The notes under the pieces are model-generated. The model was not told the DNA's origin and ran no database searches. It saw nothing but the letters and a program-made list of their open reading frames with translations. Source: Zygnema cylindricum (Eukaryota; Streptophyta; Zygnematophyceae; Zygnematales; Zygnemataceae). From it: a DNA stretch of 64,000 nucleotides. Where the stretch lies: positions 26,122 to 90,121 of the forward strand of contig JBBHKE010001417.1 of assembly GCA_037447655.1 (NCBI GenBank). The letters are read 5' to 3'. The position numbers and the translations under genes are program-made. Positions 1-64,000 of the stretch are shown here, one piece after another (the first letter of the stretch is position 1; each line of letters opens with the position of its first letter).

Positions 1-3000
1 TGTCACTGTTGTCCCATTGGACAGTCGAACATGCTATCGGAGATCCCGAGGCACATTTGGGGTTGAGTTTCGCATAATTTTTGAAAAGACCACTGTTTGC
101 TGGGTTTTCATTCGCAGCATAGAACTTTCCACTGGAGTCGGAAAATAAGTACCTGAAAGCAAACATACAATGTAGTAAAGAAGGTCAGAGGTTTTCAAGA
201 AGTAAGCAAAACGAAGTACAAACAAGGAAAACTGCCTATATTTCAATATACATCAAACTCTCATTACAAATTCTCGCTACAGATCTAGAGTATAAATTAT
301 AACTACTTACCGCCCAAACAAACAAGCGTCTTTGGTCGATCGCGACATGAATCCTCCGATGGCATTCACATTTGTGCTTTCGTTGTACACAATAATTGGC
401 ACAATTTCGTTTCCAGTCAAAGTCGTATTCACACCACGTGTCACGTGCCAATCAAGGTCCAAAACCTTTTCCGTTCCTTGTAGCAGCTTCCATCCATAGT
501 TTCCGCCGTTTGACACAAGATTTACTTCTTGAACGGAATCCTGAAAAATCGCAAAAAGGGAAAAAGAAAATATGTTAAAACAGTAATGTTAATAAGCAGC
601 AAACTTTCTCTGGTCTTTAGTGTAAGAAAATAAAAAAAATGTAAAAACAACACGTTGATAAATTCATGATGCGTAAGCATAGCTGTAAGCGTAAATGACT
701 AAATGGTATACAGAAAAAGAATTTATTCTTCTACTTTCGTGCACATTATAGTGAAAAGGTACATCTACACTGTACGAAAAAGTACAGCTACATACCAGGC
801 CGGAGTCTCCGCAAAAAAAGTACGACGGTCGTTGCCGGTCAAAGCTACATCTCCGCGGGTTTCGGAAACCCGTGGCGAAAATTTCTCCTCTGACCGTACC
901 CATGATGGCATCGCTAAAGTACGGATTGGTGGTAGGGAGTCCGTACTCACCGTACAAAATCTTCGAGCCTGCGTTTTGAAAACATTCTAATGTCAGAAAT
1001 TCAAAACGTTACGGGCAGTTAAAAAAACAAAACATTAAATGAAGGATCATAAATACCGAAACAGTAAATGGTTTAAATGGTCTTTACCGATTAGCGTATC
1101 GTCGATGTTGATTCTAAGAATCTTTCCCAAAAGTACGTCCGTGTTTTGCGCAAAGTTAAAAGGATCTCCTTTACCGCCGCCATCTCCGAACTGGATGTAC
1201 AGAAACCCATCCAACGGTCCAAAATGAATCTGTCCAGCCTTGTGATTATTGAACGGCTGTCCGTACGTCAGGATTCTCCGTGACTTGGTCACATCTGCCG
1301 CGGTTGCCTGCAAAACAAATTAACAAATTTGCCAAAAGTTTCGTCAGCTTACGGAATCCAAAGACGCTGAGGGAAAGAAGAAAGCAAAAAGAGGTTAGAA
1401 AATCACATGGAAGATTGACAACTTCAAAATTTTAAAACAGGAAACGTGTCACAACACTCAATGCTAATGGTGAAAACCTTGTCCTTTTTTTGTTAACAAG
1501 CTTGTTGTAAAAAAAAACAGCCAGATGCCAAAATGAAAAAGGTTTTTTGAAGCATTATCCGAGTCTTACATAGGAAATATTGGTGCTTTTTACCAAATAT
1601 TCTTCAATAACAGTAGCATTTCTGAAGTATCCTGTTCCATATCCTCCCTCAGCAGCATAGGCTTCCAGCGCATCCTGTGAGCAGGTCGAGTTTGTGACGT
1701 CACACGCACGGACAAAATCTTTGCAGTTTTCAGGATCAGCCTCTGAGTCGCACGAATAGGAAACGTAAAACTTTCCATTGGTCAAAAATTTTGGATGGAA
1801 TGCCAGTCCAACGAGGCCAAATTCCCCATCGCTCAACACTCTGTAAAATAAAAAGATGAAACAGAAGAAAAAACCATTTAGCATGAGAACATCAACACTA
1901 AATTGAAATTTCAGCAGGAATACGGTAACACAGCTTGACATGTAATAAGGCAGAAAAGAGCGGAGGTTCGCCTTTCAAATACTTTCAATTTTGACATGAA
2001 TACTGGCACCTAAGGAAACACTTACAAGCTGGTAATGTTAAGAAAGGGCGCAGTGGTTTCATCGATCATTTCCACTGTTCCTTCTGCTGGCAAGTTAACA
2101 AGGTAGATATAGCCATCTTTTGATGTTAGAAATGCCCGAGAAGAACCATCTGGATGAGGAACGAAATCTACATATGGCCTGCTAGCTATCTGGTCCAGGC
2201 AAATGCCTGGGCCAGGTGGATACACTTGGGAAGGCCCAGGAAGTTCATAAGGGTTTCCATCAAAGCAGAAGCTTTCTGTTGAAGCCTTCGGGTTTTGATT
2301 ACCATAGCAAAAATCAGATGCTGACGGATAGGTCGATTCAAGCATCATTGATATGCTTGCATTAGGACTGAACGGAGAACCTGTTATTGTAATGTTTCCA
2401 CAGCTTTGATAAAATGTCCTGCAATATGGAGCCGTAGAAACATTTGCGGTGGTACTGCATAGATAAGGATGCAAAAATGCAGGTTTTGCAGTTGTCAAAT
2501 TTCCTTCGGCTCCAAAAAGATGAGCTGAATATTTGTCACATTGCTGCAAAAAAATGACGCAATAGACAAGCAGGAACAAGTAAGTTTAAATTGTCATATC
2601 CAGAAGGGAGGAGAAAGTCTGAAGTCGTGTAGTAATTAGTGCTTTTGGAACAAGATTTCAGGTATTGTTGCAATTAGAGATGTAGTGTGTCAAAACACCC
2701 GACTATAGAGTGTCATAAAAGAAGGCAATTTGGCCCCTAGAATGCAGGTTTGGCCTGTTGAATCACATACTATGGGACGAGCACGTATTCACTCGACCAT
2801 ATACAAAGCATTATTATCATTAAAATACAACAAATTGAAGATTCATTATTCGTAGGATAATGTGAACCAGCCGATAGTGTTTTTAACATGTTCCTGATAG
2901 CATGTGTCGTTTACTTAGTGATCAAGTCCTCATTGAATCAAAAAAAGTGTTTGCATTGACTCACCGCGCATAAAATTTCTTTCATTGATGAATAACAGGC

Positions 3001-3131
3001 TCCATCAGGGATCGCCATAGCCCCCATGATTCCCTTAAGCTCGTTGTCCTTTTCAGTACTACAGCAGCCATAATCGCTGTAAGCCTGGTTACTGCAGAAG
3101 GAGAGGGGAGTCGCCTGTTTTTTTGGCAATG
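1..3131 (-). CDS. HIPL: HIPL protein (hedgehog-interacting-protein-like), partial, 7 exons in window
   Basis: Probably a secreted or cell-surface protein: a Cys-rich folate-receptor-like domain followed by a glucose/sorbosone dehydrogenase-type beta-propeller; the substrate of plant HIPLs is not established. Exons in coding order: 2965-3131, 2026-2543, 1570-1840, 1088-1307, 796-968, 311-540, 1-152 (continues off the left edge). Every border has GT..AG and all phases join (577 codons). Seen: Cys-rich part with LSFCSN, YGCCST, ILCA/QCDKYSAHLFG; propeller part with FGLVGLAFHPKF, the HKAGQIHFGPLDGFLYIQFG / DGGGKGDPFNFAQN stretch, GKILRINIDDTLIG, TGFRNPRRCSFD and NGGNYGW, all typical of plant HIPLs. 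The first exon (start codon and signal peptide) should lie above 3131 on this strand but no candidate was convincing. Introns are short (119-421 bp). No break was seen. Confidence 0.9.
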
Positions 3132-6100
3132 CTGCATCATTTTCAAAAGCAGTAAAGAATGTTATTTCCAAAAACCTGTAAACCGGTATAGCTTATTTGA
3201 AATAAGCAATGTTATTCTAAAGTTTTCAAGAAGACATAAAAGTCTTAACTTTCATTTGCAACCTGAATTCAAACTCATAATGGCGATTATACTAATTGAT
3301 AAGGTACCGGTGCCGTTTAAGGACAGAGGATCATAAAAAAATGAGAAGGCATGAATTGCGATTTTTGATAAGAAAAAAAATGTTTTTTTTTTTTTTTTAA
3401 AGGAGGATATCTTGACCTTAGCCTTACACAGCCATGTACGAAATGGACTACAAGGGGAAGTAGAATTCTGTCCATGGAAAAAAAAAATGCTAAAAACAGA
3501 ATGATCATTCTGGTAGCAAACAAGTGTCTTCATTTTTTCACAACCATCAAATAAAATGGAAAGATTGGGAAAATTGTTAATATAAAAATTAGTGGCAAGA
3601 AATAGTTATGAAAAGGGGAAAAGGAGAGAAGAAGGCGAAAGGAAGAAAAAAATTTGCTTACTTTTGTCAATACAAAGAGGATGTGTTGTCGAAGAAGCAA
3701 TTAAGGCAGTCAGAATGAGAGAAGAGAGAAAATTATGGCTGCAAACGAACTTTCCACGGAAAATGCCTGAAAGCTTTCCCATTCCTTCCTTTCGCTTTCT
3801 AAGTGACAGAATTCAAAATGTTACTGCTTTTATTTACAAGATATCCTAACGAAAAAAATCTAGCCAAAAATTTATGAATTTTGTATTGAGCCTGCAAAAT
3901 TGAATCTGCGATTTAGATTGTTCTGTAACATGAGCAGAACATTGTTAGCAATATTATCCTATTACAGGTTTTTAAGCATTATTTATTTAAGCCAGACGGA
4001 TAAACTGATAAGAAAGATAAACAAAGAGGACAGCAGTGGGAGAGGTGTTAAGGAGACAGCAGGAAGAATTGGGAGACAATGTGTAGCCGAGGAGGAGAGG
4101 GAGCGCCCTCCAGTAAAGGCAGGCAATTGTCAAACGGGAGTTTGGGGGACGGTTTAGACTCTCGGCAGCAGTTGATGGTTAGTACTTTACGGTACTTTGG
4201 TATCTAATACGTTAGTCTTTCGTACAAATCTCGCGGTTGAAACTGCACGTACTTCCACCGGAATAAACTAATTTTCTAGTTCCGACAGTCTATTTTGTCC
4301 TATATTGCGAGCAGTTATCTCCTCGAGAGGCAGCGGGGAGCGGGATGGGCAGTACGGTAAGACCAAACAAAATTGGTGGTTTGGATATCTCTGCCTGTAA
4401 TCTGTACGGTAATCTGGATTTTGAAGAATTTGAAATTTTGAACAAAGCATGCTACAAAAAAGTACATAGCTGCATTTAATGCCTCTAACTTAATATGTAC
4501 TTTTATGCTTGAAGTCTCAACACATATGCCTTCGTTTAGAGCCGTCGAGTGACTACCACGTGCCATTTATTTATTCATGCGCTTACGTGCATTTTTTCAT
4601 AGAATTCACCGACCACGACAAATTAGCAAGGATTTTGCGTATCGTATAGGTACGCCAGAAATCGTTTCAAAGTCTTCCGATATACGTTTAACGCGATACG
4701 ATGCATCGTCAACTGTCCCAACGTCGATTTCAGAGAGAGAGGGAGTGGTTCCTTGTTCACTTTTCCTTCGCTGAAACGGCACAGCATAACTGATGTGGTG
4801 GCCCAATAGCCTGAACCCTAAGTACACCATGTGTACCTATTAGTGTTGATGCTTCTTTGGCAACTTATTAAAACATATTTTCTCTGTGCATACTTGTCGG
4901 CTCGTTAATCTGACGGTTGCGATGGAAAGTTGAGATTCTCACCTTCCGATTGGCGGTCGCCAATAGAAAATCCGATAAGTCCCTTTCTTTTGGGTGTAAA
5001 TCGGACATTTTTTTACGTAAGCCTCACCCTAAAAGTCTAAAACTGTACGATTCACCTTGAACAAATTTCTTTAATATTACCCTATAAAGTGAGCCAAAAA
5101 GGTTAAAACCATGATTTTAACGTGTAAAAAACAATGGGAACACAGTATGTCGTTGCACGATATTACATACATATGGTACATATAATACATAAAAAAAAGA
5201 CCTTGGGAGGGGAGTCTTAAGTCTTCATTTTTTTTTGTTTTAGGGTTTATGGAAGAGTATCGTGTGCACCTTTTAATGGAGGGAGAAACCACTATTTGAC
5301 ATTTAGATAAGATTGGTCATAGAGATTTGGAAGAAATTATAATCCAAACTATTTTTTTAGTTGAGAAAGGTTGGAATGAACATAGTAGAAGTAAGGGACA
5401 CAAATTCTGTTGGTCGGAAAAAAAGAGTCTTTGTAAATGTGTAGATTACTGCGAGCTGAACAAATAATTGTTATGGTCTCCTGTCTCTTCATGATATCTT
5501 TTTTTTTAAATGATATATTGATTGAGTACTTACATTTGATCTATTTATATAATGGTACAGAACTCCCTATCTCTACATAAATTAAAATGAAAAAACAAAG
5601 AAAGAGACAAATGACATTACAATTTAGACTTCAAAGTTCACGGAAAAATTGAACATTAAGGCAAAAAAGAAAAAAATAATAACAATAATAATGATTACTA
5701 AAATATTTGAACTTACGATGACATTTAACTTTCAATATTACCACAACGTACCAATCATTTTAGATACGTGGACAAGAAAAAAGACATCTGACAATTTTTC
5801 TTTTGACATTTCTTTGAAATAAAACACCAAATCAAAAGATAATTATGAAGACTAGTACAAACAACCCATTCTTCCCACCACTTTTTTGAACTGCGGAATA
5901 AACACAAAGAGGAAAAGGAACAAGACAAAATATCTATTGACGAAACCACAACAAGTTCCACAATTTTTTTTGTTCTTTTTTTTCTTTGTTTCCTCTCTCT
6001 TTATCTTTCTTCAAGTTCAGGAGTCATTTGAGAAACCAATTCCGAAACTCCTTCAAAAACATCGCAACCGAGGCCTCAATTTACGACCTAAAAACTCCAT

Positions 6101-7080
6101 TTTCTCTATAATTTATATTAGTTCTTGTACTTGGTCGAAAAAAAAGGAACCGCCATATCAACCTTCACCAACATTATTTCCTCAGTCCCATTACAACTCA
6201 AAATTAGCTGTTCTAAACATTAAATATACCCTCGACATCAAAATTTACCCTTACTTCTTAAATGAGTGGTCATATTGGAGCCAAATGATCCTTTTAAAGA
6301 TCCTTTTTGCCATTAAATTTAGAAAAGTAGGTCAAAATTTTGGATAAGACATCATTTTAAAAAGTAACATCTTCTTGACCGAAGTTCCTCTACCCTTACA
6401 AAAGCAACTCTAAAAAAAGTCTAGTAACGCAACTTATTCAATGAAAATACAATTGCATAAACTTATCTTATCGACCAAGCTTTTGAAATTTTTTCCGAGG
6501 AAGTACAACTAACCTTTTAGTTTCCTAAACCCAATAATAAACAGGACTATTTCTACCAGAATCCCCTTTAAATTCACGACAACTACTAAAAACCCGATAA
6601 ACAAACCCAATAACAAATAATTCCCTACAATACGAGTTATTATTTCCTTATCCACAATTGACTCACATATTTCCATATCCACATTTAACATTTCTACATC
6701 CGTAAAGTTTTTGCTATAACTGAAGATTTTTACTGGAATTGATACCCATTTACTTTTACTTTAAAATCGTAAAAAACGGGTTTTTGGGTTTCATTTTTCC
6801 TATAAAAATGGCTCCATCACCTACGAAAAATAGTTTGGAGCTTGTCCGAGTCTTTTACCTCCATTTCCTCTCACATATACTTGATAAAACAAAAAAATTG
6901 TGTGTTTTTTCATTGTTGTAAAAAAAAAAAAATGGCTTCTATAGCCTTAAGTCATCTCCTCTTGCCGGTTTCACAATAGGCATAGAAAACTACCTCTACT
7001 CTCCTTTTTCACCGCCCTTTTTCTCGCACAAATATTCAGTAATATTTAGTAAAACAAGTGTGTAATATATACCATTCGCA
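3132..7080. other. Intergenic / unassigned AT-rich stretch
   Basis: No convincing gene. It should contain the missing first exon and promoter of the HIPL gene. 5900-7000 is markedly G-poor on the plus strand. A MITE relative lies at 4825-4990. 6939-7003 resembles the last coding stretch of the neighbouring gene at 7083-7147. Open frames such as 5886-6347 are homopolymer-rich and match nothing I recognise. Confidence 0.5.
4825..4990. mobile_element. Diverged MITE copy (TA-CACC family)
   Basis: Starts after TA (4823-4824) with a CACC...TATTAGTGTT terminus. Its body, including TTAAAACATATTTT and CCGATTGGCGG, matches the reverse complement of the 17893-18107 element with many differences. The far terminus is not recognisable, so the end is approximate. 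Confidence 0.5.
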
Positions 7081-10000
7081 CTATAGCCTTGAGGCGTCTC
7101 CTCTCGATGGTTTCACCGTAGGCTTAGAATGAGTACCTCGACTCTCTAACTCTTTCCCTATGGCCCATCTTCCTGCCTTGAGCCATCTCCTCTGAGCTTC
7201 TGTTGGTGGAGGTCGAGGAGGTTTCCCTTTCCCCCAATCCGACCTATTATTACCTCCACTCGAAGACCCAATACTTCCTTTAGTCAAAGGGACCGTTCCC
7301 ACCGAGTTCACTCTGTTTCCTCCGGTTGAAGGTGGAATACTACTATTTGCCACACTAATTGCTACACTCGAACCCCGATTCTCTAGGAGCCACATATGAC
7401 ACATACGCCATCGCAGTTTGGAGTCTTTGGTACTAAGGTCACTGTCTTCCGTCAATTCTGAGACAGTCGCGATGGTCCTTATTCTATTATTTGGTGATTT
7501 GGGAGAAAGAGGTTGCATTTCGTGAACGGGTGGAACGTGAAAACCATCAAAGTTGTTGTCTTCACTATGCCAAAGATCGAGCGAGGGAGCAAGAGCATCT
7601 ATCTGCAAAATCTCAAACGGACAGTGACTTGGGAGTTAGTCGAGTTTTAGTGAGAGACTTCATGGACCATAATTTGAGTCCCCCAAAACAATAACCACCG
7701 ACAGCCTTAAGAGGTGGGATTTATGCCATCCCATGAATTAAAAAAGATTTCAGGAGATAACTTAGAATGAAATGCGGATTGGAAAAAATGTAAATTTTCA
7801 TACCAGTGACATGCACATCATAGGTTTGTAAAAACAGGGATCTCCCTCGGACAAATTTTGCAGTTATTTGCACTTGTTCACCTAGCTTTTGCCCAATTGT
7901 TAATAGCAAGCTACAATTAAGCTAGAATCTGCACTCATTAAAAAATACACATAAATTGAAACATGTATGACCACAACTATTCGTGACTGACGCCCACCGA
8001 TGAAAATGAATGATCCAATTAGAAGTTATATGGTTAATCCTAGTTAATGCCACCCAAATTAAAGTGGACATTGCCAATTTTACAGGCCGACTTTTGGAGG
8101 CTCTCAAAAGTATTTATGAAACATAAAAAAAAATTATGACAAGGTGGTTCATCTATGCCCCATGTTTTACATACATGATTGGCATTAGTCATACTGCAAC
8201 TTCATCCATACGATTTGTCCATCCCGACCAACTGGGATAGGCGAATAATAAAAATAATAATGTTAACAAGAGGGGCAAAGGCAGCAATATTTGCAGCTAA
8301 GACACTTAAGGGCAAAGATAAACGATCCACAGGATCAAAAGTTTTTAAACCAGAATAGGAAGAGTGTGTTAGTTCTTACAACTGGTGTACGTGTTGGAAG
8401 CGAATCTTTCCTCGGCACAGATGTCGTATCTTCTAATTTGTTGACGGGCAACTCCCTCTCCCTTTCCCCATTTTTCACCGGTGCCTGGACAGACTGTTCT
8501 CGAGACTTTAGAGGAGATTTACACGATGCACGAAGCTTTTTAGAACCCCATGTAGTGAATGGTAACAAATTTCGGTCCATTTTACAGCCATCACTGGTGT
8601 TCTGCTTAGAGTTTCCCAAGTCTGGAGATAACGGTCTTAATGGTCCACTTCCTGGTTTTGATAACTCCGGTTTCCGACGACTGTCTGATAAGGATCTCGC
8701 AGCTTTTTTGCTATTATTACTGTCCAATGATTGCCCCCTTAAGAATCCTCCAGTCCTTTCTTCTTCACCTTGCCCTTCACCATTTTCTGTGGGCACCTGG
8801 AGCACAGCACATTTAGCCTGATTTTTCACATTTGAAACGTTAAAAGAAAAACCGGGGTTCGAATCAGAAGAAGTCTCCTGTTCCTCTGAGTCACATCCAC
8901 TACTAGCATTCGAGCCCTCTGAGCTCGCAACAGAGCCAAAATTTAACCCGTTTATGTTCAAGTTTTCTGGAAAACCGCCAACGCCTCTCCTTCTCTGCAC
9001 ATTTCCAGAAGGAACAGCTCCTCCTTTACTCTCACTACCAGAAATATCTCTTAACGGAGACCTTGACCTTGATCTTGACCTTTGCGAAAAAATACTCGGT
9101 GCTCTCCCATGTCTAGACGGAGATTTAAGTTCTGACGCATCGTCAGAACTTATTGATGAAGTTGCAGGCTTATGCGAATCATGGTCATTTCCCACCATCC
9201 ACCCAACTACAGTTCCTGCGACTTTAAACTTTTGATGTCCTCCTCCTCCTCCTCCTCCCCTCCCCCATTGTTATCTTCGCCAGACGAAGAGCTCGGGAGT
9301 GTCCCTACAGGAGGTCCAGCCCTCAACTTGTTTAATCTGTCCAGTTTTGTCTGAACTTCTACAGGTAACCGAGCAAAACAGCTGTAACAAAGGCATTTGC
9401 TGTCAAGCCCACATTGACCTCGTGAACCATGTGGGGAAATTCTTGTGTGTTTTATGCAGTAAACTCCTTGACAGTCTCTACAATAATGCTTTGACATCGA
9501 AGCTCTCCAGTCAGTGATATTGTGCCATCTGTCGAAACGGACATTGCAGCCTCCAGCATTACATCTGCAATTGCAAAAAGAAAGATCGTCAGTAAGTGAA
9601 TAATATTTCGTGTATAAAGGACACACTTTGCTTGAAACAAAACAGGAGCCCAATGGACAATGAAGTGCCACAACTTTCAGCAAATCCATCACTTCGGGTA
9701 AAACAAAGAAGTAAGACCCATTCAACAACAGCGAGCCACAACCTTCAAGAAATCGGATAAGGTGACCTTGGCGTTCAAATGCATATATAACAACTAAAAA
9801 ACCCTAAAAAACCTCCCAACAATGTTGTCTCTTAGTGGCTATCTTACTGATGCATAACGTGTAAATTTATCCCAGTTCTTTTCCTAACTAAACAAGAACA
9901 CATACACTTGACAACCTAAAAGTCAGACACATTGGAACAAATTAAAACTGACATAAAATAAAAGCATGTCACCACCTCACCTAAATCTTCCTTTTTGACT

Positions 10001-12339
10001 CCCAACTAAGCTTCCACTATTCCCTCTTCTGATCTCGGCACCGTGGATCAAGCCCGCTTGATGACCAGACTCTTCTTCCTCCTCCACATCCTCGCTTTCA
10101 CTACCACTACTTCGATCCCCAACCATACGAATTCCTCTCGATTTGCGATTGAGCTGCTTAAACCGTGTCGGGTCATTCTCAGAAGTTGGCGATATCTCTG
10201 TATCTTGCAAAAACCCAAATCGACCCTGCCCCGAAAAGTTTCTCACATCTTCTGCTGAAGGAGTTTTTGTCTCTATGGGTCTGAAAACCTCCTCTTTTCC
10301 ACCACCGCCATTTGAATACACCCCAAACATAGGCCGGAGCCCATCGACTGATGATTTGCTTGCTTCCGAAGACGAACGGCTCAGATTCGGTTCCGATTTA
10401 ATCGTACGAATATCCAGTTGCTCATTCGAGGAAGACCTACTCAGACTTGGCCCATTTCCTCCTTTGTTCACTGTCTTATTTACAGCAGAAATCATCTCAT
10501 CCCATGTGTATTCTGCTGGAGTACTTAAGTCATTATCCCACCACCTTTGTACACTCTTTGTTGAATCCTCACCAGAAAGCCCCACTACTACTGTAGAGGG
10601 AGGTTGTATTGTACCAAAAATAGTGTCAATTCCCTTCTTTGCCGCAGCATGGACCCACATAATACAAAAAGCCACAAATTCGACCAATCGCGCAAACATC
10701 CGAATAATAAAATAAGGGCTAGCTTGCGATACGGCATATTTTAATTTCAACTTTCTTACAACCTTGGCAAGCAAAACTGTCCATAAAGCCATCGCCACTC
10801 TGATAAAAAAACTGAATCGGGCCAATATTCCAATCAACAGAAGTCCCCCATTCACAGAGTATATGTAACTCCAAAAATGACTATTTCCGTTCTTCCCCTC
10901 AACCTTAGGCTGTTCTACATCGTCCTTCTTTAAGGGATCCACTGCACCACTAACACCTACCGTTTGACTTACGGGCGGTACAACCGGTTTTCCATTCATT
11001 CCCACATGCCAACCCTCCAGAGAACATTCCTTCTCCAACGGAATATGGGTAATACAATTCTCCACAGTCACCCATTCTGATGGACCGTGGCCTCCCCAGG
11101 CTTGTACTCGATACATATATGGGACTCCTAAAACCAAATTACTGTCATCTAATAAAGCATCTTCTGTGGGATCTCCCACTTCAACCCAAGCAGCTGAACG
11201 AGTTGCTCGTCGTTGAACCAAATATTTGTGGACAGGTGGCAAGCCGAGGTTGGTCGGAGGATCCCACTGTAACTGAATCGAGCCACATGGAGTAGCCTCA
11301 CATTCGAGAGCTTTGGGCTGACCAGGGACCCTCCCAAGGCCAAAAATTTGACGAAAGATTGACTGATGTATTTTTGTTTGATGTAAAAGGCTTTGCACTC
11401 CCAAGTCTTCACGCAATGCTTTGTTATCATCTGTTATTAAGGTTAAGAAATCAAGTCCTACAATCGCATTCCTGCGAAAAGCATCTGCATATCGGGGAAG
11501 GCGTAAACCATGGATAACCCATTCCACAACCTGCTCTCCTGTGAGCATATTTTGAAGATGATCCTGCAAATCAAAAAGGAAAAGGAGGAGAGAGAAGGGT
11601 TCTGAGACCTCAGTTGAGAAAAAAATGTGTCAAGAGATCCACAAAAGTTCATGCCCGCATCGACTCCTCGAGGTCTTTATCCAATCAAAGATAAGGAATT
11701 AAGAATGGGACCCTAGAAAAGGTCTGGAGAACCCATAACTGCAAAAACAGACACACTTCCATGACACTAAAAAAGAAGTGCTGTAAATCCAAATGTGGCT
11801 CAAACTACATACACTGAGCTCAGATGCCGATATTGTGCTCCCTCCGTAAGAAAATTCATTCTCTACATTTTGCAATGCCAAAAGCTCTGCCATGGTTGTG
11901 TCCTCGCCTCCTTCCCGCTGATCATTTGCTTCATTCGAGGACATGTCCAGAAGCTGCAATTCGACAGCACAGGCAGAAAAAATCACCTAAAAATTACAAT
12001 CCGTCACATTTTTTTCTATTATTCCTCAGCATTGCAGAGGACAAGCACATTAAAACGTGCTACAGACAGTCCACGAACTTGAGCCAATAAGCTGATATGA
12101 CTATAAATTAAAACTGCATTTTGTGCTTGATACCTTTGTTGTTCAAGAAAATGACCATGCAGTTATATAAGCAGTCTAGGAGCTGAAAACTTGAGAGAAT
12201 TCCTCAAAAAAAATTATAAATGGCTTGGAGTTTACCCCTGTCGAGGCTGCCACAGCGGCTGCCGCTTCATGCTGCTCAATTTCTCCATCTCCATCAGCAT
12301 CTATAGCTTGAAAAAACTTTTCAAAGTCAAGTGGTTTAT
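7081..12339 (-). CDS. EF-hand / SAM / fibronectin III / membrane / FYVE-like finger protein, 5' incomplete
   Basis: I do not recognise a named family; the combination suggests a calcium-responsive, membrane-anchored scaffold (inference). Exons in coding order: 12236-12339, 11813-11953, 9981-11563, 9309-9564, 8380-9228, 7081-7602 (stop TAG at 7081-7083). All borders are GT..AG and every phase joins, giving about 1150 codons. Domains in order: EF-hand loop DADGDGEIEQHE; acidic linker; SAM-like domain at the start of the large exon (VVEWVIHGLRLPRYADAF...); one fibronectin III domain (WDPP ... YMYRVQAWG); two hydrophobic segments (GGLLLIGILARFSFFI and YFIIRMFARLVEFVAFCIMW); Ser/acidic tail; then a Cys/His finger with HYCRDCQGVYC and CLCYSC, close to FYVE layout; then a low-complexity SR- and Pro-rich C-terminus. 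The 80-bp intron 9229-9308 is inferred: without it the frame runs into a stop at 9207. The start codon and upstream exons were not found. Confidence 0.8.
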
Positions 12340-12600
12340 CTGAAAAGATACAACATCATCATCAACAACAACAATAAGACTAAGAATTTTCCATGAGAAT
12401 AACACACTGAAACTTTTCAAAGTCCAGTGGTTTACCTGAAAAGATACAACATCATCGTCAACAACAACAACAATAACACTAAGCATTTTCCATGAGAAAA
12501 ACACTGTGAAACCTTCGAAAACCAAGTGCTTTACCTGAAAAGATATATCATAGAAAGACAAGTGCTAAGCATGTTCCATGAGAATAACAAAGTGGTAACT
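12317..12600. repeat. Tandem triplication around the EF-hand exon acceptor site
   Basis: A 96-99 bp unit is repeated three times, with the shared word tgaaaagata at 12341, 12437 and 12536, plus a fading fourth piece. Each unit carries the first bases of the EF-hand exon and a polypyrimidine/AG acceptor on the minus strand, followed by a CAT/CAA-rich stretch. Only the copy next to 12339 leads into the full EF-hand reading frame. Confidence 0.85.
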
Positions 12601-14807
12601 ATCAATCTGTACTTTAGACTTAACTGCCTCGCAGGCATGCGAGTTATGGCAGTCGACTACACAAAATCATAAAACTTCAGTTTACCACACAAACAGTTTC
12701 TACCAAGCGAAGGAGCCTGAGGTAAAGCACAAAAGTTGCAATGTACAACAATGAGAGGCAACTGTACGACATGCTAAGATCTGTTGTAAACAATAACATG
12801 CATGAAATCGAGTCAGACCAATAAACCACACTTCTTTGAAAATTCCAGCTGGTCCAGCTTCCATCTTGCCTAAAAAGTGTGGCACTGGCGCAATAGAAAG
12901 TTGTACCATTCCCAACCAGGGCTATCATTCGTTTCGTAATAGCATGAAGTTTACACCAAAAACTACACCCTACATGATGCGGAAATGTAGTCACGAAGGT
13001 TCTTAACCATGCTCCAGTGTTGCCTTAAACACCAGGTTGACATAACCGACCATTCTCCTAATAGAGTTTACAAAAACTTGTGTAATTTCAAAAACAACAA
13101 GTGTTGAAGGACAAGCCAAGTAATTTTCTTGCTATGTTACATGCGTCGGTCAAAACATATTCAAAAATGCATTTTCTTGTCATCTTCGCTAAAAAAACAG
13201 AACAGATCAATCTATACAAACAGTCAAAACACCAGGAACTAACTATGCTAGCTACAAAAAAAACAAAGTACAGGTCGCCATTTCCTAAAAAGTCATAATA
13301 GAGTTATGAATCAGAGTTCAGATGAACTTGTGGTACTACAAAAAAAAGAGGAAACAAAGGGATTCAAGCCAAACAGAAAGTTATTTAGGTTTTTTGCATT
13401 TGAACATTTACCATGGATGTTCTCTCCAGCTGTACACGAAAAAATAATACAAAGAATAACAAAAAAACAGCTCCAGCGTATCGATACCTGCCTTTCCCCT
13501 GTCATCACATCAACTGCCAAAAAACGCCAAACATCACATACGAGAAAAAAAATTATTCAATAAATCCCAACGGGTAAACCATGAGTTCTACTCCCCATGA
13601 GTACCAAAGAACAAGCAAGAAAGAACTTATTTGACCCATAAAAAAAAAAAAAGGAAAAGAAAAAAACGGTTTTGCAAACAATCATTGTGGGATCACATAA
13701 CTGACGGAATGGGCACAATAATAAGGTGAATAGGCGATTTTAGACATGTCTTAAGGATTCAAGAACGTTATACAGGAGATAACAACAATATTATATTTCT
13801 ACATACATATATCGATATTTCATATTATAATAAGGCGAGGGCATAAGGAAAATGTGATGACCAGCAAAGCAGCTGCAGATGTCATATCATTTCCGAATGG
13901 AAATGACATAAAAACTGAAACAAAATGTATGTTTTCACTGATACACCTGAGATACACTTGTAAACGAATTTATCTCTCCCGATAAGGTTGCCAGTTAGAA
14001 TATTCAGCCCTTGGAAAGTAAAATTTCTCCATAGATATAGAAAGAGTTATTTCATCAGGTGTGCAAAACTGAATCCACAAAAGCAAGTTTGTAAACTACA
14101 TGACGAAGGAAAAAACGCAACTTGAGTATGGGTAATGAGCGAATAACAACGTAACTTTCTTTTGAAACACTACATTTGAAAATATGTCACCCGAAGAAAA
14201 CAAAGTGCTTACCTTAGATATAAAGGCAGAGAAAAAAAATAGTTCTCTACACTTTTCTCGCATCCGTTGCGCATAAACATATCAGGAAAATATCAATTTC
14301 AATAATGGATAACTGCTCTAACTCTGCCATATGAGTGCTACCAAAAGCTGTAAAAATCGGACATTAAGTATGACACTAAAAAATACTAATCATTTTTTCA
14401 GATCAAGGAATAACAATTTTAGTCAGATTTAGTCAGATCTGGAATTGAAACAACAAGGAATATTTTAGGTTTTCTTTTTTTGAATCCGCTGACACAAGAT
14501 GATAAAAATTGAAGAGAAATAATGAAGCAGATTCAGGAAAAGAAAAATTGGAGTCTGTTTGTTGATTTACAACTGTGTTGCTGGAGAGCCATGAGAGCCA
14601 GCACTGAAACACCAGAAATAGACAAAATAGAGGAACGAGCAATTAAGGTTCTAGAGCGACACGTGGATCAAATTGAAAGCCAAACAGGCTCGTGCGAGAC
14701 GAACGACCGAAGGACGATTCCTGATCAAGCTGAGTGACTGTCGAGTCATCATTATGGCCAGTCAACGCAGTCGTGGTTATGAAGGCATCTTGGAGCATGA
14801 GTCAGAT
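12601..14807. other. Probable 5' introns or upstream region of the EF-hand/SAM gene
   Basis: AT-rich with no reading frame I can support. The missing first exon(s) of the minus-strand gene ending at 7081 should lie here or further right. A minus-strand frame at 14433-14642 opens with a hydrophobic stretch but shows no homology, so it is not called. Confidence 0.4.
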
Positions 14808-14815
14808 GTACAGTA

Positions 14816-15032
14816 CACCGCCAATCGTTACTACCGCTGTGTACGCTAATTCCGTCCCGCTTTTTTTTTTATTATTCTCAAATATAATTATCTACACTAT
14901 TTAAAAAAAAAAACTAATTCCTAATTGAATAGACGATTTCTTCGAAAATTTTCAAAATTCCCAATTAGCGTAAACCACGCTACTTATTCGTATACGCTAA
15001 ATAAACTTACACGCTAATAACGATTGGCGGTG
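14816..15032. mobile_element. MITE, TA-flanked, nearly perfect terminal inverted repeats
   Basis: Termini CACCGCCAATCGTTA (14816) and its exact complement ending at 15032, flanked by TA on both sides (14814-14815, 15033-15034). The symmetry extends outward through gtacag/ctgtac. About 217 bp, no coding capacity, interior very AT-rich. TA target duplication suggests Tc1/mariner-type mobilisation. Confidence 0.8.
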
Positions 15033-15199
15033 TACTGTACAGTATTGTATTTTACTGTAATGGTAATCAGAACGTGCGTAGATTTACGCGTATTATATTC
15101 GTTTGTGCTGCCTTTTCTTTGTTAAATTCGAACTAGAAAAATGTATATATTTTGCCCTCATTTGCCACTTTTCAAAATTATTGTACGGTAGAGTAGAGT

Positions 15200-15530
15200 T
15201 AACTGCAGTACCGCAATCATCGCTTGGCATGTTTCCGGCATGGCAGGCCGAGAAACCAAGGAACCCCGAGGAGTAGGGATCCGTACAGCGGTTGTCACGT
15301 GGGTAGCAGTATGTCATTTTGTATAAAGTCATAGACCATTCCGCAGAGGTGGTACGCTGTCATTCGACTTCACCCGACAATGTATCAACAATCAAACAGG
15401 TTCAAAAAAAATTTCAAACCGTTGCCTTGCATGTTTCAGCCTACGGGTGTGGCATGCTGAGAAACCAATGGAAAAGATCCAAACTCCCATAGGCATAGGA
15501 ATCTACATAGCTGTTGCAACGTGCACACTG
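15200..15530. repeat. Diverged tandem duplication, about 200-bp period
   Basis: 15220-15305 and 15425-15525 share an ordered set of words (ttgcatgttt/ttggcatgttt, gagaaaccaa, ctgttgcaacgtg/cggttgtcacgtg). Noncoding as far as I can see. Confidence 0.5.
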
Positions 15531-15674
15531 TTTGTGTAATCAGCTGTCAACAGTAAAACATGTTGCTGAATCGTTTTAGCGATGATGGCAACCGTTTGTT
15601 ACTAAAGAATTGTTTGCGATCCTTTGTGAACGTGGACTCGTCGAGGTACAGTAAAAGTACAGTACTGTCATGTA

Positions 15675-15873
15675 CACCTTGAATCGTTATTAGACTAAAG
15701 AAATTATTAGAGTAAATAAAAAATTAGCGTCGTTCATTCTAATATAGTGCCACGAGACGTGGCAGATTATGGTCCACGTCCTTAAATAGTGTAATTTATT
15801 CTATTTAAGGTATCAATGTCAAAATTTTGGGGTGCCAATATAGAGTACATAAGGCTAATAACGATTGACGTTG
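15675..15873. mobile_element. MITE of the TA-CACC family
   Basis: Left terminus CACCTTGAATCGTTATTAG after TA (15673-15674); right terminus is the diverged complement ending at 15873 before TA (15874-15875). About 199 bp, noncoding. Confidence 0.7.
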
Positions 15874-15875
15874 TA

Positions 15876-15971
15876 GCGTTAATGTCCAACGACGTTACTT
15901 GAATTAGAGTTAATAACATTATTTGTTTTTTTACACTAATAATTTATTTACACTATGAGCGATTCACGGTG
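15876..15971. mobile_element. MITE right-end fragment
   Basis: The right terminus ATGAGCGATTCACGGTG followed by TA matches the family. No matching left terminus is visible, so this is probably a truncated copy abutting the previous MITE. Confidence 0.45.
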
Positions 15972-16291
15972 TAGAATACTGGATACGTGACTTTCCGTAC
16001 CATCCCAATCTGTGATTTTGTTGAAAAAATCTTTACTTTAAATTTTGTCAAGATTCTCCAGAGTCCAAAGGGGACCATTGACCGTTCGATAGATTTTGGG
16101 TCCTCAACTGCGAAGAAATCGCTCTCGTCGGCCTTACAAGTGGCAGCCATCCTCAGCCGTCCTTGAGGAGGTGATACACGTGGACAATATATAGGTGTCA
16201 AGACGGACAGCTAATAAAATTCCTACACGTTGAATATGCCATGTGTGTTCGATCAATATAAGATGGGAATCCGCCAAAATACACCGGAAAG

Positions 16292-17175
16292 TAGTGTTGT
16301 GTATCGGCAAAAAAACTTATCGCGATAACACCCATACCGATAGTTATCGGTTATCCAAGGGTCGGAGGTACAAATTTATTGGTCCGAGACCAACAAATTC
16401 TATATCGGCGATAACTATAAAAATATATAATATGCATACTATATTACCTTATTAAATATTGTATTATACTATTTACATTATATAGCGTGGCATGCCACGT
16501 ATACGAATCTGTTCCGTAACAATTTAACTGAAAAATATTACGGACAGCGCAGCACAGAAAACGTTGGCCAGTTAACTGAACAAAATATTTTTACGGTGAC
16601 GTACGGAATTTACAGAAAAGCTGGTGAACATGGAACGGAAAAAGGACGGCGGACACAGTACAACAGACGCAAAATAATATTTTGCGCGCCGCCAGAATCC
16701 AACGGACGACTTGGAATTAAAAAGTACGAGCGGACGACCAACGTGAGCGCTGGCATCCGGAATGGCTCTTTTGGCAGCTTACGCCAAAAAAACTGACAGA
16801 TTGACACGTGGCAGGTGTCTAGTGGATCACAAGGAATAAAGGGACAAAGTCATAGCGTCGGATGTGAAAGGTACATCGTTTATATTGGATCCGTACCAAA
16901 GCCGTACAGACGTCATGGCGGCTATATACTTTCTGCGCGTCCGGGGAATAAGACTTACAGCTGAGTGTACATGCTGTACATTTATCTGTACGGACCGTAC
17001 ATTTATCGCCGATAGTTATCGTTATCGGTATTATCGCCGATGAGTACCCGATATTATCGGTTACCTATCGGCGATAAGACCGATAGCGATATATCGAACC
17101 AATATATCGATTATCGGAAACGCGAAAAAAGGTCCATATCAGTTATCGGTAAATGCTTACCGATACACAACACTA
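16292..17175. mobile_element. Non-autonomous hAT-type element (884 bp)
   Basis: Terminal inverted repeats TAGTGTTGTGTATCGG at 16292 and its complement ending at 17175. The 8-bp flanks ccggaaag (16284-16291) and ctagaaag (17176-17183) differ at two positions, as expected for an aged hAT target duplication. Subterminal regions are packed with TATCGG/CCGATA words, which in hATs are transposase-binding-like repeats. No transposase frame. Confidence 0.8.
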
Positions 17176-17183
17176 CTAGAAAG

Positions 17184-17890
17184 CCTTTGCGAAAGATATC
17201 CTGCCACGCTCCTTTTGCCTTAAATTCACCTTCGCCGTTTTATGAGATACTACGCCCATATAAATCTGACATACGGACTTGTACGTTTAAACATTATTTT
17301 ACGATTTTCAATATCTGACAACAAGTCTACTTGCTATCAGCCTATCACTGATACCAAGACGACTATGTGAGAGCTTGTTTAGTGTTTATTGGCGGAAACT
17401 TAGTTTTGAAACAACTGCCACTAAATGTTTCCGTACAGTTTATAGGAGACCTCTTGATGGAAACCGCGCCACATTCTGACATAAAGCAAAGGTAATCTTG
17501 TCGTACAACAATGTACTTTAGTGCATGAATATAACCATTTCGTGTTGTGAATCAGTGCAATTTCTAGCGTAATTACCGAGATTCGATACTATCCAATATC
17601 GGGTAGCAAGACGAGACGATACTTCATGGTGAGGCGATACTGTACTATATCCTACAAAAAATACATTATTTATAGTATAAATTATGCAGTCGTCGCTATC
17701 TGATGCGTACTTCGTAGTATGAAAGTACACTACCCCAGTTCGGACTCCGGACTACGCGGCACAAAAAGAAAGCTCTCAACGGCGATTTCACGGAGGTAAT
17801 TCAAAATGCCATTTCATGTGTCGGACACAAGGAATATTTCTCATATTTTTTTTTCCTCTTCTCAAAAATGTCCAAAATCCCTCTAGAAGC
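17184..17890. other. Unassigned stretch between hAT element and MITE
   Basis: No open frame with coding character and no repeat relationship to the rest of the window that I could see. Confidence 0.4.
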
Positions 17891-17892
17891 TA

Positions 17893-18107
17893 CACCGGGT
17901 ATCGCTATTAGTGTTAATAAATATTTCGCCGCTTAAAACATCTTTCCTCCGTACACACCTGTCTTGTTTTCAATTTGAAACCGCCAATCGGAAAAGAGAA
18001 TGTGAAATTTCAATAGCAACCGCCATATCCACATCCGATAAGTGTGTACGGATAAAATATGTTTTAAGTGGCTAAAAAAACATTAACACTAATAGTGATT
18101 CACAGTG
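17893..18107. mobile_element. MITE of the TA-CACC family (215 bp)
   Basis: Left terminus CACCGGGTATCGCTATTAG, right terminus its near complement, TA on both sides (17891-17892, 18108-18109). Its body is shared, inverted and diverged, with 4825-4990. Confidence 0.75.
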
Positions 18108-18109
18108 TA

Positions 18110-18599
18110 GTATGTCTCACACGATGCGAATATGATAACATAAATCCCCACCTGAAAGCAAAAACGAGATTAGAAATTAAGTCGCAAACAGTTGTCGGAA
18201 AGAGTGGGTGATGCTTTGCAAATTTGTGACACACTGTGGAAGGAACAATGGTGCATAAAAAGAACTATTAATCGAACCTATAAAGTAAAAACCCTCAAAG
18301 AGTCAACCAATGTAATATTGGTTTGTAGTTATGTCGAGCATGTATCATGCACCTTGCCACGACACCAATGTGCAATACCACACGTGTGGAAACATGGGAA
18401 CCAGGGTCAGTGAAAAGTACGTCACGTGTTGATATTTATGTTTCATGCAAAAACGCAAGATCCATACGAGGTTCACGTGTACCCCTATATTAAGAACGTG
18501 GCAAGAGTTAATGCGACACCACGCGACTATCTATCTTACAATTACATCCCGAACCATATCATACATTGTTGTACGCTCCCCACCATGTGAGCAGCAAAG
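18110..18599. other. Unassigned stretch before copia A
   Basis: No supported gene. A plus-strand frame at 18192-18413 has no recognisable domain. Confidence 0.4.
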
Positions 18600-20501
18600 T
18601 GTAGAAATTAATGGTCCATTTAAAGTATTTTATAGGTCTAAATAGAAATATAGAAAGAAGCCGAGGCAGTCTACCTCTAACTTCTCTCTCCAACTCTCAA
18701 ACTTGTCGCAGTCACTGACAAATTGGAGAGGGAGCTAGAGCCATGGCTACCTAGGCTATCCAGAAGTTTACAGGAAATATATATTAGTTAGGGGTTTACT
18801 TACTAAAAGGTATGTGCCGGCCACAAGATTTGATCCTGGTACCTACAGGCCGGCACACAGCCGGTAGCCGGTAGCCTTAGCCGTTAAGTCTTTAACTAGT
18901 GTTACGTATTATAGGGTTTGATATTTAATTAAACATTATCAAGTAGGATAATTCATTTAAACTGTAACTGTTTACGGGAGACATAGATCCATTAATGTAA
19001 AAGTACGGATTGCGGTACGGATAAGAAACCAATACCGCGCATTTATTTCTTTAATGAAAAGAATACCGCACATGTATTTATTACGGTAACGATTAAATAT
19101 GAATTTAATCGGATGGTCGGAATTAACGCGAAGATCGCTGAAGAGGATTTTGGCGGTTTGTGGTCATCGCCACATCGGATGACACGTGGCGGAACTACAT
19201 TGGATCGCGGCATCTCCGAGGATTACGGAAGAGAATCCGGACATACCACGTGTCGACATTTAGGCCATGTCGTACACTGTCCGAACAGAAAGTACACCGG
19301 TAGTTCTACTTTTGTGTACGAAACTGTAATCTAATTGGCTCCGTACATCAGTAGATAGAGTTTGTGGGAGAGATAGGACTTAGAAAAATTAGGAGATAGG
19401 ACCCTCTCTCCCAGAGAGCTTCTTTACAAAAGGTCAACTTTGACCCTCCATAACTTACTGCTCAGGAAAGCAAATTCAAAGATTATGTTTGCTATCGACT
19501 CAGGGGATTCTTGCCTTCACATGGGTGAAGTTGGTTAGAGTTATTGTATGCCAGGGTGGTAGTTGTTTTTGCTGAAACACAAAGGGGTCAGGGTTATCCT
19601 AGAGGCTTCTTGGAAGCTGTCCACTCTGAGGACTGATGGAGGTGTCACAGTTTCAGGTTATGGGCCCACCCTCTAGGGTACCAATCTTTAATGGAACTGG
19701 CTTCATATACTGGGAAAGTATGAAGATAGGAGCTTTATGCGAAAAAAGGTTTTGGGGGATAGTGAGTGGACGGTTGGGGCGTCCATCAAGTCTTGGAATT
19801 CCTCCAGGGTTTGGAGGAAGCAGATTCACTAGGAAAGAGGATCCACCTTCAACGGAGGAAACAAAGGAATGAGAGGTGGTGGACAAAGGAAAGGAGAAGG
19901 AGGCGACCACACCAATAGCAACTGGTTCGGCATTCTTGTCACCTATTCTGAGGAACGAGGAGAATGATACTCAAACGTGGGACTTCAACAATATGGCGGC
20001 AAAGCACTTCATCCTACGCCATCTCACTCAACGACTTGCATGTCCTCATTTGTAGGTAGAAAGGGCATTCGATCTTTGGATGGCTCTCATAGAGATGTAC
20101 CGAAGTGGTAGGATTCAGCAACAACAGTTAGCTGATCAGAAAGTTAAAGAGTATGTATACAAAGGGGGGAAGATGCTGGATTTTTGCAATGAGCTTGCTA
20201 CACTCTTCATAGAGCTAAAGAGTGCGGGAAGAGATTTTAGTGAAAAAGAAAAGGTTAACTGTTTACTGATGAAGTTACCCGATGAGTTCGAGAACATAAT
20301 CAACCGTGTGCAGGACTTGCCGGACTCAAGGTGGATATGGAACTGAGTGGTAGGGATGATTCTCGTTTGGGAGAATACAATTGAGATCCGAAGGGGAGGA
20401 AAGAGTGGCCAAGCCTTGGCAGCTGCGACGGATTGGAGGAAGAAGGATTCTCGTAAACCGGTCGGAAACTATGGGGGGAGGGAGCAGAAAAATGAGAGCG
20501 A
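18600..20501 (+). mobile_element. Copia element A: 5' LTR and truncated gag
   Basis: 5' LTR 18600-19655 (TGTAGAAAT...TTTCA, about 1056 bp), then the primer site ggttatgggcccacc at 19656-19670. The gag region that follows matches copies B and C but is broken by stops (near 19870, 20055 and 20346). Copy B is inserted at 20502, inside gag just before the zinc-knuckle part. The remainder of A is not found after B because that side has been lost. Same family as B, C and D. Confidence 0.85.
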
Positions 20502-23500
20502 TGTAGAAACTAATGGTTTTAAAGTATTTTCTAGGTCTGAATACAAATATAGAAGCCGAGGCAGTCTATCTCTAACTTCTCTCTCCAACTCTCAAACTTG
20601 TCGCAGTCACTGAGAAATTGGAAAGGAAGCTAGAGCCATGGCTACCTAGGCTATCCTGAGGTTTACGCGAAATTTATATTAGTTCGGGTTTATTTATTTA
20701 AAAGCTATGTGCCGGCCACAGGAATTGATCCTTGTACTTACCGGCCGGCAGACATGAAATAACCGGTAGCCTTAGCCGTTAAGTCTACGAGTCATGATAC
20801 GTAGTATATAGTTTAATAGTTATTTAAATATGTATACGTACGATTATTCATTTAACTATAATAGATTACGGGATACATAGATCCGGTAATATATAAAGTA
20901 CGGATTACGGTACGGACTATAAATCAATACCGCGCATTTGTTTCGTAAATGAAACAAATACCGCACATGTATTTATTACGGCTACGATTAAATTAGATTC
21001 TAAATCGGACGGCCGCAATTAGCGCCGAGATCGCGGAGGAAGTTTTCGGCGGTTTGTGGCCATCGCCACATCGGATGACGCGTGGCGAAATTTCGTTGGA
21101 TCGTGGAATCCCCGGAGATTATGGCATCGAATCTGGATATGACATGTGTCGACATTTAGGCCTTGTCGTACAATGTCCGTACCTAAAGTACACCGGCAGC
21201 TGTACTTTTGCGTACGGAACTCAATTCTGATTGGTTCCGTACATCAGTAGATAGAGTCTGTGAGAGAGATAGGATTTAGAAAAAATAGGAGATAGGACCC
21301 TCTCTCCCAGAGAGCTTCTGTACAAAAGGTCAACTTTGACCCTCTATAACTTACTGCTCAGGGGAGCAAATTCAGAGATTCTTTTTGCTATCGACTCAGG
21401 GGAGTCTTGTCTTCACAGGGGTGAAGGTGGTCAGAGTTTTTGTCTGCCAAGGTGGCAGTTATTTTTGCTTAAACACAAAGGGGTCAGGATTATCCTAGAG
21501 GCTTTTTGGAAGCTGTCCACTCTGAGGACTTATGGAGGTCTCAAAGTTTCAGGTTATGGGCCCACCCTCTAGGGTACCAATCTTTAATGGAACAGGCTTC
21601 ATATACTGGGAAAGTATGATGATAGGAGCTTTATGCGAAAAAAGGTTTTGGGGGATAGTGAGTGGACGATTAGGGCGTCCATCAAGTCTTGGAATTCCTC
21701 CAGGGTTTAAAGGAAGCAGATTCACCAGGAAAGAGGATTCACCTTCAACGGAGGAAACAAAGGAAGGAGAGGTGGTGGACAAATGAAAGGAGAAGGAGGC
21801 GACCACACCAATAGCAACTGGTTTAGCATTCATGTCACCTATTCCGAGAAACGAGGAAAATGATACTGAAACCTGGGACTTCAACAATATGGCGGCAAAG
21901 CACTTCATCCTATGCCATCTCACTCAAGGACTTGCATGTCCTCATTTGCAGGTAGAGAGGGCATCCGATCTTTGGATGGCTCTCATAGAGATGTACCGAA
22001 GTGGTACGATTCAGCAACAACAGTTGGCTGATCAGAAAGTTAAGGAGTATGTATACAAAGGGGGAAATATGTTGGATTTTTGCAATGAGCTTGCTACACT
22101 CTTCATGGAGCTAGAGAGTGCGGGAAAATTTTTTAGTGAAAAAGAAAAGGTTAACTGTTTACTAATGAAGTTACCTGATGAGTTCGAGAACATAGTCAAC
22201 CGTGTGCAGGACTTGCCGGACTCAAGGTGGATATGGAACTCAGTGGTAGGGATGATTCTCGTTCGAGAGAATACAATTGAGATCCGAAGGGGAGGAAAGA
22301 GTGGCCAAGCCTTGGCAACAGCGACCGATTGGAGGAACAAGGATTTCCTGAAACTAGTCGAAAACTATGGGGGTAGGGAGCAAAAAAAACAGGTTGACGA
22401 GTTCGAACCAAGGGCTCCCAAAGGTTTATGTCATTTTTGTAAGAAACCGGGGCACTATATGGCAGAGTGCACTAAGCTAACCGAGCTTCGATTAAAGGAG
22501 GGGCAGACCGGTGGTACCCCGAGAGGAAAGAAAAAGGCCCTTGTCACACAGGTACTTGAGGCGGAATCCGAGGACAAGGACGATGAACTCCTTTTGGATG
22601 AGGAGTTGGAGGCGAAAACTGAGCTTGAAATTCCACAAAGGCAGAAATGTGCTTACGGTGGATTGAAAGGTGAAGCAGGCTGGATTATAGATTCAGGAGC
22701 CTCAATGCACATGTGTAAGGAAAGGCACTTGTTCACTAAGATAAGAAAAATTCCCACCGTAGAGATAGAGTACGGGGATGGGAGGATAGTCACCACTACT
22801 CTTGTAGGATCGGTAGATCTGAAAGTGTTAGTAGAAGGAAAGACATCCATATTAACATTCTCCGATGTATTGTTTATCTCGGAGCTGAACAAAAACCTTA
22901 TCTCTACATCTGTATTAGATGATAAGGGTTTTTTTACTAGCACTAGGGAAGGAGTCTTTACTGCTAGTTTTGAGGAGGATGTCTATTTCATTGCTGAGAA
23001 AGGTAGCCATGGGATGTTTAGGCTGGTTTTAAGTAATGAAACGAAGAAACTTTATTATTGCTGGTGTTCATGATATTATGATGTGGCATAAGAGGCTTTA
23101 GCATGTGAATCTAGAAAAGTTTAGAGAGATGAAAAAAATGGGAGTGGTGGAAGGGATTAAGTTCAGTGAGAGTGATAATATAAGGGATTCTAATGGATGT
23201 GCTCAAGGTAAAACACACAGATTACCCTTTTTTAAAACAGCCACCTATAAGGGAGAAAAAATTCTAGATTTAGTACACACAGATATTTGGGGACCGGCTT
23301 GAGTGCCCTCACCGGGGGGGGGAAGAGATTTATGATGACTATAACTGATGATTGGTCTCGGTATTCCCGGTTGTATTTTTTGAAAAACAAGTCATAAGCT
23401 GAGGACTGTTTTAGACAATATAAAGCATGGAGCGAAAAACTCCATGAAACTCCAATCAAGAGAGTAAGGGGTGACAATGGTGGAGAGTATACTTCTAACC

Positions 23501-25146
23501 AGTTTGAGGATTTTTTGAGGGAAGATAGGGTTCAACACCAAAAGACAGTTCCAGAAAATCCGAAACAGAATGGGGTAGCTGAAAGGTTAAATAGAACACT
23601 AAGTGATAGTGCTAGAAGTATGTTGTCGGATAAGAAGATAGGAAAAAGGTTATGGGCAGAAGCAATGAACTGTGCTAATTACCTCAAAAATAGAGTTCTT
23701 ACTTCAGCTATAAAAGATCAAACACCTTATGAGAGATGGACAGGCCGGAAACCAGACTTATCTCATTTAAAGGCTTTGGGCAGTCAAGTGTTCAGTCTAG
23801 ATACTGATCGGTCCAATTGGAAGCTAGATCCTAAAGGGAAACCGGGATACTTATTAGGATATGATGAAGATGTTAAAGGATATAGTGTTTATGATCTAAA
23901 AAGGGAAGATATAATCTTAGTAAAGCATCTAGTAGTTATGGATGAAGGAAAGTCTGTGGATCCCTTCAAATATACGAAGTCAGTAAAATCAGATTTGAGT
24001 CAGAAAATTCCGATGACTTTGAGCTTCCTAACTATCCAGGTTTTAGAGAAGATGACACTCTTGCAGGAACAAATCAGACCGAAAAGGACTCGGCTGTGGA
24101 AACTCTAGTGACAACTCTACTCGAAGCGGAAGACGTGGTCGAAATTGACTCGGAATCAAGGGATAGGGGAGAAGCCGAGTTTGTTTGAAAGAATCCACGA
24201 GAACCATCTATTCCAGCCTCAGATTTTGAGGGGGGGAGGAGAAGTAGCAAAAGACTGCAAGAAAAACAGGTTAATAACAAGGTAACTAAACTATCTCATC
24301 AAGATGAACCTCAAACTTATAGAGAGGCGATGATTTGTCCAAAAAGAAATCGGTGGAAGACACCATCAATGAGGAGATGGCCTCAATCATGGCAGCCGAT
24401 ACGTGGGAGCTGGTGGATTGTCCACCTAACCAAAAACCAATCGGTTATAAGTGGGTTTTTAAATTAAAACTGGACCCAGATAACACAATCGAGCGCTACA
24501 AGGCCAGATTAGTGGCAAAGGGATTTACACAAAAGGAAGGAATTGACTACGAGGAAACCTTTGCCCCGGTGGTCAGATTTCCCTCTGTCCGCATACTTCT
24601 CAGCCTGGCAGCAGCGGAAGACATGGAAGTGCACCAGATGGACATCAAAACAACCTTTTTGCATGGAGAATTGGAAGAGGAGATCTTCATGCGACAACCC
24701 GAAGGGTTTGTGGAAGAAGGAGAGGGAAGTAAGGTATGTCGGCTGATTAAATCTCTTTATGGTTTGAAACAGGCGCCTCGACAGTGGAATAAGAAGCTTG
24801 ATGAGTTTCTTACCGGTCTAGGATATATTCGGATCAGCTCAGATCACTCAATCTATGTTTTCGAAGATGAGGAAGGTTATATATTTATTGCAATTTATGT
24901 AGATGATTTGCTTGTTTTAAGTAAATCAATGGAAAAAATTAATAAACTGAAAACCGATCTTAAGGGGAGATTTGAAATGAAGGATATGGGGGAAGCAAAT
25001 CATATTTTGGGAATTCAAGTAGAGAGAGACCGAAAAAGAAAAATTATAAGATTGACTCAAAATGAAGCAATAGGGAACATGCTTGAAAAATTTCAAATGG
25101 ATAAAGCTAATAGTTGTACAACTCCAATGGAGTTGAAGAAGGGAAG
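20502..25146 (+). mobile_element. Copia element B: 5' LTR and disrupted gag-pol, 3' part lost
   Basis: 5' LTR 20502-21551, primer site 21552-21566, then gag-pol up to the late RT region, where the reading frame stops abruptly at 25146 against the LTR of gypsy element G. No 3' LTR of B is present on the far side of G, so a deletion followed or accompanied that insertion. B itself sits in the gag of A. Confidence 0.85.
21532..25146 (+). pseudogene. Copia B gag-pol (gag, protease, integrase, RT), broken
   Basis: Domains in order: UBN2-type gag; zinc knuckle CHFCKKPGHYMAEC; aspartic protease IIDSGASMHMC; integrase (QNGVAERLNRTL); RT with KWVFKLK, QMDIKTTFLHGELEEEIFMRQP and YVDDLLVLSK. Breaks seen against copy C: TGA 21784-21786, one inserted base near 23055, TGA 23300-23302, a lengthened G run near 23314-23322, TAA 23395-23397, a one-base loss near 23985, TGA 24186-24188 and a one-base loss near 24362. 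RNase H is absent because of truncation. Not functional. Confidence 0.85.
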
Positions 25147-27266
25147 TGTCATGCCGCAAGACGTCGGCGGGTATTATTACTGATCTTATTCTAATTGAGG
25201 TATAACGGAATAATACAGGTCCGTTTCGGAGTGCTTAGTTGAAGTACGGACGGAACTAAAGTCGTACCTTTTTACCATCATGGAAACAGATTTCGGTACG
25301 GCATCAGGTTTCGCACATAGGAACGGCTCCAAACCTGACATCTTATGTACCCCAACGGTTACATACCTGACACATGTCCAAGTCGCGAACCCTCGGAGGT
25401 TCATGCATTATTTTTGTAGCGTAGGGAGTGTTTTCATCCTCGAGGTGTAGATGTAAGGCTTTCCGAGGCGGCCACATAGCGGCCACCTCTAGAAACTGGC
25501 AGCGTTTGTACATAGAAAGCTGCTTGCTCAAAGACATGCATAAATTAGTGTAGCTATACGATAGGCGACAGCATAAGATAAAGGCCATGTGGCCACATTA
25601 GATTAGTCGCAAATTACAACACGGGAATCCAACATTGGAGAGTTGTCGTTTTCCGGCAAACTACATTCTCGGGATTTGTCGAACCTTTTCTTGCTTCCCT
25701 TTCAGTTAGCGTTGCTCGGCTGATATTTAGGATCAGTTGGTTGTTGAGTTAGGGTTTCTCTTTTTTGGATCCTTAGTCTCTTTCCTAGCCTAGTCTCTCA
25801 GCTTTTCTGAACTCTCTTTGTGTATTAGTCCTTACCTAATCTACCGGCGCAAGCCAGCCTGCAAGGTTTCCCTCCAGACTGTGTTTCATTTGCCGTGCTC
25901 TATGAATTCTGGAGTGTGAATCTTGCGTGTATTGTGGTTGTTGCACGATTTCCGTTGTCTGTTTCCTTTTTCCTATGGCTTCGGAAGTTCCGGTTTTCTC
26001 AGAGGTCTCCGCCGGTTAAGGAGAGTTTGCTATTTTGGCAGTTAACCTCTTGTAGGGAATATTGAAGACTTCAAGGCCTAGTGGCTACTGTCGCAAATAT
26101 TCCCGTGTTGTAATTTATTTCTATTTATTTTCTAATTTTCTTTATTTCGGTGTGGATTAGTTTTTTTTATTTTTAGTTTATTTTAAATTGTTTTTTTGCT
26201 ATCGGGTTATTGTGATTGGTTTTTTTTTCCAGACTAGTGGTTTTCGTTGGATTTCTTTCATCAGTTTTTATCTTCAATCTTTAGGGTTTTGTTGCTAGTG
26301 GACTGTGAGTTGGATATTTAAATCTGGTATAGTGTCCTCTTTCCTTCTACCCACCGGATTAACTCAATCAGAAAACCTAGCAAACCTAAAAACTTATAAA
26401 AAAAAAAATCATATAAAAAACCAAGAAAAAAAAAAACAATTATTTATATTTAATTATATAAATTAGCTTGCACGAATTATCACATAGAATTATAACTGCT
26501 TTAATAGTTGGGTAGAGCGTGGCTTAAAGCTGATACGCGTACCCTAACAGGTTACTAACTACTTTGGCATTGAGCTGTGGTGTGATTCCGATAACTTCGA
26601 ACTGGAGCATCGTGGGGAAATATTCAAGGTATCCTACTGGATGCTATCGCTTCAGGTGAGCAACCAATCATTGTGGGTGCAGGCGCGTTATAGGTTATCA
26701 AGCGCACTCGGTTAGGGGGTTAGATATCTTGCCGAATGCCACATTTTCTCTCCGTATAGGACATCATCGTTGGATAGTCCTAGTTTCTTGTTTTATTACA
26801 TCTGGCCGTTTTGGCCCTGAATAGTTTCTTGTCTTATTACATCTGGTCGTTTTGGCCCTGAATAGTTTTTGTTTTTTATTACATCTGGCCGTCTTGGCCC
26901 TGAATAGTTTCTTGTTTTATTACATCTGGCCGTGTTGGCCCTGAATAGTTTTTTGCTTTATTACATCTGGCCGTGTAGGCCATGAACAGTTTCCTTTTTA
27001 TTATATCTGGCCGCAAGTGGCCTTGCATAGGTGGCATCAGGTTGCTTGGCATGGCGTGACGTTAGTGGGATTGGACAAGACAGTTTACGAGTAGACTGAC
27101 TCTGGTGATACAGGATAGGCCGAACGGCGTGGTGTGTCAGTCTTGCGGCTATTTGCAACTTTTGCGTGTGTTGGCATTTAGCTGCATCCGGATAGGACCG
27201 TCTTTTGTATACATGCCAACGGACTGGAATAATTTACAGTTTCCGGGTGGTACCACCAGAAGCTAA
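25147..27266 (+). other. 5' LTR and leader of gypsy element G (inner LTR border unresolved)
   Basis: Noncoding, T-rich in the middle (26100-26300), followed by a tandem array at 26782-27028. Without a 3' LTR the LTR end cannot be set by comparison, and no convincing primer site was found; tggtaccaccagaagc at 27248 is a weak candidate. Confidence 0.5.
26782..27028 (+). repeat. Six-copy 41-bp tandem array with GGCC-N5-GGCC palindromes
   Basis: Six consecutive units beginning agtttcttg... and containing attacatctggccg...ggccctgaat. Five of the six keep an interrupted palindrome GGCC(N5-6)GGCC while the spacer bases vary; unit 2 has ggtc in the left half. Located in the leader upstream of gag. 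Confidence 0.9.
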
Positions 27267-28559
27267 GGTGCTTACCAAGGGCCGCCCAGAGAGTTTATTA
27301 CAGCCAGTCCTCCTCCAATATCTTTTCCCAACTCAGCAGTTCAGTCACCATTTTTAGGATCACCCAGTCAGTCGAGATCTGGTCTCTCTTCGCTCAATAG
27401 GTCTACGTCATCGGTTTATTCATCTGTCACCCACAGTTCGGGGGAAGATTCGGACACTGACTCGCTTGACATACGGGGTCTACGTTTACCACCGTCAATT
27501 TTCTCAGTGGGCCGTACCATACATACTAATCACACCTCTTTTAGTGTGGACATGGCCTCGTCCATGGACACCGGAGGTAGTAAACATCATTTCTGTTTTT
27601 CTGGTCTCAAGGACACCATGTCCTTGTCCCACTTTCGCATGCGTTTCAATACCAAAATGCGTGACTTTGCGTTTCGGTACCAAGACCGTTATGTTATGCT
27701 GGTCGCTTTTTCTTTGCTAGGGAGATACCTCAGAGGATCAGCCCTATCCCTTTATACACGGAAATACGAGGAAATTTTTGCTATGACCGAAATAGCACCC
27801 CCCTATTCCGGAGCTTTGGCCATAATTGGCAGCCCCGAAATTCCTTTCCAACCCGCTGCCTCAGCAATTTATGACTCCGCAGGCAACGAGGTTTCCGCCG
27901 AAATACCTGAGGTTCCTCATCGATTTGCAGTGGCAGCAAGGGCTGCAATTCCGGCTAGACCTAAAATGCTAGTCCCTCTTAGAGATCCATTCTCATTAAT
28001 TTTCGATTTATTACAGGACGAATATTGGATGCAGAATCGTGACGAAGTCAAAGAATTAATGAAGTTCGAACGCATACCGGGTGAAACGGCCCTGGCATTG
28101 CGGTCACGTATGGAAACTTTGCGTGAGGCCCTACTGGATCTCATGTCAGAGGCTGAGGCGGTAAAAATATATGTGGGTCAATTCCCCACGCAATCACGAC
28201 GGTTCATTCAGAACCGTGTGACCGAAGCATATGGCCTTAAATTCACCTGCGGGCAGGCTGCAAAGTATGCTGCGAAGTACGAAATACACACCAGCTGGTA
28301 TGACGCTCACGAGCGGCCAAAACCTTCACCTAAAGATTACCCAAATCAAAATCCAAACCATTATTCTAACGCGAGCAACCGATGGCCCAACCCAAGACCT
28401 CCAAAGGCCCCGGCCATGGGATCATTACCCACAACGCCTAGAGCGCGTATATGTTTCCGGCGCGGTCACAGTGGTCACGACGCACGCAGTTGCCCAGACA
28501 AAGTAGCCACGTGTACCCAGTGCAATCAAACAAGTCACTACATAAGCGATGTCATATAA
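27267..28559 (+). pseudogene. Gypsy G gag (capsid / nucleocapsid)
   Basis: Frame open from 27267 (after TAA 27264-27266); first ATG 27552. Ser/Pro-rich N-terminus, then a capsid-like helical region (MRFNTKMRDFAFRYQDRYVM ... RSRMETLREALLDL ... GQFPTQSRRFI), then two CCHC-type knuckles near the end. The first knuckle has lost its second Cys (CFRRGHSGHDARSC) and the second (CTQCNQTSHYISD) is cut by a one-base loss just before its last Cys, which creates the stop at 28557-28559. A downstream frame 28549-28839 is probably the displaced continuation. Confidence 0.75.
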
Positions 28560-28854
28560 AAAATCCAGATTTCAGTTATCAAAATCAATTAAAAACGGCG
28601 GTATACGTGCTTGGGCGGCTAAATTGGTCACTCCACCAAAAGGGGAAGAAAACACACCCCCCAATCTCAGCAGGAGGGATCGAGATCAAGCAGAGATGAA
28701 AGCAATTATGTCGGTCATGATGAAGGAGCAGTTTGCCGCGCTTATGGCACAAGTCAAACCGCAATTAACTAGAATGGCCGGGATCGTAGTTCATCTGCCC
28801 TCTTTTGCCGGGCGATCTCTGAAAAAGTCTACCGTCTAAGAGCGGGCAGCTCTA

Positions 28855-29373
28855 TTGAAAGGGACTCCCGATCATAATCGTGAGTCTAAATCTATTAAGA
28901 CTCGCATACCATTATCTTTCGCTAAAGAACTTAAAACCCTTATCCCGGAAACAGCCTCTAGCATCATCGCTGAGGCCTTAACCATTCTCGAAGGGAGTAT
29001 ACAAGATGCCTATAAGGTCAAAGAACAGTTAGCAATACTGTCAACTATGCTCCCCGAACCGAAAAGTGAGGCTAAATCCTTTAATCTAACGAAATTTGCT
29101 CATGCATTACAGGTGCTTCAAAATCATCGTAGTACCCTAACTCTTCAAGTGATTACTCTAGAAGAGCATTCTAGTCTCACTCCACACATCAGTTTTCTAG
29201 ATAACAAGTTAGGCGTTTTCACAGTTAATGGGGTAGCTTCAGCTTTACCTCTCATGGACACAGGGGCGAAACCCATTATCCTCGGATCGGCTTTCGCCAA
29301 GAAACTAGGTCTGACTGCAGATACGCTACAACCTTCTACCACTTGTTTGTTGAGTTCCGCAGGAACCACATAA
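28855..29373 (+). pseudogene. Gypsy G retropepsin-like protease
   Basis: A helical linker (KELKTLIPETASSIIAEALT) leads into a retropepsin core: PLMDTGAKPIILGSAFAKKL, with the catalytic D-T-G triad at about 29257-29265. The frame ends at 29371-29373. A further fragment at 29461-29560 (EYECLVGQDVILRVGG) looks like the protease C-terminal flap region in another frame. Confidence 0.75.
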
Positions 29374-29879
29374 CCTGTCTTAGGTATGACAAAAAAACCA
29401 CTCTGTTTTCAATTTTAGTCTCATTAGGAATCCGATTTCGCAGAAATATACGCTCACGCCTTGGTCACCAAGTGTAGCGAGTATGAGTGCTTGGTCGGCC
29501 AAGACGTCATTTTGCGAGTGGGGGGGGGGGTTAATATGCTTGATCAAACACTTTCGTACAAACCAAACAATTTTCCACACTGCAAAGTTGGTTTACCTCT
29601 TATCTTGGCCGGGCAACCCATCCCTACCGGGCTCAGTCGGCTTTTGTCTTGCTAGCCTATGCTGCAGTTAGCATAGGTGCTGATATTCTTCAATCGTTAA
29701 CAGCGGAAGAAATCTTACCAGACCCCCCGGGAATGCTAGAATTATTTGGCACCCCAGGTTTTATTATTGACTCGGCAGATTTTGACAGATTGTATAAGTT
29801 CACGGTATTGATTCCTTTATACAGTATTCCAGATCCACCCGCTATTGCAATGGATCCGTCCAGGTTTTCCCCCATTAAA

Positions 29880-30870
29880 TGGAAATCAGTCAACATACAA
29901 CCTAACCCGAACGGTCTCATTATCTTAGACCTTTTTGCAGGTATAGGTACCACACTTCTCTCTTGCCTTAGGAACGGTATTCTAATCAAGCAATATTATT
30001 CTTTAGATATCGACCCTTTGGCTAGACGCGCTCAATTGCATCACTGTCAAATCTTACATGAACAATACCCTCACCTCTTACCATATTCTTCTTTTCATAG
30101 CATGCATTCTGCTTTACCGCACGATATGTGTCTATTAGGTAATCATCATTTGGCGGAGTTAGAACCAATCCACCTTCTTTTCGCAGGTTGGGAATGTCAA
30201 GGAATGTCTAGAGCTAGGAAGGGTTTAGGTCTGGCAGATCCGCGTACTAAACTGTTCTTTGAGGTGGTACGTTTTATCCATTTCTTTTAGTCACTAAACT
30301 GCCCCTTTGGATACGTCTTAGAAAATGTTGCAGCTCATAATGACCCTCGACCCACAGTTCTCGCAGACTACAAACGTATCGATTCATTAATTTGACCGCC
30401 ACTAATAATCGATGCCGCACGCCATGGCTCATTGCCCCACCGGTTTCGTTCCAAGTGGACTAATCTGGTGGACATAGACCGGCTCCGAGAAGCTAACCTT
30501 GCTGATCGACCACCTAAAATTTTCATCCATGACGCACTTCTTCCATTTTATAAGGTTCAGACATGTGTCCAACAGACTATCCTCCTGCATTTTGTCTTAA
30601 CATTCTTGGCCAACCGTTATGTGTACTTCCTACAGTAATCGCATATCCACACTCCCATGTAATTCACATAACTGACCCGGTATGCTTCAGAACATTCTTA
30701 CAGGCAGTCTAGAAGAACCTACCGCTGCGGAGAGAGTACTCCTCTTCCATTTCATTCCACGCACTACTGCTGCCCCAGGATTCACTGAGCGGTAGCACTG
30801 CTCCTTACTAAGTCGTGTTATGGATCCTCAATCCCTCTCATTTGTCTTGGGTATAGGGTTTGCAGCCGGT
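29880..30870 (+). pseudogene. C5-cytosine DNA methyltransferase domain inside gypsy G (DNMT3-like layout)
   Basis: Would transfer a methyl group from S-adenosylmethionine to cytosine C5. Seen in order: motif I LDLFAGIGTT (29925-29954); acidic motif II region YYSLDIDP; motif IV AGWECQGMSRA with the catalytic Cys codon at 30195-30197 (Glu replaces the usual Pro of PCQ/PCN); RARKGLGLADPRTKLFFEVV, the arrangement typical of DNMT3 after the catalytic loop; motif VI YVLENVAAH (ENV 30321-30329); motif VIII region DAARHG..HRFRSKWTNL (30411-30470); then EEPTAAER ... SLLSRVMDP in the position of motifs IX/X (30712-30860). Motifs I to VIII lie in one frame, interrupted only by TAG 30288-30290 and TGA 30393-30395; one or more frameshifts follow near 30573. 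Flanked by gypsy protease and RT on the same strand. The motif assignment is firm; the DNMT3-like placement is by eye. Confidence 0.85.
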
Positions 30871-31189
30871 CGATACGCATATAATCATCTGTCTCAATCG
30901 GCTGGGGGGGGGGAATACACCATTCAAACACACTACTTCTAATTCCTCAACTTCTCTCTAGGGTAGAACTTTCCAGCTCTTTCTTTTTCCTCCGTCTGTC
31001 AAGCCTAACACAAATCACACTATTTACGATTTCTTGGAACTTAGTCACATGAGTTGGTCCACCACAGCATACACAACAGCTAGATCTTTGATACCGGTAT
31101 ATGTAGTCCCACACTGGACAGCCGCATTTCCATCTAGAAGTTGGCATCATGCAGTGAATTGTTTGTATTAGCCTCTTGTTCAGTATGAG

Positions 31190-32446
31190 TTGGGACAGTC
31201 TTTAGTCGCGGATGAGCAGCTAGCTTTTGCACAAGCAATAGAATTGATTACCATCAACGCACCTAAAAAACCAACGTGGAAATTCGGGATGGGACTAACG
31301 GAACCGGAACATGAACAGTTAGACAGAGTCATAAACCAACACAAAGACACGTTCGCTTACTTCATGAAAGATCTTGGTCAACACACCACCTACAAAATGT
31401 CCATTGACCTAGAAGATGACAGACCCATATTCAAACCCAAGCATTGTCTATCAAAAACTGAATGGGAAGCAGTGGACAAACGATGCGCAGAGTTAGAAGA
31501 GGCAATACTGATTTATAGGCCAGACTCCACCTTTGTGGCGCCTACCGTCATGCCTCGTAAAAAAGACGCAGAGGGGAATTTCACAAAGCGTTGCATGTGC
31601 GAGGACTATCGAGAACTGAATTCCCGTACAATCCAGGACCAAAATCCAATGCCTTTGGCGGAGGACATTTTTGATCACGTGGGAGGGGCTAAATATTTCA
31701 TCATTCTGGTTCTACAACAAGGGTTTAACCAAATTGAAATAGAGGAAAAATACCGACATAAGACAACATTTTGGGGAAGTGATGGGCGTTGGGAATGGTT
31801 AGTTATGCCCTTTGGCTTGAAAAATGCACCGGCCGTATTTCAAAAGGTTATGGACTCAATCTTAGGGGGATGTAAGTTCACTTGGTGTTACATTGACTAT
31901 TTGATTATTGCTTCAGCCTCTATTGAGGAACACGCAACCCATATAGAGTGGGTATTAAAAGAGTTGAAAAAGGTGGGTCTCAAATGCCATCCGGCCAAAT
32001 GCATCTTCGGGGCTGAAGAGGTACCATATCTGGGGCATTTTATCTCCTCCAAGGGAATCACTCCTCTAGAAGCCAAGGTAGAAGCGATCAGTAAACTACC
32101 GGCCCTCAGATATTTAACGAGCTTGCATACATTCTTAGGTTTGGCTAATTATTATCATAGGTTTGTTCCTGGGATTAGCACGCTTGCATCCCCACTAAAT
32201 GAAATCTTGAAAAAATTAGTACCGTTTACTTGGGGACCCCCGCAGATTGAGGCATTTCAAGGATTAAAAAAAGTGCTGTCTACCGCCCCCATACTTTGCC
32301 CAGCAAATCATAAGTTACCATTTTGCCTGCAAACCGACTTTGGTAAGCCCGGTATCGCGGCCATTCTAACTCAGCGTGAGCTTATAGGTGAGGAATATAT
32401 GGTGGCTTATGCTAGTCGAAGCAACAATCAGGCCGAGTTGAACTAA
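31190..32446 (+). pseudogene. Gypsy G reverse transcriptase
   Basis: Clear Ty3/gypsy RT: CEDYRELNSRTIQDQNPMP, WEWLVMPFGLKNAPAVFQKV, PYLGHFISSKGITP, LHTFLGLANYYHRFVPG. Two catalytic aspartates are gone: the first motif reads FIILVLQQG with Val (31709-31711) where Asp is expected, and the YIDD box reads YIDY (Tyr at 31898-31900). The frame ends at TAA 32444-32446, inside the RNase H N-terminus. Confidence 0.9.
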
Positions 32447-33112
32447 TGTAGTTATGAAAGGGAGTGCCTAGCCGCAGTTTGGGGAATTGTACATTTCCGC
32501 CATTACCTTTATGGCCAACCTTTTACTCTTCTTACTGACCATCAACCATTGCATTGGCTCATGACCAATGACAAACTATCCGGCAAGTTAGCCTGCTTAG
32601 CCCTCATTTTGTAGGAATACGATATGGAGATCATCCATCAACCGGGGCTACTTAGTTTGAATGCCGACGGTCTTTCCCGAAACCCCTTACCCAATTCTGC
32701 CGATAATGGAGTACGACAAGATTTTGATGACGAACCTATTGCTTCACTATCTGCTGGAGCCCACCTGGTTTACAGTTTTTCGGGCCCCACCATGCACAAA
32801 ACAGAACACGATCCATGGAGGGATAGCGCTCTGGTCTTATTTTTATCAACCTAGTCCTTCTGAAAAGGCACTACACCAGGAGAGGAGGAGCGTGTCCGCA
32901 AAAGAGAGCAAAATTACTTATGGATGGGAAATTCCCTTATCCATCTCCTCGCAGATGGAAGTCATCGACATGTTCCTTGGCCGACAAAACGCTTATCACT
33001 TATCGATCAGATTCATACTGATCTGGGACATTATGGTACTAAACGGACTTTGAGTTTGGTACAAGCACGTTATTAGTGGTCAGGCATGCAGGCGGACGTT
33101 GCAGGCGGACGT
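32447..33112 (+). pseudogene. Gypsy G RNase H and integrase zinc-binding start
   Basis: Continues RT after a stop: YERECLAAVWGIVHFRHYLYG, LTDHQPLHWLMTNDKL, then a TAG near 32613 and EIIHQPGLLSLNADGLSRNP. After a spacer in a shifted frame, the integrase HHCC region appears (DLGHYGTKRTLSLVQARY) with a stop replacing the Trp of QARYW. The core with its DDE residues is missing. Confidence 0.75.
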
Positions 33113-33345
33113 TGTATGTTGTTGCTTCATATCTTTTAATTTACTCTTTGGCGTAATTCTTTTTAGGCGGTTCCAAGATTTCTTTGGCACCCTTGGGCGA
33201 TTTAACAGTTTCACATTGTTTCAATATTTTCTTAGCATTCATTAGGGGAATCTGGGTTTTTTTAAGTTTTTCTCGTAATTTTAACTTTATGGCTCAAATA
33301 TAATGATATAAAGAAAATCTCACAAAATGTACACCCACAAATTAC
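33113..33345. other. Unassigned stretch between gypsy G and the hAT pair
   Basis: Not part of either transposon. On the minus strand a Lys-rich open segment runs 33242 to 33141 (MNAKKILKQCETVKSPKGAK...) and ends in TAA; I do not recognise it. Confidence 0.3.
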
Positions 33346-33778
33346 TAGTGTTGTGTATCGGCACAAAATTTATTGCGATAACACCAATACCGATAGTTAT
33401 TGGTTATCGAACGGTTAGGGGTCCCGATATATGGCTCCCAGACCAACAAATTCCTTATCGGCGATAAGTGGAAAAAATATAGTACGCTATATAATTATAC
33501 TTTATAATATACTGTATTATTTTTTTCATTGTATATAGCGTGGCATGCCACGTGTACCAATATGTTATGTACTCTGTGTACAACGAAATAAATTGTAAAG
33601 TCGTACTGCTTGAGCCGTACAATTATCGCCATTAGTTATCACTACCGGTGTTATCACGATATAAAACCAATAATATTGGTTATTTATTGGCGATAACATC
33701 AATGTCGATATATCGATTATTGGCAAGCCAAAAAAAGGTACATATCGATTATCGCCAAAACCTTGCTGATGCAGAACA
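33346..33778. mobile_element. Non-autonomous hAT-type element, first of a tandem pair
   Basis: Left terminus TAGTGTTGTGTATCGG preceded by caaattac (33338-33345). The right terminus is damaged (tgatgcagaaca for tgatacacaacacta). It is followed by a second caaattac at 33779-33786. Interior rich in TATCG words; no transposase. Confidence 0.75.
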
Positions 33779-33786
33779 CAAATTAC

Positions 33787-35105
33787 TAGTGTTGTGTATC
33801 GGTAAAAAAAAATATCGCGATAACACCGATACTGATAGGGTTTATCTATCTCTGAAACGGTCAGAGGTCCCGATATATCGGTCTAACACCAACAAATTTC
33901 ATATCGGTCCAACACCAACAAATTTCATATCGGCGATAACTTAAAAATATATAGTACGCATACTATAGTACTTTATTATATAGTATATTAGACTATTTAC
34001 ATTATATAGCGTGGTTTGCCACATATAAGAATCTGTTCCGTAACTATTTAACTGGAAATTATTACAAAAAGCGCAGCACATAAAACGTAGACAGATAGAA
34101 AATAATCCTTTATAGTTCTAGAACCATACTACCGAAACGAAAAAAACAAAATACATTGAAAAATTTGTGAATCAATTTTTTTTTGAAAAAAAGACAAAGA
34201 GACGTACAGATGAACACATCTGTCAGACTGCCGCCATTTAGAACCACTATATATTTTTAACCTACTATAACCAGGCATAACTTATTTGGGGAAAAAATAG
34301 TTTTTTATAATATATTAAAAACTAAAAAAAAATATTTGTTCATTCTAGTGGATTATCAAGAAGTTGTAGGAAGAGTGGAGGATGGGACACAAATTTTTGA
34401 TGAGGAGGTAGAAGAGATTCAAAATGTCAAAGAATTAGAGAACTTACAAAAAATTTCAAATTTGAATTGGGTGATTTTGGAATTTTAAAACATTGACAAT
34501 GTGGTAATTTGATTTTGAGAAATCTGACATTGAAGATTTATGGAGATTGATAATTCATAGGTTAAGAATTTTATAATTTTCAGATTTTGAATTTTGAATA
34601 GCTCACAATTGTCCAAATTTCAACTTATGTATTTATTTTGCCCGACTTATTGCAAATCGTTTCTAAAATGGAATGAAAATGCTAAAAAAAAAAAAACCAA
34701 TGTAGAAAAACAATGGATGTTATATGAGGGAGTAACTAACCTTGCAAAAAAATAATAACATTCAAAACGATATTCTGGACGTGTATGGGAAGGTTTAAAA
34801 CCAAGTAAAGCCCCTTTAAATTAGAAATAATGAAAGAAACTTCGCGATTTTTTACCGAAATCGGGGGGAAAGGGGTCGGCGGCCGTTCGGGGAATAACAC
34901 GTACAGATGAGTGTACTGCCTGTACATTTATTTGTACGGTCCGTACGAATATCGCCGATAGTTATCAATATCGTTGTTATCAACAATAATAACCGATAAT
35001 TATCAGTTACCGATAGCTATATATCGTACCAATATATTGATTATCGGCTACCCGAAAAAAAGGCCCATATCAGTTATCGGCAATCCTTATCGATACACAA
35101 CACTA
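33787..35105. mobile_element. Non-autonomous hAT-type element, second of a tandem pair
   Basis: Left terminus TAGTGTTGTGTATCGG at 33787, right terminus CGATACACAACACTA ending at 35105, followed by a third caaattac (35106-35113). 1319 bp. The interior around 34100-34800 is low-complexity AT-rich DNA without a transposase frame. Confidence 0.8.
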
Positions 35106-35113
35106 CAAATTAC

Positions 35114-37239
35114 ACATCATGCCCACTGCGGAAGCACGCAGAACTAACACTAAAAATTTACTCCAACCAAAATCATATATTTAACTGAAGCCTTTTACAA
35201 AGTTTCTTGTGTTACGATTCATTGAAAGAATCGTACGGGCGCGGAATCGGCTTGATTTCACCAAGTACTTTGTAGTATTGAAAGTACTTTTACCTATGAT
35301 TTCGATAAAGTTCTATTATGTTTGTTTTTGCGGACACATTTTTCATTTCGTTTCGCGTCTAGAATTATGGTAACGTCTAGTTTAGTACGATAGTACTTTA
35401 GATTTGTCTAGTACTTTCGTCTTGACTTGTCATTTTGCAATGTTTTAAGTCCGTGAAAATTAGAGTGTTCTAGTTTAATCCGCGGACAGGTGGCAGATTT
35501 CTATAGACTTCTTGGCGGGGCACGCTCACACGTGCCACGTCATGGCTGGTTTGTTATTAAAGGGACACAATGGACTTGTGTAGGAAAATCAATTAAAGAA
35601 ATACATGGAGGAATAAAAGAGATAAAGGAGATCGAAGAGAAATTGTAATTTCAGTTTTTTATTAATGTGAGATTTTTTTTTATCCGAAATTTCTTCTCAA
35701 TATTGATTCAATGTCTTTTTTTTGAATGTTTCTGCTGCCAATTTTTTTTTTTAGTGAGCTCTAATTTTTTTATCGATCCTTTCATCTCCCTCCCTCTTTC
35801 TCTATGAGCTTGTCAATTTCAAAAATACTTATCAAAGACTAAGTACAAGTAACACGAAGGGCATGTTCCTATATGATGAAGTAACACTTATTTTTCCGTC
35901 GTTTTTTCTCCAAGACATACATAATCTTCAGTTGTTCCAAAAGAATGAAAATACTACAGTACAATTTGTGTCATCTTCAATCTTTAAATGTACTACAATT
36001 TATTGTTTTGCGTAATTTGACCCACTTTTGTGTCACTCTCATCTTTAAGCTTCCACTGAAATCACCCCTTGAGGCTATTTTAATTAAAGTAACAAGTTAT
36101 AAGCAAACAGGAAAGCATTATGGCACGCGTCACACGTTTTTGAAAACTTTCTGCTGTACGCGGAATAACGAAAAAAATATTGTTCGTTTCCAACCTGTAC
36201 GATTTTTTTCCATGTAGGGGTTGCGGAAAGGTTTCGCGAAATGGATGCCATTTCGCGAAAGCGAAATCTGTGAAAGCGCCTCTCCCTCTCCCACTCCCAT
36301 TACCGCGTCTATCTCACAATTATTGGAATTAAACACAAAAATAATGATATAAAATGAAAGATCTTTAAATAATATTACTTTTGACTATCTTTAGGCGTAG
36401 TTTGGTGTCAAGTAGTGTGAGAAAAGAAAAAAAAAAACAAAAAGTTTTGAAATTAGTGACGTCGACGCTGTCACAAGTGAGCATGACACCAAAATGTCAC
36501 AAACCCTAAACATCTACAATGTCACAAGAAAATAGTGGTCTATAACCGTCACTATTTTGTCACAAGTGAGCATGACGCCAAAATGTCACAAAACCTAAAC
36601 ATCTACAATGTCACAAGAAACTAGTCATCTATAACCGTCAACTATCTTGTAAACGTCACCAGTTGTTGCGTGTTTTGTAGTCGACTACAACCATCACAAA
36701 TTATTCTCAGGTCTACATCAGTCATAATTTAACGTAATGATCTTGTTGCCGAACATTGGAACACTCTAAAAAATACTGCAGTGAATGTTTGCTATTTGTT
36801 TGTTTGCACTTCGCTTGACTCCACCTAGAAATTCGGTAGCTACATTTGGTAGCTACATTTGCTTCCCTATGATAAGCACTTCGCCCGAACCCACCTAAAA
36901 AATTGTTAGTTGGTATAGAGGGTTAAGTCCTCCTTGAAACTTGTAATTCTACTTGTAATTCACGCTCAGTTTGAGGTAGAGGAGGATGTGCAATTCATTC
37001 ACGCAGTTTTTTTTTAGCACAAGTCTAATTTTTGGTGGAGGAGATGTTTCTGGTGGAGGAGAATCACTCTATGTTGGTGAAAGACCGACCATCACTATCT
37101 GTTGGTGAAAGACAAACAACTCTAAGTTGGTGTAGATATATTTGCAAAAAATTTCTTAAAACACATAGGACTTTCTTCAATAAAGATATAATGGATACCT
37201 TGATGTTTCTCCTTATCTACACGCAAATTAAATACATTC
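35114..37239. other. Noncoding stretch with minor repeats
   Basis: No gene supported. It contains a perfect 13-bp-arm palindrome at 36232-36260 and a two-copy tandem repeat at 36470-36650. The plus-strand frame at 37032-37583 lies antisense to a copia remnant and is not called. Confidence 0.45.
36470..36650. repeat. Two-copy tandem repeat, about 89 bp
   Basis: The block tgtcacaagtgagcatgac ... ctataaccgtca occurs twice in direct succession with few differences. Each unit holds several tgtcaca words. Confidence 0.8.
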
Positions 37240-38550
37240 ACTCATTTTTCCTAATCCTTTACTATGATGTTCTTGGCTACCAAGACTTTATCTCCCTTTG
37301 TGTCATACACTCGATTGCACAACCATCACATAGATTTAACTATGGTTTCTTTCTAAGTGTTATACCTTCAACCATTGTATGGTTAACCATATTTTCTAAT
37401 CAATTAAATTTTACATGCCCTAGACGATTATGCCACAAATTAGAGTCATTGATAACACTCAAGTACAAAACGTCATTTTCAATTTCACTTGCAAGACTTG
37501 GCGAGTACAAATTGTTTCCTCTTGCTAATCCCTTTACAACTATTTTCCCAAACTTACTCATTTTCTTCTTTCCATATTCATAATGTTATAATTAATTTAT
37601 TTTCTATTAGAAGTAAGAAATTTTCTATGACTCTTTTCACAGTTTTTCCCCCCTCTACATTCAACAGATGAGACCCTCCCTTTTGCATTAAACTCAATAA
37701 ACGTGTCATCACTAAAAAAATTAATTTATTGGAGGAATTGATGAAATGCTCTCAAACAAGTAGCGATTGCAACACATATGCGCCGATAGTCGAGAGTTTA
37801 TTATCCATTCGTCCTCTAGCACGCCTTTTGTACTTGTGCATGTGCGAAGTGCTTTTTCTCGCTGATGATGGGGAAGGTGCTTACGTTGTCCTCCACAATT
37901 TCGTGAGAGAGTGGTGATTGGCGTACACTTGACTGCAAAGGAATCGTGTTGTCGTCCCAACCAGAGAAAAAAATTCCTATAACTTTGGCTTTCTTGTAGG
38001 CATTACATTGCCTCAAAACATGTCCATTTTTATCACAACAATAACATGCGATGGGTGACCTCCTACGCCCACCACCTCTTCCACTACCAGCCTTAGTATC
38101 TGAAAATTGGTTAGCTTATAGAAGGCTTGTGCTTCTACAGACTTGCTGCCTCTTTTGAGAATCAGGTGAGAGTGTTCACTCAAAATGAATTGAATTGCTA
38201 ATGCTAAGTCCCACTGACGATCTGAAGTGCCATTAAGCTTGTACATTACACCCTTATACTTATCAAAGTAAACTCCTCATTAATAACGTAGCTTGTTGAG
38301 GTGACGTAAAGTCCCCACCTGCACTCTTACATTGTAAAAACAACATTTTCATCCCATGAAAGTGAGCTGACATAAAGGCCTCCAATATATTTGTATTTCA
38401 AAATCTTTGTGGCTACGTTAGTTTGACAAACAACATTTGCATGAACATACATAACATATATTGTGAAAGAAATATCATAAGCTTTAGTCATTTCATTGTA
38501 TGACATTACAAAGTCGTTTGTCATTGATTACTATAAGATGTTGAGGCAGT
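37240..38550 (-). pseudogene. Copia remnant (third family): gag end, zinc knuckle, protease, pre-integrase
   Basis: On the minus strand, in order: gag-like frames (38550-38013), zinc knuckle CYCCDKNGHVLRQC near 38045-38001, protease DEWIINSRLSAHMCCNRYLFES (about 37850-37740), and the pre-integrase zinc region LWHNRLGHVKF ... LNLCDGCA (about 37460-37290). The protease catalytic Asp is Asn and the frame is broken repeatedly. Integrase core, RT and LTRs were not found, so the piece is truncated on both sides. Confidence 0.75.
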
Positions 38551-40846
38551 TAAACTTCGTCTTTCTCTAATATAGTGTACTCTCATCGACAATTCTATCC
38601 ACAATATGTGACAAGTCTCTCTCTTCAAAATATAAGCTCAGCATATTTTCCTAATACAAGAAGTTTGTTCTATAAAAAATGGGTAATTTTGGGGGTGGGC
38701 CGTTACCTTATGAGAGGACATGGGCATTATGACTAGAATATGATCAACTTGCACTCGGAGTTATATTTTCACTAGCTAAAATATTCGTAACAAGTGGAGC
38801 ACGAAGAGCACTTGGGCTGGGCAGAGCTGAACCATTGTGAATCATATTAGTATGAACCATTGTGGATCATATTAGTACAAGCAGACCCAAAATGGGTTTC
38901 TATCATCAGACACGATTAACACTATAAAATATGTAACTCCAAATGAAAGAGGTCATTCAACCAAATAAGTAAACCACAGCCAATTCAATGAAAATAGAAC
39001 ACAATAAACTTAAGTTGCAATAAGTGCTCTCATTTCCTTAACTCTGTTGAATGTAGATCTGTATCAATTGATCATTCCTAATTGATATAAATACTCCAAA
39101 GATCTCGAAGGTATGTAAGATGTATGTACATGGTGAAGCATACAGTCTAGTCACAATGTTATAATTGTTAAGACTAAAAATTTTCTGTCACAATATCTAT
39201 ACCCGATAAATGTGGCAAACGAGTTTTACTTCTATATTCAATATCTATACCCGATAAATGTGGCAGACGAGTTTTACTTCTATATTCATTGGCGGCTGTC
39301 TATATCTATCTACTGAGAAAAATGGTTTGAGTAGATAGTACAAAAATTCACACTAAATTTGGTCAATATAGAGCAGATTGTAGTCCAAAAAAATTATAAA
39401 TCTAGGACTACAATTTGTAAGACTTATTAAAGCTTACTTTTCAATATTGTTTTCAACAAAAATTTAATATGCAACGAGAAAATTTTATGCCTTAAGAGCA
39501 ATTTGTAAAATTGCTCTTTACAATTGAAGTAATCTTGAAACTTTCTTTATCTTACAATCTCGACGTCGTTTGCACTCCAGTTTGTCAGCTTCCTCTTTTG
39601 AACCTTACCAAAATAAACTCAAAAGCTTATTTTAGTTGAAGTATCATCTAAGCAACGAATGTTAAACGTTCACTAACATGCCACATGAATGTGGACATTT
39701 TTGCACGAGGAAGAGGATACGCTAATTTTTTCTTGTCGTAAAAAAAATTTGTAATTTTCATTTATAGGTTGTTTTTCAAACGCTTTGATTTTTTTTGCTT
39801 TTGTAAAAAGGTAAATATTTTCTCGCTACTTTTGGTGGATTTGCATCTATCCTATTAAAGGCACATGGCCTATACGATGTGTAAGGTTGTCATCAGTAGT
39901 TCAACATATATATTAATCACTTTTAAAAGTGTACCAATTGAACTCGTACAATGTGTGGCTTGTGTGATAGCGACGAGGACACTAACCATAAAGTGGATAG
40001 TTTGCGCAAATTGTGTTGCATATTTTAAAAAGCAAAGAATCCGTCGGTCTTGGGTTTTACTCATAAGCTTAAAGAATCCACAAAAATCTACAGAACGATG
40101 TTTCCGGAAAAAAAATAAAAAATGGTACATGACCGTACAAAATAACACTACATCAAGCTAAAAACCTCACTTTTCCGCTAATCGAAGTCCACTCTAATTC
40201 GGCGAGAAAGTGGGCTTGCGCACAACACTTTTATTTAAATGTGGTTGTGGCAGTTTTTTTAACGTAAAATTTAAACGACCTTGTGGACGTCAACCTTGTG
40301 GATGGTTGACGTTCACAAGGGCATTAAAATTTAAATCGGTTGATTTCATTTTTTTGCAAGTTGAAACTATTCAATGGATAGACCACAACCGTACCAAATT
40401 TATGTTGGTGTGTGAGTTAATTGAACTATTATAGACAAGATGACGTGGACGTTTGTGCCTAACCAAAATAAGCATGCGCTTATCATTACCCTACATTTTA
40501 TAACCTTATTTATTGCTCTACCCTAATAATTTATTTTCACGATTCTTTAGTGTACTGTAATTTTCTTGGATCCAAAGAAACATGATATATTTGCGAAAAA
40601 ATGAATAAAAACTTACATAAATAAAATAAAATGTCACCTACATTGAAATACCTTTTTTGTTTAGCGCATCCCATTAATGCATATACGTTAGTGAGCCACA
40701 TATGTTGTTTTCTTTTGGAAGATTCCTCCTCCAAGTGCCAGATAAAGTACATTGAGAGATATTGTTGTTTCACAATCATGTCAATTATATCACCGATCCT
40801 TCATGAGAGCGGTCTTAGACAATGGGAGTGAACAGTGCGAAGCAGG
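38551..40846. other. Noncoding stretch with short repeats
   Basis: No supported gene. Contains a two-copy 27-bp repeat at 38823-38875 (gaaccattgtg...atattagta), a two-copy 48-bp repeat at 39191-39286 (ctatacccgataaatgtggc...), and a hairpin at 40279-40320. Confidence 0.45.
40279..40320. repeat. Hairpin-forming inverted repeat
   Basis: Arms ccttgtggacgtcaacc (40279-40295) and ggttgacgttcacaagg (40304-40320) pair at 16 of 17 positions around an 8-base loop. AT-rich flanks are also partly symmetrical. Confidence 0.8.
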
Positions 40847-41165
40847 GGTCGAAATCGGGTACCTAGATCCCTATCCGACCGGTACCCGCCCGCCCGCGTC
40901 GGATCCTAAACGAATTCAGGTGCCAAATTTTGAGGGCCAGCCGGATTCAGCCAAGTGATTTAAAAAAAAAAAACAAATATGAGTATGACAAGGCAAGCAA
41001 AAAACGGGAAAAAATGAAGACTTCATAGGTATGTTCCACTACGGCATAGGTCGCAAACGGTTAACTAAAACCTTAACTGGCCGATAACCGACCGCCCGCG
41101 TCGTATCCGGAAGGGATTTAGTTGCCAAATTTGGGGGGTGGGCGTATTCGGGCCGTTGATTCACA
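40847..41165. mobile_element. hAT-like terminal fragments (CGGGTA-rich family)
   Basis: Two GC-rich blocks, 40847-40960 and 41040-41165, share GACCG(G)..CCGCCCGCGTCGgATCC and gccaaatttt/ggggg words with each other and, inverted, with 63010-63125. The start caggggtcg resembles hAT termini. No coding capacity. Confidence 0.45.
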
Positions 41166-41524
41166 CAAAAAAAAAACTGGTTACGGTGTGGTCAGCAAAA
41201 TACAAAAAAAAATGAAAGTTTTGTAGTGTCTTTACTATCCAACATTATTGTACTTTGCACTCTTGGTATTGAGGACGTACGTGACATCATGATTAACGTG
41301 GAAAATTTGACACGGTACTGACACTATTTATTTCGCAAATCTTAATGGAAGATAAGGGCTGCAAATCATACTCTATTGTAAAGTGTTACTTATGCACTTC
41401 ATACGGTGTTTCAAAAAATATGTCAAATTATTATGTCAATATCACGCGACAGATCGTAATTATTGGCTTACTCATTCGTCGTACATTATTGCAAAGTGCT
41501 AATTTTGCATTTTATACAGTTTTT

Positions 41525-42475
41525 TGTTGTTTTACGACCACTGGAGCTAGGGGAGCAACAACAACAGTAGTAGTCGAAGTAGACATTATTCACTCCTACA
41601 AGCTAACCAAAAATCCGACCAAATAACTCTTTTCTACGAATCACCAAATCTGATACAACTATCCAAACTTCTTCAAAATACACCACAACATTGGATATCA
41701 TCAAGACTGACAACTCCCAAAGTTTCAACCCAATTGAATAAGCACACCCAAATATATGCGACTCAGAAGTTTCCCACAGTTTGGAAGAGTGGATACATAA
41801 ACTGTTCTACATCCTACGTCTTATACTCGTAGTGAGTTTCTACTCCTAGTTGTCTTGTTACATAGTGCTGTTCCTCCAATATAAGTGTTCATAAAAGATA
41901 CGTCGAAGAACCAAACTCCCACTAACATCTAAGTACCCCTAATCACACTAAAGTTAATCTATCACTGTATAATCAATACTACTTAGAGATCAACTCTAAG
42001 TGATTGTACAATTAATTGCCGCTGGCTTAGTTATAAGTGTCCGGATATGTTAATTCAGATGTTGGGAAAACACCTGCCAGTAAATCACTTGTGATCCCTT
42101 TGTAAATCTTGTCCATTGACTCGATTCATATCAGCCGCAGCTGCGGATATCAGCCGCAGCTGCGGTGTCCTGTTAGGATCATATTCAACGTCACCGTAGC
42201 TTCGTCGTGGCTGCGTCGTTCCATACCGAGTTATATCCCAAATAACCGCAGCTACTTTGTCTCGTCTATATCGCAGTTGCTTTGTCCCATCTATGTCGCA
42301 ATTGCTTTATCACATCTGCGCCGCCGCTGCTTTGTCCCACTTACGTCACAACTGCTTTGTCCCAAAAATACTTGTTTTGTTCTTAAGTGATGACTCGTGT
42401 CCCTATATGATATATTTTACTATCTTTTTGTCGTCACACTAATTTATTGAGACATAAAGCTTTCCAAAATCAACA
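41525..42475 (-). repeat. 3' LTR of copia E
   Basis: Bounded by polypurine ggggag (minus strand) at 42476 and by the ttttt flank at 41520. Divergence from the 5' LTR is clearly larger than for copia C. Confidence 0.85.
42248..42366. repeat. Minisatellite in the E LTR (U3 side)
   Basis: About five degenerate units of gctttgtcccatctgcgtcgca. The matching array in the other LTR is at 61008-61135 with a different unit composition. Just left, 42128-42166 has a doubled palindromic block atcagccgcagctgcgg. Confidence 0.7.
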
Positions 42476-42489
42476 CTCCCCTAAAGCTT

Positions 42490-42730
42490 TAGACTTAGTG
42501 TATCAGCGCAGCTACGATGTCAAGCACCACAGCTGCCTTGTCGAACTAGCGCAATATACCAACATAACAACACAACAAATTAGCTAGTTATCTAGTCCCA
42601 CTAAATCCTAATGTAGCGCAGAATGGCAGTATAGCAATGTCGCAATAGCTAGTCACCTAGTCTCACTACCTCATGATGCTGCACTAGCGCTGTATAGAAG
42701 CGCAGCAACTTTAGCTAGTCACCTAGTCCC
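42490..42730. repeat. Tandem repeats near the 3' end of copia E
   Basis: Units of about 66 bp starting tagctagtcacctagtcccactac occur about two and a half times (42583, 42648, 42714) between the end of RNase H and the polypurine tract. Confidence 0.65.
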
Positions 42731-42939
42731 ACTACATCCCTACAATACTTTAGCTTAGAGCAGGGAGAGCTTAAGTGAGCATATCAGCAATCATTTTTGC
42801 ATCGGGCAAATAACATAGGTCAATCACCCTGAAAAACACTTTTTATCTTACAAAGTGTAATCTTACATCCATATGCTTACTCTTGAAGTGGTGACTCAGG
42901 TTAAAGGCAATACCAATGGCTGTCTGGTTATCACACGAG
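42725..42939 (-). pseudogene. Copia E RNase H C-terminus
   Basis: Minus strand ISCDNQTAIGIAFNLSHHFK, KHMDVRLHFVR, a stop, then DAKMIADMLT with a stop where Lys is usual. Typical copia RNase H end. The coding frame resumes across C at 49403. Confidence 0.8.
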
Positions 42940-42944
42940 ATCAC

Positions 42945-43993
42945 TGTAGAAACTAATGGTTTTATTAGTATTTTCTAGGTCTGAAAAGAAATATAGAAGT
43001 CGAGGCAGTCTATCTCTAACTTCTCTCTCCAACTCTCAAACTTGTCGCAGTCACTGAGAAATTGGAGAGGAAGCTAGAGCCATGGCTACCTTGGCTATCC
43101 TGAGGTTTACGGGAATTTTATATTAGGGTTTATTTATTTAATTAAAAGGTAAATGCTGGCGGCAGGATTTGATCCTTGTACCTTCCGGAAGGCAGATGGG
43201 ATATAGCCGGTAGCCTTAGCCGTTAAGTCTAGCGCTAGTGTTACGTACCATATAGTTTGATATTTATTTAAATATGTATACGTGCAATAAACCATTTAAC
43301 TGAAATGAATTACGGGATACATAGATCTAGTAATATATAATGTACGACTTACGGTAAGGACAAAAAAGAGTACCGCGCATTTGTTTCGTAAATGAAACAA
43401 ATACCGCGCTTGTATTTATTACGGCTACGATTAAAGCCGAATTTAATCGGACGGCCGGGATTAGCGCCGAGATTGTGGAGGAAGATTTCGGCCGTTTGTG
43501 GCCATCGCCACATCGGATGACGCGTGGCCAAATTCCGTTGGATTGTGGAACCTCCGGAGATTATGGCACCGAATCTGGATTTGACATGTGTCGACATTTT
43601 GGCCATGTCGTACAATGTCCGTACATAAAGTACACCGGCAGCTGTACTTTTGCGTACGGAACTCAATTCTGATTGGTTCCGTACATCAGTAGATAGAGTC
43701 TGTGAGAGAGATAGGACTTAGAAAAATTAGAAGATAGGACCCCCTCTCCCAGAGAGCTTCTATATAAAAGGTCAACTTTGACCCTCCATAACTTACTGCT
43801 CAAGGGAGCAAATTCAGAGATTCTTTTTGCTATCGACTCAGGGGAGTCTTGCCTTCACAGGGGTGAAGTTCGTCAGAGTTTTTGTTTGCCAGGGTGGCAG
43901 TTATTTTTGCTTAAACACAAAGGGGTCAGGATTATCCTAGAGGCTTCTTGGAAGCTGTCCACCCTGAGGACTTATGGAGGTCTCAGAGTTTCA
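42945..43993 (+). repeat. 5' LTR of copia C
   Basis: Contains a tRNA-like segment on the minus strand (about 43147-43232), a TATA box tatataaaag at 43761-43770 (the other copies have tgtacaaaag here) and a palindromic W-box ggtcaactttgacc at 43770-43783. The gag ATG at 43974 lies inside the LTR. Confidence 0.9.
43770..43783. promoter_or_regulatory. Palindromic W-box in the copia C 5' LTR
   Basis: ggtcaactttgacc contains two opposed TTGACC W-box cores separated by two bases, directly downstream of the TATA-like sequence. Also at 19432-19445, 21328-21341, 49179-49192 and 57196-57209; half-degraded at 51767-51780. WRKY factors bind such cores in plants; use here is inferred. Confidence 0.6.
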
Positions 43994-46900
43994 GGTTATG
44001 GGCCCACCCTCTAGGGTACCAATCTTTAATGGAACTGGCTTCATATACTGGGAAAGTATGATGATAGGAGCTCTATGCGAAAAAAGGTTTTGGGGGATAG
44101 TGAGTGGACGATTGGGGCATCCATCAAGTCTTAGAATTCCTCCAGGGTTTGGAGGAAGCAGATTCACCAGGAAAGAGGATTCACCTTCAACAGAGGAAAC
44201 AAAGGAAGAAGAGGTGGTGGACAAAAGAAAGGAGAAGGAGGCGACCACACCAATAGCAACTGGTTTAGCATTCATGTCACCTATTCCGAGGAACGAGGAG
44301 AATGATACTGAAACCTTGGACTTCAACAATATGGCGGCAAAGCACTTCATCCTACTCCATCTCACTCAAGGACTTGCATGTCCTCATTTGCAGGTAGAAA
44401 GGGCATCCGATCTTTGGATGGCTCTTATAGAGATGTACCAAAGTGGTACGATTCAGCAACAACAGTTGGCTGATCAGAAAGTTAAGGAGTATGTATACAA
44501 AGGGGGAAATATGTTGGATTTTTGCAATGAGCTTGCTACACTCTTCATGGAGCTAGAGAGTGCGGGAAAAATTTTTAGTGAAAAAGAAAAGGTTAACTGT
44601 TTACTGATGAAGTTACCTGATGAGTTCGTGAACATAGTTTACCGTGTGCAGGACTTGCCTGACTCAAGGTGGATATGGAACTCAGTGGTAGGGATGATTC
44701 TCGTTCAAGAGAATACAATTGAGATCCGAAGGGGAGGAAAGAGTGGCTAAGCCTTGGCAACAGCGACTGATTGGATGAATAGGGATTCCCGAAAACCAGT
44801 CGGAAACTATGGGGGTAGGGAGCAGAAAAAACAGACCGACGAGTTCGAACCAAGGGCTCCCAAAGGTTTATGTCATTTTTGTAAGAAACCGGGGCACTAT
44901 ATGGCGGAGTGCACTAAGCTAACCGAGCTTCGGTTAAAGGAGGGGCAGACCGGTGGTACCTCGAGAGGAAAGAAAAAGGCCCTTGTCACACAGGTACTTG
45001 AGGCGGAATCCGAGGACGAGGACGATGAGCTCCTTTTGGATGAGGAGTTGGAGGCGAAAAATGAGGTCGAAATTCCACGAAGGCAGAAATGTGCTTACGG
45101 TGGATTGAAAGGTGAAGCAGGCTGGATTATAGATTCAGGTGCCTCAATGCACATGTGTAAGGATAGGCACCTGTTCACTAAGATAAGAAAGATTCCCACC
45201 GTAGAGATAGAGTACGGGGATTGGAGGATAGTCACCACTACTCTTGTAGGATCGGTAGATCTTAAAGTGTTAGTAGAAGGAAAGACATCCATATTAACAT
45301 TCTCCGATGTATTGTTTATTCTGGAGCTGAACAAAACCTTATCTCTACATCAGTATTAGATGATAAGGGTTTTTTCACTAGCACTAGGGAAGGAGTCTTT
45401 ACTGCTAGTTTTGAGGAGGATGTCTATTTCATTGCTGAGAAAGGTAGCCATGGGATGTTTAGGCTGGTTTTAAGTAATGAAAAGAAGAAACTTTATTATG
45501 CTGGTGTTCATGATATTATGATGTGGCATAAGAGGCTTGGGCATGTGAATCTAGATAAGTTAACAGAGATGAAAAAGATGGGAGTGGTGGAAGGGATTCA
45601 GTTCAGTGAGAGTGATAATATAAGTGATTGTAGTGGGTGTGCTCAAGGTAAAGCACACAGATTACCCTTTCCTAAAACAGCCACCTACAAGGGAGAAAAA
45701 CTTCTAGATCTAGTACACACAGATATTTGGGGACCGGCTAGTGTGCCCTCACCGGGGGGAAAGAGATTTATGATGACTATAACTGATGATTGGTCTCGGT
45801 ATTCCCGGGTGTATTTTTTGAAAAACAAGTCAGAAGCTGAGGATTGTTTTACACAATATAAAGCATGGAGCGAAAAACTCCATGAAACTCCAATCAAGAG
45901 AGTAAGGAGTGACAATGGTGGAGAGTATACTTCTAACCAGTTTGAGGATTTTCTGAGGGAAGATGGGGTCCAACACCAAAAGACAGTTCCAAAAAATCCT
46001 GAACAGAATGGGGTAGCTGAAAGGTTAAATAGAACACTAAATGATAGTGCTAGAAGTATGTTGTCGGATAAAAAGATAGGAAAAAGGTTTTGGGCAGAAG
46101 CAATGAACTGTGCTAATTACCTCAAGAATAGAGTTCTTACTTCAGCTATAAAAGATCAAACACCTTATGAGAGATGGACAGGCCAGAAACCAGACATATC
46201 TCACTTAAAGGTTTTCGGCAGTCAAGTATTCAGTCTAGATACTGATCGGTCCAATTGGAAGCTAGATCCTAAAGGAAAACCGGGATACTTATTAGGATAT
46301 GATGAGGATGTTAAAGGATATAGAGTTTATGATCTAAAAAGGGAAGATATAATCTTAGTAAAGCATCTAGTAGTTATGGATGAAGGAAAATCTGTGGATC
46401 CCTTCAAATATACGAAGCCAGTAAAAATCAGATTTGAGTCAGAAAATTCCGATGACTTTGAGCTTCCTAACTATCCAGGTTTTAGAGAAGATGATATTCT
46501 TGCAGGTACAAATCAGACCGAAAAGGACTCGGCTGTGGAAACTCCAGTGACAACTCTACCCGAAGCGGAAGACGTGGTGGAAATTGATTCGGAATCAAGG
46601 GATAGGGGAGAAGTCGAGTTTGTTCGAAAGAATCCACGAGAACCATCTATTCCGGCCTCAGATTTTGAAGGAGGGAGGAGAAGTAGCAATTTACTGCAAG
46701 AAAAAGAGGTTAATAACAAGGTAACTAAACTATCTCATCAAGATGAACCTCAAACTTATGGAGAGGCGATGACTTGTCCAGAAAGAAACCGGTGGAAGAC
46801 AGCCATCAATGAGGAGATGGCTTCAATCATGGCAGCTGATACTTAGGAGCTGGTGGACTGTCCACCTAACCGAAAACGAATCGGTTGTAAGTGGGTTTTC

Positions 46901-48330
46901 AAACTAAAACTGAACCCAGATAACACAATCGAGCGCTACAAGGCTAGATTAGTGGCAAAGGGATTTACACAAAAGGAAGGAATTGACTACGAGGAAACCT
47001 TTGCCCCGGTGGTCAGATTTCCCTCCGTCCGCATACTTCTCAGTTTAGCAGCGGCGGAAGACATGGAAGTGCACCAGATGGACATCAAAACAGCCTTTTT
47101 GCATGGAGAATTGGAAGAGGAGATCTTCATGCGACAACCCGAAGGGTTTGTGGAAGAAGGAGAGGAGAGTAAGGTATGCCGGCTGATTAAATCTTTTATG
47201 GTTTGAAACAGGCGCCTCGACAGTGGAATAAGAAGCTTGATGAGTTTCTTACCGGTCTAGGATATATTCGGATCAGCTCAGATCACTCAATCTATGTTTT
47301 CGAAGATGAGGAAGGTTTTATATTTATTGCAATTTATGTTGATGATTTGCTTGTTTTAAGTAAATCAATGGAAAAAATTAATAAACTGAAAACCGATCTT
47401 AAGGGGAGATTTGAAATGAAGGATATGGGGGAAGCAAAATATATTTTGGGAATTCAAGTAGAGAGAGACCGAAAAAGGAAAATTATAAGATTGACTCAAA
47501 AGGAAGCAATAGGGAACATGCTTGAAAAATTTCAAATGGATAAAGCTAATAGTTGTACACCTCCAATGGAGTTGAAGAAGGGAAGTGAGGGGAGTGAGGA
47601 AGAAGGAGTCAAAGTCTTAGACGAGGAATTATCTCCTGATGAACAGAAGTTCATGCAGACTATTCCTTACAGGCTAGTAGTGGGAAGTCTAATCTATTTT
47701 ATGAATTGTACCCGGCCGAATTTAGCTGCAGCTGTAGGAGTGCTGAGTAGAAGTCTAAATGCTCCCACTAAGAAGGATTGGGAGGCAGCTAAGAGAGTCT
47801 TTAGATACTTGGTAGGAACTCGAGATCTATGGTTGCATTTGGGTGGGGAGAATACTGACATCACTACTTGGAGTGATGCTAGTTATGGTGATGCTCCGAT
47901 GAGGAGATGTACTTCTGGATATGTATTATATGTGGGTGATGGGGCTTGCTGTTGGAGTAGCAAACAGCAAAAGGTTATTGCTCAGTCCACCATGGAGGCT
48001 GAGTATATGGCCTCTTGCTCTGCTGTAAAAGAATTGATGTGGGTCAAGTCTTTGCTTGGTGAGCTTGGTCACCTTAAGAGTGGTGTGCAGAAAATATTTT
48101 GTGATAATCAGGCAGGAATCGCTATTTCTGCCAATCCTAAACACCATTTTAAAGCCAAACACATGGACATCAGACTCAGCTTTGTTAGAGAGAAAGTAGA
48201 AAACAAAATAATCAGTTTAGAGTACAGACCAGATAGTGAGATGGTAGCAGATATGATGGCCAAACCTGTGCCTTCCCCTAAGTTAATTTTTTGCAGGGAG
48301 AAGTGTGGTCTGAAATTAAAGATTGACTAG
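43974..48330 (+). pseudogene. Copia C gag-pol polyprotein, four breaks
   Basis: Starts at ATG 43974 in the LTR and reads through the primer site. Domains: UBN2-type gag (IFNGTGFIYWESMMIGALCE ... LACPHLQVERASDLWMALIE), zinc knuckle CHFCKKPGHYMAEC (about 44870), protease WIIDSGASMHMC (about 45124), pre-integrase MWHKRLGHVNL ... CSGCAQGK (45520-45655), integrase with HTDIWGP, SDNGGEY and QNGVAERLNRTL (the three acidic catalytic residues present), RT with MDIKTAFLHGELEEEIFMRQ and YVDDLLVL (about 47335), RNase H with SDASYGD, TMEAEYMA and CDNQAGI, ending at TAG 48328-48330. Breaks: TAA 44748-44750, a one-base loss near 45333, TAG 46844-46846, a one-base loss near 47194. All catalytic residues I can check are intact. 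Confidence 0.9.
43994..44008 (+). other. Primer binding site of copia C: initiator tRNA-Met anticodon arm
   Basis: ggttatgggcccacc follows the LTR with no spacer and is the exact complement of the anticodon stem-loop region GGUGGGCCCAUAACC of plant initiator tRNA-Met, the half-tRNA priming known for Drosophila copia and yeast Ty5. The same site occurs at 19656 (A) and 21552 (B), with one change at 51990 (D), and as an 11-base match in E. Confidence 0.85.
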
Positions 48331-48343
48331 AAAATAAGGGGAG

Positions 48344-49402
48344 TGTAGAAACTAATGGTTTTATTAGTATTTTCTAGGTCTGAAAAGAAATATAGAAGTC
48401 GAGGCAGTCTATCTCTAACTTCTCTCTCCAACTCTCAAACTTGTCGCAGTCACTGAGAAATTGGAGAGGAAGCTAGAGCCATGGCTACCTTGGCTATCCT
48501 GAGGTTTACGGGAATTTTATATTAGGGTTTATTTATTTAATTAAAAGGTAAATTCCGGCGGCAGGATTTGATCCTTGTACCTTCCGGAAGGTAGATGGGA
48601 TATAGCCTGTAGCCTTAGCCTTAGCCTTAGCCTTAGTCTAGCGGTAGTGTTACGTACCATATAGTTTGATATTTATTTAAATATGTATACGTGTGATAAA
48701 CCATTTAACTGAAATGAATTATGGGATACATAGATCCAGTAATATATAATGTACGACTTACGGTACGGACAAAAAACAGTACCGCGCATTTGTTTCGTAA
48801 ATGAAACAAATACCGCGCATGTATTTATTACGGCTACGATTAAAGCCGAATTTAATCAGACGGCCGGGATTAGCGCCGAGATCGCGGAGGAAGATTTCGG
48901 CGGTTTGTGGCCATCGCCACATCGGATGACGCGTGGCGAAATTCCGTTCGATTGTGGAATCTCTGGAGATTATGGCACCGAATCCGGATTTGACATGTGT
49001 CGACATTTTGGCCATGTCGTACAATGTCCGTACATAAAGTACACCGGCAGCTGTACTTTTGCGTACGGAACTCAATTCTGATTGGTTCCGTACATCAGTA
49101 GATAGAGTCTGTGAGAGAGATAGGACTTAGAAAAATTAGAAGATAGGACCCCCTCTCCCACAGAGCTTCTGTACAAAAGGTCAACTTTGACCCTCAATAA
49201 CTTACTGCTCAGGGGAGCAAATTCAGAGATTCTTTTTGCTATCGACTCAGAGAAGTCTTGCCTTCACAGGGGTGAAGGTGGTCAGAGTTTTTGTTTGCCA
49301 GGGTGGCAGTTATTTTTGCTTAAACACAAAGGGGTCAGGATTATCCTAGAGGCTTCTTGGAAGCTGTCCACCCTGAGGACTTATGGAGGTCTCAGAGTTT
49401 CA
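48344..49402 (+). repeat. 3' LTR of copia C
   Basis: Matches the 5' LTR closely. Main length difference: a ccttag expansion at 48610-48634 (about four to five copies) where the 5' LTR has ccttagccgttaagtc. Confidence 0.9.
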
Positions 49403-49407
49403 ATCAC

Positions 49408-50916
49408 CTGTGGTCTAACCTCCATGTATCCTAGTTAATGCAACATAGATTTTACCCATAAGAGCTCTTTAAGGGCCGAGCACCACAACCTGCATCTATC
49501 CAAATTCCTTCAAGATAGATTTTACCCATAAGAGCTCTTTGAGGAGCGAGCTTGTTGCCATGTATTATGACTCTATTGTCGACTATGCCGTGACTTTTTG
49601 AAGTTTGTTGCTCATGCAGCATGTCTTATTCCCAATTTGCTGAACAAATCCCGTGGTGGATTTTCGGCTTGGCCTGTCAACATAGATTCCATCACTCTAC
49701 GTTTGCAACTTCACTTGTCCTCTGCCTAGTATGAGTTTGAGGTCTTTTGTTCCTGTCAAATATCTTAAGACTTTTCTTGCTGCATCACGGTCACATTTTC
49801 TTGGATTTTTTAGACTTATGCTCAATACCCCAACTGCTGTAGCAATGTCACGACGGGTACAATTCATGAAGTATATTAAACTTCCCACTATTTGTCTGTA
49901 GGGTATTAGTGTCATAGGATCATCCTCCCTTCACTCTAAATACTCACTTACAATTACTCGCGGTTCGCTGTCTTCTCCCTCTAACTTCTGCCGAAACTCC
50001 ATTGGAGTTAAACACCTTTTTGCCCCCCGCATTCTATACTTATCTAACATGTTTCCAATAGCCTCCTCTTGAGTTTATTTTATTAATCTCTAATTTCTAT
50101 CCTTTTCTACTTGAATACCCAACATATATTTAGCCTCACCGAGGTGTTTCATCTCGAACCCTGAATTTAGATTTTGTTAATTTTAACCATTGATTTGTTA
50201 ATTAATAGTAGACCACCTATCTATACCGCTATACACACTATCCCATCCTTACCTTTTAGAACATAAAAAAAATGGTCACAACTTATCCTTTGAAATCCTA
50301 GGCTAGTTAAAAATTCGTGAAGCTTCAGATTCCATTGCCTAGGGGCTTGTTACCGTACAGAGATTTTAACAATTTGCAAACTAAGTTCTATTTTCGTGGC
50401 TCTGCAAACATTTCAAGCTGCTGCATGTAAATGGTCTCTTCTAACTCTTCATGCACGAAGGCGGTTTTACATCTATCTGATGTATTTCCATATATTCTAT
50501 AGCATCTAGGGATGCAAGATCTTAATTGTTGCAAATCTTACAACCGGAGAAAATGTTTGTACAAAATCAATTCCTTCCTTTTGATTATACCCCTTTGCCA
50601 CAAGCCTTGCCTTGTATCGTTCAATGGTGTTATTGAGTTTATCTTTACCTTAAATACCCATTTGCTGCCAATCGATTTTTGTTTCTGAGGAAGATCCACA
50701 AGCTCGCATGTCTGAGCTTCCATGATCGACTTCATTTCGTCTCTAGTTGCTTTGATTCATTGATGTCTTTCTGGTGTTGAGAAGGCCTCATAAATGGTCA
50801 AGGGCTTCTCGGAGGCTTAAGAGTAGGGAAATGGGAATTTGCTTGCAACTGGCTACAAGGTCAAAATTGTGAGGCTAAAATCGTCAAATCCCTCGCATTA
50901 TGCTTTTGTCTTTGTG
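49408..50916 (-). pseudogene. Copia E reverse transcriptase part, between insertions D and C
   Basis: Minus-strand RT pieces: [22 protein letters not shown] (50735-50538 region), GFEMKHLGEAKYMLGIQV near 50160-50105, and PYRQIVGSLIYFMNCTRRDI with VGVLSISLKNP (49915-49697). Stops and frameshifts throughout. Continues the E frame on the other side of D and runs up to the C insertion. Confidence 0.8.
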
Positions 50917-50921
50917 TAGAA

Positions 50922-53900
50922 TGTAGAAATTGATGGTTCTTGTAGTATTTTCTAAGTCTAAAATGAAATGCAAAAAAGGAGTTAAGGCAATTGGCCTCTA
51001 ACTTCTCTCTTCAACTCCCACACTTGTTCAAGTCACTAAAAGTTGGAGAGGAAGCTAGAATCATGGCTGCCTATGCTATCCAAAAATTTACGGGTAGTAG
51101 ATTAGTTGATTTACGGGTAGTAGATTAGTTGATTTACTAAAGGGAGAGTTGTGAGACCTACGATTCGATCTTGGTACCTAGCGTCTGTCAAAGCTGCTAG
51201 TAGCCGGTAGCTCTATCCATTTAGTATAAGACTAGTGTTAGGTCATATAGGGTTTGATAATTATATGAATGTTTCCAGATCGACTAATTCACTTAACGCT
51301 AACTATTTACGAGATACATAGATTCGGTTACATAAAGTACGGATTAAGGTACAGAGAAAAAACAGGTACCATGTATTTGTTTCGATAGCAAAACGAATAC
51401 CACGCAGGTATTTATTGGTGCTACGATTGAAATGTGCATTGAATCAGACTGCTCGAATGAATGTCGAGATTGCGGAAAAGGATTTCAGCGGTTTGTGGTC
51501 CTCAGCACATCGAATGACAAGTGACACCATGACATTAGATTTTGGCATCTCCAGGGATTAAGGAAAAAAATATGGATATGACATGTGCCGACTTTCTAGC
51601 CATATCGTACAATATCCGTATAGAAAGTACACCGGCATTTGTACCTTTATGTACGGCACAGTAATATGATTGGTGTCGTACGTCAGTAGATAGAGTTTTA
51701 GAGAGAGAGAGGACTTAGAAAAATTTGGTAGATAGTACCCTTTCTCCCATAGAGCTTCTGTACAAAAGTTAACTTTGACCCACCATAACTTATTGATCAC
51801 GAGAGCAAATTCGGAGATTCTTCTTGCTATCGACTCAGGGGAGTCTTTTTTTCACATGGGTGAAGGTGTTCAAAGTTTTTATCTTTTAGCGTGGCAGTTA
51901 TTCTTGCTGAAACACAAAGGGCCAGGGTTATCCTAGAGGCTTTTTGTAAGCTGCCCTTTCTTAGGACCTTTGGAGGTCTCAAAGTTGGAGGTTAGGGGCC
52001 CACCCTCTAAGGTACCCATCTTTAATGGAACTAACTTCATATACAGGGAAAGTATGATGAGAGGAGCTTTATGGGAGAAAGGTTTTGGGGGATATATAGT
52101 GGACTAGTGGGGGGTCCATTAAGTCTTCGCATCCCTCTAGGGTTTGGAGGAAGCATATTCACTAGGAAAGCAAATCCGTCTCCAACGGAGGAGACAAAGG
52201 AAGGGGAGGTGGTGGACAAAGGAAAAGAGAAGGAGACGACCACAACAATAGCAACAGGTTTGGCATTCATGTCACCTATAGGAAAGAACCAAGAGAATGA
52301 TAGTGATGCCTGGGACTTCAACATTATGGTGGCAAAGCACTTCATCCTCCGCGATCTTACTCAAGGGCTTCCATCTCCTAATTTGCAGGGAAAGAGGGCA
52401 TCCGATCTTTAGGTGACTCTTATAGAGATGTACCGAAGTGGTACGATTCAGCAACAACAATTAGCTGATCAGAAAATTGAGGAGTATGTATACAAAGGGG
52501 GGAAGATGTTGGATTTTTGGAATGAGCTTGCTACACTTTTGATTGAACTACAGTACGCTGGAAAAGTATTTATTGAAAAGGAAAAGGTTAACTATTTACT
52601 AATGAAGTTACCCGATGAGTTCGAGATCATAGTCAACCGTGTGCATGACTTAGCAGACTCAAGGTGGATATGGAACTCAGTAGCAGGGATGATTCTTGTT
52701 TGGGAGAATACGATTGAGATCTGATGGGGAGGAAAGAGTAGGCAAGTCTTGGCAGCTTGGACCGATTGGAGGAACAAGGATTCTCGGAAACCGGTTGGAA
52801 ATTACGTAAGGGGGGAGAAAAAAAAACAAACTAACAAGTTAGGACCAAGGGCTCCAAACAGTTTATGTCATTTTGGTAAGAAACCAGGGCACTATATGGT
52901 GGAGTGCACAAAGCTAACCGAGCTTAGGTTAAAGGAGGGGCAGACTGGTGGAACCCCAAAAGGAAGGAAAAAGGCCCTTGTGACATAGGTACATGAGGTG
53001 GAATCTGAAGACGAGGATGATGAGCTTTTACTGGATGAGGAGTTGGAGGCGACAAATGAGGTCAAAATTTCACGAAAGCAGAAATGTGCTTTTAGTGGAT
53101 TAAAATGTGAAGCAAGGTGGATTGTAGATTCAGGTGCCTCCATGCACATGTGTAAAGATAAACACTTGATCACTAAGATAAGAAACATTCCCACTGTAGA
53201 GATAGAGTACGGGGATGGTAGAATAGTCACAACTACTCTTTTAAGATCGCTAGATATGAAAGTGTTAGTAGAAGGAAAGACATCCATAGTTACATTCTAT
53301 AATGTATTGTTTATTTCGGAGCTAAACAAAAACCTCATCTCTACGTCCGTATTAGATGATAAGGGTTTTGATACTAACACTAAAAAAGGAGTCTTTACTT
53401 CTAATTTTAAGAAGAAAGCTTATTTCACTGCCTAAAAAGGTAGCCTATTAGGCTGATTTTAAGCAATGAAAAGAAGCAAATTTATTATGCTCGTGTTCAT
53501 GATATAATGTTGTGGCATAAGAGGCTTCGGCATGTGAATCTAGATAAGTTAAGAGAGATGAAAAAGATGGGAGTGGTGGAAGAGATTCAATTCATTGACA
53601 GTGAGAATCTAGGTGATTGTAGTGGATGTGCTCAACGTAAAGCACACATGTTACCCTTTCCTAAAATTGCCATCTATAAGGGAGAAAAAAATATAGGTTT
53701 AGCACACACAGATATTTGGGGACCAGCCAAAGTGCCCTCACCGGGGGGGAAGAGATTTATGATGACTATCACTAATGATTGGTCTCGGTATTCCAGGGTG
53801 TATTTTTTGATAAACAAGTCAAAAGCTCAAGAATGTTTTAGACAATATAAAGCATGTAGCGAAAAACTCCATGAAATTCCAATCAAAAGAGTAAGGAGTG

Positions 53901-56900
53901 AGAATGGTGGAGAGTATACTTCTAACCAGTTTGAGGATTTTCTGAGGGAAAATGGAGTCCAACACCAATGAAAACTGAAAACAACTGAAAACCCGGAACA
54001 GAATAAGGTAGCTAAAAGATTAAATAGGACACCAAATGATACTGCTAGAAGTATATTGTCGGATAAGAAGATTGGAAAAAGGTTTTGGGTAGAAGCAATG
54101 ACCTATGCTAATAACCTCAAAAATAAAGTTCTTACTTTAGCTATAAAAGGTCAAACACCTTATGAGAGATGGACCGGCCGGAAACCAGATATATCTCACT
54201 TAAAGGTTTTCGGCAGTCAAGTGTTCAATCTAGATACACATCGGTCTAATTGGAAGCTAGATCCTAAAGGAAAACCGGGGTACTTATTAGATAAGATGAG
54301 GATGTAAAAGGATATACAGTTTATGATCTAAAAAGGGAAGATTTAATCTTAGTAAAGCATCTAGTAGTTATGGATGAAAGAAAGTTTGTGGATCCTTTCA
54401 AGTATACAAAGTCTGTAAAAATCAGATGCGAGTCAGAAAATTCCGATGACTTTGAGCTTTCTAACTATCCAAGTTTTAGAGAAGATGACATTCTTGCAGG
54501 TACAAATCATACCAAAAAGCACTTGGCTGCGAAAACTCCAGTGTCAACTCTACCCGAAGCTGAAGACGTGTTGGAATTTTATTTGGAAGTAAGGGACAGG
54601 GGAGAAGTCGAGATTGTTTGAAAGAACCCACGAGAACCATCTATTCCGGCCACAGATTTTGAAAGGGGAAGGAGAAGTAGCAAAAGGTTGCAAGAAAAAC
54701 AGGTTAATAACAAGGAAACAAAACTATATTTTCAATATGAACCTCATATTTATAGAGAGGCGAAGACTTGTCCAAAAAGGAATAGGTGGAAGATAGCCAT
54801 CAATGAGGAGATGGCCTTAATTATTGCAGCCGATACGTGGGAGCTGGTGGATTTTCCACCTAACCGAAAAACCAATCGGTTGTTCAAATTAAACCTTGAC
54901 CCAGATAACACCATTGCGCTTTACAAAGCCCAATTAGTGGCAAAAAGATTTACACAGAAAGCAGGAACCAACTACGAGGAAACCTTTGCCCCAGTCAACA
55001 GATTTTCCCTCCGTCCAAATACTTTCAGTCTTGCAACAGCGGAAGACATGGAGGTGCACGAGATGGTCATCAAGACAACCTTTTGGCATGGAAAATTGGA
55101 AGAGGAGATCTTCATGCGACAACCCGAAGAATTTGTGGAGGAAGGAGAGGAGAGTAAGTTATGCTGGCTAACTAAATCTCTTTATTGTTTGAAACACACG
55201 CCTCGACACTGGAATAACAAGCTTGATGAGTTTTTTACCGGTCAAGGATTTTTTCCGAATCAGCTAATATCACTGAATCTTTGTTTTTGAAGATGAGGAA
55301 GGTGTTATTTTTATTGCAAATTATGTTGTTGATATGCTTGTTTTAAGTAAATCAATGGAAAAAATTAATTAACTGAAAACCGATCCTAAGGGGAGATTTG
55401 AGATGAAGGATACGGGGAGGCAAGATATATTTTGTGAATTCAAGTAAAAAGAGACCGAGAAAGAAAGATTATAAGATTGACTAAAAAGGAAGCAATAGGG
55501 AACATGTTGGAAAAATTTAAGATGGATAAGGCTAATAGTTATACAACTCTAAAAGAGTTAAAGAAAGGAAATGAGGGGAGTGAAGAAGCAGGAGTCAAAG
55601 TCTTAGACGAGGAGTTAACTCTTGAATAACAGAAGTTCATGCAGACTATTCATTACAAGCAAGTAGTGGGCAACCTAATCTATTTTATATATTGTACCCG
55701 GCTGGATTTAGCTCCAGTTGTAGGAGTGCTGAGTAGAAGTCTAAATGCTCCCAATAAAAGAGATTGGGAGGCAGCTAAGAGAGTCTTTAGATATTTGATA
55801 CGAACTAGGGATCTATGGTTGCATTTGGGTGAGGATAATAGTGACATCACTACTTGGAGTGATGCCAGTTATCATGATGTTTCGATGAGGAGATGTACTT
55901 TTGGATATGTATTGTATGTGGGTGATGGAGCTTGTTGTTGGAGTAGAAAACAACAAAAGATTATTGCTCAGTTCACCATGGAGGCTGAGTATATGGCCTC
56001 TTGCTCTGCTGTAAAAAGAATTGATGTGGGTCAAGTCTTTGCTTGGTGAGCTTGTTCACCTTAAGAGAAGTGTGCAATTTTTTTTTTGTGATAATCAACT
56101 AGCAATTCTTATTGCTGCCAATCCTAAACACCATTTGAAAGCGAAACAGATGGACATTAGACTCAACTTTGTTAGAGAGAAGGTAGAAAACAAAATAATC
56201 AGTTTAGAGTACAAACCAGAGAGAAGGTAGAAAACAAAATAATCAGTTTAGAGTAAAAACCAAATAGCGAGATGTTAGGAGATATGATGACCAAACGTGT
56301 GCCTTGCCCTAAGCTAATTTCTTGCAGGGTATGAAATAAAAGATTGACTTGATAATAAGGGGAGTGTAGAAATTGATGGTTCTTTTAGTATTTTCTAGAT
56401 CTAAAATGAAATGGAGAAAAGAAGTCGAGGCAGTTTGCCTCTAACTTCTCTTTTCAACTACCACACTTGTTGCAGTCATTGAAAGTTGGAGAGGAAGCTA
56501 GAGCCATGGCTGCATATGGTATCCATAGATTTATGGGTAGTAGATTAGGTGATTTACTAAAAAGAGAGCTGTCAGACACAGGATTTGATCCTGGTACCTA
56601 TTGGTAGCTACTGTCTGTCAAAGCTGCCAGTACCTGGTAGCTTTATCCATTTAGTCTTAGACTAGTTTTAGGTCATATAGGGTTTGATAATTATATGAAT
56701 GCTTCCACATCGACTACTTCATTTAACGGTAACTATTTACAGGATACATAGATGCCGTTATTTAAAGTACAGATTAAGGTACGGAGAAAATCAGGTACTG
56801 CGTATTTGTTTCGGTAGCGAAACGAATGCCTCGCAGGTATATATGACGGCTACGATTCAAATTTGCATTCAGTTAGACCACCGGAATTAATGTCGAGATC

Positions 56901-57420
56901 GCGGAAGAGGATTTCGGCGGTTTGTAGTCATCCCCACATCAAATGACACGTGGCACCATGACATTGGATTTGGCATCTCTAGGGATTACGGAAAAAAATC
57001 TACATATGACATGTGCTGATTTTCTGACCATATTGTACAATGTACGTATAGAAAGTACACCGGCAGTTGTACCTTTCTATACGGCACAATAATATGATTG
57101 GTGCCGTATATCAGTAGATAGGATTTAAGAGAGAGATAGGACTTAGAAAAATTTAGTAGATAGGAACCTCTCTCCCATAGAGTTTTTGTACAAAAGGTCA
57201 ACTTTGACCCACCATAACTTACTGCTCAGGGGAGCAAATTCAGAGATTTTTTTTGCTATCGACTCATGGGAGTCTTATCTTCGCAAAGGTGAAGGTGGTC
57301 AGAGTTTTTTGTTTTTCAAGGTGACGGTTATTCTTGCTGAAACACAAAGGGGTCAGGGTTATCCTAGAGGCTTCTTGCAAGCTGCCCTTTCTAAAGACCT
57401 ATGGAGGTCTGAGAGTTGCA
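50922..57420 (+). mobile_element. Copia element D, complete borders but decayed
   Basis: LTRs 50922-51989 and 56365-57420; target duplication tagaa at 50917-50921 and 57421-57425. Primer site 51990-52004 has one changed base (ggttaggggcccacc). Same family as A-C but clearly more diverged. The 5' LTR has a 24-bp tandem duplication (tttacgggtagtagattagttga) absent from the 3' LTR. Inserted into the integrase/RT region of copia E in the opposite orientation. Confidence 0.92.
52005..56350 (+). pseudogene. Copia D gag-pol, heavily degenerate
   Basis: Recognisable in order: gag pieces 52071-52724, zinc knuckle CHFGKKPGHYMVEC (second Cys is Gly), protease WIVDSGASMHMC near 53120, pre-integrase WHKRLRHVNL, integrase 53700-54300 with SENGGEY in place of SDNGGEY, RT 54690-55400 where the YVDD box reads YVVD, and RNase H 55639-56230. 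More than ten stops or frameshifts. A 45-bp tandem duplication near 56174-56262 repeats gagagaaggtagaaaac. Confidence 0.85.
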
Positions 57421-57425
57421 TAGAA

Positions 57426-60344
57426 TTTGTGGGATTCGAATTCAATACACTGGGTTGAAACTAAACATGTTTAGAAATCTAGTTAATTGCACACTCCGGT
57501 GTCACCACTGGAGTCCTCTATACTAGAGTGACAATTTTTTGTTTGCAATCCAAAATGACATATTCGTGTAATTTTTGCCGCTTTTGTTGGTCTGTCATTT
57601 TAAATAGATCCATCGAGTCAAGCTCGTCCTTAACAACTACATTCCTCGCAACAATCATTATTTGTTTCTCAAATACATTGACCTTTTACCATTGGGAGTG
57701 ATCATCATACCCCAACAAAATACTCGGTATTCATGTCGGTTCAATTTTCCACTTGTCTTTAGATGTATTTAAAAATAAAGAATTTGCTAACAAAGACTTC
57801 GAAATGAGTGACATCTAATTTTATACCAGTCTAGAACTTCTAAGGAGTAGTCTCTACTGATATTAGCCATATTCTATTCTTTATATAAACAACAATTTCA
57901 ATGCATCAGCCCAAACTTTTGGATCCACCTCCTTATCTGCAAGCATGGACCTAGAGCTCTCTGTAATAGTGTTATAATTGCAAAATTGTTTAAATTTGTT
58001 AAATTTAGCTACTTACAAATGTTGGAGGTGTGCCAATTCAACGATGGAAGATGGAATGCTTCCACTCAATTCGTTAATGGATAAATCTCTGCGATATCTC
58101 CCGCCATTTCATATACACCAGATTAAAACTTTTTTTCAATTGAACTGGATTGGTTAACAATTGTTGTTGGTTAAAGTGTATTTTACAGGTTGAAATGTTA
58201 GGAAAATAATTTTTTGTTATAAAACGGTACGCATTATGAACCATGCTTCTAAGCCAGGACGTCCAAATGGTCAAATAGAGAACTAATTCAAAACTCTTAA
58301 TTGTTCGCTGGTGCCAGAATCGTAGTACTATATTGAAAAATTAACGAAAATTTCTTACAAGAGTGTGAGAGATGTCAATTTAGTGATGGACGGTGGAATG
58401 CACCCCCTCAATTCATTGTCGGATAAATCTCTGCAACACCTTCCACCCGACCAGTCTTTTTGAAACCCCATTTTGTTTTTGTGAATATGGAACAGTTAGC
58501 TGATGAGTAATACTTTCCATGAGTAGGAAGTTTTCAAACTCTTTTGATGTGTCTTTGCTGCCGTTTTCCGATTTGAGTTCCAAAATTGGCAAACCATGTA
58601 GTTTCTCCACCCATGCTCTTGTAGTGTTCGAAGTGGTCGAAGACTTCACTTTTGTCTCTTATGAAATAGACTATAGTAAACCTCAAAAATCATCTATAAT
58701 AGTAACTATATATTTCATCTTCCGAGCAGATGGTACCTTTGCAGTACCGAAAACATCAGAATGAATTAGTTACTAAAGTTTGGTTGACCGGTGTTCAGAT
58801 TCTTGAGGAAACGGTAAACTGTGTATTTTTCGTAGAGCACAGTTATCTCACGTTTTAGTTGATTGATGTGAAAGAGTGACTCCATGTATTTTATCAGCAT
58901 ATACCATTTTTTTGAAACTGTCATAGTTTACATGGCCTAACCTCTTATGCCACAACTCATCTGAAAATAATACAAAACATCATTTTTTTCTTTATTATCA
59001 AGCATATCCATTTGATACATTTTGCTGGCATCTCTAGTTCCTATGACCGTAATCTTTCCATTCTTGTTAACAACCTATTAGCCATGTTTCAAATTGACCT
59101 CAAACCATTAACTTTCTACCAAAGAGGTTGAAAACAAAAATTTCTTGAAATCCGAGATCAAGAGAACATTGTGAAGATTTCTCTCAAATGCCTTTCCTTC
59201 TATATCAACTAGCAAAAAGACATCACCTACAGCACGTGTGTTTACAGTCACACCACAACATAGTAGATATTTTTCTCCTGTGTTAGTTTAAATTGTTTGA
59301 AAATTACTTTGTTCCATCACATGTGTGTTGACGCTATTGTGTCTATTATCCATCCAATGCCTTTTGCACCCTCCACTGCCGCCGGTATAGCGAATAAATC
59401 CTTTTCTTCCTCGTCATAGTGTGTTAAAGAATCGTCTTGGTAAGATGAAGTTGCCGAGAAGAGTGTATTTCCTTGAGAGGTAGATCTTGTGAAGCCTTGA
59501 TTAAACTAGCTTTTGTTGCCATTTAGGCGTACAAACCTGTTTCGTTAGCTCTCCTATGCTTAGGATAGAACTTATATCCATAACCTTTTTCATTACAATA
59601 AAAATAAGCGTTGAAAGACTGTGTAATTCCTCTCTAATTAGGTTGTTTAAACTGATTCTGGTTTTGATTACACTGATTTCTTTGCTGATTAAACTGTGCC
59701 TTTTTGTCTAAATGTGCCTTAAATGCCTCTACTTGCTTTTCTCCACTCAGAATTTTAGAATCAGCCTCCTCTTCTAATATCAAATTAATAGCTAAATGTA
59801 ATGTCCAGCTTGCTTTATCTTTTTGTTTAAGCAGTAGCTTCTTTCATAATATTAGAAAGACCCCTCTAGTAATGCAGCCATCGAGGAAATGATCTACCTG
59901 CACAGGTATGAAAGTCTATCACAATTGGAAACTTGTTAGCATATTCGCCATTTTGCCTCCCGTGTAGTTGAAGTCCTAGATTTGGCCAGCAAAAAATATT
60001 TTTTCTTGGACATTGGCCTTTTCGTAATCATCTTTGACAGACTTCTAGATATCCATCGCCGTTTTCATTTTTATCTGAAACATAGCCAATTCCTTCGAGA
60101 TAAATAATTTTAGAATAGATCGAGCTTGCGAATTTTTCTTTGACCAAGATGGATCCGTTTGCGCTAGTGAACCATCCAAAATATCCAAAAGAAAAACATT
60201 TTTGAAGTGCGTTTCCACTATATCCGCCCAATAAACATAGTTTTCCCTTGAGAAGATACGAATTCTTGGCGACAGGCCCATAACCTGTTGCTCTACGACC
60301 ATTCGAGCAGGTTGGGCAGTAGGAGTAGTAGTAAAAGTAGACAT
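57426..60344 (-). pseudogene. Copia E gag, protease and integrase part
   Basis: In coding order: gag N-terminus from 60344 (RIRIFSRENYVYWADIVETH); degenerate zinc knuckle near 59615-59570 reading YFYCNEKGYGYKFYP, where two Cys and the His are Tyr; protease GWIIDTIASTHM near 59360-59320; pre-integrase LWHKRLGHVNY near 58970; integrase KSENGSKDTSKEFENF ... QKQNGVSKRL at 58649-58413 with Glu in place of the central catalytic Asp. Many stops. Ends at the D insertion. Confidence 0.75.
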
Positions 60345-61247
60345 AATTCACTCACAAAAGTTAACCAATAATCCTTCTAAATAGTTGTTTTCTACAAATC
60401 ACCAAATGTGATAAAATTGTCCAAACAACTTCAACCTATACCTTAGTATAGAATATCACAAAGACTGACAACTCGCAAAGTTTAAGCCGAATTGATCCAG
60501 CACACACAAAGGTATGCAACTCAGAAGTTTCCCAAAAATAGTTTGCTGATTACACCTTCTGCCAGTCTGGATACATAAATTGTTGTACATCTTACGTCTT
60601 ATAGACGTAGTGAGTTTCCACTCCTAGTTAACCTATAACATAGTGTTGTACCTCCGATACAAGTGTTCTTGAGAGATACGTCGAAGAACCAAACTGCCAC
60701 TAAGATCTAAGTTCTCATAATCACGCTAAAGTTAATCTATTCAGTGTACAATCAATACTACTGAGAGATCAACACTAAGTGATTGTACAATTAATTGCTG
60801 TCGGCTTAGTTATAAGTGTCCGGATACATTCATTCACATGTTGGGAAAACACTTGCCAGCAAATCACTTGTGATCCTTTTGTGAATCTCATCCATTAACT
60901 TGATTCATATCAACCGCAGTTGCGATGTCTTGTTAGGATCATATTCAACGCCACCATAGCTTTGTCGCGGCTGTGTTGTTCTGTACCGAATTATATCCCA
61001 AATAACCGCAGCTACTTTGTCCCGTCTGTATCCGAGTTGCTTTGTCCCATTGCTTTGTCCCATCTGCGTTGCAGCTGCTATGTCACATCTGCGCCGCGCT
61101 GCTTTGTCCCATCTGCGTTGCAATTGCCTTGTCCCAAAAATACTTGTTCTGTTCTTAAGTGACGACTCGTGTCCCTATACGCTACATTTTACTATCTTTC
61201 TACCTTCACACTAATTTATTGAGACATAAAGCTTTCCAAAATCAACA
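60286..61247 (-). repeat. 5' LTR of copia E
   Basis: Matches 41525-42475 along its length with many differences, including the minisatellite and the end aaagctttccaaaatcaaca. It contains the first codons of gag at its inner end. Confidence 0.85.
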
Positions 61248-61771
61248 TGTTTCCACAAATATATAATATTATTACGTCAATGTCATTGGACATGCAGTAA
61301 TTTTTGGCTAAGTGATTTTCTATGTGAAAAACTAAGATTTTCTCTTTAAAACTTCACCTTTTTTGCATAATGCATAGTATAGTATTGTAGTCAAAAAAAA
61401 AAGTGTCTAGAGAATGTAACAATATTTAAATGTGCAAGAGGATAAACATTAATATAAGAGTGTAAACATTAGAGTAACACGCAAAATTAGAAAAAAATCT
61501 CTTGAGGTAGGTAACTGTCGAGGAAAACAAATATTCGCAAAGAGAGATTACAAGAAGACAAAATAGTAAAAATAAAAGGCACACGAACTTTTTTTTGCAA
61601 AAGGAGATGCACCACTACACCGCTCGTTGTTATTAGTTAATAAGACGTTACTACTTATAGCCAAAAATCACAAAATATAGTTAACAACATTATTTAAAGA
61701 TGTGGACTACAACCTGCCACGTCTCGTTGGATAAAAATAGTATTATTAATCATAATTTTTCACTAACACTA
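61248..61771. other. AT-rich unassigned stretch
   Basis: No gene seen. 61246-61311 is about 74 percent similar by eye to 41403-41468 on the other side of element E, so a dispersed repeat is present on both flanks. Confidence 0.4.
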
Positions 61772-62049
61772 CACCGCGCATCATAATTAGCGTTATTAAT
61801 GCTAATTCCGTCACCCTGAATTTTGACCCAAAAATCTTAAAAAGAGTAGTTCGTTTGCTTAAAGGTTATTCAACGCTGATAATTATTACAGAAAGAAACC
61901 CAAATTAGAGTTATTTTAACTGAAATTAGAGTTATTGATAAACTAGAGTAAAACTTTTTTTAAGAAAACTAAAAAACCCAAATTAGAGTTGATAACATTA
62001 ATTATTTTTTACTCTAATTATTTATTTACGATAATTACGGTTCGAGGTG
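61772..62049. mobile_element. MITE of the TA-CACC family (278 bp)
   Basis: Left terminus CACCGCGCATCATAATTAGCG after TA (61770-61771); right terminus is the diverged complement ending GAGGTG at 62049, followed by TA (62050-62051). Noncoding. Confidence 0.7.
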
Positions 62050-62099
62050 TAATAAATGCTTAACGCTAATAACAATGTTTAAAAGCTTTGTAATTTTGT

Positions 62100-62310
62100 A
62101 CTTTTCGGGTCGGGCGAGTACGAGTAGTCGCGAGAAATCTAGTTTCGGTTAACTTTTATTTCCGTAAACGCGTTTTGGGTAACGGGTATTAATTTTGGAC
62201 TGTGACATAACCCTGTCGGGTGTCAGGCGTCGGGTGCTCAGATTTTGAAAAAAAAAAACAGTTGGTTTCGATAGTCTTAATTTTTGACTTTTGCGACTTC
62301 CGCTGTACAA
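62100..62310. mobile_element. hAT-like terminal fragment (CGGGTA-rich family)
   Basis: Words gggtcgggcgagtacg, gtttcggttaac, cgtaaacgcgt, gtgacataaccc match the right arm of the 62661-63322 element in the same orientation. No coding capacity. Confidence 0.5.
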
Positions 62311-62660
62311 TACAATGAAACCTTTATCTGAGTACAAAAGGGGCAAAACAGAAAAAAAACTTTTGGAGACCACAAGAGTCACAAGAAAGTAAGCTACGCT
62401 CAAAAATTGAAATGAAACAGATTAATAATAACAAGAGCAAAGATCCAGAACAAAGCAATACCAGAGTTAGACCGCCTACAATAGGAAAAAACCGTGACTA
62501 GCCTACCCATAAACAAGCTAAAGGTCCACAACCACAGAGATCATGGATGTGAATATTGTCCATACTATACAAGATTATTGTTCTTTGTAGTCTTCGATCT
62601 TGGAATCACAGAAGCAGAGGGTATGAGGGAGATGTACCACTTATTTTTTACTTATTAGGT

Positions 62661-63322
62661 CAAAGGTCCTAAAAGTCAAAATTTTAGATAACCGAATCCG
62701 ACAGTTTTTTTTTTTTTCAAAATCAGAGTACCCGATGCTGGACCGGGATATGTCACGCTCCAAAATTGTTAACCGTTACCCGAAACGTGTTTACGAAAAA
62801 AAAAGTTAACCGAAACTCAATTTCTCGTGACTACCTGTACCTGCCCGTACCCGAATAAGTACAAAATAAGTGGTATATCACCTTTATACCTTCCACGATA
62901 CCAAGAGTACGAAGTATAATATTGTTGGATAGTATGGACAGTACAAAACCTTCAATTTTTTTCGTTTTTTGCTTACCTGTTTATATATATATATATATAT
63001 ATATTTTAAGTGAATGACCCGTCCGAATCTGCCCGACCCCCCAAGTTTGTCACCCGAATCCGTTGCGGATCCGACGCGTGCGGTCGGTTAATGGTCGGTT
63101 ACTCTTTCGGTTATCCGTTTGCGACCTCTTTATTAGGGTACGGGCGGGTAAGGGTAGTCACGGGAAATCGAGTTTCGGTTAAAACTTTTTTTTCGTAAAC
63201 GCGTATCGGGTACCGGGTAACAATTTTGGAGCGTGACATAACCCGGTCGGGTTTCGGGTGTTCCGATTTTTTTTTTTTTTTGTCGAATTCGGGTATCGGA
63301 AATTTTGACCTTTGCGACCTCT
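62661..63322. mobile_element. Inverted-arm hAT-like element
   Basis: Left arm 62661-62872 and right arm 63135-63322 are inverted copies (about 80 percent by eye) sharing ggtcaaa, ttaaccgaaact, gtgacata/tatgtcac and cgggta words. The 260-bp centre holds a (TA)n run at 62984-63004 and a GC-rich block related to 40847-41165. The arm sequences resemble plant hAT subterminal regions rich in CCCGA/CGGGTA. No transposase; target duplication not identified. Confidence 0.55.
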
Positions 63323-63440
63323 GGTGCGCAGTCTTGTCCATGAAGCGAGCGTCACGTCACAGGAGAATCCGACAGCCGACGTGGAACGGTTTTCAAAACG
63401 TGTCGCTCCACAAGGTCGCACGTGAAAGGAGACTCGAAGC

Positions 63441-64000
63441 ATGGCGACGAAACTCGACGACCAATTCCAAAAGCTCCAAACCCTAATCCAGTCTCACACA
63501 ACAAACTCGCCACGTGGCTCATCTACAGCCGTGCAACGTGGCGTTTTCGCAGCCATGGCGCCTTCGACTGCATTTGCCACGATCATACTTCTTTTCTCTC
63601 GCATAAATTCCGTACGGGCGATCGTACGGGCGATCGAAATGGCTCCGAAAGACATTAGGTTACTTCCTCCTTTTCCGCCTCTTTCCTTCCCTCATGGCGG
63701 TCGCCACGGTGGCAGCCGATCTTGTCACACGTGGGAAATACTATCACTATCATTGGCTCCTTTGGATTCGAGTTATGCCAGCAGAACATTGTCACGTGTG
63801 TAATATCACTCTTATTGGCTCCATGCGATTTTCGCAAGTGTCTGTAACCTCACTCTCATTGGCCCGCTTGGATCCCGTGTCCCTGTCACCGTGGATCCGC
63901 ACGTGCGTAAAAACACTCACATTGGCTCGTGTGGTTCTCATTGCTGCCGCAGAGGCGGCGCTGGAGGCGGTTACTGCGGCGATGTACTATTGATCCAATG
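63441..64000 (+). CDS. Possible 5' end of a gene leaving the window
   Basis: From about 63330 the DNA becomes GC-richer and less repetitive. A frame with ATG at 63441 (MATKLDDQFQKLQTLIQS...) stays open to 63803, with an amphipathic start but no recognised domain. Competing reading: the same stretch is a promoter, since four G-box/CCAAT modules overlap it (63728-63925). I cannot decide between first exon and promoter. Confidence 0.3.
63728..63925. promoter_or_regulatory. Array of four G-box plus CCAAT modules
   Basis: CACGTG at 63728, 63793 and 63900 (degenerate aagtgt near 63836) are each followed about 21-24 bases later by ATTGG, the complement of CCAAT, at 63752, 63814, 63858 and 63921, with a taa..cactc core between. 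Further ACGTG words at 63417, 63513 and 63537. Confidence 0.55.

Follow-up and report, generated by a model that had tools for sequence, protein, structure and literature searches.

A DNMT3-type methyltransferase carried by a gypsy element is known from Klebsormidium nitens (KnitGypsy-Dnmt3; de Mendoza 2018, PMC5890265), in the report on retrotransposon methyltransferases to which the preliminary description of the present locus had referred. According to the available text of that report, KnitGypsy-Dnmt3 gave no methylation in yeast, a result that its authors treat as inconclusive, and the related cases from Symbiodinium, SymbioDIRS-Dnmt3 and SymbioLINE-Dnmt, are likewise retrotransposon-borne DNMTs, of which the captured DNMT3 of SymbioDIRS methylates CG de novo in yeast (PMC5890265). 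The Symbiodinium enzymes differ from the one described here in that they belong to DIRS (tyrosine recombinase) and LINE elements rather than gypsy elements, and in having dinoflagellate hosts. The accessible part of Morozov 2019 (PMC6338049) notes in general terms that green algae and charophytes contain Ty3/Gypsy and DIRS elements with a methylase, and a 2025 survey, as far as available, cites the retrotransposon cases of 2018 and lists the LTR Copia, DIRS and LINE types (PMC12344493). Orchid gypsy elements with an RNA demethylase have also been reported (PMC9289625), and nothing on gypsy-borne methyltransferases was found in the accessible portions of PMC9033089, PMC8226300 and PMC10538959.

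The window analysed here is a 64,000-nt stretch of the genome of Zygnema cylindricum (assembly GCA_037447655.1, contig JBBHKE010001417.1, positions 26,122–90,121, forward strand). It contains a decayed Ty3/gypsy element in which a C5-cytosine methyltransferase domain sits between the protease and the reverse transcriptase (RT), which supports the earlier proposal that a gypsy element had captured such an enzyme. Coordinates below are those of the window, and L029 is an intact copy found elsewhere in the genome:

25354–33106, plus strand: decayed Ty3/gypsy element, given as the span alignable to L029 (blastn pieces, about 75–80% DNA identity)
25354–25554, plus strand: remnant of the 5' long terminal repeat, to which L029 311–1138 and L029 9778–9981 both align
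27267–28559, plus strand: open gag frame of 430 codons, 75% identity to L029 gag
28840–29373, plus strand: aspartyl protease frame (LMDTGAKP), PF13650 at 20.7 bits, below the cut-off of 24.3; 79% identity to L029
29682–30287, plus strand: N-terminal part of the DNMT3-like C5 methyltransferase, with motif I (LDLFAGIG) and motif IV (GWECQ); PF00145 at 2.2e-7
30309–30638, plus strand: methyltransferase motifs VI (LENV) and VIII (HRFR), in the frame of the motif I/IV part, beyond stops at 30288 and 30393
30639–30900, plus strand: C-terminal part of the methyltransferase, motif IX–X region, in shifted frames, with motif X near 30820
31172–32446, plus strand: RT, running into RNase H, in a 424-codon open frame; PF00078 at 3.3e-26, PF17919 at 3.9e-14
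32447–33106, plus strand: remainder of RNase H, with two stops, followed by a spacer and by the initial 18% of the integrase piece, where homology stops (33106)

The methyltransferase was recognised by Pfam profile search in the frame 29544–30287 (PF00145, 31 bits against a cut-off of 22, E 2.2e-7), so that the expected match to the C5 methylase profile was obtained. Motifs I, IV, VI and VIII do lie in one frame (29544–30638) despite two stops, as first described, with motif X in another. The interval originally given for the domain, 29880–30870, was correct in location and slightly narrow in extent, as the domain begins near 29680 and ends at about 30900; the span proposed for the whole element, 25147–33112, is close to the alignable one. 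Aligned to L029, the methyltransferase of the window falls into three segments with four stops that together cover 98% of the domain. The RT matches RVT_1 and not RVT_2, and the gag frame at 27267–28559 gave no Pfam match. Neither the start of the 5' LTR nor the 3' end of the element (most of the integrase, the PHD finger and the 3' LTR) was found by alignment to L029, and comparison of domains with L029 likewise revealed no PHD finger in the window element. Relative to its nearest copies, the window copy has dN/dS values nearer to neutral (0.60 for the methyltransferase; 1.47 for the RT, at low dS). The window copy is thus a dead, 3'-truncated member of its family, a fossil. Upstream of gag, at 26740–27040, lie tandem repeats of about 41 bp each, and similar ones are present in L029 and other copies. 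Elsewhere in the window, copia-type frames occupy 21787–25180, 43968–48327 and 53444–55287; by Pfam, the frame at 21787 encodes gag and Pol_BBD and the region 43968–48327 encodes gag, integrase and RVT_2, and the frames at 23398, 24323, 53444 and 54622 were judged copia-type from reading their translations. A likely host gene frame is present on the minus strand at 9980–11629, with a SAM domain and a sub-threshold match to fibronectin type III.

The search of the host genome for intact copies recovered L029, which has a single open frame of 2395 codons encoding gag, protease, methyltransferase, RT, RNase H, integrase and a C-terminal PHD finger. Pfam matches occur in the order PF00145 (2.1e-12), RVT_1 (1.4e-30), RT_RNaseH_2, Integrase_H2C2, rve (2.5e-12) and PHD (2.9e-10); a CCHC knuckle and the protease both gave matches just below cut-off. 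Membership of Ty3/gypsy follows from the RT–RNase H–integrase order together with a gypsy-type RT, and direct long terminal repeats are present. Direct terminal repeats 9.5–9.8 kb apart and 88–100% identical were identified in 7 of 20 fetched loci, including L029 (100% over 419 nt, beginning TGTCATGCC), L039 (99.6%; the repeat is at least 465 nt, the fetched locus ending within it) and L040 (99.7%); with terminal repeats this similar, some copies look young. By eye, no primer binding site was recognised in L029 960–1320, and no obvious polypurine tract directly precedes its 3' repeat; within the fetched loci, no target-site duplication was seen. The PHD finger lies after the integrase at the extreme C-terminus of L029 and was identified in 14 of the 20 fetched copies, with a complete set of zinc ligands in most of these. 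This placement recalls the chromoviruses, in which the integrase of a gypsy element likewise ends in a chromatin-reading domain, except that theirs is a chromodomain and here it is a PHD finger; no chromodomain was detected in L029 7601–9319 (Pfam, E up to 0.05).

Set against its published description, from which alone the comparison is made, KnitGypsy-Dnmt3 resembles these elements in having an unpermuted DNMT3-type domain, under purifying selection, within the Pol of a green-algal LTR gypsy element. It may differ in its repeats, which the legend in that paper describes as DIRS-like, the loci described here having direct terminal repeats and being covered to the 3' repeat. It differs in that the term PHD is absent from the main text of PMC5890265, whereas a PHD finger is present here; and in the hundreds of matches found in this genome.

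Searches of the assembly (352.8 Mb, 2689 contigs) show that the window copy is one of many. The group A methyltransferase lineage, to which the window belongs, has at least 151 matches including the window copy, the others at 57–81% identity (150 of 1209 candidates scored). Group B, the other lineage, is 38–39% identical to two group A loci over the methyltransferase domain and has at least 117 matches at 64–100% identity (116 of 1897 candidates scored), one copy contributing two of them as separate pieces. With the PF00145 profile, at least 123 matches were obtained, every one above cut-off (123 of 782 candidates scored). Some of the matches come in pairs with the same score, and these may reflect duplicate haplotype contigs that inflate the counts. 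One PF00145 match outside both element lineages (L007, 1498–1797) is a chromomethylase-like exon: its best PDB match is to 4fsx-type chains at 3e-29, followed by DNMT1 rows at 1e-12. The title of the 4fsx entry reads methyltransferase 1, and we take the entry to be maize chromomethylase. On these matches L007 is likely an exon of a host chromomethylase and not an element. Chromomethylases occur in streptophytes according to the available part of the 2025 survey (PMC12344493).

Twenty group A copies, chosen mainly for long open frames, were fetched as 10-kb loci. All 20 contain the methyltransferase, this being the basis of their selection; the RT lies directly downstream in 19 and gag lies upstream in 18, with one copy rearranged (L031) and one lacking the 5' part (L047). 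A search that started from the RT gave at least 99 matches (99 of 3931 candidates scored), the best 50 of which were compared with 150 group A methyltransferase places and 8 PF00145 places. A methyltransferase lies 842–978 nt upstream (median 892) at 32 of these 50 RT places, and at the other 18 there is none among the matches listed; these may be misses of the list or true losses. Those 18 places would speak for chance, or for a single event that placed a host methyltransferase gene in one gypsy copy. The domain recurs at the same position and spacing across the genome, has diverged under selection and occurs in the same order in relatives from other organisms, and this excludes chance and rules out a one-off insertion for the family; we give that explanation practically no credence. 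Six RT places (C449, C1063, C2234, C2304, C2495 and C2602 of the host genome, G000) share one score and one level of identity to the query, and may represent a recent burst or duplicate contigs. We conclude that the methyltransferase-bearing gypsy family is large, old and probably recently active.

The methyltransferase has motifs I, IV, VI, VIII, IX and X in canonical order. Its best match, both by profile and by structure, is animal DNMT3A/B, ahead of DRM, DNMT1/2 and bacterial enzymes, and the predicted fold of the methyltransferase of a relative is DNMT3-like, with about 25% identity over the structural alignment. The unpermuted order, with motif I before IV, VI and VIII in both the window copy and L029, rules out the DRM type; the absence of DRM among the 50 VIA-align structure matches listed carries no weight on this question. 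DNMT3 itself also combines a methyltransferase and a histone reader, the latter being its PHD-like ADD domain. The element enzyme differs from animal DNMT3A/B in its low identity (about 25%), in the residues flanking the catalytic Cys, with Gln following it where DNMT3A has Asn and, in most rows, Glu preceding it, and in lacking the ADD and PWWP domains, neither of which was matched in L029. A near viral or bacterial source was also considered. The listed matches in a structure comparison with viral proteins were mostly phage and giant-virus enzymes with TM-scores below that of DNMT3, and sequence scans gave distant relatives alone, at 13 viral loci (two patterns; 22–34% identity) and two bacterial loci (one pattern; 26 and 31% identity). 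Such a source is therefore rejected, weakly, as the scans used only two viral patterns and one bacterial pattern.

Comparison of dN/dS across copies, as had been suggested at the outset, indicates purifying selection on the methyltransferase (median pairwise dN/dS 0.199; 32 copies, 211 pairs) much like that on the RT (0.212). Medians for the other domains are 0.174 (gag), 0.198 (protease), 0.090 (RNase H), 0.135 (integrase) and 0.196 (PHD finger), and the methyltransferase is thus held like the rest of Pol. These values are Nei–Gojobori estimates for pairs at dS 0.05–1.5, with decayed copies included and stops skipped, and with segments below 55% identity and nine duplicate loci left out.

The active site was examined in an alignment of 119 of 125 relatives (see below) with 40 group A rows from the host, among which some insertions were fetched twice. 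The catalytic Cys is present in all 40 host rows and in 116 of the 119 relatives, and most rows also retain Glu in motif VI and Arg in motif VIII. Directly before this Cys stands Glu in 39 of the 40 host rows and 85 of the 119 relatives; Pro occupies the position in 29 of the relatives and in five group B frames. To our knowledge, Pro at this position of motif IV is nearly invariant in known enzymes; most rows here depart from the Pro-Cys pair and yet pass the Pfam cut-off. No report of Glu before the catalytic Cys surfaced in the full-text literature, without a dedicated search for the motif. This substitution is the strongest reason to doubt that the element methylates DNA, and it speaks for an alternative in which the fold has been kept for another role, either as a DNA/RNA-binding or multimerising module of Pol or as an enzyme acting on RNA or the tRNA primer, with the Glu marking the change. 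That Glu replaces Pro in most of the family while selection holds, and that KnitGypsy-Dnmt3 was silent in yeast (PMC5890265, as far as its text was available), would both suit such a role. We regard it as unlikely, if a serious contender, given that most rows keep the catalytic Cys together with the Glu of motif VI and the Arg of motif VIII, that group B and the 29 relatives have the usual Pro, and that the fold is nearest to DNMT3.

Methylation might also leave a trace in the decay of the copies. In six young copies, C-to-T changes amount to 6.1% at CG, 8.0% at CHG and 3.1% at CHH, and transversions are raised at CG and CHG too (1.9 and 3.0%, against 1.4% at CHH), so the excess there is weak; across all 16 copies the transition/transversion ratio does not differ between CG (2.1), CHG (2.3) and CHH (2.4). 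The copia frames in the window also speak against a need for such an enzyme, as these elements multiply without a methyltransferase (none by Pfam in four frames), and the 18 RT places with no methyltransferase among the matches listed point the same way. A further alternative is that the methyltransferase mainly restrains the element, in that insertions would be silenced early, the cost to the host would be lower and the element would persist. This idea is discussed in the accessible text of de Mendoza 2018 (PMC5890265) and would fit the high copy number and the many decayed copies; we consider it improbable, as the near-identical terminal repeats suggest recent spread, a reading that the six equal-score RT places may share if they are a burst rather than duplicate contigs. 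Restraint and camouflage would account equally well for these observations.

The two lineages in this genome differ in how gag and pol are joined, gag and pol forming one frame in the intact group A copy L029. The pol start is visible in five group B loci (L001, L002, L003, L006 and L008, possibly with duplicates among them). In these, a TAG stop closes the upstream frame and is followed, without a change of frame, by CAATTCCC; L003 retains this junction at 51% protein identity. UAG-CAR-YYA is the readthrough context of tobamoviruses. The UAG-CAA-UUC junction of group B resembles it, which suggests that pol of group B is expressed by readthrough of the stop codon.

Three database searches yielded 125 relatives. 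Those with a name or organism code include the streptophytes Mesostigma viride (Mesvir1) and Closterium and the chlorophytes Haematococcus, Chromochloris (Chrzof1), Chlamydomonas eustigma, Monoraphidium and Pleodorina; none of the relatives from these searches has a Klebsormidium label, organism labels being present on a minority of rows. Two domain orders, assignable in 76 of the relatives, were distinguished. In order I (19 relatives), the methyltransferase lies before the RT (9) or directly after the protease (10), and in order II (57 relatives) it follows the RT or RNase H (33) or immediately precedes the integrase (24). Among the 49 relatives with no order assigned are the protein from Haematococcus and one of the two from Chromochloris. 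Order I is shared by the host elements and the named charophyte relatives, and the named order II relatives are chlorophytes. This shared order and the chromomethylase-like exon L007 favour a streptophyte host, in keeping with the charophyte or related host hinted at in the preliminary description. A PHD finger is present in 18 of the 125 relatives, all of order II, and the fetched host elements combine order I with a PHD finger; the Closterium protein P0027 gave no PHD match although it extends through the integrase. Coexistence of two domain orders is also known for SymbioDIRS (PMC5890265, in the part available).

In the methyltransferase tree, from which three long-branch rows and two outgroup rows were left out, order II forms one clade of 66 rows (ultrafast bootstrap 100, SH-aLRT 99), within which fall the Haematococcus, Chromochloris and C. 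eustigma rows with no assigned order. The same split between orders, with one change, appears in trees of the RT (31 rows; SH-aLRT 98) and of the integrase (27 rows, five of order I; SH-aLRT 90). On the simplest reading, methyltransferase, RT and integrase have a common history, with a single relocation. Rooted on phage enzymes, the tree places the methyltransferase-first order at the base, but that order as a single clade is not rejected by an AU test (p 0.417), and either order may be the original one. Group A of the host groups with P0001 and P0008, and group B with P0032, so this genome harbours two lineages that share one domain order. A single capture of the methyltransferase is likely, judged from trees that comprise elements carrying the domain and omit cellular DNMTs and domain-free gypsy elements. 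One further methyltransferase–RT protein, P0031, has a divergent active site (WDC), long branches in both the methyltransferase and RT trees and no PF00145 match at 0.01; in the RT tree, this divergent order I protein joins two other gypsy RTs of the host on long branches. P0031 may represent a separate capture.

We read the window element as a dead copy from a large family whose members carry a DNMT3-type methyltransferase in Pol and a PHD finger after the integrase, and we consider the most likely use of the enzyme, at about even odds, to be the marking of the element's own new DNA or of its insertion site. The methyltransferase would be made within Gag-Pol and, from its placement inside Pol, would be delivered in the particle together with RT and integrase. 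It would then methylate cytosines of the new double-stranded DNA of the element or of the chromatin at the insertion site, and the mark would be kept by host maintenance enzymes. Through its PHD finger, the integrase may direct insertion, and hence methylation, to chromatin of a given histone H3 state. The likely gain would be that new copies arrive marked as 'own' or quiet, escape responses to DNA damage or foreign DNA and do less harm; low expression would be the cost of such self-marking.

Beyond this genome, we hold it possible, with somewhat less than even confidence, that the elements represent an old green-algal gypsy clade that unites a writer (DNMT3-type) and a reader (PHD) in one polyprotein, in which the writer moved once within Pol, in one direction or the other, between a place before the RT and one between RNase H and integrase, and in which, in most members, a Glu-Cys enzyme of altered chemistry or regulation would mark new copies at integration. 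A gypsy-borne DNMT3 is itself known; new relative to the 2018 case are the large family, the PHD finger and the relatives in several green algae. The full-text literature, with subscription journals mostly outside its coverage, gave no report of the PHD finger, of two gypsy orders or of the UAG-CAA-UUC junction. Cytosine methylation is how many hosts silence transposons, and a transposon that keeps a methyltransferase under selection is for this reason a paradox. In the literature found, the earlier detailed gypsy case rested on one charophyte. The two lineages, young copies and PHD reader described here, together with charophyte and chlorophyte relatives, provide a comparative system in which enzyme activity, the timing of methylation and targeting can be tested across domain orders, across active-site variants and between copies with and without the methyltransferase.
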